From Candidatus Thorarchaeota archaeon (GTDB taxonomy: Archaea; Asgardarchaeota; Thorarchaeia; Thorarchaeales; Thorarchaeaceae): a DNA stretch of 64,000 nt. The notes beneath the pieces were generated by a model. It worked only from the letters and a program-made list of their open reading frames with translations. It was not told the origin of the DNA and made no database searches. The position numbers and the translations under genes are program-made. Location of the stretch: assembly GCA_016840685.1 (NCBI GenBank), contig JAEORX010000001.1, forward strand, positions 1 through 64,000, given 5' to 3'. Positions within the stretch are counted from its first letter, which is position 1, and each line of letters begins with the position of its first letter. Shown here in pieces: positions 1-64,000 of the stretch.

Positions 1-1
1 G

Positions 2-1168
2 CTTGGTTCAGGAGAAAAGTTGGAGGAGCGGTTAGCACTCAGGCCCACCAGTGAAACCGCTATCTATCCTATGTACTCTCTCTGGGTACGTAGCTGGCGT
101 GATCTTCCCATGAAACGATACCAACGATGCTCGGTCTTTCGGTCCGAGGTCAAGAGCACTCGCCCCTTTCTACGAGGGAGAGAGTTCCTATGGATTGAGA
201 GTCACAATGTCTATGCTACCCACGAGGAGGCTCAGGCACAGGTCATTGAGGATTTGGAAACCACGAAAGAGGTCTGTACAGACAACTACGGACTCCCTGT
301 CATGGTCTTCCGAAGAACTCAGTGGGACAAATTCCCGGGTGGTCTGAACACCTACGCAGCAGACACCCTGATGCCCGATGGCAAGGTGATTCAGTTGCCC
401 TCCACTCATGACTTGGGTGATAACTTTGCTAGGGCGTTCGATATCAAGTATCTGAACAAGGACAATGAAACAGTCTATGTCTGGCAGACCTGTTATGGTC
501 CTGCAATATCCAGAATCTATGGTGCAATGATTTCAGTCCATGGTGACAACAAAGGTCTCAGGCTCCCCTTCAAGGTTGCTCCTTATCAGGTAGTGATAGT
601 TCCCATCTTCAAGGGAAAGGATGCTGAAGCAGTCCTGAAGTACAGTTCAGAGGTCAAAAAGACACTGAGGAACGCAGGACTTCGTGTCTACTTGGACCAG
701 AGTGATGTGACTCCTGGATGGAAATACCACTACTGGGAGATGAAGGGAGTCCCCATACGAGTTGAGGCGGGTCCTCGCGACATCAAGAAGAACTCCATAG
801 TCCTGTTCCGACGAGACACAATGAAACGCGAAACTGTCGACCTGAAGGACCTGAAAAAGAGAGTCTTGGCTCTTGGAAAGGAGATTGATGAGAACCTCCT
901 CAGGATGGCTGAGGCTAAGTTTGAAGGTCTCATTGTTGATGCTGAACGATTTGGTGAGATAGATGATGCACTAGATCACGGGAAAATTGCTCGGGTCCCA
1001 TTCTGTTCCATAGAGATGGATGCCTACTCCTGTGCAGAACAGGTCGAGAAGAACACACGGGGTGAGATCCGTGGGACTCGAATTGATATCGACGAAAAAC
1101 CTGAAGGTGTCTGTGTCGCATGCGGGAGGGTGGCCAAAGAGGTTGTTTATATAGCCCGGTCGTACTAG
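2..1168 (+). CDS. proS: Prolyl-tRNA synthetase, 3' part (5' end outside window)
   Basis: Charges tRNA-Pro with proline in the cytosol. The reading frame is open to the window edge (codons from base 2 read LGSGEKLEERLALRPTSETA), so the TTG at 20 is an internal codon, not the start. Class II motif 2 is visible as RPTSETAIYP and RSEVKSTRPFLRGREF; the anticodon-binding domain follows (VAPYQVVIVPIF), then the archaeal/eukaryotic-type C-terminal zinc-binding domain with Cys residues in FCSIE, YSCAE and CVACG and the family-typical terminal Tyr (ARSY). About 390 residues are present of the usual ~480. Domain order and the final Tyr identify the archaeal/eukaryote-type enzyme with high confidence. 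Confidence 0.97.
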   Translation, partial: LGSGEKLEERLALRPTSETAIYPMYSLWVRSWRDLPMKRYQRCSVFRSEVKSTRPFLRGREFLWIESHNVYATHEEAQAQVIEDLETTKEVCTDNYGLPVMVFRRTQWDKFPGGLNTYAADTLMPDGKVIQLPSTHDLGDNFARAFDIKYLNKDNETVYVWQTCYGPAISRIYGAMISVHGDNKGLRLPFKVAPYQVVIVPIFKGKDAEAVLKYSSEVKKTLRNAGLRVYLDQSDVTPGWKYHYWEMKGVPIRVEAGPRDIKKNSIVLFRRDTMKRETVDLKDLKKRVLALGKEIDENLLRMAEAKFEGLIVDAERFGEIDDALDHGKIARVPFCSIEMDAYSCAEQVEKNTRGEIRGTRIDIDEKPEGVCVACGRVAKEVVYIARSY

Positions 1169-1230
1169 AGCGAGATACCACAACTCTCCATATGACATGG
1201 GAGTAATGGCATCTCCATGGAGTCATTTGA

Positions 1231-2214
1231 TTGAAAGTACTTGTCCCCTACCCCGACGAACTTGTCAATCTCTTCAGACTGGTAATCGGCGAGGAGGCCG
1301 AAGTCGTTCAGTCAGAGAGTTCTGTGGAATCAATGCTCGAACATGGGGGCGATGTCGAGGTCCTCGCTTCTGTCTCTGCTCCAGGTGAGTTTATTCGGAA
1401 GGCATCAAACCTTCGTCTGATTCAGACCCTTGGGGCTGGAATTGATAGGGTTGACCTTAATGCAATCAGAGAACGTGGTGACATCATCGTCTGTAACAAT
1501 CATGTCAACTCAGCTGAGGTTGCGGAGTTTGCCATATCACTTCTCTTCGCCGTTGCCAAGCACCTCATCCCAAGTGACAAGGAGCTCAGGTCTGGAAACT
1601 GGATTCACAGATGGGGGGGTCCTGTTCCAAACATCGAGATCCGGGGAAAGAGAGTCCTGATTATTGGTCTGGGTCATATTGGCGTCGAGATAGCCAAGAG
1701 GCTGAAGTCCTTTGAGGTCACACTCACAGCTGTGACCCGTAGTGGAGTTTCGAGTAGGCAGGACCTTGTGGACCAAGTCGTTAGTATTGATGGAATACAG
1801 CCCCATGTTGAAGACTCAGACTTTATCATTCTGGCCCTCCCTTTGACATCCGAGTCTAAGTGCCTTGTCAATAGAGAGTTCCTCTCCTGGATGAAGCCCA
1901 CTTCTATCCTAGTGAACATCTCCCGTGGTCAGATAGTAGATGAGTTGGCGCTTTATGAAGCGTTAAGTGACAAACGGATTCGTGGTGCAGGAATTGATGT
2001 ATGGTGGAGATATCCATCAAAATGGCGCGGAACAGCAATCCCACCAGCTGATGTCCCATTCCATGAGCTCGATAATGTTGTTGTATCTCCCCACAGAGCA
2101 GCGTACTCTGAGCACATTGAGCGTGAACTATATCTGTTTGCAGCAGAGAACACACTCCGATTCATTCGGGGTGAGCCCCCCCTGAACATAGTTGACCTCG
2201 AGAGGGGTTACTAG
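1231..2214 (+). CDS. D-isomer-specific 2-hydroxyacid dehydrogenase
   Basis: Predicted NAD(P)-dependent dehydrogenase (327 aa) reducing a 2-keto acid to a D-2-hydroxy acid; substrate unknown. The Rossmann motif GLGHIGVEIA lies near residue 147; the catalytic Arg is in NISRGQIVDE, the Glu position region is GIDVWWRYP and the catalytic His is in VVSPHRAAYS. The Glu/His region (WWRYPSKWRG) is unlike the usual EPLP context of phosphoglycerate dehydrogenase, so a serA assignment is not supported. The start is a TTG at 1231 about 60 bases after proS; the TTG choice is the only one that keeps the N-terminal beta strand (MKVLVPYP). It could be a glyoxylate/hydroxypyruvate reductase-like enzyme. Confidence 0.85.
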   Translation: MKVLVPYPDELVNLFRLVIGEEAEVVQSESSVESMLEHGGDVEVLASVSAPGEFIRKASNLRLIQTLGAGIDRVDLNAIRERGDIIVCNNHVNSAEVAEFAISLLFAVAKHLIPSDKELRSGNWIHRWGGPVPNIEIRGKRVLIIGLGHIGVEIAKRLKSFEVTLTAVTRSGVSSRQDLVDQVVSIDGIQPHVEDSDFIILALPLTSESKCLVNREFLSWMKPTSILVNISRGQIVDELALYEALSDKRIRGAGIDVWWRYPSKWRGTAIPPADVPFHELDNVVVSPHRAAYSEHIERELYLFAAENTLRFIRGEPPLNIVDLERGY

Positions 2215-2288
2215 TCGCTCACACATTGAAAATGTAGGAGAACTTCTACCCCCCTACCATATCAGATTGTAATAGGGAGTGCTGTCTC

Positions 2289-4577
2289 ATGGAACATACA
2301 TTGTACCTCAGCGAGTCAGAGAGTCAAGACTTTAAGGAAAGCGTCAATCACCGCAGAAGTAACAGTCAATATTCGGGGGAAGATGCTTTGACCCTAGAGA
2401 GTCTCTCAGAAATACCTGGCGTTGGTGAGAAGGTCAGACAGGCCTTGATCGAACACTTTGGCAGTGAGGCACTTGCGCTCAAGGTAATCCATGACTCACG
2501 TGTTGATCTCGTGGCTGCTGTTCCAGGCATCGGGTCCAGGCAGGCCGTCAATCTTGTCAAAGGTGCCTTTGAGAAGGAGTTTGGTGCCAGTTCCAACATG
2601 CTCCTACGTAGCCAAGACATCAGAAAGATCTACGAAGCCAGCCTTGATATCATCCGAGGATATGCAAACACCACCTATGCAAAGGATAAGTTGTTTCTCT
2701 ATTTTCCACTTCCCCCAGAGAAGTTAGGCGTCATCCTTGAACGCCAGAGGTACTTTGCGGATGCCGCCCACATGGCGAAGGGACTCACAAGCGACCAGCG
2801 TGAGAAACTCAGAGGTCTACTGAGTCAGATTCGGGGTCTCTACCGGCGCGTCAAACCACGCAGACTGGAGGGTCGAGTGATCATCACCAATGACGACAAA
2901 GTGTTTGACACATTGGTCAAAGAGGGTGTGGACCGATGGTGTCCTGTGTACGTCATCTCTGATGGTGAGAATGCTGCTGACTATGCACAGGGCTATGATC
3001 TAGTTCTCTATATCTCTCCACTGGGAATCTATGATGAGTCAGTGGATCTGCTTGATAATGTAGAAATCCTGGGAAAGGACTGGTCAATCGAGGATGTACT
3101 ACCAGAGAAGACCGTGAGTTTCTATGCACGGAACTATCGTGTGATTGACGCATCCTGTCAACTCGTAGAAGCCTTCAACCAGATTCCCAAGAATGACTCT
3201 GTCAACACCTTCACATCAGGACTGGACTTTGACAGACTGATGAAGGTGGGGGAGATACTCAAGAACTTGGATGAGAACGGTGATCTGGCTAAGGGAGTAG
3301 ATGCAGAGCTTGACAGGTATCGAAACGCTGTAAAGTCGTTTCCAACCGCTGTGGCCGAAACAGAGGCATGGTTGAACGATGAAATAACCTCCCGGATTTC
3401 GAAGAGCAAGGTCACGTTGGGTGGACAACAGATCATCAGTATCCTTCAATCTGCTGATATGGAAGGTGCTGATGGCAGTGCACTGAGAAACATGTTGCCT
3501 GCTGAGATAGTCGAAACCTTCACCACAACCCTTCAGGAGGCTGAAGACAGGCTGGCTCAGATGCTAGGTCTGACAGCACGAGAAACCGATTGGATGACAG
3601 GCATTATCAGCGAGGAGATAGTCCTACCAATTCAGATGGTTCCAAACCAGGTCAATGACCTTGAAGACAAACTCAGGCGAATCTTTGCAGACAAACAATT
3701 CAGGCTCATAAAGAGGTTCGCGAGCGAATTGGACCAACTCACAGACGTAGTAACACACGCAGTACAGACCCTCCTTGAGTTTGATTTGTTCCTCGCTGTG
3801 GGTCTGTTCTCAGCAGACTATGCACTGACCACACCCAATATCTCTCCTGAATACACTGGTGTTGGTGTGCAAGGTGCAATCAATCTGTTTCTAATGGAGA
3901 GCCATCTCAATGGAAAACATGGGACTGTCGAACCCATCGATTATTCCATTGGAAGAAATCCCTACCAACCCCCTGGGACAAATAGCGAGAACTGCGCTAT
4001 CCTCTCAGGAGCAAACAGTGGTGGGAAGACAACAACAATCCAGACCTTGGCCCAGATTGTCATCCTTGCACAATCAGGATTGCCGGTCCCCGCCAAGAAT
4101 GCTTATCTTCCAGCCTTTGAAGAGCTGTACTTCTTCTACAAGAGCAGAGGAATGGTGAGCGCTGGAGCCTTTGAAACGACCCTAAAACAGTTTGCTGAGA
4201 TAGTGGTTTCTGACAAGGCGAAGTTGGCACTGTTTGATGAAGTTGAGGCAATAACAGAGCCTGGCAGTGCTGCCAATGTGATTGCTGGGCTCATCGAGAT
4301 TCTTCAGAGTGACCCCAGAACCTCCACAGTCCTCTGTAGTCACCTCGCAAGAGAGATCAAGGAGGTCACTGATGCTTCAATCAGAGTGGATGGAATCGAG
4401 GCGAGAGGCCTTGATGAGAATCTTGAGCTCATCGTAGACAGGACTCCGAAATTTGGCATACTGGCTCGAAGCACACCTGAGCTCATTGTCGAGAGACTCT
4501 CAAAGCTTGCCAAAAGTCCCAAGAAGGAAGTCTACACTAAGATACTGGATAACCTCACCAGAGTTCGAACCAAATGA
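2289..4577 (+). CDS. HhH-MutS family ATPase (archaeal MutS2-like)
   Basis: 762 aa. Residues ~35-100 contain two helix-hairpin-helix motifs (IPGVGEKV and VPGIGSRQ), followed by a long helical clamp/lever region and a C-terminal MutS-type ABC ATPase: Walker A GANSGGKTTT near residue 577, a family-typical helix after it, Walker B LALFDEVEAI, and an SHL motif (VLCSHLAREI). There is no MutS mismatch-recognition domain (no Phe-x-Glu) and no C-terminal Smr domain, so it is closer to the archaeal MutS-related group than to MutS1. Probable role: ATP-dependent DNA binding at branched DNA. The ATG at 2289 follows 75 bases after the dehydrogenase. The next gene overlaps its stop by four bases (ATGA), suggesting translational coupling. 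Confidence 0.85.
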   Translation: MEHTLYLSESESQDFKESVNHRRSNSQYSGEDALTLESLSEIPGVGEKVRQALIEHFGSEALALKVIHDSRVDLVAAVPGIGSRQAVNLVKGAFEKEFGASSNMLLRSQDIRKIYEASLDIIRGYANTTYAKDKLFLYFPLPPEKLGVILERQRYFADAAHMAKGLTSDQREKLRGLLSQIRGLYRRVKPRRLEGRVIITNDDKVFDTLVKEGVDRWCPVYVISDGENAADYAQGYDLVLYISPLGIYDESVDLLDNVEILGKDWSIEDVLPEKTVSFYARNYRVIDASCQLVEAFNQIPKNDSVNTFTSGLDFDRLMKVGEILKNLDENGDLAKGVDAELDRYRNAVKSFPTAVAETEAWLNDEITSRISKSKVTLGGQQIISILQSADMEGADGSALRNMLPAEIVETFTTTLQEAEDRLAQMLGLTARETDWMTGIISEEIVLPIQMVPNQVNDLEDKLRRIFADKQFRLIKRFASELDQLTDVVTHAVQTLLEFDLFLAVGLFSADYALTTPNISPEYTGVGVQGAINLFLMESHLNGKHGTVEPIDYSIGRNPYQPPGTNSENCAILSGANSGGKTTTIQTLAQIVILAQSGLPVPAKNAYLPAFEELYFFYKSRGMVSAGAFETTLKQFAEIVVSDKAKLALFDEVEAITEPGSAANVIAGLIEILQSDPRTSTVLCSHLAREIKEVTDASIRVDGIEARGLDENLELIVDRTPKFGILARSTPELIVERLSKLAKSPKKEVYTKILDNLTRVRTK

Positions 4578-5149
4578 GTCAACGTGTCCTTGTCTTTGGA
4601 GACGCCCATATTCCCTCACGTAGGGACTCTATTCCTGAAACGTTCTACAGCCACATTCAACAGACCAACTATGATCTGGCCCTAATAACTGGGGATTTGG
4701 TGCGTGAGTCTGATATGCGGGCTGCTCTCCCTCCTCTCCCACAAAGCTTCATTGTCATCGGGAACATGGACTATGGCAGTCAGTACAACTTTCATGAACA
4801 GGTTCAGCTTGACAAATTCAACGTGTTGCTCATCCATGGGACACAGCTTTCACCACGTGGCAATATCAAACAGCTCTGGGAGATAACACAACAGGTGGGT
4901 GCGGATATCGCTATTCATGGGCACACCCACACTGCATCTATCGAGATTCATAAAGACCGGCTGTTCTTGAACCCTGGAACCATCTCTGGAGCCACCGGTG
5001 GCTGGGCTGGAAGGACTGATGCCAGCTTCATTGAGCTTGAGGTGAGAGAGGATGATTTGGAGGTCCGGCTCTTCCTCACCGACTGGAAAATCATGAAGGA
5101 GTCATCAGTCAGATTCAAGAAAGAGGAGAGTCGGATTGTACGACTCTAG
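4574..5149 (+). CDS. YfcE/MJ0936-type metallophosphoesterase
   Basis: 191-aa calcineurin-like phosphodiesterase. All metal-binding motifs are visible: GDAHIP (D-x-H), GDLV, GNMD (N-D), LIHG and the C-terminal IHGHTHTA. Length and motif spacing fit the YfcE/MJ0936 group, which hydrolyses phosphodiester model substrates; the natural substrate is unknown. The start ATG overlaps the stop of the HhH-MutS gene (ATGA), so the two are probably co-translated, and a DNA-end or nucleotide processing role alongside the MutS-like protein is possible but only inferred from that coupling. The gene converges with, and overlaps by four bases, the leftward gene ending at 5146. Confidence 0.9.
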   Translation: MSQRVLVFGDAHIPSRRDSIPETFYSHIQQTNYDLALITGDLVRESDMRAALPPLPQSFIVIGNMDYGSQYNFHEQVQLDKFNVLLIHGTQLSPRGNIKQLWEITQQVGADIAIHGHTHTASIEIHKDRLFLNPGTISGATGGWAGRTDASFIELEVREDDLEVRLFLTDWKIMKESSVRFKKEESRIVRL

Positions 5150-5763
5150 TATTCTCCCCAAGGGTCAGGACTCAAGAGTCGCATGTAGAGCCGTTTGAGC
5201 ACATTGGAACTCTCGAGCACTGCCGCTTTGATGGTCTTGTGTGTGTCAACATCCCTAGGGGACTCCTTCATAGAGCCAAGGATTTTCCCCAGCCTTCCTC
5301 TCTTTCCCTCGCCCCTACCAGCGGCTTTCACCCTTTCGGGCGTCAACTTTTGAATCTCCTCCTCTGGGAATATGTCCCGTGTGAACCTCAGTTCTGAAAA
5401 GAAGGCTGAAAGAGTTTCCTTCACTGCCAATCTGTCTGGTGGTTCATCAGGCATCTCATACACCATGTCCAGTGCCCTCTTTCGAAGGTTCGTGGACAAT
5501 ATCGACTGAATCTCTTCTGCGAGTTCACGGTTTATTGCACAGGCGATGCCAATGTTGATCATGAGGATCCTGATTCGATCAAGAAGCATGCCAGTGTTAG
5601 TACCAACGAGTGACTTCCCTCTCATAGAAACCAACCAGTCCTCATACGTCTGATTGACCATGCGTAACTCTTCCTCATACTTGACAAGCTTCCCAATCTC
5701 ATCGGGTGGAATCAGAGTACACCACACCGTCATTGGCACGTGATCATTGGTCCCAAATGACAT
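5146..5763 (-). CDS. Conserved-looking hypothetical protein, helical
   Basis: 205 aa, no recognised domain. It is soluble, rich in predicted helix, with a basic Gly/Lys/Arg segment (GRGEGKRGRLGK) in the second half and several Leu-rich amphipathic stretches; no Cys pairs, no transmembrane segment. It converges on the phosphoesterase gene with a four-base overlap at the stops. Start ATG at 5763. Codon use is like that of neighbouring genes, so it is likely a real gene of the host genome. Function unknown. Confidence 0.7.
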   Translation of the reverse strand: MSFGTNDHVPMTVWCTLIPPDEIGKLVKYEEELRMVNQTYEDWLVSMRGKSLVGTNTGMLLDRIRILMINIGIACAINRELAEEIQSILSTNLRKRALDMVYEMPDEPPDRLAVKETLSAFFSELRFTRDIFPEEEIQKLTPERVKAAGRGEGKRGRLGKILGSMKESPRDVDTHKTIKAAVLESSNVLKRLYMRLLSPDPWGEY

Positions 5764-5876
5764 GGTCTGAGAGTCGCTTTCCTCCGTTTTCAGTATTACT
5801 TGTGTAGCTTTTGCGCTTGTGAATCTCTTCTAATACTCTTGTTCTCAAACAATCGACAGTCTATTTGGTGGTCAAA

Positions 5877-6152
5877 ATGGCAAAATACAAGGTCAAGATA
5901 GAAATCACTGACATCCTGGGAGAGGGAAAGTGCTCGATGGACCAGAAGGTGGGGGACTCGTACGACTATCCCGAAGACCGAGGAAAGATGTGCCCCAGCT
6001 CCTTCTATCTCCTCTATCCGTGGATCATGGTGATGCAGTCCGGGGGCAGGTTCACAGACGAAGGGGACGGAAGTGACTATATGACAGTGGGATGTAGCGA
6101 CTATAGACACCCGGTTGTGTACAAGATTAGCAGACACCTGATTGAAGAGTAG
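5877..6152 (+). CDS. TIGR04076-family small protein
   Basis: 91 aa from ATG 5877 (an in-frame TTG lies at 5865 but the ATG opens directly into the conserved AKYKVKIEI strand). Features of the family visible here are the KVGDSYD element, the CPSSFYLLYPWI segment, GC in MTVGCSDYRHPVVY, and the short length. The family occurs in archaea and anaerobic bacteria and has no established biochemical function; the two conserved Cys (in KMCPSS and VGCSDY) with an earlier Cys (GKCSMD) hint at metal or redox binding, which is inference. Confidence 0.75.
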   Translation: MAKYKVKIEITDILGEGKCSMDQKVGDSYDYPEDRGKMCPSSFYLLYPWIMVMQSGGRFTDEGDGSDYMTVGCSDYRHPVVYKISRHLIEE

Positions 6153-6222
6153 AGCAGGAGAATCACTCAGTACACGAGAGGGTCGAGTTCATATCAGTGA
6201 ATCACAACAGTCTGACATCATC

Positions 6223-7089
6223 ATGCACGACATCAGACCCCTCCGAGATTCGGACAGGGAGGACGTCCTGGAGATTGCCAGGCACACATGGGATGGACAT
6301 GACTACCTCCCCTACTTCTTTGATGCCTGGCTAACTGACAGAAACTCTCACACCGCTGCCATTGAGAGAGGGGGTCATGTTGTCGCTCTTGCAAACCTCA
6401 GAGTGATCGAGAATGGACGGACAGGATGGATGGAGGGTCTTCGGGTTCATCCAGACTACAGGGGACAGGGGCTTGCATCAATTCTGACACACCATGTCGT
6501 CAAACTGGCAAGAGAAATACCTGTCGAACGTATTCGCTACACCACAGCTGTTGGCAATGAATCATCTCTCCATCTGGGAACCACCATTGGCATGAGGAGG
6601 AAGTTCGACCTTGCTGTTCATTGGCAAGACAGATTGGACGAGGTCTCATGGAGCACGTCAGTCAGTCCCATCATGGAAGCTTCAGCTAAGAATCTATATC
6701 CATCTCTCGCTGAGGCAAGACTGCTCCCCCACAATGTTGTAGTCTATGACTGGAAGGCTCTGGACCTCTCCCCTGAGGCACTGGAGAAGACTGCTGTTCT
6801 AGCAAGATTCTGGATACAGTCACAAGGAGGCAGGATCGAGTCCTTCTCCTTGGGGTTTGCGCACGAGGATCCAGCTGGGATGCAATGGAGCGTCACAATC
6901 TACGCGAGGAATAATCCAACCTTCCTCGATCAGCTATCACATCATCTGAAGATGGCCTCTGAAAATGAATGCAGGACCATTTTTCTGACATACCCGATAG
7001 ACTATGTTAGCACCTTTTACTCGCTTGACTGGGTCCGTCCTATTGAGGATGAAGAGATGGCCTTGACTCTGCTTGAGAGGGTATTCTAA
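6223..7089 (+). CDS. GNAT-family N-acetyltransferase with C-terminal extension
   Basis: 288 aa. The N-terminal ~150 residues form a GNAT fold beginning IRPLRDSDREDVLEIA; the acetyl-CoA pyrophosphate loop is visible as VHPDYRGQGLASIL (R/Q-x-x-G-x-G/A) and the family-typical strand 5 as YTTAVGNESSLHL. The second half (about 140 residues) looks like a degenerate second GNAT-like domain or a substrate-binding extension. The ATG at 6223 is chosen because the family signature begins two residues later; an upstream in-frame extension to 6142 overlaps the previous gene and looks non-coding. Substrate unknown. Confidence 0.82.
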   Translation: MHDIRPLRDSDREDVLEIARHTWDGHDYLPYFFDAWLTDRNSHTAAIERGGHVVALANLRVIENGRTGWMEGLRVHPDYRGQGLASILTHHVVKLAREIPVERIRYTTAVGNESSLHLGTTIGMRRKFDLAVHWQDRLDEVSWSTSVSPIMEASAKNLYPSLAEARLLPHNVVVYDWKALDLSPEALEKTAVLARFWIQSQGGRIESFSLGFAHEDPAGMQWSVTIYARNNPTFLDQLSHHLKMASENECRTIFLTYPIDYVSTFYSLDWVRPIEDEEMALTLLERVF

Positions 7090-7111
7090 GTTTTCGTATC
7101 TGAAAAACTCC

Positions 7112-7118
7112 TTAAATC
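7112..7118 (+). promoter_or_regulatory. TATA-box-like element for the cupin gene
   Basis: The A/T element around TTAAATC lies about 30 bases upstream of the GTG at 7145. With the usual archaeal spacing of about 25 bases to the transcription start, the mRNA would be nearly leaderless, which supports the GTG at 7145 rather than the more upstream in-frame start that would overlap the acetyltransferase gene. Confidence 0.4.
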
Positions 7119-7144
7119 ATCGCCAATGTGCTATAGACATAGAG

Positions 7145-7525
7145 GTGTACCACTTGGACCATGAACACTACTCTATCAGTACCACACTCGAGGCTGACCC
7201 CCTAGAACTCATTGATATTCCAGGACTGATTGCATCAAGTATGAAAAACTGGCAGAACTACTCACTCTGTGAGGTGAACGACTGTGTAGTCAGGCTTGGT
7301 GTCATCCATGGAGAGTTTCACTGGCACAAGCATGACTTGGAAGACGAGTTCTTCTACGTGATTGACGGTCTGCTGCAAATTGATCTTGAAGACCAAACTC
7401 ATGACCTGCGACCAAGGCAAGGATTCATGGTACCAAAGGGAGTCCATCATAGAACCCGCGCACCAGAGCGCACGTCAATCCTAATGGTCGAAGGCAGGTC
7501 TATCACTCCAACTGGTGACGTATAG
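7145..7525 (+). CDS. Cupin-domain protein
   Basis: 126 aa from GTG 7145. A single small beta-barrel cupin: motif 1 is HGEFHWHKHDLEDEFFYVIDG (metal-binding H-x-H, E and following G) and motif 2 is PRQGFMVPKGVHHRTRAP with the third His. All four expected metal ligands (two His, one Glu, one His) are present, so a metal-dependent enzyme or binding protein is likely, but small single-domain cupins cannot be assigned a substrate from sequence. It lies 55 bases after the acetyltransferase gene and just left of the first tRNA-Asn-end-like repeat at 7532. Confidence 0.85.
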   Translation: MYHLDHEHYSISTTLEADPLELIDIPGLIASSMKNWQNYSLCEVNDCVVRLGVIHGEFHWHKHDLEDEFFYVIDGLLQIDLEDQTHDLRPRQGFMVPKGVHHRTRAPERTSILMVEGRSITPTGDV

Positions 7526-7531
7526 AAGAAA

Positions 7532-7543
7532 TGGCACCGCCAG
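7532..7543 (-). repeat. tRNA-Asn 3'-end-like repeat, copy A
   Basis: On the minus strand this reads CTGGCGGTGCCA followed by TTTCTTCT. Ten of twelve bases match CCGGCGGCGCCA, the 3' end of the tRNA-Asn gene at 11612-11623. It lies between the 3' ends of the cupin gene and the leftward peptidase gene. Confidence 0.5.
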
Positions 7544-7586
7544 CAGTCATAAATGATAGTCCCTGTAGACTTCTCCCTCAATCAGT

Positions 7587-9542
7587 CTATGATGTTCTTC
7601 TCCGAATGTATCCAGCCACGACAATTGTAATAGACGCAACCACAACAATCACTCCAATAGCTATTGCAACGGGGAACTCTTCAAACATCTGAATGTTTCT
7701 GGTCGACAGAGAATGAATACCCTGCTCAGTCAGTTCGACAAGGATATAGTCATCATAGAGCAAGCTCACCTCATCAGGCACGCCTGCCACTTCAAGAGTC
7801 AGTGTAGTCGTTCCATTTATCCACACGACTTCATCACTCAGAACCTCGTCTGTAGCGCTAAGGACCCTGATAGGTACCTGTTGCGAATATGAATATGGAT
7901 TAGAAACCTCATTGTCATCCTCAATAGTCACCATCAGAGTGCTCTCGTCTTTGTTATAGATTACGCTGACGAATGAATAGTCAGGCAGGCGAGGATTGTC
8001 AAACCATGGTAGAAAGAACCAATCCAAAGACCACCCACATACCGCCTCGAGAGCAGCTTGTAGACCCGCTAATGTACCAACCCTGAAGTAATTCTGCTTC
8101 AAGAATAGCGAGAGGCCTTCGACAAACTTCTCATGTCCTATATCGATACGTAGCTTCTCAAACACGAGTGGAGCCTTTACATACTCAAGGTATGTCACCA
8201 ACTCGGGCATATCATAGTTTGACTGGTTTATTGCAGCGTCTATTCCATTTTCAAAATAGAACACTCTCACAGAGTCTAGATATCGAGTATATTGGAAGTA
8301 CTCCCAGTCTAGATGAGAAACCTCACCAAAGTAGTTGTGAGACCAACAGGTCAGTCCTTCGTCGAGAAAACCCCAGTCAATACTGTCAATTCCCACAAGC
8401 TGCGACCACCATTGATGAACCACCTCATGAACGACTACCAACTCAAGATAATAGGGGGGTAGATTTCCTTCTCTCATGGATTGAAGGATGCCATTTGTTG
8501 CGTACACCTGGCACGGATACTCCATACCGCCATAGAATGCGAACTGCTCCACAACATTGAGTGTTGAATATGGATAAATGCCATAGGTCGTGTTGTAAAG
8601 CAATAGGGTTTCACTAGCCCAATTCAGGACATCATCTTCCCACTCTGTTTGAGAGTCTGGGATGTAAAAGATTGATACATTGACAGACCCCACCATCATA
8701 GACTCTATGACATAGTATCGAGAGGCTGAGAATGTGACCTCGCGTACCGGCAAGATGGGACTGAAATGGTAGGTAGTGTTGCCTCCATCGCTATAGCTCT
8801 CAACTAATTGACCTGTTGCCGCTACCACCATATCACTAGGGACTTCGACCATGAAGTCATAGAATGCCATGTCAAGGTAAAAGGGGTCTCCGAACTCAAC
8901 ATACCCATCTGTGTTCCAGCCATCATACTCATCGTAGACACACAGCAAGGGATAGCAACTGGCAAACGTGAATATTCTCGATTGGTCGATGTCACTACCT
9001 TGAGAGTTGGCCCTGTCTAGACCATCAGGCAGAGTGGTTTCGAATGAGATGCGAAACGAAGTTGTGCCATCTGATTCAACAGGTGCTGGAAGATCGACCC
9101 ACATTATCTCACCACCCGACGCGAAATTGTAGGACAGAGGCACCTCTGGAGCACCGACTGTGGTCACATTGAATATCTCAATATCTCCTTGCCTGCTGAC
9201 AAAATCCATGCCTGAGGTATAAAGGTGAAATGGAATGCTTGAGAAGGCAATTGGCTCGTCATTGTAAAACTCAATGGATAGATTGCCAGCGACAGTTGAT
9301 TGAGTATCATCCAGTGTGACCGACAAATTGACATGTGAGAAACTGGTGCCTGTGAAATTTCCCTGAGAGAACCGGTCGTAGTCATCGAGGTCGGCTTGAC
9401 TCAACGAAGCCTGAACCTCTGTTTCCAGATCTCTCTGAAGGCTTGGCAGTATCGAATCTGGAGGCATTATGGAAAAACCAGTGGACACAAGCATAAGAGC
9501 TATTGAAACAATAAGGACTCTCTTCAAAATCACAACTACCAC
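7587..9542 (-). CDS. Secreted, membrane-anchored M1-like zinc metallopeptidase
   Basis: 651 aa. An N-terminal hydrophobic segment (VLIVSIALMLVSTGFSI) acts as signal peptide; the C terminus carries a transmembrane helix (FPVAIAIGVIVVVASITIVV) and a short basic tail, giving an extracellular enzyme tethered to the membrane. The gluzincin core is visible: the exopeptidase loop as GGMEYP near residue 336, the zinc motif HEVVHQWW near 372 and the third ligand Glu in FLDEGLTCW 18 residues later. N-terminal beta-sandwich (aminopeptidase N-like) precedes it. GGMEYP instead of GAMEN is common among distant M1 relatives. Probable role: peptide degradation at the cell surface. Start at 9542 (GTG); a TTG 12-15 bases inside is also possible. 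Confidence 0.88.
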   Translation of the reverse strand: MVVVILKRVLIVSIALMLVSTGFSIMPPDSILPSLQRDLETEVQASLSQADLDDYDRFSQGNFTGTSFSHVNLSVTLDDTQSTVAGNLSIEFYNDEPIAFSSIPFHLYTSGMDFVSRQGDIEIFNVTTVGAPEVPLSYNFASGGEIMWVDLPAPVESDGTTSFRISFETTLPDGLDRANSQGSDIDQSRIFTFASCYPLLCVYDEYDGWNTDGYVEFGDPFYLDMAFYDFMVEVPSDMVVAATGQLVESYSDGGNTTYHFSPILPVREVTFSASRYYVIESMMVGSVNVSIFYIPDSQTEWEDDVLNWASETLLLYNTTYGIYPYSTLNVVEQFAFYGGMEYPCQVYATNGILQSMREGNLPPYYLELVVVHEVVHQWWSQLVGIDSIDWGFLDEGLTCWSHNYFGEVSHLDWEYFQYTRYLDSVRVFYFENGIDAAINQSNYDMPELVTYLEYVKAPLVFEKLRIDIGHEKFVEGLSLFLKQNYFRVGTLAGLQAALEAVCGWSLDWFFLPWFDNPRLPDYSFVSVIYNKDESTLMVTIEDDNEVSNPYSYSQQVPIRVLSATDEVLSDEVVWINGTTTLTLEVAGVPDEVSLLYDDYILVELTEQGIHSLSTRNIQMFEEFPVAIAIGVIVVVASITIVVAGYIRRRTS

Positions 9543-9687
9543 CTATCACTATATTCTAAGAAATCAGCTCAAAAACCCATTAAGACTACCGTCTTGAGCA
9601 ATCAATAGGCGATTGTGTAAATATCGACTATGGTTTCCTTGTTCTGTTCTCTCTTAAGCTATAATTGACAGACCGAGAGAGGAAATA

Positions 9688-9699
9688 TTGTGCCGCCGG
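9688..9699 (-). repeat. tRNA-Asn 3'-end-like repeat, copy B (weak)
   Basis: On the minus strand reads CCGGCGGCACAA, matching the tRNA-Asn 3' end perfectly over CCGGCGGC and then diverging at the discriminator/CCA. It lies in the divergent intergenic region between the peptidase and PRC-barrel genes. Weakest member of the set. Confidence 0.3.
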
Positions 9700-9721
9700 C
9701 AGCAAATTTGATGTTATAGTC

Positions 9722-9749
9722 AAGGAACTAAGAGCGAAGTAAGTTCTTT
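9722..9749. other. Imperfect hairpin in divergent intergenic region
   Basis: AAGGAACT and AGTTCTTT form an eight-pair stem (one G-U) around a 12-base loop. It lies between two divergent genes, so it is not at a gene end; the T-rich run after the right arm is short. Could be a regulatory element or the remnant of an element boundary. Confidence 0.3.
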
Positions 9750-9785
9750 TATTTTGACATCTTTTAAGCATACAACCCAAAACCA

Positions 9786-9803
9786 TATTAACAATTGTTA
9801 ATA
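9786..9803. promoter_or_regulatory. 18-bp perfect palindrome, probable operator of the PRC-barrel gene
   Basis: TATTAACAATTGTTAATA is a perfect palindrome lying 34 bases before the ATG at 9838. A TATA-like element (CTTTTAAGC) sits about 20 bases upstream of it. Position between TATA box and start codon is typical of archaeal repressor sites. The rest of the 295-base gap 9543-9837 holds repeat copy B and a hairpin; nothing else is evident. Confidence 0.5.
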
Positions 9804-9837
9804 AACCATCAAAAAGAATCTCTCTCGTGGTGAAAAA

Positions 9838-10506
9838 ATGAAGTTATCCAAATCAGTATGCTGTCAAGAAATCCAAAAAATGGATGTCATGGACGCGTCA
9901 GGTAAAAAGATTGGTAAAATCTCGAATCTGACATTCACATTCGATGGCTCACTCAAACTCAAGCACTTCATTCTGGGTGGATCAAGAATGGAGCAGTTAC
10001 TTGAAGCCATCAAGCTCAAACCAGATGAAGACCCTGTGTTCGAATCTACTGTAATCAAGAAAATAGATACTCACATTCATCTTGATACTTCTGTGAACGG
10101 TCTAAAGAATTTCCATGATACTATCTCCGATGATGAGATAAAGTTCTCAGACCTTCAGAAACTGGAGATTGTTGATAAAGACGGTGCCAAAGTAGGACGT
10201 GCAATCAATGTGGATTTTGATTTAGATGGTCGTACAGCATTGATAGCAGGTGAGGGTCTACTAGAAGAGAAGCTTGAAGCTTTTGGTTTGAAAGAAAACG
10301 TGGACATCATAGTACCTTTCAAGGTCATCGTTTCAATAGATGAATCAATCAGGCTCTCAGTTTCAAAAGATGAATTAGATACAAGTCTAGATGGGATACT
10401 GAGAGAAAGAGCAATTGAGATCAAGAACCAAAGAGAGGCTGCAGCAGCTCACAGTCATGGTAAAAAGGTACGAGTACCAGCCTACTGGCGCTATGGACCC
10501 GCATAA
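9838..10506 (+). CDS. Tandem PRC-barrel-like protein
   Basis: 222 aa. Two similar ~90-residue halves: the first contains VMDASGKKIGKISNLTF near residues 18-34, the second EIVDKDGAKVGRAINVDFDL near residues 107-126; both match the PRC-barrel pattern (V-x-D-x-x-G-x-x-[IV]-G) with following strands, so this is a duplicated PRC-barrel. The C-terminal ~30 residues (REAAAAHSHGKKVRVPAYWRYGPA) are basic with a possible tail. PRC-barrel proteins in archaea are soluble adaptor or RNA/cell-division-associated proteins; the exact role is not known here. It is preceded by an 18-bp palindrome. AT content is higher than in the 1-7 kb genes. Confidence 0.72.
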   Translation: MKLSKSVCCQEIQKMDVMDASGKKIGKISNLTFTFDGSLKLKHFILGGSRMEQLLEAIKLKPDEDPVFESTVIKKIDTHIHLDTSVNGLKNFHDTISDDEIKFSDLQKLEIVDKDGAKVGRAINVDFDLDGRTALIAGEGLLEEKLEAFGLKENVDIIVPFKVIVSIDESIRLSVSKDELDTSLDGILRERAIEIKNQREAAAAHSHGKKVRVPAYWRYGPA

Positions 10507-10611
10507 GAGCTTGCTACTTTCGGATTTTTGAACAAAAACCAATGATGTTTCAGAAAGAAACCAATATGGCGATGTCTGTACGCATTGAAGAATCGAAAGG
10601 AAAGAAGAAAA

Positions 10612-10623
10612 TGGCACCGCCGG
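10612..10623 (-). repeat. tRNA-Asn 3'-end-like repeat, copy C
   Basis: On the minus strand reads CCGGCGGTGCCA followed by the T-rich TTTTCTTCTTTCC; eleven of twelve bases match the tRNA-Asn 3' end. It lies between the 3' ends of the converging PRC-barrel and membrane-protein genes. The T-rich run after the CCA is tRNA-terminator-like. Confidence 0.55.
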
Positions 10624-10684
10624 TTGTTGTAGTACTAGTAATTGATGAATTTCTCTGTAATATTTCCATATACTATTGAAGCAG

Positions 10685-11305
10685 TTATGACTCGATGCCC
10701 ATTAGTTCTTTTTCAAGACTCTCAATTCTCTTTATTATCTTCCTTCTACTGCGCTCATCAATTTCGGGTGCCTGCGTGAATTTTTGTAAGATTTCAATGA
10801 ATGATCTATCCTGTCTTGCTGCTTCCAAGTCAATATTCTTCTTCTCATCCATTGATTTTTGATAGGTTCGAAAGCTGATGATGCCTAGAATCGGTGTGAG
10901 AATATAGATGAGTACTGCAACAAGATCCATTCCTATCGCGGATCCGAAAAAAGCCATTAAGATTAATAGAACTACTGAGGTAAAGCATAGTGCCATAAAT
11001 GCTCCATATACCATAGCAACTGTTTCTGGTTCCGGTTTGTCTATCCTCTGTTTCACTTCAATATATGACAAAAGCTCTGAAGGACTTAATGCACTGACTT
11101 CCCAGGTTCTAAGAAGGACAATACTCACCTCATTCTCACCTAACACATCAAAGGGATTAGTATTTGCATCTCCCCAATGGACACGTTTTACTTCATATTC
11201 AGCATATCTCGAGTCACTCTGAAGGACTCTCTCTAATTCCTTGCATTTTTCATCCTTGTACAAAGTCCCCCATTCTAAATCAGATGAGTCCACCTCAATC
11301 TTCAA
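10685..11305 (-). CDS. Two-helix membrane protein of unknown function
   Basis: 206 aa. About 90 soluble N-terminal residues, then two adjacent transmembrane helices (VAMVYGAFMALCFTSVVLLI and VAVLIYILTPILGIISF), then a charged C-terminal helix of about 60 residues with coiled-coil character (RSRRKIIKRIESLEKELMGIE). The topology puts both termini on the same, probably cytosolic, side. No recognised family. Start ATG at 11305. The gene is AT-rich and bounded on both sides by tRNA-Asn-end-like repeats (copies C and D). Confidence 0.65.
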   Translation of the reverse strand: MKIEVDSSDLEWGTLYKDEKCKELERVLQSDSRYAEYEVKRVHWGDANTNPFDVLGENEVSIVLLRTWEVSALSPSELLSYIEVKQRIDKPEPETVAMVYGAFMALCFTSVVLLILMAFFGSAIGMDLVAVLIYILTPILGIISFRTYQKSMDEKKNIDLEAARQDRSFIEILQKFTQAPEIDERSRRKIIKRIESLEKELMGIES

Positions 11306-11377
11306 ACTCTTTTCCTCACATACGTAATGGGACTTGAACCGATATTATAGTTTCTTGACATTGGTTCCAAAAAGAAG

Positions 11378-11389
11378 TGGCGCCGCCGG
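11378..11389 (-). repeat. tRNA-Asn 3'-end-like repeat, copy D
   Basis: On the minus strand reads CCGGCGGCGCCA exactly as in the tRNA-Asn 3' end, followed by CTTCTTTTT. It lies 68 bases left of the tRNA-Asn gene in the opposite orientation, upstream of the leftward membrane-protein gene. Confidence 0.6.
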
Positions 11390-11457
11390 AAATTGGCATT
11401 AGAGAGAGGGACTGAACAGCAATGTTAATATTGAAACCCACGACCCCAGCCGAAGAA

Positions 11458-11623
11458 GCCGCCGTGGCTCAGTCGGTAGTATAGTGTTCTCTTGAGAACC
11501 CTATATCGAAAGCGACAGCCTGTTATCTTTCAGCCGGCTGGTTGAGAGCCAGACAGTTGTTGGTCGGAGGTTCGAGAACCATCATGACTCCCATGATGAT
11601 CCAATGCCCTCCCGGCGGCGCCA
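11458..11623 (+). tRNA. tRNA-Asn(GTT) with three introns and encoded CCA
   Basis: Acceptor arms GCCGCCG (11458-11464) and CGGCGGC (11613-11619) pair perfectly, with discriminator G and CCA at 11621-11623. Removing three segments leaves a 76-base cloverleaf: D stem GCTC/GAGC with loop AGTCGGTA, anticodon stem ACAGC/GTTGT with loop CTGTTAA (anticodon GTT at 11522-11524), variable TGGTC, T stem GGAGG/CCTCC with loop TTCGAGC. Intron 1 is 11480-11510 (31 nt) in the D stem after position 22; intron 2 is 11526-11554 (29 nt) at the canonical 37/38 site; intron 3 is about 11577-11606 (30 nt) in the T loop. Intron 1 fits a bulge-helix-bulge exactly: 4-bp helix CGGT/ATCG, bulges AG|T and AA|A. Intron 2 has 3 of 4 central pairs. 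Intron 3 has a 7-bp internal stem CATCATG/CATGATG; its exact junctions are uncertain. Confidence 0.9.
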
Positions 11624-11628
11624 TCTCT
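11612..11628 (+). repeat. tRNA-Asn 3' end, reference copy of the repeat (att-like)
   Basis: CCGGCGGCGCCATCTCT spans the last twelve bases of the tRNA plus five downstream bases. The same 17 bases occur in the same orientation at 12726-12742, exactly bracketing the M55 peptidase gene. Confidence 0.7.
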
Positions 11629-11716
11629 TATTTGATTGTAAACCATTCACTTCTAATTCTTGCTTAGGTCTTGGTTATTATTAGTGTTAAATGATGAAAG
11701 CGATGATGTGGTCAAT

Positions 11717-12661
11717 ATGAGAATCTTGATTTGGGATGATATTGAAGGTATTGCTGGTATTGATGATCCAGAACACGGTTTTGATGATGATACCTACAAA
11801 CGATTGATTACGCGGGAGATAAACGCTGTAATCAACGGACTAGTAAAAGCGGGAGCAAAAAAGATAGACATCTTTGATGGGCATGGAATGGGAAACAATG
11901 TGATATTAGAAGACTTGAATCCTATAGCCAATTATCTGGGGGGTGGCTGGATTACTACTCTAACTGAATTAATCAAGAAGAAAAAACTAGGTCAGTATAA
12001 TGCGCTAGTTTTGGTAGGAGTACATGCACAGGCTGGTACTGTTGATGGGTTTATTGCTCATACTAACTCTAGTTTTACAGCTTTGAGAATGAACAGTCAA
12101 CCAATCGGTGAGATTGAGCAGGCTGGCTGGTTAGCAGGTCACTTTGGGGTACCATTAATCTTTGTCAGCGGAGATGAGGCAGCTGTAAAAGAGGCGATAC
12201 ATTTCTTCCCAGAGATAGAAACGGTTTCAGTAAAGAAGAAAGAACAGGATACCTTTGTGTGTAGACCAGTAGAAGAGGTTTACAAAGAAACTGAAGAAAA
12301 GGCTTTCAAGGCACTGAGTAGATTAAAGGAATTTGACCCCCATACTTGTGGAGAACCAATCACTGTAGAAATTCTCTTTGGTTTGGAAGAGTTAGCACAG
12401 AGATTAGTGATAATTCCTGGTTATGATAAGAAAGATGAGAGAACAGTAATCTATCAAGCAGAAGACTATCTTGAAGCATTCTGGGCGTTTCATGGATTTA
12501 GACCAATATTATCTTCACTTATGGGGGATTTTTATCATAGAGCCCTAAAGAGAGTTATAGAAGAATATAATCTTGATAGTGATAATCTCAATCTAATTCT
12601 GAAAGATATCAAAGATGAGATGTTGACAGGAAGATTATCCTTTCCAGAGATAAAATTCTAG
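11717..12661 (+). CDS. M55-family (DppA-like) peptidase, copy 1
   Basis: 314 aa from ATG 11717 (weak ribosome site GTGGTCA just upstream; the frame is open further upstream without a better start). Matches the D-aminopeptidase DppA/M55 fold: N-terminal ILIWDDIEGIAGIDDPE (D-x-E-G metal site), IFDGHGMGNN, VGVHAQAGTVDGFIAHT (H-x-x-x-G, A-H-T), GEIEQAGWLAGHFGVPLIFVSGDEA. DppA is a zinc-dependent decameric aminopeptidase for D-Ala peptides; the D at the second residue pair replaces the usual A-D-M-E-G, but the acidic and His ligands remain. Substrate here is unknown. The gene is strongly AT-rich and lies between two exact copies of the tRNA-Asn 3' end (11612, 12726). Confidence 0.8.
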   Translation: MRILIWDDIEGIAGIDDPEHGFDDDTYKRLITREINAVINGLVKAGAKKIDIFDGHGMGNNVILEDLNPIANYLGGGWITTLTELIKKKKLGQYNALVLVGVHAQAGTVDGFIAHTNSSFTALRMNSQPIGEIEQAGWLAGHFGVPLIFVSGDEAAVKEAIHFFPEIETVSVKKKEQDTFVCRPVEEVYKETEEKAFKALSRLKEFDPHTCGEPITVEILFGLEELAQRLVIIPGYDKKDERTVIYQAEDYLEAFWAFHGFRPILSSLMGDFYHRALKRVIEEYNLDSDNLNLILKDIKDEMLTGRLSFPEIKF

Positions 12662-12725
12662 TTTGGTGATTATATCATGATCCAAAAGGATCTTCCATTT
12701 GGATAGATTCCAGCAAGATGTTCTA

Positions 12726-12742
12726 CCGGCGGCGCCATCTCT
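12726..12742 (+). repeat. tRNA-Asn 3'-end repeat, copy E
   Basis: Seventeen bases identical to 11612-11628 (CCGGCGGCGCCATCTCT), same orientation, 1114 bases downstream. The only gene between the two copies is the M55 peptidase. Confidence 0.75.
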
Positions 12743-12756
12743 CATTCTAAATGGGA

Positions 12757-13011
12757 TTAACCAGCAGGCCAGTCATCTGTTTCATTCTTTGGAGAACGTA
12801 CTATCTCATTGTATCGAATAAGTCTGCACTTCTTGCATCGGTATCCAGAAACTCCTGACTTGAAAACAAAACCCTCTGAGAGATGATCACCACAGATACC
12901 GAAGAATCGAGGAATCTTTTTACACCAAGAGATACGTCGTGGAGAAACAAGGTACCCAAATTCCATATTTTCCCCGCAAGATGGGCATTTCTCAGTCGCT
13001 TCCAATTCCAA
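12757..13011 (-). CDS. DUF6487-like zinc-ribbon protein
   Basis: 84 aa. Two Cys pairs: CPSCGENMEFGYL near residues 9-21 and YRCKKCRLI near residues 57-65, separated by a segment with RRISWCKK and a hydrophobic GFVF; this matches the small zinc-ribbon group typified by DUF6487 (CPxCG..M..G....R...W). Likely a structural zinc protein; function unknown. Bounded by tRNA-Asn-end copies E and F. Start ATG at 13011; the gene runs opposite to the M55 gene and converges with it. Confidence 0.7.
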   Translation of the reverse strand: MELEATEKCPSCGENMEFGYLVSPRRISWCKKIPRFFGICGDHLSEGFVFKSGVSGYRCKKCRLIRYNEIVRSPKNETDDWPAG

Positions 13012-13056
13012 ACTCCCTTCTGATATTGAGATGCCTTAAAGACACATCAACATTTG

Positions 13057-13071
13057 CTCCCGGCGGCGCCA
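13057..13071 (+). repeat. tRNA-Asn 3'-end repeat, copy F
   Basis: CTCCCGGCGGCGCCA matches 11609-11623 of the tRNA-Asn gene over 15 bases, same orientation, then diverges right after the CCA. It lies between the start of the zinc-ribbon gene and the end of the Ig-like surface-protein gene. Confidence 0.65.
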
Positions 13072-13112
13072 CCAGTCATGCTTAAACAATACGTAGTGAC
13101 ATTCTGTGAGTA

Positions 13113-13547
13113 CTATTTTTCCCTCATCTTCATTAGCCTAGGTCCATACTTGGCTAATACCAACACCACAACAAGAACAACGATTACTATTGTGATTATG
13201 CCGCCTACTTCTGTCCCAATGAAGTTCCATTGTTGACTGACTGCATAGGTTGTCCCTGTCCCATCAATACCATACAGTGTGATATTGGTAGACCCCTGTG
13301 CATAATCTCCTGTATTGAACAGCCAAGTGATGGTGTTGCCAATGACGAAATGGACCTGTTCACCATTGAAGTAGACGGTCAGATTGTCAACAGCCTCCGG
13401 ACCGCTTCCACTCAGTGTGAATGTACCTTGGATGTAGTTTCCAAATGCCATTCCAACGTTCCGATGAATTGACATACTGAGTGACTCTTGGGATGCGACC
13501 TGTAACGGGAGGCAACAAAACAACAGAACTATTGTCAAGATAATCAT
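13113..13547 (-). CDS. Surface protein: signal peptide, beta-rich domain, C-terminal membrane anchor
   Basis: 144 aa from ATG 13547, 28 bases after the ZIP gene. N-terminal signal peptide (MIILTIVLLFCCLPLQVASQ), then about 90 residues of beta-strand-rich sequence with Ig-like character (YIQGTFTLSGSGPEAVDNLT, VYFNGEQVHF, STNITLYGIDGTG) and N-glycosylation-type sequons (NLT, NIT), then one transmembrane helix (GIITIVIVVLVVVLVLA) and a basic cytosolic tail (KYGPRLMKMREK). Topology: outside domain tethered to the membrane. A frame extension upstream to 13610 overlaps the ZIP gene and is not preferred. Probably co-transcribed with the ZIP transporter; function unknown. Confidence 0.72.
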   Translation of the reverse strand: MIILTIVLLFCCLPLQVASQESLSMSIHRNVGMAFGNYIQGTFTLSGSGPEAVDNLTVYFNGEQVHFVIGNTITWLFNTGDYAQGSTNITLYGIDGTGTTYAVSQQWNFIGTEVGGIITIVIVVLVVVLVLAKYGPRLMKMREK

Positions 13548-13575
13548 GTGTTGAGTCTTGTGATTCAATATACAA

Positions 13576-14367
13576 TCAGCCTCCGAAGAGAAATCCAAAG
13601 ACATTATCAAGAGTCATCATTATGATGAATCCAGACATAATCCCCCATGTTGCTACACGCGCATTTTCAATTGAGTGGCTCTCTGGAATCATTTCATCTC
13701 CAACAACAAAGATCATGGCTCCCGCCGCGAAGGCCAATCCATAGGGCAACAGAAATGCAGCGACCGAAACTATTGATACTCCCAGAATTCCTCCGATAGG
13801 TTCCACAAGTCCCGTCGCTAATGCTAGTAAAGCAGCTTTTCCCCTCGGATATCCCTCCCTGACTAAGGGTGCAGCCACAGCAAGCCCTTCAGGTATATTT
13901 TGCAACCCAATAGCAACTGCAACTGAAATCCCCGTCAATGGATCAGCGACACCAAATGAAACTCCAACAGCCACTCCCTCTGGAAAATTATGGATGGTGA
14001 TTGCAAGCATCAAGAGCCAGACTCTCGACATGGTTGATGACGGCCCCTCGCATCCTTTCTCAAAATGGGCATGCGGAACGTACTTGTCTGCTAAATGAAC
14101 GAATAAACCACCCAATCCAAACCCAAGCGCTACAACGGTCAATACATCAGTCCAGTCATTCACCAAAGGATCTTCTAAGGCTGGGACTAGGAGACTGAAT
14201 GATGATGCGGCAAGCATGACCCCCGCAGCAAACCCAAGCATGATGTCTAGCGCTCGTCGAGTAAAGTCACGTTTGAGAAAAATCGGTATTGCTCCTGCAC
14301 CTGTTGCCACTCCTGCTATGAGACTCGCAATTGCACCAAGAAATACAGTTTCGCTTAAGAGCTGCAT
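13576..14367 (-). CDS. ZIP-family divalent metal transporter
   Basis: 263 aa, about eight transmembrane segments. The family-defining His/Pro helices are both present: HNFPEGVAVGVSFG (helix IV) and QNIPEGLAVAAPL (helix V). A short His/acidic loop (HLADKYVPHAHFEKGCEG) between helices III and IV is the usual metal-sensing loop. Imports Zn2+ or Fe2+/Mn2+ into the cytosol; metal preference cannot be told from sequence. Length and motifs match the GufA-like subgroup. Followed closely by a surface-protein gene in the same direction. Confidence 0.93.
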   Translation of the reverse strand: MQLLSETVFLGAIASLIAGVATGAGAIPIFLKRDFTRRALDIMLGFAAGVMLAASSFSLLVPALEDPLVNDWTDVLTVVALGFGLGGLFVHLADKYVPHAHFEKGCEGPSSTMSRVWLLMLAITIHNFPEGVAVGVSFGVADPLTGISVAVAIGLQNIPEGLAVAAPLVREGYPRGKAALLALATGLVEPIGGILGVSIVSVAAFLLPYGLAFAAGAMIFVVGDEMIPESHSIENARVATWGIMSGFIIMMTLDNVFGFLFGG

Positions 14368-14512
14368 AACAGGTTGAGTTACTCATCATATTCTTAAGGG
14401 AACCGATTTGTAATTGTAATTTCCAAGAAAACATGTTCTAATATACTGATAGAAGAAAAGAAATGGGACCAAAAACCTGTTAGGACACACTCGAAAGAGG
14501 TGGGATTTCTCA

Positions 14513-14986
14513 ATGTCAGAAAAACAAGAGAGATGGCGTAGATCTCCCGAACTTCGTGATGATGCTTTCAGAGCGTGGCATAAGGCAAATGGAGAACTCA
14601 ATCCCAGTTCTGTTGTTGCCACAGTCGATGAGGATGGATGTCCTCATATTGCACCTTTTGGTAGCATGCGAGCAGTCACACCAAGTTTGCTGCGTTTTAT
14701 TGTTCATCGCTACCATGACACTCTGAAGAATCTAAAACGTGATGCGCGTGTCATGGTTGCTTTGATCTCTTCACCTGATATTGCAGTGAGTATCAAGGGA
14801 AATGCGAGAATCGTTGAAGAGCCATTTACAATCGATGAGAATTACGCTCTTGTTGATATCGATATTGACGAGGTAAAGAATGATATGCCTGTTCAGATTG
14901 GGATTGAATCAGGCGTGTCAATCTCACCAAGCGGTCCTTTTGTGGCCTGGTGGGAAAAATTATGCAAGAGGATGCATGAAAAATAG
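14513..14986 (+). CDS. Pyridoxamine-5'-phosphate-oxidase-like FMN-binding protein
   Basis: 157 aa. The split-barrel flavin-binding pattern is visible: SSVVATVDEDGCPHIAPFGS (strands 1-2), LLRFIVHRYHDTLKNLKRDA (phosphate-contact region) and RVMVALISSPDIAVSIKGNA. Such proteins bind FMN or F420 and reduce or sequester various substrates; in archaea many are F420- or FMN-dependent reductases of unknown substrate. ATG at 14513. The gene stands alone between the ZIP gene (divergent) and the second M55 gene (convergent). Confidence 0.8.
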   Translation: MSEKQERWRRSPELRDDAFRAWHKANGELNPSSVVATVDEDGCPHIAPFGSMRAVTPSLLRFIVHRYHDTLKNLKRDARVMVALISSPDIAVSIKGNARIVEEPFTIDENYALVDIDIDEVKNDMPVQIGIESGVSISPSGPFVAWWEKLCKRMHEK

Positions 14987-15064
14987 ATTGATCCCACTTG
15001 ACTGAAAAATGAGAATATGTATTGGTTATTATCCAATTAATATGTATCTCTACTCTGGGGTTTA

Positions 15065-16021
15065 TTAATCCGAATCCCAGTTGGCTCCCAATCTAGTACA
15101 CCTTTGTTTTTTCCATTTAGTTATTGTTCCCTCGAAATAATCCATTTCTATCAGAGATGAAACTAATTCGTGGCTCTCGTAGTACTTGGCAATACTAATT
15201 GATGCATCAATGAAGCTACTTGCCTCATCATAACTTCTCGTAACGTATGTAACAATAGAATCATCCTTTAATTCCGCATTAGGAATGTTTTGACATGCAA
15301 AAGCATGTTCTCGGGAGTTGAATGAAATCTCTATGCTGAAATTATTCGGGAGTATGAATGGTTTTATCTCCGTTAATCTTTTTGTTACTCCAAAAGCAGC
15401 ATCTTCTATGTTTTGTCTTACATGTTCTAGTGGTAGGAGTTCACATCTATTTCGACTCAGACTTTTTTTGGTCACTATATGCTCTGCATCAGGCATCAAA
15501 GATTCAGCCTCCTTCATTGCGACATCATCTCCAGTAAACAGAATTGTCGGGATATTATGATTACTGGCCCATAAAACGTGTAGATGAATTTCCCCGATTT
15601 CCATCCCATTAATCCAAATCCGAAGAGGGGGATAGTGTATTCTTGTATGACTCATGAAACCTTTTGCTTGTCTTCTCGCATGACATCCTAGCAGAACTGA
15701 TGCATTTACTTTGGCGCCTATCTCTTTTCGTAAAGTTTTCCGGTCTTGTTTTTGCATCTCTTCTTTTGTAATGAGCTGAGCATTTCGGTCAAGCAAATCA
15801 GGGCGAATATTAGGTGATGCATCATAACCATGCCCATCGATGACATATAACTCATCAATTCCGCCTCTCTTGAAACCTTTAATCGCCGCGTTTGTTTCCT
15901 TTGTGATGCAAATCTGGTACTCAGAGGAAGCTGGGAAGACTTGAGAGGGATCATCCACTCCGCTTATGCCTTCTAGGTCAAGCCATATTGCCAAACTATA
16001 ATCATTTTTCTGCGATACCAT
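15065..16021 (-). CDS. M55-family (DppA-like) peptidase, copy 2
   Basis: 318 aa, a distant paralogue of the protein at 11717-12661. Shared motifs: IWLDLEGISGVDDPS, VIDGHGYDASPN, VLLGCHARRQAKGFMSHT and GEIHLHVLWASNHNIPTILFTGDDVA. The D-x-E-G, D-G-H, C-H-A and S-H-T metal/catalytic elements are all kept. Both copies carry D-L/I-E-G-I-x-G-V/I-D-D-P at the N terminus, so they form one subfamily distinct from bacterial DppA. Substrate unknown; D-amino-acid peptides are the family precedent. Start ATG at 16021. Standalone and AT-rich. Confidence 0.78.
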   Translation of the reverse strand: MVSQKNDYSLAIWLDLEGISGVDDPSQVFPASSEYQICITKETNAAIKGFKRGGIDELYVIDGHGYDASPNIRPDLLDRNAQLITKEEMQKQDRKTLRKEIGAKVNASVLLGCHARRQAKGFMSHTRIHYPPLRIWINGMEIGEIHLHVLWASNHNIPTILFTGDDVAMKEAESLMPDAEHIVTKKSLSRNRCELLPLEHVRQNIEDAAFGVTKRLTEIKPFILPNNFSIEISFNSREHAFACQNIPNAELKDDSIVTYVTRSYDEASSFIDASISIAKYYESHELVSSLIEMDYFEGTITKWKKQRCTRLGANWDSD

Positions 16022-16149
16022 TTCCCATCACAACCCACTATGGGGTGTTTACGAAATAAAAGGAATCTTATCAATTCTATTTGACCCCTTTCTTGTTGAA
16101 ATCTCAGAACCTTAAAAAAATCGGGTGAAATTAATTTTAAAATCATTTT

Positions 16150-16314
16150 TTGGAGTGGCCAGTAACTCAAGAATCTGTATTCAAAGATTTATTCAGCAAC
16201 TATCTTTCGTCCCTTGTTCATCATAGAAAAGAAATTACACAAGATCTCATGAATTACAATCGTGAACAGTTGAAGTGGGAACTCGAAAGGAATTTGTCTT
16301 GTTGTAAATGCTAG
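16150..16314 (+). CDS. Possible small protein (54 aa)
   Basis: A TTG-initiated frame from 16150 gives 54 residues: an acidic/amphipathic helix-rich sequence (ESVFKDLFSNYLSSLVHHRK, then NYNREQLKWELER) ending in a CCKC tail. A TATA-like run (AATTAATTTTAAAATC) lies just upstream. Composition looks protein-like, but no homologue is recognised and no ATG is present. The rest of the 16022-16324 gap is AT-rich and otherwise featureless. Confidence 0.35.
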   Translation: MEWPVTQESVFKDLFSNYLSSLVHHRKEITQDLMNYNREQLKWELERNLSCCKC

Positions 16315-16324
16315 TGCAAGAGTG

Positions 16325-18118
16325 TTAATTCAACCCAAGCAATCTTAGTTTTTCCTTGGTGGGCATTCCGTTATCATCCCATCCCCGTAGAGTGTAGTAT
16401 TCAGCTTTTGATTTTTCAAGGGTGTCTTTTGTCATTATCTGGCCTTTAGCAGGACCATCTTGTAATTCCTCTTCTGAGAAACGCTCGGGCAGCACATCAT
16501 CTTTTGCATCCATTCCCTCACGCACATTGAACATTCTTGTGAGATTCCATATACGTTCTCCAGTAGTTAGGTAACTATCCTCTGTGAATGAGAACCCAGT
16601 TGCAGCATTGAGCATTTCTATCATCTCTGGGATTTGAAATGGTAAGAAGTCACAAACAACAAGAGAACCGCAGACTGCCCTCTCATCTTGCGTTTCCTTC
16701 ACATATTTTGGCACCCCCTCCATACTGAATCGTGGAATCTCACCTTTCAACTCAGCTGTTGGAGTCCAGCATCTCTGATGACATGCTCCACGATCTGCTG
16801 TTGAATAGGCCAAAGCCATACTCCATGATCCCCGTGGTTCTACAGCAGCCAATTCTAATCCTTTTACTTGGATTGCATAATGAGCACTATTGTGACCAAG
16901 CTGCTCAGCCGCTGCAAGCGATCCCTTCGATAGCAGTTTTCCCACTCCCTGTTTTTCTGCTACTAGGTGCAACAATTTGTGGACTGCTTCATCGTTACCA
17001 AACATCAATTCATCGATGTCATCTTGTATTAGGACACCTCTCTCACTTGCTTCCATTGCAAACGAGATTGTGGCTCCAGCAGATATTGTATCAATACCTA
17101 GGTCATCACATATCTGGCTCGATTTGGCAATGGCACCCATATCATAGATGCCGCAGTTTGAACCAAGCAGTGCGACTGTTTCATATTCTGGACCTTCAAC
17201 TTCCAAACCAGCATACTTACCCTCTGTGAACCGTGTTTTTTTGCCGCATGCTATGTTACATCCATAACAGGCTGAATGTCCGACGACATACTCTTCAGCC
17301 ATTCGTTCTCCTGAGATTGCTTCAGCTGACTCCGAGTAACCCGACTTGTAGTTGCGGGTAGGTAGGAAACCACCATAATTAGACATGTTTACCCATACAA
17401 CTGTACCAATCTCACGGTATTGCTGAGCATTGATATCGTTTAAGACTTTCTTGGAGAATTCTCTTGTTAGCTCTTTGAATCTTATAGAATCCATTGTTTC
17501 TATGGATGTTTCCCCCTTTGCTACAATCGCTTTTAGGTTCTTGGACCCTAAAACCGCACCGGTCCCTCCTCTACCTGCAGCATGAGTCTTGCCGGTCACT
17601 ATACTTGCATAACTAACAAGATTCTCACCTGCGGGTCCGATAGATGCAACTTCTGAACCAGGATGTCGTGCTTTGAGCTTATCCTCGGTTTCGAAAGTGC
17701 CCAAACCCCAGAGGTCATCGGCTTTGAGAATATCCACACATTCATCAGAAACAAGAAGATAGCATGGTGAGTCTGCTTTTCCCCGGATGATGAGAAAGTC
17801 AAAACCAGCCCGCTTGATTTTGGGTGCAAATCTGCCTCCAATGTGGCTGTCATTAAAGGTCCCCGTTTGTGGGGACTTGGTCACAATACACCACCGACCT
17901 GAAGTTTGTACAGTTGTTCCAGTGAGTGGTCCAGTCATGAAAAGGATAATGTTTTCTGGGCCAAGCGGGTTAACACCAGCATCCAAATTATCGTACAGAA
18001 GTCTAGCTCCTAAACCTTTTCCTCCAATATACTTCTCGGCTAGACTCATGTTTAGTGAATAATCCGTGACTCTTTCTTTTGAAAGGTCAATCTCCAAATA
18101 TTTACCCATATAACCCAT
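16325..18118 (-). CDS. Aldehyde:ferredoxin oxidoreductase (tungsten/molybdopterin)
   Basis: 597 aa, full length for the AOR family. Oxidises aldehydes to carboxylic acids, passing electrons to ferredoxin; oxygen-sensitive, cytosolic. Visible landmarks: N-terminal GYMGKYLEIDL, the pterin-binding segments GPLTGTTVQTSGRW and GRGGTGAVLGSKNLKAI, the 4Fe-4S motif CYGCNIACG near residues 285-293 with a later Cys, and GLGIDTISAG-like DDLGIDTISAGATI. Start ATG at 18118 gives the canonical beginning (MGYMGKYLEIDL). Last gene of a leftward group with a transporter permease and binding protein, implying that the imported compound is degraded through an aldehyde. Codon use is AT-rich compared with 1-7 kb. 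Confidence 0.95.
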   Translation of the reverse strand: MGYMGKYLEIDLSKERVTDYSLNMSLAEKYIGGKGLGARLLYDNLDAGVNPLGPENIILFMTGPLTGTTVQTSGRWCIVTKSPQTGTFNDSHIGGRFAPKIKRAGFDFLIIRGKADSPCYLLVSDECVDILKADDLWGLGTFETEDKLKARHPGSEVASIGPAGENLVSYASIVTGKTHAAGRGGTGAVLGSKNLKAIVAKGETSIETMDSIRFKELTREFSKKVLNDINAQQYREIGTVVWVNMSNYGGFLPTRNYKSGYSESAEAISGERMAEEYVVGHSACYGCNIACGKKTRFTEGKYAGLEVEGPEYETVALLGSNCGIYDMGAIAKSSQICDDLGIDTISAGATISFAMEASERGVLIQDDIDELMFGNDEAVHKLLHLVAEKQGVGKLLSKGSLAAAEQLGHNSAHYAIQVKGLELAAVEPRGSWSMALAYSTADRGACHQRCWTPTAELKGEIPRFSMEGVPKYVKETQDERAVCGSLVVCDFLPFQIPEMIEMLNAATGFSFTEDSYLTTGERIWNLTRMFNVREGMDAKDDVLPERFSEEELQDGPAKGQIMTKDTLEKSKAEYYTLRGWDDNGMPTKEKLRLLGLN

Positions 18119-18206
18119 ATTTCTTAACTCCTAAGAACCAGATACATTAGGAGGCCCCTTTTGTAGGACTCTATTGAATCAAACTTTTTATCAAAATTGG
18201 TTTAAA

Positions 18207-19010
18207 TTATCTCATCTCAGCTCTCCATTTGGTTACCCGCTGTTCAATCTTCTGTGTGCCTAATGCAAGACTGGTTGCAATCAAGGCAACTACAACAACC
18301 AAAGCGAACAAGTAATCAGTCCTAAACACATAACCATAGCGAAGTATGGCTCCTCCTAGACCGACAGCCTGGAGGAACATTTCTGCGGTGATTACTCCAA
18401 TCATGGATCTTATTGAAGCAAGACGCACTCCTACAGCAATATATGGAATGGCATTCGGTATGACTATCTTCGTTATCATCTGATTCTTGCTTGCACAATA
18501 AGCCCTTCCAGTCTCCATCAATCCTGGTTCTGTGTATGCTACTCCCTGCATCACGTTTATTATACAGGGAAAAACAGCAGACAAGAAAATGTAAACTATT
18601 CTTGATAAAGCTCCTATCCCAAACCAGATGACTATCAATGGGATGAGAGTCACTCGAGGCGTTGCATAAGCTGCGCTGATCACAGGATCTAGGGTGAGTC
18701 TAAGAGTACGGAAATAGCCTACTACTATTCCAAAAGGAACTCCAAACCCGATAGCCAAAAGAAACCCTGCGCCATATGCACCGAATGTTTCCTCAAGATA
18801 GATGATGATATCTCCTGAAACAACAACATCAACTAGAGCGATTGCAGTGTCTATAAGAGAAGGGAAAAAAATAGGTGGGATGATGTATGAGATTATTTGC
18901 CAAACTACTAGAGTTGCTAAAAACCCTAGAAGTTGTAGCCATCTAATTCGTGATATTCTAAAAAATGGTTTCAGAATACGATTATTAGATAGTTTGGCGA
19001 ATATACTCAT
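18207..19010 (-). CDS. ABC transporter permease, SsuC/TauC/ThiX-like
   Basis: 267 aa with about six transmembrane helices. The permease-ATPase coupling loop is visible near GRAYCASKNQMITKIVIPNAIPYI (EAA-type loop with the G-x-x-x-x-x-x-I-x-L-P pattern). Family: nitrate/sulfonate/taurine and pyrimidine-precursor importers. Starts 12 bases after the stop of the binding-protein gene, so the two are one transcript. The partner ATPase is encoded on the other side of the divergent promoter (21720-22502). Confidence 0.93.
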   Translation of the reverse strand: MSIFAKLSNNRILKPFFRISRIRWLQLLGFLATLVVWQIISYIIPPIFFPSLIDTAIALVDVVVSGDIIIYLEETFGAYGAGFLLAIGFGVPFGIVVGYFRTLRLTLDPVISAAYATPRVTLIPLIVIWFGIGALSRIVYIFLSAVFPCIINVMQGVAYTEPGLMETGRAYCASKNQMITKIVIPNAIPYIAVGVRLASIRSMIGVITAEMFLQAVGLGGAILRYGYVFRTDYLFALVVVVALIATSLALGTQKIEQRVTKWRAEMR

Positions 19011-19022
19011 ACATACCCCTCC

Positions 19023-20105
19023 TTATCCTAGATACAACTCTTCAAGTGCATCGTTCCAGAACGTAAAGATGTTCCAAGTATTTACCGGCAAATCTGCAGT
19101 AATTGCTCCTGCATCTAGAGCAATTTGGACAGCTCTTGCAGCGTTATCAGGGTCGAATTCTAGGGTCCAAACGCCCCAAGATAGATATCCGTCATAGAGC
19201 TGCGTGTAATAACTGATATTGTACCCGGCTCCGGTTTCACCTTCAACCCATGCCATGCCTTCTTCAATATAGGCCTCTCTCTGGGTTAAGGAAAATACGT
19301 TGGCAAGTACACCAGCGTACGCAAAGTCTGCCATTGTTTGTGGATGTGCATCTATGAAATCCTGTCTCACTCCAACACCTGAGGTAACTTCTCCAGTTGT
19401 TAGGAAATCTGTCAATGGTCCAAGTATATGTAGAGTTGGTAGTTCATCAAGAACAAGTGCATATTCAGCGTAAAGCAATCCTGCATCTATGCTTCCAGCT
19501 GCAAGTGCAGCATTTCTAGCTGAACTTCCTCCCACAACACTCCATGTACAATCCTCTGGATCAAGACCAGCATCCTCTAGTGCGTATTTGATATACAGGT
19601 AAGATATTGCAGTATAGGAAGATATTCCGATTACCCTACCTATCAAATCTTCAATTGAGTTTATGTCGCTTTTTGTTACAAGAAGATAACCTCTTGTATT
19701 GGTTGGTTGTACCTGTACAATCTCAGCTCCTCCCTCTATAGCTGGTAGATACTCCATTGCTGTTGTATCAATGAAGTCTATGCTTCCTGATACTATTGCC
19801 GCAATAGATGGTGTAACATCAATGTAGCTGACTTCAACCGTATAGCCCATGTCTTCAAGAATCTCAAATTGCTTCTGCCGGCAGTAGTCTATGAAGTTAA
19901 CACTTGTCTGAGCACGACTTATTTTGATTGTTGGTTTCACCTCAGGCACAGTGCCATTTAGATCAAGAATCGTCTGTTCTAGTTGATCAATTCTCGCCTC
20001 ATATGCCGCATTGGTCTGAAACCCGCCAATCAAAAATCCTGCGGATGCTCCAATGATTAGTGCTATTACTGTTCCAGCAATAGCCATATTCTTCCAATCT
20101 GTCAC
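19023..20105 (-). CDS. ABC transporter substrate-binding protein, SsuA/NMT1-like
   Basis: 360 aa from GTG 20105, which has a strong ribosome site (GAGGTGAT) six bases upstream. An N-terminal membrane anchor (MAIAGTVIALIIGASAGFLIGG) is followed by a short coiled linker and a type II periplasmic-binding fold: IKISRAQTSVNFIDYCRQ, IAAIVSGSIDFIDTTAMEYL, GISSYTAISYLYIKYALEDA and LAAGSIDAGLLYAEYA. This is the NMT1/THI5/SsuA family, which captures small sulfonates, nitrate, or pyrimidine/thiamine precursors outside the cell. The ligand cannot be named from sequence. First gene of the leftward operon (binding protein, permease, AOR). Confidence 0.9.
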   Translation of the reverse strand: MTDWKNMAIAGTVIALIIGASAGFLIGGFQTNAAYEARIDQLEQTILDLNGTVPEVKPTIKISRAQTSVNFIDYCRQKQFEILEDMGYTVEVSYIDVTPSIAAIVSGSIDFIDTTAMEYLPAIEGGAEIVQVQPTNTRGYLLVTKSDINSIEDLIGRVIGISSYTAISYLYIKYALEDAGLDPEDCTWSVVGGSSARNAALAAGSIDAGLLYAEYALVLDELPTLHILGPLTDFLTTGEVTSGVGVRQDFIDAHPQTMADFAYAGVLANVFSLTQREAYIEEGMAWVEGETGAGYNISYYTQLYDGYLSWGVWTLEFDPDNAARAVQIALDAGAITADLPVNTWNIFTFWNDALEELYLG

Positions 20106-20261
20106 GCTATCACCTCGATTGAGACCCGTCAATAGAAATATGGTCTATAAAATTGTTTGCTTTTTAGGATGTTCTACTAAAAAGTAATCAATAATCAGTA
20201 TAGAATCCAAAACACTTAAGAATTGGTTACAACTCCGTCCTGTTTGGAGACTGATACAACT
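20106..20261. promoter_or_regulatory. Divergent promoter region of the metabolic cluster
   Basis: Lies between the starts of the leftward (transporter/AOR) and rightward (CMD/LLM/ATPase/amidohydrolase) operons. A TATA-like TTTTATAG (read on the minus strand, about 20143-20152) serves the left operon and CACTTAAGAAT (about 20212-20222) the right one. Shared control of both operons is inferred from this arrangement. Confidence 0.5.
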
Positions 20262-20657
20262 ATGGCAAATACTGACAAAAAACTAGAGGACGCTCGTGAA
20301 TATTGGGATGGTTACTATGGACATAGACCTGAGCAATATGAACGCCTCGCAAAATATAATCTGGACATAATGACAAGTTGGACAAAATTCCGTGGAACCA
20401 CTTGGAAAATCCCAGGAGAGGGTGGCCATCTCCCTCTAAAATTTAAGGAGCTGCTTGCTGTAGGAATTGAAACAGCTACTTGCAAGCTTGAAGTTGGACA
20501 TGTTGAAAAGGCGATTGACGCTGGAGCTACCTTGGAAGAATTTGCTGAAGTACTAGGAATTTGTATTATGCTTGCTGGTATGATGACCTATGAAACAGGC
20601 GGGAAAGATGTCCTAAAACGAGCTGAAGAGTACGCCAAAAAAACAGGCAGGATCTAA
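20262..20657 (+). CDS. Carboxymuconolactone-decarboxylase/AhpD-fold protein
   Basis: 131 aa from ATG 20262. The AhpD-like all-helical domain is visible: FKELLAVGIETATCKLEVGHVEKAIDAGATLEEFAEVLGICIMLAGMM. Only one Cys stands before the conserved His (C-x5-H), so the peroxidatic CxxC pair of AhpD is absent, and the protein is more likely a gamma-carboxymuconolactone-decarboxylase-type enzyme or a binding protein than an antioxidant disulfide reductase. First gene of the rightward operon. Substrate unknown. Confidence 0.82.
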   Translation: MANTDKKLEDAREYWDGYYGHRPEQYERLAKYNLDIMTSWTKFRGTTWKIPGEGGHLPLKFKELLAVGIETATCKLEVGHVEKAIDAGATLEEFAEVLGICIMLAGMMTYETGGKDVLKRAEEYAKKTGRI

Positions 20658-20705
20658 ATAATCGATAAGCGCCTCTAAATCGATATAAAAAAGAGATGAC
20701 ATATA

Positions 20706-21674
20706 ATGAAGTTTGGAATACGTTTGCCAAATTCTGGTCCGTTTGCTGTCAAGTCTTCCTTTGCTAGGATTGCAAAAGAATGCGCTAGATTGGATTATGA
20801 TGCTGTCTGGGTTCATGATCACATGCACTGGGGTGTAGAAGATGCCACCCATTTTGCGGCTGGATCTGCTGAAGCAGTGAAACCTGGCACATATCAGAAT
20901 TTCTTCGAGTCCATTACAACCTTGGCATACCTGAGTACCATAGAGAAAATTCGTTTCGGGATAGCCGCTCTTGTGCTCCCTTTTAGAAATCCGATTGCCG
21001 TGGCAAGACAGTTTGCGACACTCCACGAATTGACTGGAGGCAGAATGATTCTAGGTGTTTGTCCAGGAGGAATTGAGCATGAGTTTGAACGTTTGCATAT
21101 CCCTTGGGAAACAAGAGGTGGTGTTACGGAGGAATATATGCAGGTCTTCAACACACTATTTTCCGATGAGCCAATTTCTAGTTTTGATGGACAGCATATT
21201 AAGTTCTCAAATGTTGAATTCTTTCCAAAACCAATCAAACCCATCCCAATGTGGTATGGAGGTCATCCAAGTACGCGAACAGCCAGGAGAGTTGCCAAAT
21301 ATTGTGACGGATGGATTCCGTCTTATCTCACATGCCCTCAATTCGAGAAGACAATTAAAAAGATAGGAAAATTCGCAGTGGAATTTGGCAGGAATCCAGA
21401 CGAATTCAGCATATGTCATGAAACCTATATCTGCATTGCAAAGACAGGAGAAGAAGCCAAGAAAATCTCTCAACGTTCAATGAAGGAAATATTTCCTGAT
21501 GAACAATATGAGAAGGTCTTTCTCATTGGTTCGCCTGATGATATTACTAAAAAACTGAAGATGTATGAAAAATCAGGATTGACCGATTTTGAAATCAAGT
21601 TCATCTGTCATAATGTTGACCAGATGCTAGATATGATAGAATTGTTTACAAATGAGGTGAAGCCTATATTTTAG
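20706..21674 (+). CDS. LLM-class (luciferase-like) F420/flavin oxidoreductase
   Basis: 322 aa TIM-barrel protein of the bacterial-luciferase-like family: MKFGIRLPNSGPFAVKS, YDAVWVHDHMHW, STIEKIRFGIAALVLPFRNP, LHELTGGRMILGVCPGG, PIPMWYGGHPSTRTARRVAKYCDGW. In anaerobic archaea members usually use F420 (dehydrogenase/reductase) rather than O2; F420 use here is inferred from lineage. It follows the CMD gene by 48 bases in the same operon as a transporter ATPase and a cyclic amidohydrolase. Confidence 0.92.
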   Translation: MKFGIRLPNSGPFAVKSSFARIAKECARLDYDAVWVHDHMHWGVEDATHFAAGSAEAVKPGTYQNFFESITTLAYLSTIEKIRFGIAALVLPFRNPIAVARQFATLHELTGGRMILGVCPGGIEHEFERLHIPWETRGGVTEEYMQVFNTLFSDEPISSFDGQHIKFSNVEFFPKPIKPIPMWYGGHPSTRTARRVAKYCDGWIPSYLTCPQFEKTIKKIGKFAVEFGRNPDEFSICHETYICIAKTGEEAKKISQRSMKEIFPDEQYEKVFLIGSPDDITKKLKMYEKSGLTDFEIKFICHNVDQMLDMIELFTNEVKPIF

Positions 21675-21719
21675 AACTTTGTATTAGAAACAGCGAATTG
21701 CAAATTGGAGAGGTATCAA

Positions 21720-22502
21720 ATGTCCATTGTTGAAATCAAGAATGTAAGTCACACATTTTCAAAAGGAACTGGATCCGAGATGACGAAGACCCAAGCGGTT
21801 TGCAATGCAAATCTAGAGGTTAAAAGAGATGAGTTCCTTGTCATGCTCGGACCCAGTGGATGCGGAAAGACAACTCTGCTTCGGTTAATAGATGGACTGA
21901 TCAAACCCACTGAAGGAGAAATTCTTGTTGAAGGAAAACCAGTTACAGGTCCAGGTTTTGATCGCGCCGTCGTCTTTCAGTCAATAAATCTGTTACCTTG
22001 GAGAACTACTTTTGATAATGTCGTTTTAGGCCTTGAGATTAAGGGAACACCAAATGAAGAGATGAGAAGCACAGCGCAGAAGTACATTGACATGGTTGGT
22101 CTAAGTGGATTCGAGAATCACTATCCACACGAACTCTCTGGAGGAATGCAACAGAGGGTTGGCATTGCCAGAGCTCTTTCAGTTAATCCAAAAATCTTAT
22201 TGATGGACGAACCATTTGGTTATCTGGATGCTCTCACTAGAATGTCTCTTCAGATGGAGCTTCTGGATATTTGGTCTAAACAAAAGAAAACAATCATTTT
22301 TATTACCCATGATTTGGATGAATCCATTTTTCTTGGAGATCGAGTTGTTTTGATGTCATGCAGACCCGGCAGAATAACCGACACATTTCCTATTGATTTA
22401 CCAAGGCCAAGGCCCGGTCATGACATTAGAAATACTGCGCAATTCCAATCGATCAGAGCAAAAATCTGGGATAAACTAAAAGAAGAGCTACAAAACGTGT
22501 AG
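21720..22502 (+). CDS. ABC transporter ATPase, SsuB/TauB-like
   Basis: 260 aa from ATG 21720 (ribosome site GGAGAGG seven bases upstream). All nucleotide-binding motifs are present: Walker A GPSGCGKTTLL, Q-loop FQSINLLPW, signature LSGGMQQRVGIARAL, Walker B ILLMDEPFGYLD and switch His ITHDLDE. It energises uptake together with the permease and binding protein encoded divergently at 18207-20105; no other permease lies nearby. Confidence 0.95.
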   Translation: MSIVEIKNVSHTFSKGTGSEMTKTQAVCNANLEVKRDEFLVMLGPSGCGKTTLLRLIDGLIKPTEGEILVEGKPVTGPGFDRAVVFQSINLLPWRTTFDNVVLGLEIKGTPNEEMRSTAQKYIDMVGLSGFENHYPHELSGGMQQRVGIARALSVNPKILLMDEPFGYLDALTRMSLQMELLDIWSKQKKTIIFITHDLDESIFLGDRVVLMSCRPGRITDTFPIDLPRPRPGHDIRNTAQFQSIRAKIWDKLKEELQNV

Positions 22503-22526
22503 CAAGGAAAAGACAGAGGAATAATT

Positions 22527-23882
22527 ATGACCATCGACCTATTACTCAAGAATGGAACGGTATTCACTCCCAATGAACCATTGAGATGCAATCTTGCTAT
22601 AGATGAAGGTAAGATTGTAGGATTAGTAAGTGACAGCGCCTCCCCAAATGCAGATAGAACCATCGATTGCAATGGTAAGATTGTGCTGCCTGGAATAATA
22701 GATCCTCATGTGCATTTTAGAGACCCTGGATATACTCACAAGGAAGATTATGAAACAGGAAGTAGAGCTGCGGCCGCTGGCGGGATTACTATGGTTATGG
22801 ATCAACCAAATGTTGATCCAGTTCCCAATACTGCTGAAAGATTCGAGGCACATATGGAAAACGCTGGAAGGAAAAGCATCATAGATTTCAACCATTTTGC
22901 TAGTCCAAGCAGATTAGATGAGGTCCCTAAAATAGCTGCACTAGGTGCTATTGCTTTCAAGATTTTCCAAAAGAAAGCAGCATATCCATATGATACAGAA
23001 GCATCCATAGATGATGATCTTGAAATTTATGAAGCTTTCACAGCTGTGGGGAGAACAGGTCGAATTTGCAGCGTTCATGCACATGAAACATTTGTGTTCA
23101 ATGGTATGATAAAGAGGCTCAGAGAAACTGGAGAGATGAATTGGCAGAAGTTTATTGAAATGTCCTATAGTGAGATTGTGCGAGTGGGAACAGTTCCAAC
23201 ACTCATATACTTAGCTGAGAAAGCTGGTGTGAAATTCTATGCTCTGCATGTTGGATCAGAGGACTATGTCAATATAATGAGGAATGCAAAGGCATTGGGT
23301 AAGAATGTTATTGCAGATTGTGAATTCTCGCATTTGGTGCCTGCTCCAAAAGGAAGTAGTCCTGATATTCTAAAAGGCCAATATTGGACAAATGAAGACC
23401 ACGTTAAGGCTACTTGGCAAGGCATATTCGATGGAACTATTGATTTCATTGATAGTGATCATGCTCCCCACAAACCGGAGGAAATTGAAATTGGATTAGA
23501 GGATCCGGAAAAGATGGCTCTTGGATATGGCTGTATCGAGTACTACTTTCCGCTTTTATTCAATGAGGTTCATAGAGGTAGGATTACGGTTGAACATCTG
23601 GTGAAATTATGTTCGAGCAATGTGGCAAAAATTTTTGATATATATCCACGAAAGGGTGCTCTGCAAGTCGGGTCTGATGCAGATATTACAATTGTAGATC
23701 CAAAGAAAACAATTACTCTTAGCTCAGCTAACCTCTATACCAAATCTGGATGGACCCCATATGAGGGCACAGAAATCACTGGTGTTCCTATATTCACAAT
23801 TGTCAGAGGGGAGGTAGTTATGGAGTCTGGAAACGTTATTGGCAAACCAGGATATGGTCGATTCATCAGACCTAGTATCTGA
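22527..23882 (+). CDS. Cyclic amidohydrolase (dihydroorotase/hydantoinase/allantoinase group)
   Basis: 451 aa. Zinc-dependent TIM-barrel hydrolase acting on cyclic amides. Metal ligands visible: PHVHFRDPG (H-x-H), carboxylated Lys in AFKIFQKK, His in CSVHAHE and ALHVGS, and the catalytic Asp in DSDHAPH. It is distinct from the second family member in the window (pyrC at 27751-29064) and, by its place beside a transporter and LLM oxidoreductase, is more likely catabolic (hydantoin, dihydropyrimidine or similar ring) than biosynthetic. Last gene of the rightward operon; starts 24 bases after the ATPase gene. Confidence 0.9.
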   Translation: MTIDLLLKNGTVFTPNEPLRCNLAIDEGKIVGLVSDSASPNADRTIDCNGKIVLPGIIDPHVHFRDPGYTHKEDYETGSRAAAAGGITMVMDQPNVDPVPNTAERFEAHMENAGRKSIIDFNHFASPSRLDEVPKIAALGAIAFKIFQKKAAYPYDTEASIDDDLEIYEAFTAVGRTGRICSVHAHETFVFNGMIKRLRETGEMNWQKFIEMSYSEIVRVGTVPTLIYLAEKAGVKFYALHVGSEDYVNIMRNAKALGKNVIADCEFSHLVPAPKGSSPDILKGQYWTNEDHVKATWQGIFDGTIDFIDSDHAPHKPEEIEIGLEDPEKMALGYGCIEYYFPLLFNEVHRGRITVEHLVKLCSSNVAKIFDIYPRKGALQVGSDADITIVDPKKTITLSSANLYTKSGWTPYEGTEITGVPIFTIVRGEVVMESGNVIGKPGYGRFIRPSI

Positions 23883-23946
23883 TATATTTAGAATCTCTCT
23901 TAAAAACCTCGAGATTGAGAATCTAAATATGATTGATGAATCGAGT

Positions 23947-23970
23947 TGGTGGGCCCGTCGAGATTTGAAC
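23947..23970 (-). repeat. Copy of the tRNA-Met 3' end (24 bp, att-like)
   Basis: Twenty-four bases identical to 24502-24525, starting exactly at the TGG that is the complement of the tRNA CCA end and running through the acceptor stem, T stem and T loop. Flanking sequence differs on both sides. Same orientation as the real tRNA, 555 bases away, with one gene in between. This is the geometry left by site-specific integration at a tRNA 3' end. Confidence 0.85.
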
Positions 23971-24040
23971 GCACGGAATCAACACACAATGACTATCGAT
24001 AAAAGACCCTTCTTCTATCCATGAAAACCTGGAGATGACC

Positions 24041-24523
24041 ATGTCTAAGGCAGATCCGGGTAAGATAGGGGAAGGCACGGGCTATGCTTTCCTTGCTGCT
24101 TTCGTTGGCTTCCTGATATTCTTCTATGGTGGCCTTGCCATTCTTACAGGTGACCAAGGACCGGAAGATCTTCCTTGGATATACATGGGATTCTTTCTAA
24201 TGGTCGTGTTCTCCACTGTTCAATGGCTATCGTGGCGAAGATACGATAAATCTCTAAGCAGCGAACCCGAGGTCCTCGAACGAGTGCGACTGCGGCGTCG
24301 ATTCTTTCTGTATCTAGTCTTAGGGGGAATCTGTCTTGTTACTGCTTTTACCAAATACTTCTCTGGACTGTTGCTGATTCTTCCAGTCGCAATATCAGTA
24401 ATTGCAATCAGAGTAGCCATCAACGCAGCGAGGGAGTCTTTGGAGAGGGCGAGGGTGGAAGATGCACGTCAATCCTCAATTCATGAATCCATAGAAGATA
24501 ATGGTGGGCCCGTCGAGATTTGA
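24041..24523 (+). CDS. Four-helix membrane protein whose 3' end is built from tRNA-Met antisense
   Basis: 160 aa from ATG 24041 (GGAG six bases upstream; an ATG at 24035 overlaps that site). About four transmembrane helices: AFLAAFVGFLIFFYGGLAIL, IYMGFFLMVVFSTVQWL, FFLYLVLGGICLVTAF and GLLLILPVAISVIAIRVAI, with a charged loop in the middle and a charged C-terminal tail. No family recognised. The last seven codons (GGPVEI and stop) are the complementary strand of the tRNA-Met acceptor and T arm, so the gene is fused to, and terminated by, the tRNA gene. It is the only gene inside the 24-bp tRNA-end repeats. Confidence 0.7.
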   Translation: MSKADPGKIGEGTGYAFLAAFVGFLIFFYGGLAILTGDQGPEDLPWIYMGFFLMVVFSTVQWLSWRRYDKSLSSEPEVLERVRLRRRFFLYLVLGGICLVTAFTKYFSGLLLILPVAISVIAIRVAINAARESLERARVEDARQSSIHESIEDNGGPVEI

Positions 24524-24578
24524 ACTCGAGACCGACAGGTTATGAGCCTGCTGCTCTACCAAGCTGAGCTACGGGCCC
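24502..24578 (-). tRNA. tRNA-Met(CAT), elongator type, encoded CCA
   Basis: Read on the minus strand, 77 bases without intron: acceptor GGGCCCG/CGGGCCC, D stem GCTC/GAGC, anticodon stem GCAGG/CCTGT with loop CTCATAA, T stem TCGAG/CTCGA with loop TTCAAAT, discriminator A, then CCA. The G1-C72 start suggests an elongator Met rather than an initiator; a CAT anticodon could also belong to tRNA-Ile2 (modified C34), which sequence alone does not exclude. Confidence 0.93.
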
Positions 24579-24774
24579 TGAATCAGGTCAAGGCCCTTGC
24601 GCTTGCTAGTCGATATTAACGTTGCGAATGGTTCCCCGAATAAATTTCAACAGGTACGAATGCACACACTTGGACTGTCAAGAAGCTGCTCCAAAAGAAA
24701 AATCCAGATTTCAACTTTTTCTGACTTTATATTCCATTAGAGTGACTACGAGGCAACTCTCAGGTGTGAATTAC

Positions 24775-25128
24775 ATGATTCTACTGTTCACCTCAGACTC
24801 CTGTATATGGTGCGGCACACTCAAATCAATGCTAGAGAAGCAAAGTGAGGCTTTGGGAATTGAACAGAACATCTACGAGGTTGATGTTGAACGACAGTAT
24901 CGCATTGCAGAAGCGTATGGCATCTTAGTGGTACCAACACTTGTTGCAGGGTCATTCAAAATCTCAGGGGTCCCACAGGAAAGTGACCTACGCTCATTCT
25001 TGCTTCAAGCATTGTCGAGAGGATTTCTAAGGCATGGGAACAATAGTGTAAAATCTGTACTTCGCGAGGTCCATCAGATTCGAGCAGTTGATTCATCCAA
25101 TGACTCAATAGTTCGTACAGCTTCTTAG
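24775..25128 (+). CDS. Glutaredoxin/thioredoxin-fold protein with CxxC
   Basis: 117 aa from ATG 24775, with AGGTG nine bases upstream; the upstream in-frame extension to 24622 lacks protein-like character and begins near the tRNA. The thioredoxin fold is visible: MILLFTSDSCIWCGTLKSML (CxxC at residues 10-13, typical position after strand 1), then YGILVVPTLVAG with the cis-Pro (VVPT). The C-terminal ~35 residues are an extra tail. Probable role: dithiol-disulfide exchange in the cytosol. Confidence 0.8.
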   Translation: MILLFTSDSCIWCGTLKSMLEKQSEALGIEQNIYEVDVERQYRIAEAYGILVVPTLVAGSFKISGVPQESDLRSFLLQALSRGFLRHGNNSVKSVLREVHQIRAVDSSNDSIVRTAS

Positions 25129-25188
25129 TTTTTATGCGACCCCTACGCAATCTTAATAACAGCATAGCAAAGTTCTCGATGCTACACC

Positions 25189-25296
25189 GCCCCGGTAGTG
25201 TAGTCCGGCCCAGCATCTAGGCCTTTCGAGTCTAAGACTCTTCGAAAAATCTTCGAAGCGGAGAAAACCCGGGTTCGAATCCCGGCCGGGGCACCA
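25189..25296 (+). tRNA. tRNA-Glu(TTC) with a variable-loop intron, encoded CCA
   Basis: Acceptor GCCCCGG/CCGGGGC, D arm GTG...CAT, anticodon stem TAGGC/GTCTA with loop CTTTCGA (anticodon TTC at 25226-25228), T stem CCGGG/CCCGG with loop TTCGAAT, discriminator A, CCA at 25294-25296. The anticodon stem closes without interruption, but 34 bases lie between it and the T stem where 5 are expected, so an intron of about 29 nt sits in the variable loop (about 25238-25266). It contains a 7-bp hairpin CTTCGAA/TTCGAAG. Exact junctions are not fixed. A tRNA-Glu identity fits the GTGTAGTCCGGCC D arm. Confidence 0.88.
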
Positions 25297-25352
25297 TTTT
25301 CTTTAACTCAACAAAACTATTTCTTTCACCTTTGAAAGTTAAAAATAAGAAT

Positions 25353-25382
25353 TTGTGAGTAATCAATTTTGACTACTCACAA
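25353..25382 (-). terminator. Hairpin terminator of the SSB gene
   Basis: TTGTGAGTA and TACTCACAA form a nine-pair stem (with four further inner pairs, TCAA/TTGA). On the minus strand it is followed by a T-rich stretch (ATTCTTATTTTTAAC). It lies 36 bases after the stop of the leftward SSB gene. Confidence 0.6.
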
Positions 25383-25417
25383 TTAAACAGCTATCACTGC
25401 TTTAGATAGTCTATAAT

Positions 25418-25990
25418 CTAGTATCTAGAGCGTCTGTTGTTACCACCATAGCCACTGCCGCCACGGCGATCTCTACCACCATAGCCTCTGTCGCTGTAGC
25501 CGCTGTCTCGACTGCCATAGCCTCCGCTGCTGGATCGGTTGCCTCGTCCACCACCGCCGCTGTAACCTCCGCCACCTCGGCCGCCACCACCATAGCTCCT
25601 ACGGGGTCTGTCGTCCTCGTGCTCTTCAGCGGACATATCAACTGTCATGTTGACATCTTCTATGGCTTCTTCAGTCCGCTCGAGTTTGCCGTATCTCCCA
25701 ACATTAAGTCGTAAGTTTCCTCGAAAGAGCCCTGTATAACCATTTGTTAGGTTATAGGTAGCACCTTCTTCAATGCTATCAATTGAATCATCCCAGAGTG
25801 GAACCTGAACAATTCCGCTAGCATCACCAACAGTAATATCACAAACTCGATGAGTTGAACCATCCTGACGGGATTCAATCTCGCGTTCTTCTCCTATACT
25901 AGTCACCTTGAAAGAAATGGTGACATTCTTCATTCGTGGCTTGAGTTCAGCCACTGTAGCCTCAATTGGCTCGTGTTCTTCATAACTCAT
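25418..25990 (-). CDS. OB-fold single-stranded DNA-binding protein with Gly/Arg-rich tail
   Basis: 190 aa. Residues 1-105 form one OB fold resembling archaeal RPA/SOSS-B-type SSBs: AELKPRMKNVTISFKVTSIG, THRVCDITVGDASGIVQVPL, YNLTNGYTGLFRGNLRLNVG and GRYGKLER. Residues ~125-190 are low-complexity Gly/Arg/Ser/Tyr with RGG- and GGYGS-type units ending RRSRY. The tail replaces the acidic tip of bacterial SSBs and resembles RGG tails of eukaryotic nucleic-acid-binding proteins. Function: protects and organises ssDNA. Standalone gene, followed by a hairpin terminator. Confidence 0.87.
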   Translation of the reverse strand: MSYEEHEPIEATVAELKPRMKNVTISFKVTSIGEEREIESRQDGSTHRVCDITVGDASGIVQVPLWDDSIDSIEEGATYNLTNGYTGLFRGNLRLNVGRYGKLERTEEAIEDVNMTVDMSAEEHEDDRPRRSYGGGGRGGGGYSGGGGRGNRSSSGGYGSRDSGYSDRGYGGRDRRGGSGYGGNNRRSRY

Positions 25991-26199
25991 TATTATTCAC
26001 TCGCTAAATGCGATATGCAAGTTGTCAAAACTAGCGGCTTCTTCTGTGAAATTTGCGATGCCTGAAAAAACCAACGCGATAAATTCCGTGATAGAAAGTA
26101 CGTTTCGCTTCTCGTGTACCTGCGATAAAATTCTCAGAATCGTTCCTTAAGAACTTGTGTACAGCGGCTTTAAACTGAATACTCTTGTTATTTTCACTA

Positions 26200-27063
26200 T
26201 CAGTTCATTGATAGAAGCATGTGAAAATCTGAGGACTTGAATGAATGCGTCAATGCTCCAGATGATATCACATCCACTCCACTCTTTGCATAATCCCTGA
26301 TGTTCTCCTCATTGATTCCTCCAGAAACTTCCAGTATCACCTTTTCGCGTGTTCCATCTGCTTTGAGAACCTCAACGAGTCCGCCAACATCCTTTGGCTT
26401 GAAGTTGTCTAACAGGACTATGTCTGCTCCGGCGCCTATTGCCTCCTGAACTTGTTGCAGTGTCCGAGCTTCACAAGATATCTTCTTACTGAATGAGGTC
26501 TTCTCCTTGGCTGCAGTGACGGCTGCACGTACTCCGCCAGCAGCTGTAATATGATTGTTCTTTATCAGCACCATGTCGTCGAGCGCGTATCGGTGTGGAT
26601 CCCCACCCCCAACCACCACAGCCCTCTTCTCAAAGAATCTGAAACCCGGTGTTGTCTTTCTCGTGGCTGCAACCTTGACTTTCGGGTTCTCTTTTCTTGC
26701 AATACTGACCATGTTGTAGACTTTTGTTGCTATTCCACTCATTCTTTGCACAATGTTGAGACAGACCCGTTCAACTGTTAGTAAGGTCCATGCAGAACCT
26801 CTCAGACGCATCACTGGCTGCTGAGGGTCCACCCAGTTCCCTTCAAAGGCGAGGACCTCGTATGTGAGTTCTGAGAAGTCCGCGATTGCTGCAACCTCTT
26901 CAATCCCTGCAAGTACAGCGCGCTCTTTTGCATATATGGTGGCTAAGGCTGTAGTGTCCTCCGGTATCGTCATCTCAGTGGTGATGTCACCAGATCTTAC
27001 GTCCTCAGCGATGTATCTCTTCAGTGCGTCTATTGCTTCAGGTGGGAGGTTGCCGAATCTCAT
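26200..27063 (-). CDS. nadC: Quinolinate phosphoribosyltransferase (NadC)
   Basis: 287 aa. Converts quinolinate and PRPP to nicotinate mononucleotide in NAD synthesis. Visible: N-terminal EDVRSGDITTEMTIPEDTTA, substrate-binding TRKTTPGFRFFEK, VGGGDPHRYALDDMVLIKNNHI, VLLDNFKP and the C-terminal VSGGINEENIRDYAKSGVDV phosphate-binding loop. The ATG is directly downstream of the AMMECR1 stop, so the two are co-transcribed. No nadA or nadB in the window. Confidence 0.96.
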   Translation of the reverse strand: MRFGNLPPEAIDALKRYIAEDVRSGDITTEMTIPEDTTALATIYAKERAVLAGIEEVAAIADFSELTYEVLAFEGNWVDPQQPVMRLRGSAWTLLTVERVCLNIVQRMSGIATKVYNMVSIARKENPKVKVAATRKTTPGFRFFEKRAVVVGGGDPHRYALDDMVLIKNNHITAAGGVRAAVTAAKEKTSFSKKISCEARTLQQVQEAIGAGADIVLLDNFKPKDVGGLVEVLKADGTREKVILEVSGGINEENIRDYAKSGVDVISSGALTHSFKSSDFHMLLSMN

Positions 27064-27696
27064 TCAATCACATCTTGGATGCATTGGGTTTCTAAGAATC
27101 TTACCCCGTGGTGATTCCTCACCAAAGATTTCCGCCTGAAACGACATAAACTCAGTCTCAGGGTCCTTCCATAGATTTGGTGGCAGTCCTGCCTTGTTAC
27201 AGGTGTGCTCCAAGAACTCTCTTGTGTTCCATTTCCAGTCAACAGGAACCTGAGGAAGAAGGAGCCCTCGATAGGCACCTCTGATGGCAATCAATCCATC
27301 ACGCCCAACTTTGACCAGGTCTAGTAACTCCTCAGGTTTAGAATACTCAATCTTCCTTGGAGGTGTCAGGACACTAAGATCCACAATGATCGAGTCTAGC
27401 TCCCTCGGGGTCACTGCTGGAAACCGTGGGTCATTGATTGCAGAGTCTACTGCGGAATCAATTGTGGCTTTAACTAAAGGTAGGGTGGGATAGGGCCTAC
27501 CGATGCAACCTCGTAGATTGACACGTCCCCCAGACACGGAGTTCAGTGTCACAAAGACCCCGGATTTGGTGTGTAGGTGTTGTGGTGTATCTTTTGGAGT
27601 CTTCAATTTCTCCCTTGTACTTACAATCTCATCCACGGTCTTTCTGGCTAGATTCACAAGAAAGACTCCATCGTCGTCAGAGTATGCGTGTAACAT
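27064..27696 (-). CDS. AMMECR1-domain protein
   Basis: 210 aa, full length for archaeal AMMECR1 proteins. Signature LRGCIGRPYP with the invariant Cys-containing loop, the GVFVTLN strand, ISVLTPP-like VDLSVLTPPRKIE and GAYRGLLLPQVPVD. The family is conserved from archaea to man; its enzymatic role is not established, and in archaea it is often found near radical SAM/MEMO-type genes. Immediately upstream of nadC with no gap between stop and start. Confidence 0.93.
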   Translation of the reverse strand: MLHAYSDDDGVFLVNLARKTVDEIVSTREKLKTPKDTPQHLHTKSGVFVTLNSVSGGRVNLRGCIGRPYPTLPLVKATIDSAVDSAINDPRFPAVTPRELDSIIVDLSVLTPPRKIEYSKPEELLDLVKVGRDGLIAIRGAYRGLLLPQVPVDWKWNTREFLEHTCNKAGLPPNLWKDPETEFMSFQAEIFGEESPRGKILRNPMHPRCD

Positions 27697-27750
27697 CAGA
27701 CACCAACTACACCTTTTTGTTCGAGTTCATCGTTATTTATCTTACACTCA

Positions 27751-29064
27751 TCAAGATTTCTGGACTGGTACCTTCCCTGCAATGCCTGGTCCTGTGACAA
27801 ACTCATCATTGTCAAACACAACCACACCTCCTACTATTGTAGTAATTACACGAGCTAGGACTCGTCTGCCTTCAAAGGGAGTTATCTTTGCCTTTGAGAA
27901 AAAGTTCTCACCCGTGATGGTTCCTTCTTGTATCCTTGCTAATACTATATCTGCATCATATCCCGGGGTGAGGATTCCCTTGGTTTCAAGACCAAGAATC
28001 CTCGCAGGTGCAGAGGAACAGACTCTCAGATAGTCTATCCAAGGCAATCGCTTCTCAAAGACCTCTGTCAACATCAGTGGAAGTGTGGTTTCGAGACCAG
28101 GTATTCCTGATGAGGCTTTAAGAAATGGGGCAGTCTTCTCCCACTTCTTGTGAGGTGCATGATCAGAGGCGACACAATCAATCGCACAGGTCTGACGCAA
28201 GCCCTCCATCAACATCTTGTTGTCATATGGAGACCTCAAAGGTGGTAGCATCTTCGCCAGACCGTCATCATGGGGGAAGTCACCACCTGATAAGAACAGA
28301 TGATGAGGGGTGACCTCCGCAGTCAGTGTGTCCTCAGCACGGTTCTCTTGAATCAGTCTGGCAGTCGTTGCACAACTGACATGGCATACATGCAGTCTAG
28401 CCTCATACTCAACCTTTGCATCAATGAATGATTGAACTGACTTCACCTCGTCCTCACAGCTATGCGCGAGGAAGAACTCCTCCATGTTCTTTGGAGCTTT
28501 CATACTAGCAGGCAGGTCTGGATGAAATAGGAGTGGAAGATCACTGGCCACAGCTAATCTTGTACACTCTCTGATTCTCTCTCTAGTATACTTAGTGTCC
28601 TCGTCCAAAGGCGCGTGAGGATACACCTTCAATCCAAGAATGTCTCGAATCATCTGGACATCGAACTTCTCGATGATACTGGATATTCCAGAATAGAATC
28701 CAACATTGACATAACGCAGCTCCCGTGCTCGAGCAATCTTCTCGTCAAGAGTTTTCTTGTCAAGAACAGGGGGGTCCGAGTTAGGCATGTCCACCACTGT
28801 GGTGACACCACCCGCAGCGGCGGCCATGGTTCCTGTTTCATAATCCTCCTTGTCAGACTCCTTGAGATCACGAAGGTGAACATGGATGTCTATCAGACCC
28901 GGTAGGATATAGAGCCCTCTACAATCAATAGAATCTCGGTGTCTAGGTTCATCTCCATGCTTGTAAATTCCTTCGATTTTCCTTGCTTCGATAGCTACGG
29001 AGCGGACTGTTTCTCTTCCATTCTCTATGAATATACCATCTTTTAGGACCATATCCACAGCCAT
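27751..29064 (-). CDS. pyrC: Dihydroorotase (PyrC)
   Basis: 437 aa. Cyclises carbamoyl-aspartate to dihydroorotate in pyrimidine synthesis. Metal site: DIHVHLRDLKE (H-x-H and substrate Arg), carboxylated Lys in GLKVYPHAP, His in LLFHPD and LHVCHVSC, Asp in ASDHAPHK. Length and motifs fit the type I archaeal enzyme. Compared with the amidohydrolase at 22527-23882 this copy keeps the dihydroorotase-type HLRD context and sits among other biosynthesis genes, so it is the likely biosynthetic enzyme. Confidence 0.9.
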   Translation of the reverse strand: MAVDMVLKDGIFIENGRETVRSVAIEARKIEGIYKHGDEPRHRDSIDCRGLYILPGLIDIHVHLRDLKESDKEDYETGTMAAAAGGVTTVVDMPNSDPPVLDKKTLDEKIARARELRYVNVGFYSGISSIIEKFDVQMIRDILGLKVYPHAPLDEDTKYTRERIRECTRLAVASDLPLLFHPDLPASMKAPKNMEEFFLAHSCEDEVKSVQSFIDAKVEYEARLHVCHVSCATTARLIQENRAEDTLTAEVTPHHLFLSGGDFPHDDGLAKMLPPLRSPYDNKMLMEGLRQTCAIDCVASDHAPHKKWEKTAPFLKASSGIPGLETTLPLMLTEVFEKRLPWIDYLRVCSSAPARILGLETKGILTPGYDADIVLARIQEGTITGENFFSKAKITPFEGRRVLARVITTIVGGVVVFDNDEFVTGPGIAGKVPVQKS

Positions 29065-29113
29065 GTGACATCAACGCCGGTGCTGCCAGCGTTAGATAGA
29101 CGCTGACTATCCT

Positions 29114-29932
29114 TTACTCAGATGCTTCTGGGACCTTATACTTGTTAGCAACAAATCGTGTGAAATCTGTTGCGCTAATAATCCCCACAAGTCTGTTGCC
29201 CTTACCTACGACCGGCAAGGTATTCAGCTTTGCGTCTAACATCCTTGCAGCGGCAACAGCAATCGATTCATCAGGCGTGACGAGCGGAGGTTGTTGAAGC
29301 ATGGCATCAACCACCCGAATTTGTCTGACTTGGTTTGCGCGATGCTTGTCGGGCACCTCCACAGTAAATCTGGCCATGGCCTCAGCGACCATGCGTTCAG
29401 TGATCAGCCCCAAGACACGACCACCATCTGTGACAGGCATGCCTGAGTAGCCTGCAGCAAGCATGTCACCTCTGGCTTTTACGAGACGTGAAACGGGATT
29501 GACTTGAAGAATCTCACCGGTTGTCATGAGATCCTCGACCTTGATGTCTTTGAACTTCCTCACAAGCTCAGAAATCTGCACTTTTGTGATTACGCCAACA
29601 AGTTTGTTCTCATTGTCCACAACAGGGCAACCACTCATTCCACGCTCAATCATGAGCTGTGCGACATCGGTCACCTCATCATCAGGACCCACTGTGATGA
29701 CAGTATCAGTCATTGCACTGGATACATGGAGCCTCTTTATTGAGAGGGCTACAACCTTACTCACCCCTAGCCTGTCAGCTATGTCTGCGTATGTGAGAAT
29801 ACCCTTGACATCCCCATTCTCAACTACTACCAGCCTTTCAGCGGCTCTCTTCTCAAGTTGCTCGAGCGCGTAGGACAGTCTCTGGTCCTTGTCAATTGTG
29901 ACTGGCTCGACCATAATTTGGCTCACTTTCAT
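29114..29932 (-). CDS. Four-CBS-domain protein
   Basis: 272 aa with four CBS motifs in two Bateman pairs: MVEPVTIDKDQRLSYALEQL, MTDTVITVGPDDEVTDVAQL, MTTGEILQVNPVSRLVKARG and MLQQPPLVTPDESIAVAAAR, each ending in a typical V-G-I/L-I-T strand. Such proteins bind adenine nucleotides or S-adenosylmethionine and report energy state to partners; no catalytic or DNA-binding domain is attached. A second CBS protein lies just upstream in the same direction. Confidence 0.92.
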   Translation of the reverse strand: MKVSQIMVEPVTIDKDQRLSYALEQLEKRAAERLVVVENGDVKGILTYADIADRLGVSKVVALSIKRLHVSSAMTDTVITVGPDDEVTDVAQLMIERGMSGCPVVDNENKLVGVITKVQISELVRKFKDIKVEDLMTTGEILQVNPVSRLVKARGDMLAAGYSGMPVTDGGRVLGLITERMVAEAMARFTVEVPDKHRANQVRQIRVVDAMLQQPPLVTPDESIAVAAARMLDAKLNTLPVVGKGNRLVGIISATDFTRFVANKYKVPEASE

Positions 29933-29996
29933 AACAACAGTCTCCTATCTGATTGGTACGTACACAATACGAGTTGGTTGGTGAGTGTGTGACCAA

Positions 29997-30554
29997 CTAG
30001 CTACGACAATTTTCACAGAGATACTGACCATCTTCCTCAATCAAGTCAGTTGAGTACTCTCCACAGCTATCGCACTCGCCTCCGTAGGCAATATCTTCAT
30101 CCTCCTCCCTCTGCTCAACGCCCTCGCTTCTTAGTCGCAATGACTCGACAAGGATATCGATGAGTTCTGGAGACCAACGAAGAAGGTCTCTTGAGGTGAC
30201 GATTCCTGCAAGGGAATCGTTCTTCAAGACTGCAACACGACGAATATTACTGCGCGCCATCACACGCATTGCCTCCGTTAGTGCTGTTCCGGGTTCTACA
30301 TGAATTATTGGTGATGACATGATCTCCCGGGCTGCAGTAGTCTTTGCATCCCTCTCTTCTGCGATAACACGTCGAACAATGTCCGCTTCAGTAATGATTC
30401 CAAGAGGACGGTCTTCATCAACGATAATCACAGAACTTATGTCCATCTTGGTCATAGAAGTGGCAACATCGAAGACTGTTGCATCGGGAGGCATCGTCAC
30501 GACATTGACTGACATGATGTCTCTCACAAACATTGAATGAGAGGGTTCCGACAT
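29997..30554 (-). CDS. CBS-pair protein with C-terminal zinc ribbon
   Basis: 185 aa. Two CBS motifs (IMSVNVVTMPPDATVFDVAT and IMSSPIIHVEPGTALTEAMR) with closing strands GIITEADIV and GIVTSRDLL, then an acidic linker and a rubredoxin-like/zinc-ribbon knuckle pair CDSCG...CENC at the end. This layout is common in archaea and joins adenine-nucleotide sensing to a small metal-binding module; the partner is unknown. Start ATG at 30554. Confidence 0.9.
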   Translation of the reverse strand: MSEPSHSMFVRDIMSVNVVTMPPDATVFDVATSMTKMDISSVIIVDEDRPLGIITEADIVRRVIAEERDAKTTAAREIMSSPIIHVEPGTALTEAMRVMARSNIRRVAVLKNDSLAGIVTSRDLLRWSPELIDILVESLRLRSEGVEQREEDEDIAYGGECDSCGEYSTDLIEEDGQYLCENCRS

Positions 30555-30692
30555 TTGTTTTTCCTCAATTTTTTCAGAAGCTGGTCAGATACTCAGCCAC
30601 CAACTGGCAGAGTGTCTTCTCGAGCTGGACTGCCACGTGTCTGATTTTAAATGTGTCTGTGCTCTCGCAAGTCAGAATAAGTATACCTCGTA

Positions 30693-32705
30693 CTAGGATT
30701 CTATCTTTCCACCACCTGCTGGCAGAACTCTCATCATATCTTCTTGAGGTATCAGACCAACCTTTGGTGCATGCTCCTCAGGCACAAGACCCTTGAGGCG
30801 ATTCAAAACTCCTTTGACCAGCTCACCTTTCTTCATATCGCCCGGTACCAGCCGTATATAGAATTCTGTTTGAGAAATCACAGCTGATGGTGGACCAGAG
30901 ATTGGGACAGCATATTCTTCCTCAAGAATGACTCCAACCGCGAGCTCAACAGACACTCTACGAATGTAGTTCTTCGAACCATATAGCATCACAGCCCCGG
31001 TGGGTAGGTACTCACCTGAGGGAGGACTGAAGCTGACCTGCTCAGGATTAACCCAGTAGGCTTCACCGCTGGACAACCCATCCTGCCACGCTCGCGAGAA
31101 TGTGACTGCGAACTGAGCCGCCTCCTCTAGTGTTTGTTGTCCTGGAGGTTCATCTGGTACTTTGATTATCGTGTAAGGTGCTCCATGAATCGCTGCGTGC
31201 AAGAATATATCGTTGGCAGCCATGTGACGTTTTGCCAAGGTTTCATTACTCTTTACGTCGCGGCCTCCCAAAACAAGAAAACCTTCTGAAGAGATGAACC
31301 AACGGTACTTCTCATACCATCGTTTCTTCCTCATCTTTATTGGTGCTTTTCTAATTTCAGGCTCCAAAACCAACTCGCCGAGTTTTTCTAACTTTTCCTG
31401 AGTCTTTGAAATCTGTTTCTTTGCTCCTTCAACTTTGGATTCCGCTTTCTTAGCTTGTTCATATGCAAGTGAGGCGTTATCTTGGGTTGCAAGTCGAATG
31501 TCTAATGTCACATCAGTGTCGTTGAGATTCACAATGATTTGCCCTTGGGACGGGATGACTCTTTGAATCAACTGTGCAGATGGGATTCCTTGTTGTTTGC
31601 CCTGATTGATTTTGGTAATGATTTCATCCCATGGTGTCCCTCCAGACCTAGCTTTCGTGACAGTTTCCAAGACCTCTTGAACGATAGAGAAGTGTGAGTA
31701 TATCAGTTCACCGTTGGCTCTGAGCGTCTTGGCCTTCATCTCCAGATTTTCGATGCTTTCCTTTTGTTTATCTATAATCTTCTGTAATCGAGCTTTTTCC
31801 TGTGAAAGAGCATCCTGTTCTTGGTCATCCTCAAGTTCACTCTCAGCCACGCCAAAGAACTCATCAATGGTCTGACTAAACGTGCTGAATGTTTCTTTTG
31901 TCAAATCATTGTAGAGTCTGAACGGAAAAGGCACGAATGCCAGAACCTCGGGCTCCTCCTCCTCGGACCCTTCATCGAAGACAATATTGGGTTCATTTAT
32001 TCCCATATTCAGTTTTCTAACAAAGTCAGCCAAGCCTGCCTGTAAATCTGCTAGGGTCTGTTTATCAATCTCCGGACTCATTACTTTCGGTGAAACCTGT
32101 GCCAATGCGCAGATCTCCTCGCAGCTTAGGGAGTCAAGATTGAGTTGACTGGCCAAGGTTCTTACAATATTCGCATTCGAATCAGCGATGATTTCCTGAA
32201 GTGCGTCAATCTCAAGAGTCAGTACATCCATTCCACGTGCGGGTGGAAACTCATACTGTGCCTTTGGTATGACATCTCGATCTCGCATCTTTCTATAGTG
32301 CATTGCCACAAAGATGGTGTCTTTTGGGTCTAGAAGGAGTAGGTTTCCGTTACCAAACAGCTCAGCAACGAGTTTGTACGAATTATCATCATCGCCCACG
32401 TCAATTACTACAATCCTATCCAGCTCATGTTGTTTCACTGAGTTAATGCGTCTGTCTCTGAGATACTTGCGAAGTACTGTACAGAACTTGGACGGGACTC
32501 GTGGCGCCTTTCGTGAGAACTCTGTGAGATGGATACGATGTCCTGGGTGGATTAAGAGTTGCGATGTGCCACCACCTGGCTGGTAGAGTTTGAGAACGAA
32601 GATATCTCCATACTGGTATACATTCTTGATGAAGGCACCTTCTGCTGACTCAACCAGCTCAGGTAGAATGAGCCTGATGTCAACATTGCTCATTGAGTCC
32701 TTCAT
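30693..32705 (-). CDS. rqcH: NFACT-family ribosome quality control protein (RqcH/NEMF homologue)
   Basis: 670 aa. Binds stalled 60S/50S-like large ribosomal subunits carrying peptidyl-tRNA and recruits Ala-tRNA for C-terminal tailing in other domains. Visible: NFACT-N domain (MSNVDIRLILPELVESAEGA, FVLKLYQPGGG), the conserved D/R-containing segment FCTVLRKYLRDRRI, long coiled coil around residues 310-345 and 420-450, and the NFACT-R domain RKKRWYEKYRWFISSEGFLVLGGRDVKSNE. The ATG at 32705 has GGTGA seven bases upstream. Archaeal homologues are widespread. Confidence 0.95.
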   Translation of the reverse strand: MKDSMSNVDIRLILPELVESAEGAFIKNVYQYGDIFVLKLYQPGGGTSQLLIHPGHRIHLTEFSRKAPRVPSKFCTVLRKYLRDRRINSVKQHELDRIVVIDVGDDDNSYKLVAELFGNGNLLLLDPKDTIFVAMHYRKMRDRDVIPKAQYEFPPARGMDVLTLEIDALQEIIADSNANIVRTLASQLNLDSLSCEEICALAQVSPKVMSPEIDKQTLADLQAGLADFVRKLNMGINEPNIVFDEGSEEEEPEVLAFVPFPFRLYNDLTKETFSTFSQTIDEFFGVAESELEDDQEQDALSQEKARLQKIIDKQKESIENLEMKAKTLRANGELIYSHFSIVQEVLETVTKARSGGTPWDEIITKINQGKQQGIPSAQLIQRVIPSQGQIIVNLNDTDVTLDIRLATQDNASLAYEQAKKAESKVEGAKKQISKTQEKLEKLGELVLEPEIRKAPIKMRKKRWYEKYRWFISSEGFLVLGGRDVKSNETLAKRHMAANDIFLHAAIHGAPYTIIKVPDEPPGQQTLEEAAQFAVTFSRAWQDGLSSGEAYWVNPEQVSFSPPSGEYLPTGAVMLYGSKNYIRRVSVELAVGVILEEEYAVPISGPPSAVISQTEFYIRLVPGDMKKGELVKGVLNRLKGLVPEEHAPKVGLIPQEDMMRVLPAGGGKIES

Positions 32706-32784
32706 CTTACTTCACCTGTCCTTCAAACCGACATGATTATAACCTCGTCGATTGAACCAGCCTTCAAATAGGCAGTGATTGACA

Positions 32785-33135
32785 ATGGATCTCACTCCAC
32801 TAAAGAGCTTCTTCAAATCTATGTTCAGAAGATGGGAAGACTCCCCAAATGACCAACAGTACTACGTGAAGATCTTTTTTGCAATATTCAGCGCCTTGGT
32901 CTGTGGTATTGCAGGGCCTGTCTTCGCTGGAACGCGAGGAGTGATATTCGGATTTCTTATTTACGTTCTTTCTCTCTATGTCATTCGATATCTTTTGGAG
33001 ATTGACTTAGAAGATCTGGGTGGCACTCAGAAGATGATTACAAACTCATTACCCTCTTATCTCATGCTATGGGTAGTCTTGTGGACCCTTATGTATGCCT
33101 TTACAATTCCCCCTGAGATTCTAGCAATGCTCTGA
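32785..33135 (+). CDS. EMC6/Rab5-interacting-family-like three-helix membrane protein
   Basis: 116 aa from ATG 32785. A short basic N terminus, then three transmembrane helices: VKIFFAIFSALVCGIAGPVF, VIFGFLIYVLSLYVIRYLL and PSYLMLWVVLWTLMYAF. The middle helix followed by the acidic EIDLEDLGGTQK linker and the last W-rich helix resembles the EMC6/Rab5IF group of membrane-protein insertase subunits. The assignment rests on topology and pattern, so it is tentative. Divergent from rqcH (79 bases between the starts), which also concerns nascent-chain quality control. Confidence 0.5.
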   Translation: MDLTPLKSFFKSMFRRWEDSPNDQQYYVKIFFAIFSALVCGIAGPVFAGTRGVIFGFLIYVLSLYVIRYLLEIDLEDLGGTQKMITNSLPSYLMLWVVLWTLMYAFTIPPEILAML

Positions 33136-33316
33136 TAGTGTGTTGTAAGAATCGCAAAAATACCAAGATATCGAGAAGACCTCCATCCTAATTAAGGCAT
33201 CATTCTCAATCAAACCCTATAAACTTGCGAATTGTACAAACAACACCTAGTAACACACTTGCCCGAATTGATGAATGCGCAAGAACCCCTCCTATGTGAC
33301 TGGTGATATCTAGACA

Positions 33317-33659
33317 ATGGACCAACTAGACAAAGACCTACTTCGTATACTCCAGAAGGATGCAAAGACCCACTTCACAAAAAAAAGCAGAGGAGCTCGA
33401 ACAACCCGATACCATCATCCATTTTTGACCAAAGCAGTTGAAAGAACCAGCTTCTCAGAGTCGTGCTGGCGTCGAGCAGTTCGTGACCCAAGGACTAATC
33501 ACACTCAATCTCTCGGAGATGAATGGTACGCTGAAGAGAGATCTTCTTGTCTGGAAGATGAAGCAGACGTTTCACAGCCTAAAGAAGCACCTCTTTAGAA
33601 TTGGAAAATCTGGTATTGAGATGGCAAAAAAAGGTAACGCTGGTTCAAAGGGTGCCTAG
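33317..33659 (+). pseudogene. Decayed Lrp/AsnC-like regulator
   Basis: The N terminus is a typical Lrp/AsnC helix-turn-helix start (MDQLDKDLLRILQKDAKTHF). At a run of eight A (33379-33386) the reading frame shifts: dropping one A gives the continuing AEELEQPDTIIHF, then an in-frame TGA at 33426-33428 (one change from CGA, Arg), after which the frame stays open to 33659 with a coding-like sequence (SRAGVEQFVTQGLITLNLSE). Two independent lesions point to a pseudogene; an assembly error in the A run could explain only the first. The effector-binding RAM domain is absent or unrecognisable. Confidence 0.6.
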
Positions 33660-34141
33660 ATTAAGGCAATTATTTGAATGGTAATATATCCAAAGAGGAG
33701 AAAAGGCAGAAGTGGAGGGATAGTGTTCTCATCCCTTCCTTTCAACCTCAAATAGAGATAACCTCCCAAGAGCATAATCAAAAGTTCTCCCCAAAGTCCA
33801 ACGACCGCCTCCAAAACTGGTTGGTCCCAATATCCCAGCTCGATGCCCGGACTGACTAGCGCAATAATGAACAAGACCTTGGCGTCAGCACCCCCAATCG
33901 AACCAATCCTATACAAAATATAGATGAGTGGGATGACCAGTAGCAGCGCGGTCATATGCAGGATGATATTGGATATAATGTGGCCAGTGAAAACCACAGA
34001 CAAAAAACCTACGGCACCACCAGCAAGAATCACCTCATTCATGACTCGCCTATTACGACAGTCAAGAATTGAATATAGTACAAGGAGTGACGTGATGATG
34101 AGTAGCGACACAATAGATGCGAAAGACAGGTCAAGCACCAT
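33656..34141 (-). CDS. A24-type prepilin/preflagellin peptidase
   Basis: 161 aa integral membrane aspartate protease of the TadV/FlaK (A24) group, which cleaves signal peptides of archaellins and pilins. Two catalytic Asp regions are visible: SILDCRNRRV after the first helix (D followed by basic residues) and GGADAKVLF (the GxGD/GGAD motif). About six transmembrane helices. The ATG at 34141 is preferred over the in-frame GTG before it. No pilin gene lies within the window. Confidence 0.85.
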   Translation of the reverse strand: MVLDLSFASIVSLLIITSLLVLYSILDCRNRRVMNEVILAGGAVGFLSVVFTGHIISNIILHMTALLLVIPLIYILYRIGSIGGADAKVLFIIALVSPGIELGYWDQPVLEAVVGLWGELLIMLLGGYLYLRLKGRDENTIPPLLPFLLFGYITIQIIALI

Positions 34142-34301
34142 CACTTGTCAGACTCCTATCTTCTCAATCGGAACAATCACGTATATAGTCATAGTATTCA
34201 GTCTGGATAGGAACACAGATTAAGCACCCCTCAGTTTCAGCGACCTGTGTGCGGGGACGATGTAGCGTACCCCGCAGATTCACAGTTCAGAAGCTGATCA
34301 A

Positions 34302-35189
34302 ATGAAAGACCCATACCAGGTAATCCATGATACTACATTTCGTCTGTTGGAGAAGGCGGTCACAGAGCTACCAAAGGACATCAAGGCAGCTCTGGAGGCA
34401 GCCAGAAAGAATGAAACAGACGAAACAGCAAAGACCCAATTATCAGCAATTTTGACCAATTTGGAGATTGCAGAAACTGGTATTCCTATGTGTCAAGACA
34501 CAGGAATCATGATCTTCTACGTCAAAGTTGGTGCTAAATTTCCGTTCATAGGAGAGATTAAGGAAGCACTCGCACAAGCTAGCAGAAAGGCGACCAAAGA
34601 GATTCCAATAAGACCGAATGCTGTCAACCCCATCGTTGGAGGAAACTCTGGCGACAACACCGGAGCGAAGATTCCGTGGATAAACTGGGAGATAGTAGAT
34701 GGCGACTCTGTTGAGATCACTGTGTTTCCAAAGGGTGGAGGTAGTGAGAATGCTAGTATTGTGGGGATGCTCAAGCCCGGTGTTGGTCTCACAGGAGTTA
34801 AGAAACTAGTAGTTGACAATGCGCTCTCGTACATGGGCGCAGCCTGTTCTCCCAACATCATTGGCGTGGGTATAGGTGGTGGTGCAGATATCGCCATCAA
34901 GATTGCAAAACAGCAACTGCTTCGACCCCTTGATGACAAACATCCCGAATCTGAAGTGGCCAAGATAGAGGAGGAGCTCATGGATGCCATCAACTCAACT
35001 GGGATTGGACCCATGGGTCTGGGAGGAAAGACAACAGTCCTTGGTGTAAAGGTCGACTACGCAATGCGTCATCCAGCTAGCCTACCAGTCGGTGTGGCAG
35101 TCCAGTGTTGGGCGGCCCGACGCAGTACTGCAATCATCACGAAAGACTTGAAGGTGACCTATTTGACACACCCATTGGAGGGAAACTAA
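34302..35189 (+). CDS. fumA: Class I fumarate hydratase, alpha subunit
   Basis: 295 aa; N-terminal (4Fe-4S) half of the oxygen-labile two-subunit fumarase that interconverts fumarate and malate. Cluster Cys are in IPMCQDTGIMIF, GAACSPNIIG and the C-terminal QCWAARR; other family elements are RPNAVNPIVGGNSGDNTG and MGLGGKTTVLG. The beta subunit starts one base after its stop, and the succinate dehydrogenase/fumarate reductase-like genes follow at 36365-39625. Confidence 0.96.
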   Translation: MKDPYQVIHDTTFRLLEKAVTELPKDIKAALEAARKNETDETAKTQLSAILTNLEIAETGIPMCQDTGIMIFYVKVGAKFPFIGEIKEALAQASRKATKEIPIRPNAVNPIVGGNSGDNTGAKIPWINWEIVDGDSVEITVFPKGGGSENASIVGMLKPGVGLTGVKKLVVDNALSYMGAACSPNIIGVGIGGGADIAIKIAKQQLLRPLDDKHPESEVAKIEEELMDAINSTGIGPMGLGGKTTVLGVKVDYAMRHPASLPVGVAVQCWAARRSTAIITKDLKVTYLTHPLEGN

Positions 35190-35190
35190 G

Positions 35191-35799
35191 ATGACAGAGT
35201 ATCACTTGACAACTCCAATCTCAGAGGAGGATGCCAGAAAACTGAAGGTTGGTGATGTCGTCTATGTCACAGGTGAGCATGTCTATACCGCCCGTGATGA
35301 GGCTCATGAGCGAGCGCTTCATATGTTCGAGAAGGGCGAGAAATCCCCGGTAGATTTTGAGGGAAGCGTTGTCTATCATGTTGGTCCTGTTGCCTGGCAA
35401 AAGGACGGTAAGTGGGTAATCGTTTCTGCGGGCCCCACAACAAGTGGCCGTATGGAGATGTTTGAAGACGAATTCCTTCGAAAGTATAAAGCACGTATCA
35501 TTGTCGGAAAGGGTGGAATGGGAAAGAAGACCCTTACAGCATTGAAGGAAGTCGGAGCCGTCTATTGCAGCTATACTGGAGGATGTGGCGCGCTTGCAGC
35601 AAAGGGGTTGAAAGAGGTTCGTGCATATGAATGGCAAGATCTTGGTATGCCAGAAGCACTCTGGGTCATCACAGCTGAGGAATTTGGTCCGCTGTTGGTC
35701 ACCATGGACTCACATGGAAACAGCATGCATGCTGATATGGATAAGCTCGTTGCTAGTCGAAAGGCAGATGTCTATGCAAAGATAGGAATCAAAGAATAG
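35191..35799 (+). CDS. fumB: Class I fumarate hydratase, beta subunit
   Basis: 202 aa; C-terminal swivelling half of class I fumarase. Recognised by LTTPISEEDARKLKVGDVVYVTG, the DEAHERAL helix, GPTTSGRMEMFED, GKGGM and YTGGCGALAAKG. Starts one base after the alpha subunit stop, so stoichiometric co-translation is expected. Function and pathway as for the alpha subunit: reversible fumarate hydration. Confidence 0.96.
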   Translation: MTEYHLTTPISEEDARKLKVGDVVYVTGEHVYTARDEAHERALHMFEKGEKSPVDFEGSVVYHVGPVAWQKDGKWVIVSAGPTTSGRMEMFEDEFLRKYKARIIVGKGGMGKKTLTALKEVGAVYCSYTGGCGALAAKGLKEVRAYEWQDLGMPEALWVITAEEFGPLLVTMDSHGNSMHADMDKLVASRKADVYAKIGIKE

Positions 35800-35803
35800 G
35801 CAT

Positions 35804-36187
35804 CTAAGGTATGAAGACAACTACAAGCGATAGCAATGTGAGTGCGATTGCAATTGTGACTAGAAAATAGACACAACTTGCCCCATCCCGATTCCAAACA
35901 ACCCCGGATTTGAAACCAAGGAGTCCCCCCAATGCTGCTGCAGCCCAAATAGCAATCTGAGGAGGAAGTACATATGGATTCCCGCTAGGCCAATCATAGA
36001 GCGTGACAAAATCATACAACGGAAAAGACAGAATTATTATCCCAAATGGAATGACGAAGAGAGAACCAATAATTGCATTTGTAATTCCTGTATTTGAATC
36101 GCGCCCACTGAAATGTGCTGCAATAATTGCTGTCAGCATTGCAATCATGACCAGAAACATTGTGACTGTCATCACTGTAAACGCCAA
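35804..36187 (-). CDS. Small membrane protein, four predicted helices
   Basis: 127 aa, almost wholly hydrophobic: MAFTVMTVTMFLVMIAMLTA, AIIGSLFVIPFGIIILSF, IAIWAAAALGGLLGFKSG and YFLVTIAIALTLLSLVVVFI, with short polar loops (SGRDSNTG, VWNRDGAS). No family recognised. It runs against fumB (4-base gap) and is divergent from the succinate-dehydrogenase-like operon. The exact start is uncertain because the first residues are hydrophobic and several in-frame starts are possible. Confidence 0.6.
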   Translation of the reverse strand: MAFTVMTVTMFLVMIAMLTAIIAAHFSGRDSNTGITNAIIGSLFVIPFGIIILSFPLYDFVTLYDWPSGNPYVLPPQIAIWAAAALGGLLGFKSGVVWNRDGASCVYFLVTIAIALTLLSLVVVFIP

Positions 36188-36364
36188 TTCTGACCCTCCA
36201 TGCTTTTCTTGCTTTGTAATGAGATAAACATTTGTTGAAATATTGAGTTCAAGGAAATTCTGGCATAAGCACTCATTTCTTTGTAGCTCAACAGTAACTC
36301 TTAAAGAGAGCTAGAAACCCCGACGGTTCAACCATGGAGAGTGTTCTCCACTGGAGGACTGTAG

Positions 36365-38053
36365 TTGGACTACAAGACAATCATGTGCGACGTTCTTGTT
36401 GTTGGAGCTGGCGGAGCTGGATGCCGAGCTGCTATTGAGGCTTCACAACACAACTTGGACGTTATCATGTTAAGCAAAGAGCTTCTCGGTAAGGCACACA
36501 CAGCCATGGCTGAGGGCGGTTACAATGTATCCCTGGGTAATGTAGACCCGGACGACAATCCTGAAACCCACTTTAAAGACACAATTACTGGTGGGAACTA
36601 TCTCAATAACCAGAAACTTGCAGAGATTCTTGTGAGAGATGCTCCACAGAGAGTCTTCGACCTAGAAGATATGGGTGCAGTCTTTGATAGGACTCCTGAG
36701 GGAAAAATTGCCCAGAGACCATTCGGTAAGCAGAGTTGGCGCCGAACTGCTTATGCCTCTGATAGGACCGGTTCAGAGATAATGGTCACTCTTACTGAGG
36801 CAATTCGTAAGACTTCAGTACGTGTGTTTGATGAGGTGTTTGCCACCAAACTTCTGGTCACTGATGGTAAAATCTCTGGCGTCTGCGCTGTAGATCTCAA
36901 ATATGGTGATTACCTTGTGTTCCGGGCAAAAGCCGTTGTCATGGCCACAGGAGGCGCTGGTAGAATCTTTAGCGTCACAAGTAATGCGCAGTTGGATGTT
37001 GGCGATGGATATGGAATGGCCTATGAAGCTGGTTGTGAGATGATAGACATGGAGATGATTCAGTTCCATCCCACTGGAATGGTCAAACCCGAATCAGCCA
37101 AAGGTCGCCTAGTTACAGAGGCAGTTCGTGGTGAGGGAGGTATTCTCCTGAACAATCAAGGAGAACGCTTCATGAACCGATACTATCCAGAGGTCATGGA
37201 ACTTGCAGGTCGCGATCAAGTTGCACGATCCATCATGACTGAAGTCAAAGAAGGAAGAGGGTCTCCAGATGGCGGCGTCTATCTGAGCATAGCACACCTT
37301 CCTCGTTCAATTATTGAATTTAGACTGGAGAGTATGATAGAACAATTCGAAGATGGAGGAGTTGATATTCGCGAGGAACCCATGCAGGTTTCACCCACAG
37401 CACATCATTTCATGGGTGGTATCAAGATTGACGAGAATTCATCCACTAATATCTTAGGCCTCTATGCAGCAGGTGAGTGCACCGGAGGAGTCCATGGTGG
37501 AAATAGACTTGGTGGAAATGCACTCGCAGACACTCAGGTATATGGGGCGCTCTCTGGTGAAAAAGCTGCAGAATATGCAAAAGAAAACACTCACTTGGGC
37601 ATAGACCGTGAGCAAATAAAGACCGAGTTTGAGAGACTTGAAGCGATGCTTTTCCGGAAGGAAGGTATCTCCCCTGCAGACGCTCGTGAAGAGCTCACTG
37701 AACTCATGTGGAGCAAGGTCCAAATCTTCAGAAAGGAAGATGAACTACAATATGCGGTCAAAGAACTCAAACGAATTGAAAATGAAATAGTGCCAAAAAT
37801 CAAAGTCGATGTTCCTGTGAAGCGTTTCAATCCCGGCTGGCATCAAGCAATAGAGTTTGCACACATGGTCACAACAGCTAGAATGGTAGCTGAGGCTGCG
37901 GTAATGAGAAAGGGAAGCAGGGGGGCCCATTACCGAATTGATGCTGACCCAAATGATAATGGCTATTACAATATCGTCATCCGAAAGGGCAAAGACAGCA
38001 AGATGGAGATGCGAAAGGAAGAACTGGTAATCACTAAAATCACTCCACCATAA
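36365..38053 (+). CDS. Fumarate reductase/succinate dehydrogenase flavoprotein subunit (TfrA/SdhA-like)
   Basis: 562 aa from TTG 36365, which has GGAGG ten bases upstream. FAD-binding VLVVGAGGAGCRAAIEA; the covalent-FAD His in AHTAMAEGGYN; catalytic/dicarboxylate-binding FHPTGM, RGEGGILLNNQGERFMNR and APTAHHFMGGIKID-like PTAHHFMGGI; C-terminal AGECTGGVHGGNRLGGNALAD. Catalyses fumarate-succinate interconversion. Its Fe-S partner follows in the next gene; no membrane anchor subunits are encoded nearby, which suits a soluble thiol:fumarate-reductase-type complex. Confidence 0.95.
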   Translation: MDYKTIMCDVLVVGAGGAGCRAAIEASQHNLDVIMLSKELLGKAHTAMAEGGYNVSLGNVDPDDNPETHFKDTITGGNYLNNQKLAEILVRDAPQRVFDLEDMGAVFDRTPEGKIAQRPFGKQSWRRTAYASDRTGSEIMVTLTEAIRKTSVRVFDEVFATKLLVTDGKISGVCAVDLKYGDYLVFRAKAVVMATGGAGRIFSVTSNAQLDVGDGYGMAYEAGCEMIDMEMIQFHPTGMVKPESAKGRLVTEAVRGEGGILLNNQGERFMNRYYPEVMELAGRDQVARSIMTEVKEGRGSPDGGVYLSIAHLPRSIIEFRLESMIEQFEDGGVDIREEPMQVSPTAHHFMGGIKIDENSSTNILGLYAAGECTGGVHGGNRLGGNALADTQVYGALSGEKAAEYAKENTHLGIDREQIKTEFERLEAMLFRKEGISPADAREELTELMWSKVQIFRKEDELQYAVKELKRIENEIVPKIKVDVPVKRFNPGWHQAIEFAHMVTTARMVAEAAVMRKGSRGAHYRIDADPNDNGYYNIVIRKGKDSKMEMRKEELVITKITPP

Positions 38054-38065
38054 GAGGGTTACAAG

Positions 38066-39625
38066 ATGGCAAAGACAATCAAAACAAGTGTGCAACGATA
38101 TAATCCTGACACTGATGATGCACCATATTTCCAAGATTTTAATGTAGAATATGAACCAGGTATGACCGTATTGGATGCGTTGTTATACATTCAAGACAAG
38201 TTTGACTCAAGTTTGGCGTTCCGTTGGGAATGCAGAGGAGGCCAATGTGGCTCTTGCGCTGTGAGGGTTAACACAATTGCTCGTATTGCCTGCCGCACCA
38301 AAGTGAATCCGGATGAGGAACTTGTTCTCGAACCCCTCGAAAAGATGCCAGTCATCAAGGACCTTGTCACCGACATTTCTCAGACGACCTACCGCATCAG
38401 ACGTATCCGTCCGTATGTAGCACGTGAAAAGCCTCCAGTACACCCTGAGATAATCCATGCCGAGGAGATTGAGAAGCTCCGTGAGATTAGAAAGTGCATA
38501 GAATGCAGCGCATGTATTTCGAACTGCCCCATTGTCCATGAAACATGGGATTATCCAGGTCCAATGATTATCCGACAGCTTGCCAGACTGCAGCTTGATC
38601 CACGAGATGTCGAGGACCGTGTGGCAATGGCGATGAATGAGTCTCTCTATAGCTGTACTACATGTAAGATGTGTGAGGATATCTGTCCCAAGAAAATCAA
38701 GATTCCCTCTCTTGCTGTTGAACTTCTCAGAGCAAAGGCGGTGGAGGCTGGCTATCCCCTAGCCGAAGGTCAGCAGGCATTCATTGACTCGGTCAATAAG
38801 ACAGGGCGTGCAGTTCCTGAAAAAGACGCTCCGCTATTGTCCACTATTGAAACCGCAGAGTTCCTGGTGGATAATCCACGTGGGCGAGTAGGATTCTTCA
38901 CAGGTTGCCTAATTGACTATAGGTTGCAGAGCACAGGAAAGGCACTGATTGATGTTTTAAACCGTAATGGGATTGATGTGATAGTCCCTAAGGAACAGTG
39001 GTGCTGTGCCAGCCCTGCCTTCAGGACCGGTGACCTAAACACTGCACATGCTGCTGCAAGAAGGGTCACTGAGATCTTTGAAACAGCGATGGAGAAGTAT
39101 AACTTCGACTCTGTTGTGGTCGCCTGCGCAGGGTGTGGAAAGACTCTGAGAGAGGACCACTATCCCTTAATTGAGGAAGAGCGTGGAACTCCACCAAAGT
39201 TTAAGGTCTATGATTTGGCAGAGTACATGTTAGATGTGATTGGCAAAGAGAACATAATTCCACCAAAGGGAGAGATTAAGCTGAAGGTCACATACCACGA
39301 GCCATGTCATCTTGGTAGAGGTCAGGGTGTGGTCGACCAGCCAATTGAGTTACTCAAGATGATTCCTGGTGTCGAATATATAGATGACCCATACAAGAAT
39401 CGCTGCTGTGGCGCTGGAGGCGGAGTCCGCGCTGGCAAACGCGAGCTCTCTCAGAAGATCGCTCTTACTAAGAAGGAGTACATCGAAGCCACTGGTGCTG
39501 ACATGGTGACTACAGAATGTCCCTTCTGTACCATTCAAATCAATGATATGATGAAAGACACAGCAATGCAGGTTCGGTATATCCCAGATCTCCTTGCAGA
39601 GTCCTACAGAAAGGGTGAGGAGTAA
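38066..39625 (+). CDS. Fe-S/CCG subunit of thiol:fumarate reductase-like enzyme (TfrB-like)
   Basis: 519 aa, a fusion of SdhB with a heterodisulfide-reductase-like half. N-terminal 2Fe-2S cluster CRGGQCGSCAVRVNTIARIAC, two 4Fe-4S motifs (CIECSACISNCPI, CTTCKMCEDICPKK) and then two CCG domains: EQWCCASPAFRTGD with VACAGCGKTLREDHYP, and RCCGAGGGVRAG with ECPFCTIQIND. This architecture is that of methanogen TfrB, where the CCG half handles CoM/CoB thiols. In an organism without methanogenesis the thiol partner would differ; what it is cannot be seen from the sequence. Co-transcribed with the flavoprotein gene (12-base gap). Confidence 0.93.
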   Translation: MAKTIKTSVQRYNPDTDDAPYFQDFNVEYEPGMTVLDALLYIQDKFDSSLAFRWECRGGQCGSCAVRVNTIARIACRTKVNPDEELVLEPLEKMPVIKDLVTDISQTTYRIRRIRPYVAREKPPVHPEIIHAEEIEKLREIRKCIECSACISNCPIVHETWDYPGPMIIRQLARLQLDPRDVEDRVAMAMNESLYSCTTCKMCEDICPKKIKIPSLAVELLRAKAVEAGYPLAEGQQAFIDSVNKTGRAVPEKDAPLLSTIETAEFLVDNPRGRVGFFTGCLIDYRLQSTGKALIDVLNRNGIDVIVPKEQWCCASPAFRTGDLNTAHAAARRVTEIFETAMEKYNFDSVVVACAGCGKTLREDHYPLIEEERGTPPKFKVYDLAEYMLDVIGKENIIPPKGEIKLKVTYHEPCHLGRGQGVVDQPIELLKMIPGVEYIDDPYKNRCCGAGGGVRAGKRELSQKIALTKKEYIEATGADMVTTECPFCTIQINDMMKDTAMQVRYIPDLLAESYRKGEE

Positions 39626-39694
39626 TGAATCCTGAGAGGGTCTCCCCCTCTCAGTTTTGCCGCCTCAGGAGAACCGATAGTTGATACGAGCGAA

Positions 39695-40963
39695 TCACCA
39701 CTCGCTCGAGTGCCCTCGGAGCATTCTGTGAACCTGAAGTGTAGCCAGATCGCTAGGAATCAGGGCATAATCCACTAAGCTCCAAGCTGCATGGGTGAAG
39801 ATTATGGCGTGAGCTGCCCGCGGTTCGCTGAGCAATGTTGCCATGACATACTGACAACATCGAACAAGTGGCAATTGGTCATGAAACTCAAGAATCCTGT
39901 TCTCGAACTCGCTAGAACTCTTATGAGTCATTGCACTCCAAATATCGGAAACATCGCTGGTCATCCAATCCTGAATTTCATTTGTATGTGGCAGTCGGAT
40001 TGGCTCTGGAATCTGACTCCAGTCTGCACTGGCTTCTCTCTTCAATATCTCATCAAATGTCAACTCATCCACAGATGTCATTTTTCCTCCGATGTTCTGT
40101 TTGAGCTTCCCCACTAACCAGCGGGTCATCTCTTTTGTCACAAGTCCTCTTTGATTTGCATCTGCGATTCTCTGGGCAAAGATAGTGTTGTGTCCAAGGA
40201 TACCATAGTTCCCAACAGAGTTCATGAAGACATCATGATAGTCGTCCAGATTGATGGGTTTCACTAGTTTTGATAGATTGTCATCATGAGAGAATCCGTC
40301 AGGCGATTTTGAAGGAACCTTCCTCACAAGATACTCCATCAGATGCCACAATGATGCAACCTGCGGCCGGGTATATTCTGGTTTAGGAAGTTCAGTAATG
40401 AGTGATACAGGCATGATGAACGCATGACCTAACCTATCAGGGTCTTCTGCAGCAAGTGAAGCAACAACCCGCTGCAGTCTGACTGGTTCATCTCTGGATG
40501 CTAGGATGACAGAAGCCTCCCATGATCCAACGAGGCTTTTTTGCCTAATCGTGCTCTCCATCTTGCGGACTGCATTATCAGGTGAATCTATTCCTCTCTC
40601 GACATTGTAGTTGGGCCCTTTCTCAAGATTCCAGTGATCAATGTCTGCTAAATGAAGGGCAAGACGCTCAATGAATAACTCCTGAAGAGACGTTTTTCTA
40701 TCCTCATCAAGAGTGATTTTAGGTGATTCTGCGTCTGGTGTGAGTCCTGGATGACTTCCAAAATCCTCAATCAATCTGTGTATTGAGTAGATCAGGATGG
40801 TTGAATGGGGAGTGTCATAGGTCCGTTGTTCGTGCCACGCTGCTCCATGCATAAGGACTGCCCAGATGGCTGATGGACGTGCAGAAGGGAGCATCTTTCT
40901 GATTGCGTTTACAGCCTCCCTAGTGTCTGCTTTCAGACATGCCTGAAAGAAGTCCATCCACAC
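39695..40963 (-). CDS. Large all-helical protein of unknown function
   Basis: 422 aa, soluble, rich in long helices and in Trp/His (AIWAVLMHGAAWHEQRTYDT, GILGHNTIFAQRIADANQRG, AIIFTHAAWSLVDYALIP). Repeated H-x3-W-type and H-A-x-W elements at both ends (LMHGAAW near residue 39, FTHAAW near 391) suggest two related halves or a helical metal/cofactor site similar in spirit to questin-oxidase-like proteins, but that comparison is weak. No recognised domain. It is leftward, after the succinate-dehydrogenase-like operon, and followed by the zinc-ribbon gene at 40979. Confidence 0.7.
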   Translation of the reverse strand: MWMDFFQACLKADTREAVNAIRKMLPSARPSAIWAVLMHGAAWHEQRTYDTPHSTILIYSIHRLIEDFGSHPGLTPDAESPKITLDEDRKTSLQELFIERLALHLADIDHWNLEKGPNYNVERGIDSPDNAVRKMESTIRQKSLVGSWEASVILASRDEPVRLQRVVASLAAEDPDRLGHAFIMPVSLITELPKPEYTRPQVASLWHLMEYLVRKVPSKSPDGFSHDDNLSKLVKPINLDDYHDVFMNSVGNYGILGHNTIFAQRIADANQRGLVTKEMTRWLVGKLKQNIGGKMTSVDELTFDEILKREASADWSQIPEPIRLPHTNEIQDWMTSDVSDIWSAMTHKSSSEFENRILEFHDQLPLVRCCQYVMATLLSEPRAAHAIIFTHAAWSLVDYALIPSDLATLQVHRMLRGHSSEW

Positions 40964-40978
40964 TCACCCAGAATGTTA

Positions 40979-41527
40979 TCATGATATAATGAACGACTCT
41001 CTGCACATGTTACAAGTCACAGTTTCTCCCTTGACCGCTATTCGCTTCAGGTCATTCCTACAAAATGGGCATACAGCAATGGTCTTGGGCGGAGGACCTG
41101 TTCCCGTGCCCAGTATGAAGTCGCCTCTATCGTGATCGATTCTTCCAGAAAGCTCTCTGCCATCAAGAAGGTCTGTGAGAATCTTTGTAACATTCATTAT
41201 GGACACACCTGCCTCTTGTGCAATTCTTTCCAAGGCAAGTCTTCTCATTCCTTCCACTGTTCTCTTTACAGCTGTCACTGGATCTACAGTAGCTTTCTTC
41301 TCAACTTGTGGTGGTTGCAGTTTGGTAGATTGTAGTTCAGCTGGTTGAATCCTTTGAACTGATGACACATCCCGAGTCGACCCACCTGCCTGTTCAAGCT
41401 GCTGTTTCAGTCCAGTCATCTTTCGATTGTATTCGTCCTCTGAAACCAATCCACGCATATAGTCTAAATCGAGATCCTTGATTTGTGACTCTATCTTTGA
41501 AATCTCGTCGTTACGGAATGCGTTCAA
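40979..41527 (-). CDS. Coiled-coil, winged-helix and zinc-ribbon protein
   Basis: 182 aa in three parts: an N-terminal coiled coil (about residues 5-50, SKIESQIKDLDLDYMRGLVS), a winged helix (about 88-140, LALERIAQEAGVSIMNVTKI then ELSGRIDHDRGDFILG), and a C-terminal zinc ribbon (CPFCRND...CNMC). The GRIDHDRGDFIL strand resembles the PCI-type/DDRGK winged helix used in eukaryotic scaffolds (IDDRGKFI), and the layout also resembles archaeal transcription adaptors. I cannot decide between these. The gene lies directly after the 422-aa gene in the same direction. Confidence 0.65.
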   Translation of the reverse strand: MNAFRNDEISKIESQIKDLDLDYMRGLVSEDEYNRKMTGLKQQLEQAGGSTRDVSSVQRIQPAELQSTKLQPPQVEKKATVDPVTAVKRTVEGMRRLALERIAQEAGVSIMNVTKILTDLLDGRELSGRIDHDRGDFILGTGTGPPPKTIAVCPFCRNDLKRIAVKGETVTCNMCRESFIIS

Positions 41528-41637
41528 GATACTGATACTCCATCTAGTCTTCTATCAACTTCCTGACATCTTTCAATATAAGCAGAATGCAGTCGAATAT
41601 ACTGACACTCCAGAGCCCATTTGTGGGTCTTTCAATT

Positions 41638-42237
41638 CTACTCACCCAGTCTTTTTCCCTCTGGTAACTCATCCAGAAGCAGACCATCCTTTTCCGCCTT
41701 AGTAATCGCCTTCTTCGCCTTAGCTCCGCCAATATTCTCCAGAGCCCCAGCAACAGTCTGTCTGACAAAGACAGAGTCATCGTTAAGTGATTCCACAAGT
41801 GCATCTACAGACTTCTTGTCCCTCCTCTCACCCAATTGAGCTGCTGCGTGAATCCTGACCATATATCTTGGGTCTGTTAATGCAATTATTAGGACTTGTG
41901 TGGCATCAGGATGTCTCAAGACACCCAGACGTTCGACTGCTCCAAGACATACTTGTACATCATCACTCCTGACCTCAGCTTCGAGTTCAGTAAGCATCTC
42001 GCTGTCCATCTTACTCAGGCGCTTTTCCAAGGGTTTCTTCTTTGGTAGTGGCTTTTTTGGGCTAGCTTTCTTAGAAGGTGCTTTCTTCGTTTTTTCCTTC
42101 TTCTCTTTAGTCTTTGACGCTGACTTGGTAGACTTCTTAGTAGTTGGTTTTATGGTGGCCTTCTTCCCTCTTGTAGTGTTTTTCTCAGTGGTTGCGGTTG
42201 CCTTCTTTGAGGTTTTGGATGTCTTGGATTTGGACAA
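41638..42237 (-). CDS. HEAT-repeat protein with Lys-rich N-terminal tail
   Basis: 199 aa. The first ~75 residues are low complexity, Lys/Thr/Ser/Ala-rich with KKPLPKKKPLEKR-type runs reminiscent of linker-histone tails. Residues ~80-199 hold HEAT/PBS-lyase-type repeats (DVQVCLGAVERLGVLRHPDA, RYMVRIHAAAQLGERRDKKS, SVFVRQTVAGALENIGGAKA). Such HEAT scaffolds bind proteins; the basic tail suggests nucleic-acid or acidic-partner contact. Leftward, in line with the winged-helix gene downstream. Confidence 0.78.
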   Translation of the reverse strand: MSKSKTSKTSKKATATTEKNTTRGKKATIKPTTKKSTKSASKTKEKKEKTKKAPSKKASPKKPLPKKKPLEKRLSKMDSEMLTELEAEVRSDDVQVCLGAVERLGVLRHPDATQVLIIALTDPRYMVRIHAAAQLGERRDKKSVDALVESLNDDSVFVRQTVAGALENIGGAKAKKAITKAEKDGLLLDELPEGKRLGE

Positions 42238-42368
42238 AGTGACTCCCTCTTACATCACCAACAGGACCATCCATCAATGGACACTGAATCATATAAACAG
42301 TCTGACCCTTGGACTATAGCGGAAATGCCTTAACAAGACTTTATGCATGCTCGAAACGGTGTTAAAAC

Positions 42369-42764
42369 TTGCACGAATTCTCAGCAGCCTGCTCCATTGT
42401 TGAAACCGCACTCAAGGCCGCTGAGAGCAATATGGCAACAAAGGTTTCTGTTGTGAATGTGGAAGTAGGAGAGTTCACGTTTCTCATTCCAGAGCAGCTG
42501 AAATTCAACTTTGAAATAGCCAGTAGAAACTCCATTCTGGAGGGAGCGGAACTCCATATTAACACCATCAAGGGCCGGCTTCGATGCGATGAATGTGCGT
42601 TTGAGGGGGAATCCAAGGTAGATCCCAATCTACCAAACCAGATTGCTGTTTTTGCCCCTATGAAATGTCCGAGGTGTGGTAGCAGCTCTACAAAAATAAT
42701 CGGTGGTAAAGACTTCATCATAACGAGCATCGAAGCTGTGGTGGCTGAATCAACTCTAGATTAG
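42369..42764 (+). CDS. hypA: Hydrogenase nickel incorporation protein HypA
   Basis: 131 aa. Delivers Ni to NiFe hydrogenase. The TTG at 42369 is chosen because it places the Ni-binding His at position 2 (MHEFSAACSIVETAL), as in all HypA proteins. Zinc site CDEC at residues ~71-74 and CPRC at ~98-101. A TATA-like TTTATG lies about 30 bases upstream. hypE is 500 bases away on the same strand, separated by leftward rps8e. No hydrogenase structural gene in the window. Confidence 0.95.
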   Translation: MHEFSAACSIVETALKAAESNMATKVSVVNVEVGEFTFLIPEQLKFNFEIASRNSILEGAELHINTIKGRLRCDECAFEGESKVDPNLPNQIAVFAPMKCPRCGSSSTKIIGGKDFIITSIEAVVAESTLD

Positions 42765-43133
42765 AATGGCATTCACAATGCCTTCCTGACCAGGTCTACT
42801 GGTTACCCTTGCACGACCTTTAGAAGTCTTGATGATAGTACCTCGTGTGATGACCTTTCTCCGCTGATAGTCCATATTAGCTGGATTTCTCTCAACATCC
42901 TGTATCTCTGCACGGTATGTGACATTCTTCGCAGGATCAGTGACATTGACGAGAGACAGACGGAGGGCTGGTGTCTTCTTTGCCTTTCGTCTACCGTCGA
43001 TTGAAATTCTCTTTTCCTCACCCATTAGGGTTTCGGTTGGAGTACGACCCATCTCGTACTTCCTCTTGCTCCTGAATCGTTTCAATCGAGCTCCAGTTGC
43101 TGTTCGTGTCGATCTTCTATGCCAGACACCCAT
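42756..43133 (-). CDS. rps8e: Ribosomal protein S8e
   Basis: 125 aa archaeal S8e of the small ribosomal subunit. Recognised by GVWHRRSTRTATGARLKRFR, KRKYEMGRTPTET, IDGRRKAKKTPALRLSLVNV and the C-terminal RPGQEGIVNAILI. Overlaps the hypA stop by nine bases (convergent). Length matches archaeal orthologues (~125-130 aa), shorter than eukaryotic ones. Confidence 0.98.
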   Translation of the reverse strand: MGVWHRRSTRTATGARLKRFRSKRKYEMGRTPTETLMGEEKRISIDGRRKAKKTPALRLSLVNVTDPAKNVTYRAEIQDVERNPANMDYQRRKVITRGTIIKTSKGRARVTSRPGQEGIVNAILI

Positions 43134-43283
43134 TTCTGACCACCTCTTAGTAAGGTCAATGAGGCTCTCTGTAGATTCGTTTTAAATCTTGCTTAGTGTC
43201 CAACTTCGTTTTCGAATCCAGAGCGACCTCTTCAAATACTCACACGGTCTTCCTCAAAGCATCATATAGTCAGAGGATGGACA

Positions 43284-44297
43284 ATGCCAAAGATTGAATC
43301 TGCACATGGGGCTGGAGGCAAGATAATGCATCGTCTTTTAGAGGATGTTGTAATCCCCTCATTCAGCAGAAGGAAGATTGGGACTATTGGTCTGGATGAG
43401 ATGGATGACGGTGCTACACTTCAGGTTGCTGGTGTTAACCTGATTGTGTGTACAGATGCCCATACTGTTCATCCAATCGTGTTCCCTGGTGGCAATTTGG
43501 GTGTCTTGACAGCCTGCGGCACCATCAATGACCTAGCTGTGATGGGGGCTCAGCCTGTGGCAATGACAAACACGGTGATAGTCGAGGAAGGAGTCGAGAT
43601 TGAAACACTGAAAACAATGCTCACATCTCTCAATAGTATCATTGAACCACTGGGGGTAGCCATGATAGCCGGAGACACCAAGGTGATGCCTCCGGGAACC
43701 CTTGATGGAGTGGTGATGTCTACAACAGGAATAGGAACTCCCTACCTAAATCAACCAATCACTGACAGTGGAGCAAGAGCTGACGATGATATTATCATCA
43801 GCGGACCCATTGGCGACCATGGCACGACACTACTTGCTCATCGGGAAGGCTTGAAGTTCGAAACTGATTTAGTAAGCGACGTTGCTCCCCTCTGGGAACC
43901 TATCCATGATTGCCTGGACGTGGGTGGCGTGCACGCGATGAAGGATCCCACCAGAGGTGGAACTGCTGTGGCTCTGAATGAGATTGCATCAAAGTCAAAG
44001 GTTGAATTTGAGCTCCAAGAGGATCAAATTCCAGTTCGTTCATCGGTCCGGTCTCTATGCAATGTACTTGGCCTTGATCCACTTCACATGAGCTGTGAGG
44101 GCACAGTGGTCATGAGTGTAGACGCAACAAGGACTGATGACATTTTGAATGCTCTCTCCAAACACAAGACCACATCTGAGGCAAAAGTTGTTGGCAAAGT
44201 AAAGGCTGGCAAGGCTAGAGTGATCATGAAGACAACAATTGGTGGTCGGAAGATAGTCCAAGTGCCCTATGGTGAACCCATCCCCCGGGTGTGTTAA
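43284..44297 (+). CDS. hypE: Hydrogenase maturation protein HypE
   Basis: 337 aa. Dehydrates the thiocarboxamide formed by HypF to make the CN ligand of the NiFe centre. N-terminal HGAGGKIMHRLLEDVVIP, DDGATLQV, the TACGTINDLAVMGAQPVAM segment and ATP-binding KDPTRGGTAVALNEIA. The essential C-terminal Cys ends the protein in PRVC. Full length. The gene stops four bases into the stop of leftward scpB (convergent overlap). Confidence 0.96.
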   Translation: MPKIESAHGAGGKIMHRLLEDVVIPSFSRRKIGTIGLDEMDDGATLQVAGVNLIVCTDAHTVHPIVFPGGNLGVLTACGTINDLAVMGAQPVAMTNTVIVEEGVEIETLKTMLTSLNSIIEPLGVAMIAGDTKVMPPGTLDGVVMSTTGIGTPYLNQPITDSGARADDDIIISGPIGDHGTTLLAHREGLKFETDLVSDVAPLWEPIHDCLDVGGVHAMKDPTRGGTAVALNEIASKSKVEFELQEDQIPVRSSVRSLCNVLGLDPLHMSCEGTVVMSVDATRTDDILNALSKHKTTSEAKVVGKVKAGKARVIMKTTIGGRKIVQVPYGEPIPRVC

Positions 44298-44848
44298 CCA
44301 GGTGTCTGGCTCTCTAGCCCCTCGATTTCACCTTGATCCTCAAGTATCCTCTTCATCTTAAACTTGAGTTGTGCCTTGAGCTTGACGCGGTCATAGTCAA
44401 GACCAAAATAGTCTGCAAAGAGTTGCGTTGTTGTCAACAACTTGGAACGCCCCTCTGGTATTGCATCAATGAACTTCTTGTCAACTAGATCCCTTATGTG
44501 GTCGTAGCTATGTGTTCCACGTTGAGCAACAAGGTCTGACTGGAGGATGGGTTGTTTGAGAGCAATGAAGACAAGTGTCTGTAGGGTTGCGAAGGACAGG
44601 AGCCCCCCCGGAATCAGCTTTCCAACCCGAGGGGTCAGCTCGGGTTTGAGCTGCATCACATAGCGGTCCTTGGGCAATGCCACCACCTCTAACGCACCTT
44701 CTCTCTTATTATACTCAAAGCTCAGGTTATCGAGTATCTTCTGAGCAGTTGATTGAGACTTACCAATTATGTCTGCCAATTCCTCTAAGGTGAGTGCTCT
44801 ACCTGACACATAGAGGGCCGCTTCAAGTGTAACCATGTCCTCATCCAT
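44294..44848 (-). CDS. scpB: Chromosome segregation protein ScpB
   Basis: 184 aa from ATG 44848, preceded by GGTGA; the frame extends upstream into scpA without a good start. Two winged-helix domains typical of ScpB: VTLEAALYVSGRALTLEELA, SQSTAQKILDNLSFEYN, and LATLQTLVFIALKQPILQSD with the RG..Y..I..L segment. The kleisin-associated subunit of the SMC complex. It follows scpA by 10 bases; stop overlaps hypE. Confidence 0.92.
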   Translation of the reverse strand: MDEDMVTLEAALYVSGRALTLEELADIIGKSQSTAQKILDNLSFEYNKREGALEVVALPKDRYVMQLKPELTPRVGKLIPGGLLSFATLQTLVFIALKQPILQSDLVAQRGTHSYDHIRDLVDKKFIDAIPEGRSKLLTTTQLFADYFGLDYDRVKLKAQLKFKMKRILEDQGEIEGLESQTPG

Positions 44849-44858
44849 TGATCTCACC

Positions 44859-45578
44859 CTAGGTTTCGATTTCTGGTTGAATCTCCTCCAAAGAATCATC
44901 CTCATCAGTGATTTCAGGAGGTTCTTCAAGTTTCACCCAAATCACATCGTCCTCGTCCATCCAAATGTCGATGTACGCCCTGGCAAAGAGGTAAAGTAGC
45001 GAGAAAAAGACGCGTACAATCTCCTGTCTTGTGTTATTCATGAGTACATCAAGAAACCTTGCAGTGTCTCCAACTTTCATTATTCTGCATAGGTCTTCAT
45101 ACACATCAGCGATTGTTTCCTCAATGTTGGCTTGGTCAATATTGACCTGAAAGGTTAGAGGGTCTGCCTTTGAGCTGTACCCTCGCTTTGTTGGTGTAGA
45201 ACGCTGTCTAGCACCCTTGCTAAGGACCTGGTCCATGGCAACGAGTAGCTCTTCAAGAGTAACCCGTCGGTTCGTCAGTCTGAAAGGTGGACGGATTAGT
45301 GGAATCACCAACTCACCTTCCTCCTCGTCCTCGTCAGGTGGCAATAGGCCAAGTTCAACGAGTTCTCTAGTCTTCCTCATGAAGATTACGGACGCTGAGT
45401 ATAATGCATTCCCTGAGATACGAAAGTCGATGTCTCCCAGTCGTTTCATTTCACCAAGGAAACCCACCACAAGCTTTCCGACATCCACATTCCACGGATC
45501 AACCTTGTCTAGCTGAAGCACATCCGTGAGAAGGATATAGGGTGGGGTTGCCCAGAAAGGAGAGTCATCGTCCATCAT
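44859..45578 (-). CDS. scpA: Kleisin ScpA
   Basis: 239 aa. N-terminal kleisin helices (PPYILLTDVLQLDKVDPWNV, DVGKLVVGFLGEMKRLGDID) and a C-terminal winged helix (VRVFFSLLYLFARAYIDIWM) close the SMC ring. An acidic linker (EDEEEGELVIP) and a basic middle segment (RRVTLEELLVAM, STPTKRGYSS) are visible. Start overlaps the SMC stop by four bases, so translational coupling is expected. Confidence 0.92.
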   Translation of the reverse strand: MMDDDSPFWATPPYILLTDVLQLDKVDPWNVDVGKLVVGFLGEMKRLGDIDFRISGNALYSASVIFMRKTRELVELGLLPPDEDEEEGELVIPLIRPPFRLTNRRVTLEELLVAMDQVLSKGARQRSTPTKRGYSSKADPLTFQVNIDQANIEETIADVYEDLCRIMKVGDTARFLDVLMNNTRQEIVRVFFSLLYLFARAYIDIWMDEDDVIWVKLEEPPEITDEDDSLEEIQPEIET

Positions 45579-48500
45579 GCTGATGCTGCAACCTCCTCCA
45601 AATCGACTGACACAATCTTCGAGATTCCATCTTGGTTTGCTATGCCAACTAACAAATCAGCTTTTCGAACAGTGGTGTCTCGCAGTGAAACCACCACGAA
45701 TTGTGAGTTCTTTGACATCTCCGAAATGAGTAGAGCAACGTTGTGAGCATTCACATTGTCAAGGGCCGCGTCTATCTCATCAAAGATGTAGAAGCTTGCT
45801 GGACTGTACATCTGAATCGCAAATATGAGAGCTAGGCCTGTGAGGGTCTTCTCACCACCACTCATTGCATCAAGTGTGACTAGTTCCTTTCCACGTGGCT
45901 TCGACCTGACAGTGATTCCTCCCATCAAGGGATGTTCAGGATTCTCAAGCATGAGATTGGCCTCTCCATCCGGTGAGAGTTTCGCAAATACCGTTGAGAA
46001 GTTATCTGCAATTTCATTATAGACAGTAAGAAACTTCTGTGTTTTCTCGGCCTCAAGTTCCTCCATAAAGGCAAGAATCTCCTTCCGTTCCTCCTCTAGT
46101 CTAGTCTTCTTGTCAACAATCTCTTCATACCGTTCCTTCTCTGTGTCATAATCTGTGAGTGATTTCAGATTGACTGGCCCCATAGCCTCGAGCTCTCGCT
46201 CAACCTCCTTGATCTTCTCTTCAAGATCCTCAATTTCCTTGTATGTGAGTTCACGCTCTTTCTCTCTCTCTTCAACAGCCTCTTGTGCATTTGCTATACT
46301 GTTCAGTTCGGCCACAAATCCAACAATATCTGTTTCCAGCCTGTTTTGTTCTGTCTGGAGTCGATAGACTGCCTTTTCGTTGGACGTTTGAGCCTCACGA
46401 ATCTCCTCATGCCGCAATCTCAGATTACGCAGATCCTCTTTGAGTTCGAGCTGGCGAACTCGTTTGTCCTTGACGGCTTCATCGATACGTTCCCTCTCCT
46501 CCCTGAGCTTCTCAAACTCTCTTTCGCGTTCCGATAGCCCCATCTCAAGTCGGTTCACTTCCTCTTCGAGACCCGGAATTATGGCGTCCTGAGACTGCAA
46601 CTTGGATTCTACTTCTATTGCCCTTGGTCCAAGACGTTCGTCAAGTGCTACTCGTAGGGAGGTTATTTCACCCTGCAGCTTCTCCCTCTGCCTGTTATAT
46701 TGCTCCTGGACTTCTTTCAGGTCCTTGATTTCTTGATTCAGCTTGTTTGCATCCGATGTGACTAAAGCCTCATTGGCCTCGTCACGCTGAGCCCTTACAC
46801 GCTCACGTTGAACTGTCAGCTCCTCGTCACGTTCTTGCAACTCTTTTACCTGTGTTTCAAGCGCGTTAATTGTGAGGCTGGCCTTGTCAATTCGCTCCTG
46901 TAAAATTGCTGATTTCGCTTTCAACTCCTCGAATCGTTCCTCAAATCTTTCAAGTTCAATACGGACCCGATAATTGGTCTTCGAGAGCCCCTGAACTTCC
47001 TTTTCAAGTTCTGTCCGTTCCTTCCGAAGTGAACTTTGTCTACCTCGAAGGTTTGTCAATATCTCTTCTAAGCCCTTGAGCCGTTCAATAAGCGCTGGAC
47101 TGGTGTCCTCCACTTGCAACGACAGACCAGATGCTGCTTGTTGGAAGAAACCACCAGTCATGAGACCAGAGCGTTCTATAAGGTCTCCCTCAAGCGACAC
47201 CGCTCTCTGCCCTCTGAAACCTAATCGTTTTGCTGTTTCGAAATCTTCCGTCACAATTGTATCAGAGAATACGAATTCAAAAGCTGGACGCATTTTTGGA
47301 TCAAACTTTACAAGATTCAGGGCAAAATCAATGACCCCATCATCCTTGGGAAGTTTTCCTGGAGCACCGCTCTTAATCTTGTCAAGAGGAATGAATGAGG
47401 CTCTACCAATCTTTTCGCTCTTCAAGACATTGACACATTCTGTGGCGACCTGTTCATTCTCGACAACAATGTAGGAGAGTCGATTGCCACCGGCAATCTC
47501 CAATGCTATTGAATAATCAGGATCTATTGTGCCAAGCTCTGCAACTGTACCATGTATCCCGTTGATTGCACCCGCATCTCTTAGCTCAAGTATTGTCGCG
47601 ATTGCTCTCCGTCTTTTCAGAAAGGCATCTTCAGCCTCCTTCAAGGCGTCTTGGCGAGCTTGGACCTTGATGAGTTCCTCCCGTGTCTGAGCTACAATCT
47701 TCGCGCTCTCTTCAACCTCTGCATCCAGAGTAGTCAGTCGTTCATTAAGGCTATCAATCTCTTTCTGTTTTTTTTGCTCAAGCCCCTCCGACTGCTCAAC
47801 TTCAACTCTCTTCCCAGGGATGGTTTCCTTCAGTTGCGCGATCTCAGCATTAGCCTTCTCCAGACTCTCAGTTGCATCTCTAACTTCTTCATACGCAAGT
47901 CCTAACTCTCGGTTGTCAGATTTTATGGTTGACCGAACCTCAGAAACGCCCTCATCCAGCTGTCTCATCTGGTTATTCAAATCCTGAAGCCGTAGAGTAG
48001 TTTCATAGTAGGCGACCTGTGCTCTTTCAGACATCTCTTCAAGCCGAATGATTTCAGCGGTTGTACCAGCTATCTCTTTCTCAAGTGAGGTCAGCTCTTT
48101 ATTCTTGTCAGTCATGACCTGTTCATTACGACTAATCTCATCCTGAGTGGTTTCCAGGTCCTCCTGAAGAGAAGCTCTCTCAGTGCTGACTCTGTCGTAT
48201 TCAGCCTTCGCTCGCTCAAGATCCCCTTTCACATGAGTCACAGCCGCAGATACAATCCCATATTGCTCAGATACCCGCGTCGAGTCTCCTCCAGTGATTT
48301 GATCGATATCGTAGTCAATCTTCTCAATCTCTGTGTCGGTAGTCTTGATTCCAGTTTCCACCTCGACTAGTTCCTTCACAAGACTCTCCGCTTCCTCAGC
48401 TCGTTGCGCCAGAGTTTCATTGATGGTTTCTATCCTAGACCTACCCTTGATAGCACTCCATGCCAGAATGTCAACTCTGTGTCGGCGTATCTGCTTGTTG

Positions 48501-49165
48501 AGGTTCTGGTACCTACGTGCATCAGACATCTCCTCTTCTAATTTCTCAAGGTGGCGACGTCTCTCCTGTAGCTGCATCTCAACCTTACCTAGATTCGACT
48601 CGCTCTCAGTCAGCTTCTTCAATGCTCGCTCTTTCTGCTCATCGTAGGCTGATATGCCTGCAATCTCCTCAATCAATTTTCGTCGTTCAGTGGGACTCAC
48701 CTTGACCATCTGAGCTATTTCACCTTGAAGTACGAGGTTATACCCATTCGGATCTACTCCAATAGCGCCCAGCACATCTAAAACGGCAGTACGAGTCACC
48801 ACCTTTCCATTTACACGGCACACTGATTTCCCTGAATCATCCAATTCCCTCTCAATTACGACTCGGTCCGCATCAATCTGTAGTTTCCGGTCCTTGTTAT
48901 TGAAGTGGAGTTCCACCATCGCAGACTTTGCCTTCGGAGGCATGTTTGGTTTTGGTGGAGAATAGAGCAGGTCTGAGAACACGTTCGCACGTAGTGTCTT
49001 GGCACTGAGCTGTCCTAGCACAAAGAGGATTGCATCAACCACATTGGACTTGCCTGATCCATTTGGTCCCACAATACATGTGAAACCTGGATTGAGCTTG
49101 ATACTGACTGTTTCTCGTCCAAACGACTTGAAACCCTTGCATACAAGCTTCTCAATATAGACCAA
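45575..49165 (-). CDS. smc: Chromosome condensation ATPase SMC
   Basis: 1196 aa, full length. Walker A GPNGSGKSN at residues ~33-41, long coiled-coil arms (about 160-500 and 680-1030), a hinge around residues 517-655 (INGIHGTVAEL through RLGFRGQRAVSLEGDLI), signature LDAMSGGEKTLTGLALIFAI near 1098 and Walker B FYIFDEIDAALD. With ScpA and ScpB it forms the ring that compacts and segregates the chromosome. The TTG at 49165 gives the expected N terminus (MVYIEKLVCKGFKSF). Operon order smc-scpA-scpB with overlapping ends. Confidence 0.98.
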   Translation of the reverse strand: MVYIEKLVCKGFKSFGRETVSIKLNPGFTCIVGPNGSGKSNVVDAILFVLGQLSAKTLRANVFSDLLYSPPKPNMPPKAKSAMVELHFNNKDRKLQIDADRVVIERELDDSGKSVCRVNGKVVTRTAVLDVLGAIGVDPNGYNLVLQGEIAQMVKVSPTERRKLIEEIAGISAYDEQKERALKKLTESESNLGKVEMQLQERRRHLEKLEEEMSDARRYQNLNKQIRRHRVDILAWSAIKGRSRIETINETLAQRAEEAESLVKELVEVETGIKTTDTEIEKIDYDIDQITGGDSTRVSEQYGIVSAAVTHVKGDLERAKAEYDRVSTERASLQEDLETTQDEISRNEQVMTDKNKELTSLEKEIAGTTAEIIRLEEMSERAQVAYYETTLRLQDLNNQMRQLDEGVSEVRSTIKSDNRELGLAYEEVRDATESLEKANAEIAQLKETIPGKRVEVEQSEGLEQKKQKEIDSLNERLTTLDAEVEESAKIVAQTREELIKVQARQDALKEAEDAFLKRRRAIATILELRDAGAINGIHGTVAELGTIDPDYSIALEIAGGNRLSYIVVENEQVATECVNVLKSEKIGRASFIPLDKIKSGAPGKLPKDDGVIDFALNLVKFDPKMRPAFEFVFSDTIVTEDFETAKRLGFRGQRAVSLEGDLIERSGLMTGGFFQQAASGLSLQVEDTSPALIERLKGLEEILTNLRGRQSSLRKERTELEKEVQGLSKTNYRVRIELERFEERFEELKAKSAILQERIDKASLTINALETQVKELQERDEELTVQRERVRAQRDEANEALVTSDANKLNQEIKDLKEVQEQYNRQREKLQGEITSLRVALDERLGPRAIEVESKLQSQDAIIPGLEEEVNRLEMGLSEREREFEKLREERERIDEAVKDKRVRQLELKEDLRNLRLRHEEIREAQTSNEKAVYRLQTEQNRLETDIVGFVAELNSIANAQEAVEEREKERELTYKEIEDLEEKIKEVERELEAMGPVNLKSLTDYDTEKERYEEIVDKKTRLEEERKEILAFMEELEAEKTQKFLTVYNEIADNFSTVFAKLSPDGEANLMLENPEHPLMGGITVRSKPRGKELVTLDAMSGGEKTLTGLALIFAIQMYSPASFYIFDEIDAALDNVNAHNVALLISEMSKNSQFVVVSLRDTTVRKADLLVGIANQDGISKIVSVDLEEVAASA

Positions 49166-49363
49166 GTCCCAATCCCTTCCGGCAAGCTGCAGTCAGAACA
49201 ACCCTGGCGTGACCAAGTGTGTTATTCCGATGTTACAGAGCCCTAAATACCGTTGGTATGACCCTAGTATTACTCCAGTTACATCTGGATTATGTATTCA
49301 GGCCTGGAAGGCATCCTCTAATGTGTTGAAAAGTGTAACTCTGCAGACTTTTTGCGGCGCGCG

Positions 49364-49726
49364 CTACCCAACTATCTTCAAGAGTGCCCTCCGTAGGGCC
49401 ATTCTAAGAAGTCCCAATGACTCTCTTGCACCCTCGCCTGCAATTCCTGTCAATACCAGTTTCACATCACCCAAAATGATGGCAAACCCGTTGTCCGAGG
49501 CTATGCTCACTTCCTTCAGACCTCCCTTGTCCAGACCAGCTGCAAGTTGAGAAGAATTAGCTGCGATTTTCACGGCAAGGTTTGCGATGTCCGCATGTTT
49601 TGTCCCTGCACTGATGGTATGCCCGAAGAGTACCTTTCCCTTGGCATCGCATATGACAATACCTTCTAGATCTGCATTGGCCGCCATGGTTTCTGATACG
49701 ACTTGTTCAATCTTTGCCTGATCCAT
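49364..49726 (-). CDS. Roadblock/LC7-domain protein 1
   Basis: 120 aa from ATG 49726, before which the frame is low-quality; AGGA lies upstream. A single Roadblock/LC7 fold: VSETMAANADLEGIVICDAK, HADIANLAVKIAANSSQLAA and VSIASDNGFAIILGDVKLVL. Such proteins dimerise and scaffold small GTPases (MglB in bacteria, Ragulator/dynein light chains in eukaryotes). It is divergent from the Sec23-like gene and lies upstream of, but is not co-directed with, three more Roadblock genes to its right. Confidence 0.88.
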   Translation of the reverse strand: MDQAKIEQVVSETMAANADLEGIVICDAKGKVLFGHTISAGTKHADIANLAVKIAANSSQLAAGLDKGGLKEVSIASDNGFAIILGDVKLVLTGIAGEGARESLGLLRMALRRALLKIVG

Positions 49727-49898
49727 CTGTGAATTTTCCTCCTGAGGTCTGAAATGACTATCACCAGTTTTGGGATTAGGTGTGTAAATATCTTGCGTCG
49801 GTGTGTTAGAGTTCCTTTTTTTCCTTTCATTTGACAGGACAGCACTTAAAACCACTCACGTAAAAGTCTGCCAATATAATTTTGGAGGCTAACATTAG

Positions 49899-51521
49899 AT
49901 GCCTATGTTGAGAACTAGCTCAGAGGCTTTTCCGGCTTCGAAGAAGGTTCTGAGCGACATTCCATATGTCTTGCGTGTAGAATTTGGTCATCTCGCGCAT
50001 GAAACAACAAAGATTGTAGGAAAGCCAATCGCATGTCACAAGTGTAATGGCTTCCTCCTTAGTGTGGACCAAATCGAAGAGGATCCGAAGGTGGGCAGAC
50101 ACTTTGTGTGCCCGTTCTGCGGCACACTCAATATAATAGAGGGCGAGGTTGTAGTAGCAGGTGACGACACAGACTTTGAGGTTGAACCTCCACCAGAAAC
50201 AAGCACTGAAACAGATGTAATATCTACTGGTGGTCGTTCATTTCTTGGACTGATTGATGTTTCAGGTTCAATGGCTGGGGCAAACCTTGCAGCGGTCAAA
50301 CGAAGTTTGAACACATCCATCGATAGTCTCGCTGCAAACGCACCGGATACTATGTTTGGACTGATAGAGTTTGAGAGCTCTGTTGTGGCACGAGATCTTG
50401 AAACTGGAAGCCCGGTTGTACTTCCAAGAACCTCTTTTGCCAGTCTAAATGATATCATGAAGTCTACAAAGACACTCCTTGACCAAATCAAACTTGTAGG
50501 TGTGGGAAAGAACTCTGACAAACTAAAGAAACATGTACAAGCCTTGCGTGATCAAGGTGGAACTGCTCTGGGTCCTGCAGTGGGAATGGCATACGTGATT
50601 GCCAAGCATCGCAATGTGGGAAGAGTAGTCCTTCTCACTGATGGACTTGCGAATGAGGGGATTGGCGCCTTAGAAGGTTACCAGGTCACTCCGGCCAGTA
50701 AATACTACGAGGACCTAGGAAAGATGTTCATGGAGCTAGGTACAGCTGTGGATGTAGTTGGTATTGCATCTGGCGCAGGTATGGAGCTTCAGACCTTAGG
50801 ACTATTGCCAGAGGCCACAGGTGGCCAGATGTACTATGTCACACCAAACGAGCTAGACAGAAGTCTCTCTGAATTAGCTGGTGCATCACTCCTTGGTAGA
50901 GATGTAGAGGTTCGGCTTGTCACTCCCTCTGGAGTCAAGTTGAAGGATGCCTCAGGAGTCTCTCGTGCTGTCGTAGATCAGTTGAAGAAGACAAATGAGA
51001 GCAAAATAGGCGTTGTTGGAGAGGACCATGAAATCTACTTCGAGGTTGAACCTGAGAAGGAGATTAAGGAGTCCGAGGTCCCAATACAAGTCCAGGTGAC
51101 CTACACTGATGAGGCTGGTGCAAGAAGAGTACGTGCAGTCACAACCAAACTCCGAGTTACAAAGAAGGAGGCGGAGATTATGAAGACACTTGATCCAACA
51201 GTTGGCGCCACATTTGTGACACAGAAGGCTGGTGAGGAGTCCTTCCGTGGTGACAGAGAAAAGGGTCGAGAACGGATTGCTTCCTTCAGAAAAGCCCTCA
51301 AGACCAAGGCAAAGGCTGCTCCTGCGAGCATTCAAGCCATGCTGGATAAGACCGACAACGTCCTGAATGTTGAAGAAGAGGAAATCACCCGCCAGGAGGA
51401 GATGCTCGCTGAGGCACCAGCAGCAGGTCCATCAAGGGCTGCGGATGAGGCCTTTACTGGAAGTCTTGCTCAGATGAAGAGGAGCTCGAAGAAGCTCTTC
51501 GATGATGAGGAAAAGGTATAG
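49899..51521 (+). CDS. Sec23/Sec24-like protein: zinc finger plus vWA trunk
   Basis: 540 aa from ATG 49899 (GGAGG ten bases upstream). Residues 46-74 hold a Sec23-type zinc finger with Cys 46/49 and 71/74 in ACHKCNGFL and VCPFCGTLN. From ~113 a vWA/Sec-trunk domain follows: MIDAS DVSGSM at 120-125, VVLLTDGLANEGIG, and the Sec23-like stretch KYYEDLGKMFMELGTAVDVV with PEATGGQMYYV. A beta-sandwich-like part (about 330-400) and a charged helical tail (to 540) come after it. In eukaryotes this order (zinc finger, trunk, beta sandwich, helices) forms the COPII coat; here the gelsolin domain is not seen. An adhesion/metal-dependent vWA scaffold is the alternative. The gene sits inside the Roadblock/GTPase block. 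Confidence 0.8.
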   Translation: MPMLRTSSEAFPASKKVLSDIPYVLRVEFGHLAHETTKIVGKPIACHKCNGFLLSVDQIEEDPKVGRHFVCPFCGTLNIIEGEVVVAGDDTDFEVEPPPETSTETDVISTGGRSFLGLIDVSGSMAGANLAAVKRSLNTSIDSLAANAPDTMFGLIEFESSVVARDLETGSPVVLPRTSFASLNDIMKSTKTLLDQIKLVGVGKNSDKLKKHVQALRDQGGTALGPAVGMAYVIAKHRNVGRVVLLTDGLANEGIGALEGYQVTPASKYYEDLGKMFMELGTAVDVVGIASGAGMELQTLGLLPEATGGQMYYVTPNELDRSLSELAGASLLGRDVEVRLVTPSGVKLKDASGVSRAVVDQLKKTNESKIGVVGEDHEIYFEVEPEKEIKESEVPIQVQVTYTDEAGARRVRAVTTKLRVTKKEAEIMKTLDPTVGATFVTQKAGEESFRGDREKGRERIASFRKALKTKAKAAPASIQAMLDKTDNVLNVEEEEITRQEEMLAEAPAAGPSRAADEAFTGSLAQMKRSSKKLFDDEEKV

Positions 51522-51541
51522 CTCTAGGTATTACATTCATT

Positions 51542-51580
51542 GGTCGTGCTGGTTTTTTTGGCACGACCAGACCTATTTTT
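51542..51580 (+). terminator. Hairpin plus T-run terminator after the Sec23-like gene
   Basis: GGTCGTGC (51542-51549) and GCACGACC (51561-51568) form an eight-pair stem with an 11-base T-rich loop, followed by ATTTTTT. It lies 20 bases after the stop of the Sec23-like gene, so transcription probably ends here and the following Roadblock gene uses its own promoter. Confidence 0.6.
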
Positions 51581-51716
51581 TCATGTAACACAACCCATAA
51601 TATTCTCCAAATGCGCAAACGGAACGCGGAGAGTTGTAACATATCTCCACAAGTCTAAAATAGTCAACTGCGGCGTAGATGTTACGGCACAGTTGAATCA
51701 GCGAGGACTCTAGACA

Positions 51717-52016
51717 GTGATTAGTCAAGAAAAGCTGCAAGGGATCCTTTCCAAAATCAAGGAACAGGAAGGAGTACGAGGCGTTGTCGTGACTAATATG
51801 GACGGTCTACCACTAAGCAGTGATCTAGACCCTGAAACTACAGAGAATGTCGCTGCAATCATCACCTCCCTCGTGGGAAAGGCACTGGATGCAGTGCGAG
51901 AACTTCGAGAGGGGTCACTGTCATTCCTGACCCTTGACACAACCAAGGGCCAGATCAACATCGCACCGGAAGTGAACGAAGGACTTATCCTAGTAGTCCT
52001 TAAGAACACTCAGTAG
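51717..52016 (+). CDS. Roadblock/LC7-domain protein 2
   Basis: 99 aa from GTG 51717. Minimal Roadblock fold: LSKIKEQEGVRGVVVTNMDG-type start (ILSKIKEQEGVRGVVVTNMD), then AAIITSLVGKALDAVREL, SLSFLTLDTTKGQINIAPEV and LILVVLKN. No extra domain. Twenty-six bases upstream of Roadblock gene 3 in the same direction, so both are on one transcript. Confidence 0.93.
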   Translation: MISQEKLQGILSKIKEQEGVRGVVVTNMDGLPLSSDLDPETTENVAAIITSLVGKALDAVRELREGSLSFLTLDTTKGQINIAPEVNEGLILVVLKNTQ

Positions 52017-52042
52017 GAAGTTAAGATAGAGGTGAACTATTA

Positions 52043-52507
52043 ATGAGTGATCCAAAAGCCTTCGACAGGATACTGACCGAAATCATCCGTCAGGATAAAG
52101 GCATTAAAAAGGTGATATTGGTCGACAAGACCGGCCTTACTATTGCTAATGTGTCGAAGCTGTCATATTACCCCGTGGATGTCGACTCAATTGGAGCAAT
52201 CGCCAGTGCGGTCTTCTGTGCAAGTGAGGAGCAGGGCAAGAACCTGCAGATTGGGGAGCTTGAGATAGTCACTTCTGAGTTTTCGGAGGGCAAAATCTTC
52301 GCCTCCGCCTGTGGGAAAGGAGTGCTCTGTGTGGTTTCAGAGGCCGAGGTTAACATTGGTCTTATCCGGCTTGTGATGAAGAAACAGGGTGTGCAACTGG
52401 CTGATGAGCTTGACAAGTTCCTCGCTGTGGAGCCACTATCTCCAAAGGAGAGCGAGCTTGACGAGGAGGACCTTAAGTCAGCTCTTGCTGAGCTCGAGCG
52501 TGTGTGA
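52043..52507 (+). CDS. Roadblock/LC7-domain protein 3 with C-terminal extension
   Basis: 154 aa from ATG 52043 (GAGGTG ten bases upstream). A Roadblock fold (LTEIIRQDKGIKKVILVDKT, SIGAIASAVFCASEEQGKNL, SEGKIFASACGKGVLCVVS) plus ~35 acidic C-terminal residues (EPLSPKESELDEEDLKSALA) that could contact a partner such as the GTPase encoded downstream. Longer and more acidic than the neighbouring copies, so the paralogues have likely diverged in role. Confidence 0.9.
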   Translation: MSDPKAFDRILTEIIRQDKGIKKVILVDKTGLTIANVSKLSYYPVDVDSIGAIASAVFCASEEQGKNLQIGELEIVTSEFSEGKIFASACGKGVLCVVSEAEVNIGLIRLVMKKQGVQLADELDKFLAVEPLSPKESELDEEDLKSALAELERV

Positions 52508-52697
52508 AACCAAGCATATCACACAGATGTGTCCATACTCGGTAGTGTTACAACTTAGTGAATATTGGAGCAAATGAGTTCAGTCCATGAATAATGCCTG
52601 AATGGAGCGACCTCCCGTGCCACAAAGGCTTTTATTAGACAGAACTTTTTACTCAACCAACATCCCAGTATAGGGACCTCTGCAGTGACACAATGAG

Positions 52698-53270
52698 GTG
52701 TTTACAATTCGAAAAGACGACAAGGGACGAATTCATCTCAAATTGGTATTCTATGGCCCGTCCCTAGGTGGTAAGACGACCGCTCTCCGTTGGTTATACG
52801 GAAAAGTAGAAGGACTACAGAAAGGCGAGTTCACTGCAATCGAGGATGAAACCAATCGAACGCTGTTCTTTGACTATGTGCCAATGTCAGCTGGGGGTCG
52901 TGTCTTGTTCGATGTCTTCACGGTAGCTGGACAGAAGAGACACAGGCACCAGAGAAAGGTGGTCTTGCAGGGCACTGATGGAATCCTCTTTGTTGCTGAC
53001 TCATCACCTGACCAGCGTGACGAGAATACTGAAAGCTTTGAAGAACTAAAGTTATTCCTTGGTGATGCCCTTGGGCGTGAGATTCCGATAGTGGTCATGC
53101 TAAACAAGCGAGACCTACCAAACAGGATGTCCCGTGATGAGATGCTCGATCTACTTGGCCTTGGTGGAAATGTACCCATTTATGAAACCATAGCTGTCCA
53201 AGGCGTAGGAGTTAAGAGGGCATTTCAAGCAATAGCAAGAGAAGTCATACTCAAAAGAATGTACAAATGA
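52698..53270 (+). CDS. MglA-like small GTPase
   Basis: 190 aa from GTG 52698. All G motifs: P-loop GPSLGGKT (20-27), the MglA-specific switch II TVAGQ (75-79), NKRD (136-139) and G5 ETIA (163-166). TVAGQ and the ETIAVQGVGV stretch place it with MglA-type rather than Ras/Rab or Arf GTPases. MglA uses the Roadblock protein MglB as GAP, and Roadblock genes lie on both sides here (26-190 bases away), so a GTPase/GAP-scaffold pair is likely. No lipidation signal seen. TATA-like TTTTATTAG lies about 70 bases upstream. Confidence 0.92.
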   Translation: MFTIRKDDKGRIHLKLVFYGPSLGGKTTALRWLYGKVEGLQKGEFTAIEDETNRTLFFDYVPMSAGGRVLFDVFTVAGQKRHRHQRKVVLQGTDGILFVADSSPDQRDENTESFEELKLFLGDALGREIPIVVMLNKRDLPNRMSRDEMLDLLGLGGNVPIYETIAVQGVGVKRAFQAIAREVILKRMYK

Positions 53271-53283
53271 CAGGTGAGACCAA

Positions 53284-53655
53284 ATGGGAGAATCCCGTGA
53301 AAATACACTCGAAGGTGTTCTGAACGAACTACAGGGGAGTATTCCCGAGATTGAAGCCTGTGCCATAGTCAGTGTTGAAGGCCTACCAATCGTGTCAGCA
53401 CTTCCTACTGATGTAGATGAGGCAAAGGTCGCAGCTATGACTGCTGCAATGTTGACTCTTGGCGAGAAGGCCGCCATAGAGCTAGGTAAAGGGAGTCTCG
53501 AACAGGTCAACATCAAGGGTGTAGATGGCTGGCTCCTAGTCGTGCAGGCTGGGATGAATGCCTGTCTCACTGTTTCCACCACAGCAAACGCAAAACTTGG
53601 TCTTATTTTCCTGGATATGAAGCGTGCGGCTGAGAAGGTCGCTGCAATGATTTAG
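53284..53655 (+). CDS. Roadblock/LC7-domain protein 4
   Basis: 123 aa. Roadblock fold: LNELQGSIPEIEACAIVSVEG, AAMTAAMLTLGEKAAIELGK, EQVNIKGVDGWLLVVQAGMN and LGLIFLDMKRAAEKVAAMI. It starts 13 bases after the GTPase stop, the closest pairing in this block, and is therefore the best candidate for the direct GTPase partner (GAP/scaffold). The cis-prenyltransferase gene follows at 53721. Confidence 0.93.
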   Translation: MGESRENTLEGVLNELQGSIPEIEACAIVSVEGLPIVSALPTDVDEAKVAAMTAAMLTLGEKAAIELGKGSLEQVNIKGVDGWLLVVQAGMNACLTVSTTANAKLGLIFLDMKRAAEKVAAMI

Positions 53656-53720
53656 TGCAACAATAAGTACAACATCAACTCTATTAAGCAGAGTTACTCC
53701 AGAAGTAGCTGAATCAGAGT

Positions 53721-54497
53721 GTGTTGGAAGTGAACCTAACAGGTCCTATGTACCGGCTGTATGAATACTTTCTCTTCAGACAGCTAGACAAGGACAAAGC
53801 TCCCCGACATGTTGGAATAATTCTGGATGGCAACCGCAGATACGCACGAAAGCATGGTCTTGAAGTCCCATGGTTCGGTCACTATCGAGGTGCAGCTAAG
53901 GTGATGGATGTACTGCGAATCCTGTGGGAGGCTAATGTAAAAGTCTGCACGTTGTATGCCTTCTCGATAGAGAACTTCCAGAGAAATGAGGATGAAGTAA
54001 AGGAGATAATGGTCCTCGCAGAAGAAAAGTTCAGCGAGGTGGTCGGTAATCCCGATGTACACCGCCATCGTGTCAGAATACAGGCCATCGGAAGAGTAGA
54101 CCTTCTGCCTGAGAAGGTTCAGAAAGCAATCCGACAGGCTGAAGAAGAAACCCAAGACTATGATGACCACATTCTCAATGTCGCAATTGGTTATTCAGGA
54201 AGGGCTGAGTTGGTTGATGCAGTCAGAGCTATAAGCGAGAAGATTGAGTCTGGCGAGCTGTCACCCACCCAGATCAATGAGGACATCATAGAAGGTCACC
54301 TGTATACCAATGGTATCCCGGACCCAGACCTTATCATACGAACATCGGGCGAGGAACGACTCTCTGGGTTCCTCCTCTGGCAGTCTGCATATTCAGAACT
54401 CTATTTTGCACAGGTCTATTGGCCTGCTGTTCGAAGGATTGACATATGGCGCGCTTTGCGATCATATGGTGACCGGTCTAGGAGATACGGTAAGTAG
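53721..54497 (+). CDS. uppS: Cis-prenyltransferase (UppS/archaeal polyprenyl diphosphate synthase)
   Basis: 258 aa. Makes long-chain polyprenyl diphosphate, the lipid carrier for glycan transfer (N-glycosylation and related). Landmarks: HVGIILDGNRRYARKHG with catalytic Asp 36, GHYRGAAKVMDVLRI, TLYAFSIENFQRNEDEV, and the C-terminal RTSGEERLSGFLLWQSAYSE and FAQVYWPAVR. Start GTG 53721 or TTG 53724. It follows Roadblock 4 in the same direction, 65 bases away; whether it is part of that transcript is not clear. Confidence 0.95.
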   Translation: MLEVNLTGPMYRLYEYFLFRQLDKDKAPRHVGIILDGNRRYARKHGLEVPWFGHYRGAAKVMDVLRILWEANVKVCTLYAFSIENFQRNEDEVKEIMVLAEEKFSEVVGNPDVHRHRVRIQAIGRVDLLPEKVQKAIRQAEEETQDYDDHILNVAIGYSGRAELVDAVRAISEKIESGELSPTQINEDIIEGHLYTNGIPDPDLIIRTSGEERLSGFLLWQSAYSELYFAQVYWPAVRRIDIWRALRSYGDRSRRYGK

Positions 54498-54515
54498 CGT
54501 CTTGTCAGCTTTTAT

Positions 54516-55754
54516 ATGTCAAATTTAGTGATTGGCATCATAGGAGACAATAGGACTTTGGCAAGGACTCCAGTTGCTGTCTACCAAGGTTTGCTAAAGA
54601 CACAACTAGATGACTCCATAACCGACCAAATTGAAACAGTGGCAACTAGATTTTCGGAAACGCAGTTTGTGGGGGAAAAGGTCTCGGTCCATTTAACAAG
54701 ATTTCTCAAACTCATCACGAAGCTTGTGACATATCTTGAATCGCGCGACAAGACAACTCCTTCAGATGTCACTGTAGCAATAGATGTTCTCGACTACTTC
54801 ACCTCAACATCGAAGTGGTGGTCAATGACACGAAAAACACCCGGGTTGATGCTGAGACCGCCCTCCCGGGAGCCTAGGAGCTTCATCAAGTCCATTGAGG
54901 GCCTTCAGATTGGCCCCAACACACTACAGAGAATCTCTGGTTCTGGAGAGAAGCTGATGCGATTTCTACAAGAACATGAACTTGCAGACAGAGATCTCAG
55001 AGAGAACCTTCATGAGTCTTTCATCTCCTCCTGGGCGATTCTAAGCGCGTTTGCTTGTAAGGGCCAAGGTCGTAGTGTGATAATTGAGGCTGACTTTGAA
55101 ACAGCCTATGACATCACTCGAATACTCCTTTTCCATGTTCCAAATGAGGACTTCAGGGCTCTAACAGTGATTCGTAACCTAGGATCACATTCAGTCCTGC
55201 CAAGGGCAGCTAGCATTGGATTCTCTCCGGGATTTGAACGAAAGTTAAACTCGTCAGTTGCAGCCAACCTTGAACGAGTCCATGGTGACCATCTGGCAGG
55301 AATGGCACCAGCAACATCCGGTGCTTCACGGACTATCTTGACAAACTCACTACGGTTTTTAGGTCAATTACAGGCGGTGGGAAGAGGCATAGACCGACTT
55401 GAGGAGGAACACTATGACTCCACGATTGTTGCTGCCCTGCAGATGCTTGAAAGCGTCGGGGTTTCTTCCGATTTTCTTGAAAACGAGTCATCCGCTGCTG
55501 ACATATTCCAGGGACTCAGGTTGGGTGAGGGTGTTGACGAAACGATACAACTCTTGATACGACGTCTTGAGGGCCTCATTGTGGACTCAACAGGTAACAA
55601 AGACTTCTTGCTACAGTATGCCCGTTTAGTACCCAGATTGATTGCCCTCTTGTTACTGTTGGCTACTACAACGAAGACATCTCAGAAAGCTCCTTTGAAG
55701 GACATTGATCTCAAGAGAGGTCTACTACTACTTCATAATCTTATTAGTGGCTAG
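54516..55754 (+). CDS. Unknown protein with three similar helical modules
   Basis: 412 aa, soluble. Three ~40-residue segments share a pattern of a Leu/Ile-rich helix, a short turn and D-x-x-x-A-x-x-L/I helix: residues ~60-97 (SRDKTTPSDVTVAIDVLDY), ~170-208 (IIEADFETAYDITRILLFHV) and ~373-411 (APLKDIDLKRGLLLLHNLIS). This resembles the C-terminal lid of MCM-like AAA+ proteins or histone-fold helices, but no ATPase motif is present. The rest is helical. The gene overlaps by 11 bases the stop of the leftward acetyl-CoA synthetase beta gene. Function unknown; it follows uppS by 18 bases in the same direction. Confidence 0.7.
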   Translation: MSNLVIGIIGDNRTLARTPVAVYQGLLKTQLDDSITDQIETVATRFSETQFVGEKVSVHLTRFLKLITKLVTYLESRDKTTPSDVTVAIDVLDYFTSTSKWWSMTRKTPGLMLRPPSREPRSFIKSIEGLQIGPNTLQRISGSGEKLMRFLQEHELADRDLRENLHESFISSWAILSAFACKGQGRSVIIEADFETAYDITRILLFHVPNEDFRALTVIRNLGSHSVLPRAASIGFSPGFERKLNSSVAANLERVHGDHLAGMAPATSGASRTILTNSLRFLGQLQAVGRGIDRLEEEHYDSTIVAALQMLESVGVSSDFLENESSAADIFQGLRLGEGVDETIQLLIRRLEGLIVDSTGNKDFLLQYARLVPRLIALLLLLATTTKTSQKAPLKDIDLKRGLLLLHNLISG

Positions 55755-56484
55755 ATGCCACATCTGGTCTTTCAATCAGAATCCTTGCATCAACCACAAG
55801 GGCTCCTTTTCCCTTCTCGTAGACGAATGCTGGATTGCAGTCAAGTTCAGTTATCTCAGGATTATCCACAATCATCTTGGACACAGCCAGCATGATTTTG
55901 ACCAACGCATCCACGTCGCGTGGGCCCTCACCCCTTACACCTTCCAGAATCTTGTATGCCTTGAGTTCACTCAACATCTCTCTTGCATCAGCCTCAGAGA
56001 ATGGAATGAGTCTGAAGGAAACATCTTTGAGAACCTCAACAAAGATACCACCTAGACCAGCCATGATCGCATGACCAAACTGCGGGTCTTTTGTGACACC
56101 AACAATGATTTCGGTACCCATCTCGGCAAAGTCTGAGATGAACACCCCTCGACTCAAATCGACCTCTATCCCCTTTTCTTTTCCATACTTCTTTGCGTTC
56201 TGCATAATTTCATCGAAGGCTTTCCGAACAGCGTCCTCATCCTTAAGATTGAGCTTGACGCCTCCTGCGTCAGACTTGTGGAGAATGTCCTTGGAAAGAA
56301 TCTTGAGTACAACTGGGAATCCTATGTTCTTAGACTTCTCAACTGCCTCGTCAGCTGTACTTGCTGTTGCATAGGCAGGTATCGGGATTCCGTATGCTTT
56401 CATTATGTCCTTTGCTTCATGCTCAAGGACAAAGGTCCTACCCTCCTCCCGAGCAGTCTTGAAGATTTTCTTAGCTTCTTTCAT
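55744..56484 (-). CDS. acdB: ADP-forming acetyl-CoA synthetase, beta subunit
   Basis: 246-aa ATP-grasp subunit. Visible: AKDIMKAYGIPIPAYATAST, GFPVVLKILSKDILHKSDAG (ATP-grasp substrate strands), the acyl-phosphate loop SDAGGVKLNLKDEDA, and EMGTEIIVGVTKDPQFGHAI with GLGGIFVEVLKDVSFRLIP. Transfers phosphate from the alpha subunit to ADP, conserving energy during acetyl-CoA to acetate conversion. Downstream of acdA with a 47-base gap. Confidence 0.92.
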   Translation of the reverse strand: MKEAKKIFKTAREEGRTFVLEHEAKDIMKAYGIPIPAYATASTADEAVEKSKNIGFPVVLKILSKDILHKSDAGGVKLNLKDEDAVRKAFDEIMQNAKKYGKEKGIEVDLSRGVFISDFAEMGTEIIVGVTKDPQFGHAIMAGLGGIFVEVLKDVSFRLIPFSEADAREMLSELKAYKILEGVRGEGPRDVDALVKIMLAVSKMIVDNPEITELDCNPAFVYEKGKGALVVDARILIERPDVASSH

Positions 56485-56531
56485 CTATGATTCAGACCTC
56501 TCTCGTGTTGCTGATTTGTCCATCCTTTTTA

Positions 56532-57971
56532 TCATTTGTCAGAGGAAGTTCTTCTATTGAACTTGTTTCCGTACTTGATTTCTCCGTATTGAGCCAGCGC
56601 TCTCGCTGCAAGGGCTGCTTTTTCACCAGTGGCATAGGTTGGTACGCCCATCAATGCCATTATCTCACCAGCCTTTGTTGTGAACCCACCGCCCATAGAA
56701 ACCACCACAAATGGGAGTCCAGATGCTCGTTGATGGTTTGAGATCACATTGGTCACATCCATATCTAGACTGGGTGTCTGAAGCAACATACCTATCACAA
56801 AAATGTCATACTCGCCGCTGGCCATTGCTTCTTCAAGTACAACGTTGTACCTGCTTGAGTCTGCATCACCCACCACATCGATTGGATTGCCCACTGCGCA
56901 ATATGCGGGTAGCCGTTCCTTGAACTTGGTTTCTAGCTCAGGCGAGGGACCAGGAATGTGCAGGCCTAAGGCTTCAAGAGCATCAGTGGTCATGACTCCA
57001 AGACCTCCCCCATTTGTGACCATAAGGACCCTGTCTCCCTTTGCTGGTGGTTGCATGGCAAGCGCCTTGGCCATATCAAACATCTGTTCAAAGTTATCTG
57101 GTCGGATTATTCCCGACTGTCTGTATGCGGCATCCACAATATTGTCAGAGCCTGCCAGTGACCCGGTGTGTGACATTGATGCTGCCTTTGCCTTCTGTCC
57201 TCTTCCAGACTTGACAACAAGAACAGGCTTGTGGGGGGTCACAGTCTTTGCTGTGTCAAAGAATGAACGTCCCTTGTCCTCATCATATCCCTCTGTATAG
57301 TAGCAGATGACCTGCGTTGTAGAGTCATTTCCGAGATAGCAGAGCAGATCATCATCGTCAACATCGCTCTTGTTTCCAAGACTGACGAGCTTGCTTATTC
57401 CCAGGCCAAGTTCAGCAGTCCAGTCCGAGATTGCTGCTGCAAATGCACCTGATTGTGAAACCAGTGAGATATTCGCAACATTGCTGGGTCTGGGGCGGCC
57501 GCATCTGTACTCTGGCAAGAAGAACGTGTCAATGTGACTATGAGTGTCTACAACACCCACACAGTTTGGACCAATGATTCGTATTCCATTTCTCTTGGCA
57601 ATAGCAACAATCTCATCCTCTATCTCTGCACCTCTCGGACCTGTTTCAGAGAATCCTCCTGATATCACAATGACTGCCTTGGTCCCCTTGGCTGCAATAT
57701 CATCAAACACTCGTGGAGTGATTCTAGCTGGTACTGCCACCACAACAAGGTCCACTGGTCCTTCAATGTCCTGAAGAGATGGAAAACAGGGTATCCCTAA
57801 GACCTGTGTGTACTTCGGATTGACTCCATAGACCTTTCCTGTGTATTGTGGCTTGATGAAGTTCTGGACTATTGATTGACCAACACTGTTCAGGCTTGCT
57901 GAAGCACCGTAGATCGCAACGCTTCTAGCATTGAAGAACAAATCGATTGAATCCGTTTGCACAGGTGTCAT
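56532..57971 (-). CDS. acdA: ADP-forming acetyl-CoA synthetase, alpha subunit
   Basis: 479 aa. CoA-binding Rossmann domain (SVAIYGASASLNSVGQSIVQ, VDLVVVAVPA, GTKAVIVISGGFSE, IIGPNCVGVVD), middle CoA-ligase domain with phospho-His in SMSHTGSLAGSD near residue 267, and a C-terminal domain (NGGGLGVMTTDALEALGL). Forms acetyl-phosphate on the enzyme and passes it to the beta subunit. Typical archaeal fermentation enzyme. Confidence 0.93.
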   Translation of the reverse strand: MTPVQTDSIDLFFNARSVAIYGASASLNSVGQSIVQNFIKPQYTGKVYGVNPKYTQVLGIPCFPSLQDIEGPVDLVVVAVPARITPRVFDDIAAKGTKAVIVISGGFSETGPRGAEIEDEIVAIAKRNGIRIIGPNCVGVVDTHSHIDTFFLPEYRCGRPRPSNVANISLVSQSGAFAAAISDWTAELGLGISKLVSLGNKSDVDDDDLLCYLGNDSTTQVICYYTEGYDEDKGRSFFDTAKTVTPHKPVLVVKSGRGQKAKAASMSHTGSLAGSDNIVDAAYRQSGIIRPDNFEQMFDMAKALAMQPPAKGDRVLMVTNGGGLGVMTTDALEALGLHIPGPSPELETKFKERLPAYCAVGNPIDVVGDADSSRYNVVLEEAMASGEYDIFVIGMLLQTPSLDMDVTNVISNHQRASGLPFVVVSMGGGFTTKAGEIMALMGVPTYATGEKAALAARALAQYGEIKYGNKFNRRTSSDK

Positions 57972-58100
57972 GACTCATCACCCACTATCATGTTTGGAGC
58001 CAAGTTTTAGGAGAAACCCAAGTGGTACTTGTCTGTTACCATCTGGTACTCATGACAATCCTAAAAGCGGGAGGTTCCTGAATACTCAGGAGGAACTCAT

Positions 58101-59108
58101 GTGAGCTTTGACATAATCGATGATGGTCATATCATCCTGGAGGTTTCATCTGACGAGCTTCAGGAACTGATGCAAGAGGCGCTTGACCAGCGACTGATCA
58201 TCTATGGCAACAACCTTCTCTGTTACAGTCCAACAGCCTACCCATACAGTGTCAGAAATCACACACAATCCAGCTCTCACAACTTCGTTTCTCTGAGCGT
58301 AACAGGGACATCTTGTTCACTCAATTGCGAGCACTGTGATGGTAGGCTTCTAAGAGGGATGGAACCTGCCACAACGCCCGATAGTCTGTTTGACAGATGT
58401 AGGAAAATTAAAACACAGGGTGGTGAAGGTGTACTCATCAGTGGGGGGTCTGACTCAAAGGGACATGTCCCACTAGAACGATTCATAGAACCGATTAAGA
58501 GAATAAAGATGGAGTTGAACCTTGAGGTTGTTGTACACACTGGTCTGGTCAGTGAAACAACAGCTCAGGGTCTGGCTGAGGCACAGATTGATGCTGCAAT
58601 GCTCGATGTCATTGGAGATGAACGTGTGTCTAGAGAGGTCTATCACATTGAAGATGGACCAAAGAAGATGCGTGACTCACTCGATATTCTGGAGGCGCTC
58701 GGAGTACCAACAGTACCGCATGTGCTTGTGGGTCTTGACTATGGAAGACTATCTGGTGAGATAGAGGCATTGAACCTGATTTCACAAGGCAACCCTGCAG
58801 CTGTTGTGATCATCGCATTGAACCCTCTCAGGAAGACTTCCATGGAGAGTGTTGCTCCCCCCACTCCTGAGGACATTGGACGAATTATGACAATAGCCAG
58901 ACTAGGGATGAAAGAGGTTCCCATCCTCTTAGGATGTGCTCGACCAATGGGTAGACACAAGGTTGAAACCGACAAATTTGCGGTTATGAGCGGCCTGAAT
59001 GGAGTTGCTCTGATAAGTCAGGAAGGGATTGATTTTGCTCAGGAGCGGGGACTAGAACCCGTCTTCTTAGATATCTGCTGTAGTCTTGCCTATAAATTCC
59101 TCTCGTAG
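58101..59108 (+). CDS. Radical SAM protein
   Basis: 335 aa from GTG 58101 (AGGAGG seven bases upstream). The 4Fe-4S motif is CSLNCEHC (C-x3-C-x2-C) in GTSCSLNCEHCDGRLL; GGEGVLISGGSDSKG is the SAM-binding GGE-like loop and the remainder looks like a TIM-barrel (VVVHTGLVSETTAQGLAEAQ, VPTVPHVLVGLDYGRLSGEI, PILLGCARPMGRHKVETD). An N-terminal ~65-residue extension precedes the cluster. Substrate unknown; similarity to archaeal lipoyl-synthase-like or cofactor-building radical SAM enzymes is possible but not established here. Confidence 0.88.
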   Translation: MSFDIIDDGHIILEVSSDELQELMQEALDQRLIIYGNNLLCYSPTAYPYSVRNHTQSSSHNFVSLSVTGTSCSLNCEHCDGRLLRGMEPATTPDSLFDRCRKIKTQGGEGVLISGGSDSKGHVPLERFIEPIKRIKMELNLEVVVHTGLVSETTAQGLAEAQIDAAMLDVIGDERVSREVYHIEDGPKKMRDSLDILEALGVPTVPHVLVGLDYGRLSGEIEALNLISQGNPAAVVIIALNPLRKTSMESVAPPTPEDIGRIMTIARLGMKEVPILLGCARPMGRHKVETDKFAVMSGLNGVALISQEGIDFAQERGLEPVFLDICCSLAYKFLS

Positions 59109-59644
59109 CTTCTTCTTACTAACCATCCTGCAGATTCATACCCAAAATCGAAGACCCAAATCCCGAATGCTGCAGGTAGGAATAATGGCCAGGGTATGAT
59201 CAGGCCAAGTGCCACAATCTTGAGTATGAGTCTATACTCAAACATTTTGAAGACCCTTGGAGATGTTTTTTGGTCAGCCCAGTCGTTCCCCTTCTCATCA
59301 AGAACTGCTGCCATGAAGAGTATGAAAAGAAGAGTGAACCAGTCCAACCAATTAGAAACCGCAGGAACTCCAATGATCAACAACACCCCGAGTATTAGAG
59401 CAAAACCCACAGTGAACTGAGGGCGATTCACCTTCCCTGATGCAACGACACCAATTACAATGCTGGTCAAAAGAACTAGGTCCCACTCTGAAACAGTCAT
59501 GAGTAGACCAAAGAAAAGTCCAGCGACGGACAATGGAATCCAGGCCGCCTGCGGTCTATCTAATTCATCCAAGAAGTCATCTCCAAGCTTGAGCGAAAAG
59601 CCCGCAAGAAGATAAGCTGAGAAATATGCCGCCCACTCAAGCAT
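59090..59644 (-). CDS. Multi-pass membrane protein, unknown
   Basis: 184 aa from ATG 59644 (GGAGA eight bases upstream; the ATG at 59665 gives seven more residues). About five transmembrane helices (WAAYFSAYLLAGFSLKLG, AAWIPLSVAGLFFGLLMTV, LVLLTSIVIGVVASG, FALILGVLLIIGVPAVS, ILKIVALGLIIPWPLFLPAA). Two acidic cytosolic loops, DDFLDELDRPQ and DEKGNDWADQ, could bind metal and are faintly reminiscent of UbiA-type loops but lack its motifs. Overlaps the radical SAM stop by 19 bases (convergent). Confidence 0.65.
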   Translation of the reverse strand: MLEWAAYFSAYLLAGFSLKLGDDFLDELDRPQAAWIPLSVAGLFFGLLMTVSEWDLVLLTSIVIGVVASGKVNRPQFTVGFALILGVLLIIGVPAVSNWLDWFTLLFILFMAAVLDEKGNDWADQKTSPRVFKMFEYRLILKIVALGLIIPWPLFLPAAFGIWVFDFGYESAGWLVRRSYERNL

Positions 59645-59801
59645 TTCGATTCTCCATCCATACATCGATGAATGTGTGCAAGATGTGGCTCCTCAGTCTA
59701 ACTATGACTCGTCGCTGGGCATTTCTGCCCTCAGATAGCCAAATTGCATCATCGGAGCCTCTTAGGCATCCGAGGGTGCCTTGATAAAACTTCGTGAACA
59801 C

Positions 59802-60086
59802 TTAAAGTAGTACAACTGGTGTACCTATGGCCTGACCGGGTAGGTTTGTTCTGAATTTTGCACGGACTGCACCAGTGTTCCCGTGTGGACCAAGTATTTT
59901 TCCCAAGAACTCCTTCTCCTCAGATAGGCTCCACTTCACCTGTCTTCCAACAAGTGCAGAAGCCTCAGATCTTGTCTTTATCTCCTCGAATAGCAGAATC
60001 ACTTGATTTGGATGTTGCAGGTGCTTACCTCTACGGTAACTTGCGACCACGCCTTTGAGTCCTTTCAGAACATCACTCTTTGACAT
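59802..60086 (-). CDS. rpl35ae: Ribosomal protein L35Ae (eL33)
   Basis: 94 aa archaeal/eukaryotic large-subunit protein. Signature KILGPHGNTGAVRAKFRTNL followed by PGQAIGTPVVLL, with VVASYRRGKHLQHPNQVILL at the N terminus. Full length, start ATG at 60086. Upstream gene starts at 60802 on the same strand. Confidence 0.96.
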   Translation of the reverse strand: MSKSDVLKGLKGVVASYRRGKHLQHPNQVILLFEEIKTRSEASALVGRQVKWSLSEEKEFLGKILGPHGNTGAVRAKFRTNLPGQAIGTPVVLL

Positions 60087-60166
60087 CTGGAGTTCCTCCC
60101 AGTGGGATTCTCGTGAACGCCTTAGGAATTGGATATAAGAGTTACTGAATATACTCAGTGGCTCAT

Positions 60167-60802
60167 TCAGGATTGTATCCCCGGTCCCTTGTCAGGTGCT
60201 CCTAATTCTCCAGTCCGCTCAGAGTATTGCTGCATCTTCATCAGCTCTTTCCCCTTCTCAAGCAATACATCTCTGATTGCCCATCCAACTTGGTTTTGTC
60301 GTTGAGCAAGTCTATAGAGAGCAAACCACACTCTCCCATCACCCATTGCACCTTGAATTATGAGATCCTCCACCATACTTCTTACTACACCCACCTTATC
60401 AACTGACGCACTGATAGAGGATAATATTCTGCTCTCTCGTTCGTTAATCTCCCTGACTCGCCAAGCCATCTGCATAGAACTAAGAAATGAAAGGAACATC
60501 ACAAATGCGACATAGAAGATTGCGTCCAAGAATGTTGCTAAGTCAGCGAGTGCCACCGAGATTAGTATCAAAGAACAAAGTAAGATAACTAGGAATACAA
60601 TACCCTCCATTAAGGCATTCACAAACTTAGTGACACGCCAATCGTAGTATCTCGACATGTATGATGTAGGTGCTCGGAATCGCATGATATCCCCAAGATA
60701 GATGTCCCTGGCATGTCGACCTAAGAAAAGCCAGACTCCCTGTAGTAAGAGTGCATGTATGATGATAACAAGAGGTAGGATGCTATAGGGAATGAACTGC
60801 AT
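60167..60802 (-). CDS. Three-helix membrane protein with cytosolic tail
   Basis: 211 aa. One N-terminal helix (SILPLVIIIHALLLQGVWLF), a basic loop (RFRAPTSYMSRYYDWRVTKF), two more helices (LMEGIVFLVILLCSLILISV, FLDAIFYVAFVMFLSFLSS) and a ~90-residue helical tail (RESRILSSISASVDKVGVVR ...) that is likely cytosolic. No family recognised. Start ATG at 60802; it is upstream of, and in the same direction as, rpl35ae with an 80-base gap. Confidence 0.68.
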   Translation of the reverse strand: MQFIPYSILPLVIIIHALLLQGVWLFLGRHARDIYLGDIMRFRAPTSYMSRYYDWRVTKFVNALMEGIVFLVILLCSLILISVALADLATFLDAIFYVAFVMFLSFLSSMQMAWRVREINERESRILSSISASVDKVGVVRSMVEDLIIQGAMGDGRVWFALYRLAQRQNQVGWAIRDVLLEKGKELMKMQQYSERTGELGAPDKGPGIQS

Positions 60803-60916
60803 GAGTCAAGCCATGGAACTTAGCGTTTAAACATATGGAAGTACGCGTCAACGGAATAGTTTCGGAACTCTCCCCACTCTATAGTCATGCATCAGGCAGT
60901 ACATAATGGTGTGGGA

Positions 60917-61036
60917 ATGCTAAACATGGTACAACTCATAGTTGTGGTTGGATTCATTCTGGTTCCACGGGTCCAGGTCATGCTCTCCCGGAAAACGACC
61001 TGGGCTCGTTTCTCTTGTTTCTTCTTGATAGAATGA
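60917..61036 (+). CDS. Possible small membrane protein (39 aa)
   Basis: ATG 60917 opens a 39-codon frame with one hydrophobic helix (MVQLIVVVGFILVP) and a basic tail (QVMLSRKTTWARF). It lies in the 262-base gap before deoxyhypusine synthase. The same stretch contains the inverted repeat CCAGGTC/GACCTGG (about 60974-60998), so an RNA element is an alternative. Low support. Confidence 0.25.
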   Translation: MLNMVQLIVVVGFILVPRVQVMLSRKTTWARFSCFFLIE

Positions 61037-61064
61037 CTTATCTCATACAGCAAATGGTTCGCTG

Positions 61065-61991
61065 GTGGTGACGATTTTGGACAAGGTCAGCCATGTAGAC
61101 GCCAATCTCACACTCATTTCTGACTATCTCAGAGCCATGAAGAATACCGGTGTTCTTGGTGCGGGACGACTGGGAAGAGCCACTGAGATTGTGAAACGGA
61201 TGTTTGATGACAAGAACTGCTACACATTCCTCTCAATGTCTGGGCCAATGGTTCCAGGGGGTCTGCGGAACATTATACGTCACCTCATAGAGAATGGTCA
61301 TGTCCAGGCTGTTGTCACCAGTGGTGCAAACATCGTTCATGACCTTGTCGAAGCATATGGTGGAGGTCATTACAGAGTTCCATCTAGTAAGGATGATAAA
61401 GAGCTTCGAGAGGCTGGAATGGGAAGAATTGCTGACATATTTGTTCATGAGAAGGACTTTGAGCTCTTTGAGAAGGGCATCTATAAGTTTCTTGACAGTC
61501 TTCCCAAGGAATTGCTAACAACCCTTGCTCCAAGCGAACTTCTCACACGACTGGGTAAGACCATAGAGGACACTGACTCGATTGTCAGACAGGCTGCTAA
61601 TCACAATGTCCCAATATTCTCTCCAGGCCTCATGGACTCCATGCTAGGGTTTCATCTCTACACATATAGTACAACAAAGAACCTTGCTCTTGACTTCGTC
61701 AAGGACCTTAGAATCTTAGGAAAAATCGTTACAGAACAGAAGAAGATGGGCGCTATCATGCTTGGCGGAGGTCTCGCGAAGCACTTCACCATGGGTTCAA
61801 CCATCCTTAGAGGTGGTCTTGATATGGCTGTACAAATCACCCTTGATCGCCCAGAGGGTGGTAGTCTGAGTGGTGCACCTCTTGTTGAAGGAGTTTCTTG
61901 GCAGAAGGTTCAGACTTCAGCCAACTTTGAAACGGTGATTGGAGATGCGACCATCATCTTTCCTCTCATGGTTCTTGGCATATTGCATTAG
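61065..61991 (+). CDS. dys: Deoxyhypusine synthase
   Basis: 308 aa. Transfers a butylamine group from spermidine to a Lys of translation factor aIF5A. The catalytic Lys is in EGVSWQKVQ near residue 283; other landmarks are FLSMSGPMVPGGLRNIIRHL, VTSGANIVHDLVEAYGGGHY, PIFSPGLMDSMLGFHLYTYS and GGLAKHFTMGSTILRGGLDM (NAD site). Start GTG 61065. Standalone here; aIF5A is not in the window. Confidence 0.95.
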   Translation: MVTILDKVSHVDANLTLISDYLRAMKNTGVLGAGRLGRATEIVKRMFDDKNCYTFLSMSGPMVPGGLRNIIRHLIENGHVQAVVTSGANIVHDLVEAYGGGHYRVPSSKDDKELREAGMGRIADIFVHEKDFELFEKGIYKFLDSLPKELLTTLAPSELLTRLGKTIEDTDSIVRQAANHNVPIFSPGLMDSMLGFHLYTYSTTKNLALDFVKDLRILGKIVTEQKKMGAIMLGGGLAKHFTMGSTILRGGLDMAVQITLDRPEGGSLSGAPLVEGVSWQKVQTSANFETVIGDATIIFPLMVLGILH

Positions 61992-62035
61992 TCGGTGGAC
62001 AATATAGCTGTTTGACTGAGGACCAGTTTTTGGAA

Positions 62036-62254
62036 TCACTCATCATATTTCATTGCTATGGCTAATCCAAGCAATATCAACAATATACCAATGTAGAGAT
62101 GGTGCAGTTGAAAAGTACCTATCCAGTAGGGATCGAAATCGGGCAAGAAGTGAAGAAAATCTGTACCCGGCACAAAGTCGTGAAGATCATCAATGACCAA
62201 GACTAGTCCTACTAGGAATGTCAGAACACCAGCTGCAACTCCTTTTTTTCCCAC
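62036..62254 (-). CDS. Small two-helix membrane protein
   Basis: 72 aa: a first helix (GVAAGVLTFLVGLVLVI), an acidic/aromatic outside loop (DDLHDFVPGTDFLHFLPDFD, with several His) and a second helix (LYIGILLILLGLAIAM). No family recognised. The His/Asp-rich loop could bind metal. Start ATG at 62254. Confidence 0.6.
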   Translation of the reverse strand: MGKKGVAAGVLTFLVGLVLVIDDLHDFVPGTDFLHFLPDFDPYWIGTFQLHHLYIGILLILLGLAIAMKYDE

Positions 62255-62347
62255 AATTCAACACTCCTTTTTCATTGTCTTGCGAAATCCACTGGGATGA
62301 ATGTAAACTTTAAGCGTTATCAATGCATCCTCTAGGTGCTGGTTAAG

Positions 62348-62530
62348 ATGGAAAAGTCGAAGAACTATTGGGTTCTTTTAGCTTACATAGGTATAACTCT
62401 TATACTTCTAGCCGGTGTCTATACTGGTGTGCCAACATGGTTGGACTATCTTGACTATGGTTTATTAGCTGGTGGAATCATCTTCTTGATTCTTGCGGCA
62501 ATTGATTTTCGAAAGCGGAAAAAGGTATGA
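62348..62530 (+). CDS. Small two-helix membrane protein
   Basis: 60 aa from ATG 62348: two helices (WVLLAYIGITLILLAGVYTG, LLAGGIIFLILAAIDF) and a basic C-terminal tail RKRKKV, which sets the cytosolic side. No family recognised. A TTTAAGC-type TATA element lies about 37 bases upstream. It runs toward the first copy of the IPII repeat (62555). Confidence 0.6.
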   Translation: MEKSKNYWVLLAYIGITLILLAGVYTGVPTWLDYLDYGLLAGGIIFLILAAIDFRKRKKV

Positions 62531-62554
62531 ATAGTCAATACTCCTTGGCCCGCT

Positions 62555-62582
62555 CTCCGGTTGTTTGAGATACCAATCATCG
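62555..62582 (+). repeat. IPII direct repeat, copy 1
   Basis: Twenty-eight bases starting CTCCGGTTGTTTGAGATACC, nearly identical to 63121-63148 and related to 63777-63804. Translated, all three give R-[IL]-[YF]-E-I-P-I-I. Overlaps the 3' end of the leftward gene 62577-63020. Confidence 0.7.
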
Positions 62583-63020
62583 GATGCTCTGCAATCGATA
62601 CCACCAAACCAACTCAACAATAATGATTAGCAATACTGCAAGAAAGAATCCCAATCCACAAAGAGTTGCGGAGATTACAAATAGGGACCAATGCATGAAC
62701 TCACTCTGGTCGGGACTCGGAGCCTCTTTATAGACTAAACGCCCATCCTGACTCAATAAATGAACTTGATAGAAGTACTCTTGAGATGACCAATTGTGCT
62801 GCTTCTGGACAACAAGAGGAAACAATGCGTGGCTGTTGTAATAGACAACATCATAATTGGGTGTGACACTCTCACGAAACACTCCAGCAGTTCTAACATC
62901 GTTTACGACCAAAAATGAGGCGATGACTGTGACAATGAGAAATATTACAACCGAATACTGTTTTCCAAATCGTCTGAATATTCCCCATGCAAGCAATGCT
63001 GCCACTGTAACAATGATCAT
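62577..63020 (-). CDS. Membrane protein with outside loop, unknown
   Basis: 147 aa: first helices (MIIVTVAALLAWGIF, YSVVIFLIVTVIASFLVV), about 65 residues of soluble sequence (NYDVVYYNSHALFPLVVQKQ ...), and a final pair of helices (WSLFVISATLCGLGFFLAVL, IIIVELVWWY). No family recognised. Start ATG at 63020. Its 3' end lies inside IPII repeat copy 1 and its 5' side faces copy 2, so it is bounded by the two. Confidence 0.6.
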   Translation of the reverse strand: MIIVTVAALLAWGIFRRFGKQYSVVIFLIVTVIASFLVVNDVRTAGVFRESVTPNYDVVYYNSHALFPLVVQKQHNWSSQEYFYQVHLLSQDGRLVYKEAPSPDQSEFMHWSLFVISATLCGLGFFLAVLLIIIVELVWWYRLQSIR

Positions 63021-63120
63021 TTCATGTCAATCCCTCTTTTTTGAACTTTCATTTGTTTAAAAGACTGATAAAATATTGGAAGGTTGGACATGTAACATTG
63101 AAGTTAGGAACAAGCCTGCG

Positions 63121-63148
63121 CTCCGGTTGTTTGAGATACCGATTATCG
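63121..63148 (+). repeat. IPII direct repeat, copy 2
   Basis: Same 28-base unit as 62555-62582 with two differences. In frame it reads LRLFEIPIIE and then MTHIKTEKHEL before a stop at 63184-63186, so it looks like a decayed copy of the small gene at 63766. It lies between the two leftward membrane-protein genes. Confidence 0.7.
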
Positions 63149-63160
63149 AGATGACACACA

Positions 63161-63670
63161 TCAAAACGGAGAAGCACGAATTATGACCTGGCACGATATG
63201 TGAATCCTTCCTGTAGTCTTTCCACCCACTTCTAGGAATCGGAGGGCCCAGACATAGGTGTGGTCGTTGATAGGTCCACCCCAACCACTACCACCAAAGG
63301 TGTCACCAAGAACACCGTATTCTGCTGCCTCGCTACTGGCAAATAAAGCATCATGTTCAGTTTCATTCAACTGAAGATATTCGGTGATGTTCATTCTTCG
63401 ATAGTCGAAATTGTAACGTACAGATCCTCCATTGCCACCTTCAATCTCTCCACTGATGCCTATTACAAGAAAGATGTCATCAGGATGCTCCATTCCTCTA
63501 AATTCTCCATAGAGCCAATCGACTCCTAGCTCAAGTGTGACTCCACTTGTTTCGTATACGATAGTGGTCCATTGTTCTCGTTGTACAATCACATAGGTCA
63601 CTCCGCCCAGTGAGGTAAGAAGTATCGTCGCAACAAGAAGGGCCGCAGAAAACCCTCTCTGTTCTTTCAT
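63161..63670 (-). CDS. Membrane-anchored outside protein, unknown
   Basis: 169 aa from ATG 63670 (AAGAGA just upstream; the frame continues farther but without a convincing start). One N-terminal helix (FSAALLVATILLTSLGGVTY), then a beta-rich soluble part with acidic and Gly-rich stretches (IGISGEIEGGNGGSVRYNFD, GDTFGGSGWGGPIND) expected outside the cell. No family recognised. Its 3' end lies 13 bases from IPII repeat copy 2 and its 5' side faces copy 3. Confidence 0.6.
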   Translation of the reverse strand: MKEQRGFSAALLVATILLTSLGGVTYVIVQREQWTTIVYETSGVTLELGVDWLYGEFRGMEHPDDIFLVIGISGEIEGGNGGSVRYNFDYRRMNITEYLQLNETEHDALFASSEAAEYGVLGDTFGGSGWGGPINDHTYVWALRFLEVGGKTTGRIHISCQVIIRASPF

Positions 63671-63765
63671 TCTCTTACGAAGGCTTGACTTTTCAGAGGT
63701 TACCAAAACCTCCACCCAATTACAATATTGCTGCAATTTGTATTAAGACTGAGCGTTTTCTAGAA

Positions 63766-63885
63766 ATGCCTACAATCCGAATATATGAGATACCAATCAT
63801 CGAGAAGCCACACATCCGTGTAGGCATATGGTTCAGCCTGCTAGTCCTGCCTGTGTGGTTCTCTCTCAGAATTTATCTAAAATAG
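63766..63885 (+). CDS. Tiny membrane protein carrying the IPII peptide (39 aa)
   Basis: ATG 63766 gives 39 residues: N-terminal PTIRIYEIPIIEKPHIRVG and one hydrophobic segment (IWFSLLVLPVWFSLRIYL). The first part is shared with two nearby truncated copies (62555, 63121), so this is the best-preserved member of a repeated small gene or gene start. Function unknown. Confidence 0.45.
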   Translation: MPTIRIYEIPIIEKPHIRVGIWFSLLVLPVWFSLRIYLK

Positions 63886-63907
63886 CGTGTTTTAACCTCG
63901 TATGTAT

Positions 63908-64000
63908 TCAGCTTTCCTGAGCCCACTCCATAATCCTTTTATTGAAATCCCTGCGGTTTCGAGCTAATCTGGTCATGTTGTAGACCGTAGACCAATCAGG
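63908..64000 (-). CDS. 3' end of an unknown gene (5' end outside window)
   Basis: The minus-strand frame is open from the window edge (64000) to the stop at 63908, giving 30 residues: ...STVYNMTRLARNRRDFNKRI then MEWAQES. Basic and helical, too short to identify. Confidence 0.45.
   Translation of the reverse strand, partial: PDWSTVYNMTRLARNRRDFNKRIMEWAQES

Follow-up and report, generated by a model that had tools for sequence, protein, structure and literature searches.

Positions 7532-13071 of the window, the stretch of 64,000 nucleotides of a Thorarchaeota-type genome that was analysed, hold a succession of single-gene units, each bounded by a short copy of the tRNA-Asn 3' end (Table 1). 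It seems somewhat probable that this array was built by serial homing-like insertion at the 3' end of the tRNA-Asn gene, with free-standing LAGLIDADG-type endonucleases as the likely driver.

The core of the repeat, TGGCRCCGCCGG, was found with at most one mismatch at six places in the genome (252 contigs, 94% complete), every one of them within these 5.5 kb, and the genome-wide scatter expected of an ordinary interspersed repeat was not observed. Shuffling of the window gave 0.09 expected matches, and none of 100 shuffles reached six. The six copies listed in an earlier note in addition to the tRNA end are present where it placed them, its site 13057 being the copy at 13060 with three flanking bases, and the 17-base match it reported between 11612 and 12726, including five bases past the CCA, is exact (the core followed by TCTCT). 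The weak copy at 9688 scored 16.1 with the matrix, against 7.1 for the top background score at 20-64 kb of the window. None of the seven copies lies in one of these genes, and each interval between them holds just one gene, as had been claimed: M1 peptidase, PRC-barrel protein, membrane protein, tRNA-Asn, M55 peptidase and zinc ribbon. The AT-richer composition attributed to the array is real, the GC content being 0.41-0.44 against about 0.49 on the left, but low GC is not limited to the array and extends to about 24 kb.

Table 1. Features of the tRNA-Asn locus and its flanks in the window
Feature	Position	Strand	Evidence
Conserved left flank: MutS-like, phosphodiesterase, cupin and others	2289..7525	.	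clusters 0, 1, 2, 4, 6
Displaced tRNA-Asn 3' end copy, outermost left, in the cupin / M1 peptidase gap	7532..7543	+	1 mismatch to core; matrix score 29.6
Unit gene, M1-like peptidase	7587..9542	-	PF01433, E 5.6e-14
Weak (decayed) copy	9688..9699	+	8 exact bases; matrix score 16.1
Unit gene, PRC-barrel protein	9838..10506	+	PF05239
Displaced tRNA-Asn 3' end copy	10612..10623	+	exact to TGGCRCCGCCGG
Unit gene, membrane protein; family recurs in relatives' arrays	10685..11305	-	blastp cluster 3, 6 members
Inverted copy upstream of the tRNA	11378..11389	+	exact core
tRNA-Asn(GTT), three introns (D-loop, anticodon loop, T-loop)	11458..11623	+	ARAGORN on spliced form
Core as genuine tRNA 3' end	11612..11623	-	core match; spliced tRNA call
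Unit gene, M55 D-aminopeptidase	11660..12661	+	PF04951, E 5.6e-56
Displaced tRNA-Asn 3' end copy	12726..12737	-	17 bases identical to tRNA end and trailer
Unit gene, zinc ribbon (DUF6487)	12757..13011	-	PF20097
Displaced tRNA-Asn 3' end copy, outermost right	13060..13071	-	exact core
Conserved right flank: 165 aa protein, ZIP transporter	13113..14367	-	clusters 5, 12

The unspliced tRNA was missed by ARAGORN, which called tRNA-Asn(GTT) after the removal of introns of 31, 29 and 30 nt; the intron positions were chosen by us. An Rfam search over 4-16 kb gave weak matches only and did not recover the intron-rich tRNA-Asn.

Similar arrays at tRNA-Asn were found in at least nine of the 16 genomes of the genus and also in other genera, with G028, G031, G029, G065 and G067 as further array-bearing genomes (G000 denotes the window genome, other G labels the genomes of relatives). 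The relatives differ at the copies and gene order at the locus is not kept among them, so that the row of units proposed earlier is supported and is variable between relatives. The M1 and PRC genes are adjacent in G000, G003 and G006 (in G006 as judged by eye), and the tRNA-proximal units differ; a common outer side with varying inner units is the pattern of displaced ends of the WHO type known from yeasts. DNA similarity of G006 to the window PRC unit starts at a copy, and a relative of the zinc ribbon (43%) sits in a site-bounded unit of G007. Cargo families recur across different arrays with their orientation to the site fixed. The ZIP transporter of the right flank is present in 13 of the 16 genomes. 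In a list that took only alignments ending near copies, seven have an end no more than 15 bp from a copy in each of the two genomes compared (e.g., G005/G014, G010/G009, G006/G000 and G011/G004). When all 441 alignment ends were considered, eight fell, on the query side, at copies apart from the tRNA end itself, against 3.0 at random (random maximum 9 in 500), a mild enrichment; with tRNA ends included, 22 fell at copies against 4.2 by random placement. The insert of G005 is split over separate contigs.

That the copies are functional elements (terminators, processing or regulatory sites) or chance matches is highly improbable. Their trailers, by our reading, are pyrimidine-rich as RNA and resemble archaeal terminators, but the copies match the local tRNA, and at tRNA-Phe and other loci the repeat is the end of that tRNA. 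Besides, copy orientation is independent of the genes, the shuffles speak against chance, and the differences among relatives already point to copy presence following insertion history, not the adjacent gene. Another reading, in which the copies provide start codons for small proteins (ATG GCR CCG CCG), was rejected, as they track the tRNA and not genes.

In relatives, a free-standing gene of a LAGLIDADG endonuclease family has its end next to the 3' end of tRNA-Asn, and likewise at other tRNAs. The family was found in 31 of the 47 genomes of the archaeal family. By our reading, 25 of 64 family ORFs converge on the 3' end of a tRNA (20 directly and five beyond a gene of ~200 aa), in a list of ORFs of at least 150 aa with at least 300 bp downstream, some of which are pieces of one gene; 39 copies have no complete convergent tRNA end, and among 20 loci collected later just two lie at one. 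An automatic detector recorded association with tRNA ends for 14 of 48 family ORFs and 46 of 863 others (p 5e-7), and, at loci fetched only for the endonuclease, for 9 of 41 family ORFs and 11 of 331 others (p 7e-5). One row (L258) of the 42-row locus listing was a HerA match and was removed. Convergent protein neighbours are not enriched for the family (17/64 vs 276/936), and therefore the protein-gene targets (S19, adenosylhomocysteinase-like and hydrogenase-like, named by eye) are only leads. The endonuclease gene sometimes neighbours genes for a HerA-like ATPase and a ~200-aa protein.

At tRNA-Phe and two other tRNA loci, the endonuclease gene is itself the unit between copies of the end of the local tRNA. 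Direct copies of the target end flank the endonuclease unit at L266, L270, L271, L272 and probably L243, and in G011 the unit nearest the tRNA is a remnant of such a gene. Among 18 endonuclease units at tRNAs, five have far-end copies, a sixth is doubtful and in 12 the far-end repeats are not significant; the far-end match of L261 may be another tRNA. Two partial members of the family are present in the window genome, each at a different target, and its tRNA-Asn showed none; G003, G006 and G010 carry arrays and gave no match to the family.

The predicted model of the endonuclease resembles TliVMA, an intein homing endonuclease (Z 15.6, 3.2 A, 183 residues), and I-DmoI (Z 13.2, 3.7 A, 159 residues). 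I-DmoI and WhiA, a LAGLIDADG protein not known to cut, match the model equally well. The best E value of Foldseek against the PDB was 3.2e-3, and the first 17 rows were all LAGLIDADG proteins. The acidic residue is kept in motif 1 in 39 of 39 aligned rows and in motif 2 in 43 of 43. Judged by the model, the family has the LAGLIDADG fold with two acidic catalytic motifs. By sequence, PF14528 matched one copy with a score under the cut-off, and no homologue of the endonuclease was found among solved structures. No zinc finger was detected in the proteins scanned with Pfam, NCBIfam and PHROGs, the N-terminal part being poorly modelled. No relative of the endonuclease was found in viral contigs (pattern and tblastn) or phages (tblastn with one copy); the best viral match by structure only was a phage homing endonuclease (E 1.2e-4).

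In the WHO model of yeasts, the target gene acquires another 3' end with every insertion and its previous end is displaced outward, the newest element being closest in the cluster, as described in PMC7282813. By analogy, each insertion in the tRNA-Asn array would lodge a unit of one gene between the body of the tRNA and the former 3' end. The incoming DNA would supply a new tRNA 3' end and the old one (the last ~15 bp of the gene with a purine-rich trailer) would be left on the far side, so that outer units would be older. The LAGLIDADG enzyme may cut the tRNA 3' end, and repair from a donor carrying the tRNA and units would bring those units in by copying, which is how yeast WHO elements are proposed to act at FBA1. 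Units that carry cargo but no endonuclease gene would be mobilised in trans. The inversion around the tRNA, once described as unexplained, is real and now has a reading: tRNA-Asn faces opposite flanks in different relatives, and an inverted copy 5' of it, similar to that at 11378, occurs in G002, G028, G029, G065, G067 and G031. The copy at 11378 is read as a former 3' end stranded by a flip of the tRNA. The tRNA segment would have been flipped between two building phases, hence the opposite orientations on the two sides.

It is improbable, in our view, that LAGLIDADG elements home at tRNA ends while the cargo arrived by ordinary homologous recombination, the old units having decayed and left neighbouring genes between displaced ends. 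This reading would agree with the tRNA-proximal unit of G011, which is an endonuclease remnant, with the many pseudogenes in yeast WHO clusters (PMC7282813) and with the mild enrichment of alignment ends at displaced copies. On the other hand, the same cargo families occur in different arrays in fixed orientation to the site, for the seven alignments the end falls at a copy in each genome of the pair, and at L266 and L272 cargo-only units adjoin an endonuclease-only unit.

The earlier note had set the array in the context of tyrosine recombinases. As it stated, no integrase is encoded among the genes of the locus; an integrase elsewhere acting on tRNA-Asn, which it suggested looking for, was not found in the window genome, and the associated enzyme family is LAGLIDADG-like. 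PF00589, PF00239 and Cas1 gave no match in G000. PF00589 was unmatched in seven of the nine array-bearing genus genomes, the window genome counted (G000, G002, G003, G004, G006, G010 and G011), and was matched in G007 and G009. Serine recombinases match 5 of the 16 genus genomes and Cas1 one, which is not G000. Tyrosine recombinases, serine recombinases and Cas1, sought in this way, do not account for the array.

Casposons insert at tRNA 3' ends with a short target duplication, and insertion of a casposon- or CRISPR-like kind by a Cas1-family integrase would make the tRNA end a duplicated target site; given the rarity of Cas1 in the genus, this is barely credible. The core also differs among copies of one array, with two types in G011, unlike fresh target duplications. 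It is less improbable, though still unlikely, that the array arises from circular cassettes of one gene each, integrated at tRNA-Asn by a trans-acting tyrosine recombinase from an unseen plasmid or virus; the copies would then be att sites and the LAGLIDADG genes unrelated lodgers. Direct repeats of the tRNA 3' end around inserts are the classic product of such enzymes, as in SSV1 (PMC3293823), PF00589 genes occur in 20 of the 36 genomes searched, and plasmids can be absent from MAGs. Against this, apart from the seven array-bearing genomes without a match, the 30 integrase loci that were fetched (15 from the archaeal family, out of 46 matches) all lack the site within up to 1.5 kb, and the sole viral contig with a near-exact site has it inside a gene that we read as tape-measure-like.

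Serial homing at the tRNA end has its closest counterpart in the WHO elements of yeasts, in which a homing endonuclease lies beside the 3' end of a conserved gene with clusters and displaced ends; a further likeness is that some Kazachstania have an intron at the equivalent position (PMC7282813). Compared with the WHO elements as presented in that source, the system described here is archaeal, its targets are often tRNA 3' ends and can be inverted, units carry single cargo genes, the copies measure about 15-30 bp instead of about 400 bp, and no zinc finger was seen. HeimM2 of Heimdallarchaeum is also a mobile element of an Asgard archaeon and has, between 16S rRNA and tRNA-Arg, a homing-endonuclease homologue that was proposed to be co-opted for site-specific integration; however, it is one 8 kb element, and the available part of PMC8813620 describes no many-tRNA family, displaced tRNA ends or cassette array. 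Integrons, of which the archaeal ones are Asgard-enriched, share the row of cassettes and the short sites, and most archaeal arrays lack an enzyme gene (available part of PMC9668308), but here the sites are the 3' end of the local tRNA, and the window genome has neither a PF00589 match nor a candidate for the integron integrase (PF00589 with IntI domain). Archaeal integrative elements of the SSV and pNOB8 types likewise leave a direct repeat on insertion at a tRNA end, but they use archaeal integrases, and rows of one-gene units are not described in the available part of PMC3293823; here no integrase gene was found beside the tRNA, the genome gave no PF00589 match, and the fetched integrase loci lack the site within up to 1.5 kb.

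A broader reading is put forward tentatively, at a little under even chances: homing endonucleases with dedicated specificities for tRNA and other gene ends may build and exchange single-cargo arrays in Asgard archaea, a gene-capture platform with displaced tRNA ends as boundaries, integron-like and with no site-specific recombinase, in which T-loop introns may confer immunity. Introns were proposed earlier to protect tRNA from integrative elements (PMC3293823). At the tRNA-Phe locus, by our reading, three of four displaced copies appear intron-free where the resident gene is interrupted, which, were the proposed mechanism right, would make this old idea of shielding against mobile elements testable; at odds with intron resistance, the far copy at L271 seems to have part of the interruption of the resident tRNA. 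If the proposed mechanism is true, gene capture in cassette arrays would not be confined to integrons with a tyrosine recombinase, and a homing endonuclease together with repair by the host would suffice; the WHO/HO biology of yeasts would be linked to an archaeal counterpart, and Asgard archaea would gain a route for the uptake of single genes.

The genome that holds the window (3.23 Mb, 94% complete; the window lies within its contig 60) contains six matches to the core of the tRNA-Asn 3' end, TGGCRCCGCCGG, at up to one mismatch, and all six are situated in the array of one-gene units. At this threshold, 0.09 matches were expected within the window from shuffles, and a base-composition model predicts about 13 genome-wide; since none was found elsewhere, the core is not an interspersed repeat, the genome-wide scatter that the earlier note gave as refuting its idea. 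A weak further copy was recovered by a position matrix (score 16.1 vs 7.1 for the best match in window 20-64 kb). All copies are intergenic. One exact 19-base form of the site occurs in 24 stretches of GTDB genomes, eight of them from Candidatus Thorarchaeota MAGs and the remaining 16 being single matches in scattered bacteria. Outside the copies, a second M55-like peptidase gene shares 32% identity with that of the array, and a stretch of lower GC (about 0.41-0.43), which may be another variable region, runs past the array to about 24 kb, close to a tRNA-Met gene.

Coordinates of features in the window and in fetched loci of related genomes (L numbers)
Feature	Sequence	Positions	Remark
Array of one-gene units	Window	7532-13071	All six core matches
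Weak copy	Window	9688	Position matrix
Displaced copy, putative old tRNA end	Window	11378	
Resident tRNA-Asn	Window	11458-11623	Called by ARAGORN only once three introns (31, 29, 30 nt) were removed
M55 peptidase of the array	Window	11660-12661	
Second M55-like peptidase	Window	15065-16021	
Lower-GC stretch	Window	14000-24000	
tRNA-Met	Window	24502-24578	
HerA/DUF87-type ATPase	L129	3475-6201	
Long endonuclease-family ORF	L256	8036-12409	1457 aa
Long endonuclease-family ORF	L278	1207-5631	1474 aa

Two or more copies stand close together in at least nine of the 16 genomes of the genus (G000, the window's own, and G002, G003, G004, G006, G007, G009, G010, G011), and clustered copies are found in other genera too (G028, G031, G029, G065, G067). 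The consensus of 42 sites, GAAGAAG-TGGCGCCGCCGG-KAG, comprises a purine-rich trailer, a 12-bp core and three bases toward the T-arm, beyond which it is unconserved. The flanks of the locus are kept among relatives (MutS-like, phosphodiesterase and cupin genes on the left, a ZIP transporter gene on the right), and the genes between them vary. Only one tRNA-Asn-like end was seen in the stretch read of G019, G030, G059, G034, G024 and G027 (genera g5, g10, g13), and these six genomes have no match to a family of free-standing LAGLIDADG-like genes, the endonuclease family. The encoded CCA is missing from the tRNA-Asn of G001, G002, G011, G065 and G067 (L171, L129, L041, L139, L140), and nearby copies in the last four do carry it, which suggests a possible exchange of the tRNA's own 3' end.

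Alignments selected for ending near copies in both genomes illustrate the variation. G005, assembled from separate contigs, matches G014 over 1.1 kb (88%) as far as KAG; beyond that point G014 continues into the tRNA body and G005 into another gene. The part of a membrane-protein unit common to G010 and G009 (93%) stops at the core, the PRC similarity of G006 and the window starts from it, and 3.6 kb common to G011 and G004 (80%) stops at KAG, the two contigs of G011 being joined through a 120-bp identical overlap. As a control, 441 alignment ends across 20 loci were compared with 500 random placements, counting ends within 15 bp of a site. Query-side ends near any site numbered 22 (random mean 4.2, maximum 12), and those near copies other than the tRNA end numbered eight (random mean 3.0, maximum 9), which amounts to mild enrichment at displaced copies; seven ends sit at sites in both genomes simultaneously. 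The row of one-gene units described in the earlier note is supported, as one that varies between relatives, which do not keep its gene order.

Several arrays contain a member of the membrane-protein family, and in every case with a site its gene runs antiparallel to that site; in the window and G007, the zinc ribbon gene has the parallel orientation. M1 adjoins PRC in G000, G003 and G006, and the units nearer the tRNA differ; hence the inner units look younger than the outer ones. With the flanks as reference (M1/PRC and ZIP for G003), the tRNA-Asn 3' end is directed toward the cupin side in G001, G004, G014 and G003, and by one flank alone in G013 and G011. It is directed toward the ZIP side in G000, G029, G065, G021 and G022, and by one flank alone in G002 and G067. 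The G003 tRNA still faces M1 and PRC, both shared with the window; accordingly, the window's left array is consistent with growth at a left-facing tRNA. The left array would have been built in that state, the tRNA segment would then have flipped, its old end remaining behind, and the zinc ribbon and M55 units would afterwards have been added on the right; the orientations in the window fit this order. The inversion around the tRNA, unexplained in the earlier note, thereby gains a two-phase reading from the opposite facing across relatives, its route possibly being cutting or recombination at inverted copies.

Genes of the endonuclease family end 27-56 bp from the tRNA-Asn core in G012, G065, G067, G031 and G028, encoding 565-796 aa where mostly complete (only 208 aa in G067 and 162 aa in G028). 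In G002 and G005 a gene of about 190 aa lies between the family gene and tRNA-Asn, and further tRNA-Asn cases are G021, G022, G009, G017 and G035. The AlphaFold model of a family protein has a mean pLDDT of 75.7 with a poor N-terminal part; its residues 241-637 match LAGLIDADG homing endonucleases, with the TliVMA intein at Z 15.6 (3.2 A over 183 residues), I-DmoI at Z 13.2 (3.7 A over 159) and WhiA at Z 13.3 (4.1 A over 183). The acidic residues of the two motifs are present in 39/39 and 43/43 aligned rows, and none of five copies scanned was assigned an NCBIfam family. Matches occur in 31 of 47 genomes of the window's taxonomic family, up to 12 each, and in 41 of 227 phylum-wide, the strong ones beyond that family being in f9 only. 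Three array-bearing genomes have no match, with the caveat that MAGs are incomplete.

The HerA/DUF87-type ATPase gene preceding the endonuclease gene in G002 resembles CedD weakly, far under the CedD cut-off. Its family reaches nine matches in a single Thorarchaeota genome and, given the weak likeness to this DNA translocase, may serve the element in transfer.

By reading, 25 of 64 family rows stop at the 3' end of a convergent tRNA (most often Asn, followed by Ala, Phe, Asp, Met and some unassigned), a count biased by loci fetched because of the tRNA-Asn site; two more (L245, L296) end against a same-strand tRNA 3' fragment. An automatic detector, which misses interrupted T-arms, placed tRNA ends at 14/48 family ORFs vs 46/863 others, and at 9/41 vs 11/331 in loci fetched solely for the endonuclease. 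Among the 20 loci of another set, only two were at complete tRNA ends. Some copies adjoin conserved protein genes, S19 and adenosylhomocysteinase-like by eye, but the family shows no enrichment of convergent protein genes. The window genome has two partial members at targets other than tRNA-Asn, C-terminal pieces at contig ends (L264, G000:C29; L265, G000:C132), convergent with an adenosylhomocysteinase-like gene and the S19 gene (named by eye). At L276 and L277 a member and its partner of about 200 aa, judged by eye, precede a same-strand, initiator-like tRNA-Met, the usual arrangement being tail-to-tail. The long ORFs of L256 and L278 are followed in the same direction by a methylmalonyl-CoA-mutase-like gene (by reading), possibly an insertion within a gene or an intein-like form.

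Units are found at other tRNAs as well. At L266, a single tRNA is accompanied by four one-gene units, of which the tRNA-adjacent one is the endonuclease gene; L272 has one cargo and one endonuclease unit, and L270 a three-gene and an endonuclease unit. Judged against 40 shuffles each, far-end copies are supported in five of 18 endonuclease units (L266, L270, L271, L272, L243), doubtful in L261 and unsupported in 12. The tRNA was assigned as tRNA-Phe by ARAGORN at L270 and by eye at L272. Of four displaced copies at tRNA-Phe, three seem to be free of an intron, in contrast to the interrupted T-loop of the resident gene. Resistance of incoming ends would produce such a pattern, but the far copy of L271 does not conform to it. 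Protection by tRNA introns is discussed in PMC3293823.

The main rival is a tyrosine recombinase acting in trans. The earlier note advised seeking an integrase acting on tRNA-Asn elsewhere. Against this rival, seven of nine array-bearing genomes of the genus lack any tyrosine recombinase match, and the site is near none of the 30 integrase matches examined of 46. Cutting by the endonuclease family, with a repair route and movement of cargo, is the reading we infer. Such arrays are undescribed in the titles and abstract openings searched, bioRxiv preprints and the majority of subscription papers lying outside this scope. Among the sources consulted, the closest mechanism is that of WHO elements (PMC7282813), the closest Asgard case is HeimM2 (PMC8813620), and the closest anatomy is that of archaeal integrons (PMC9668308).
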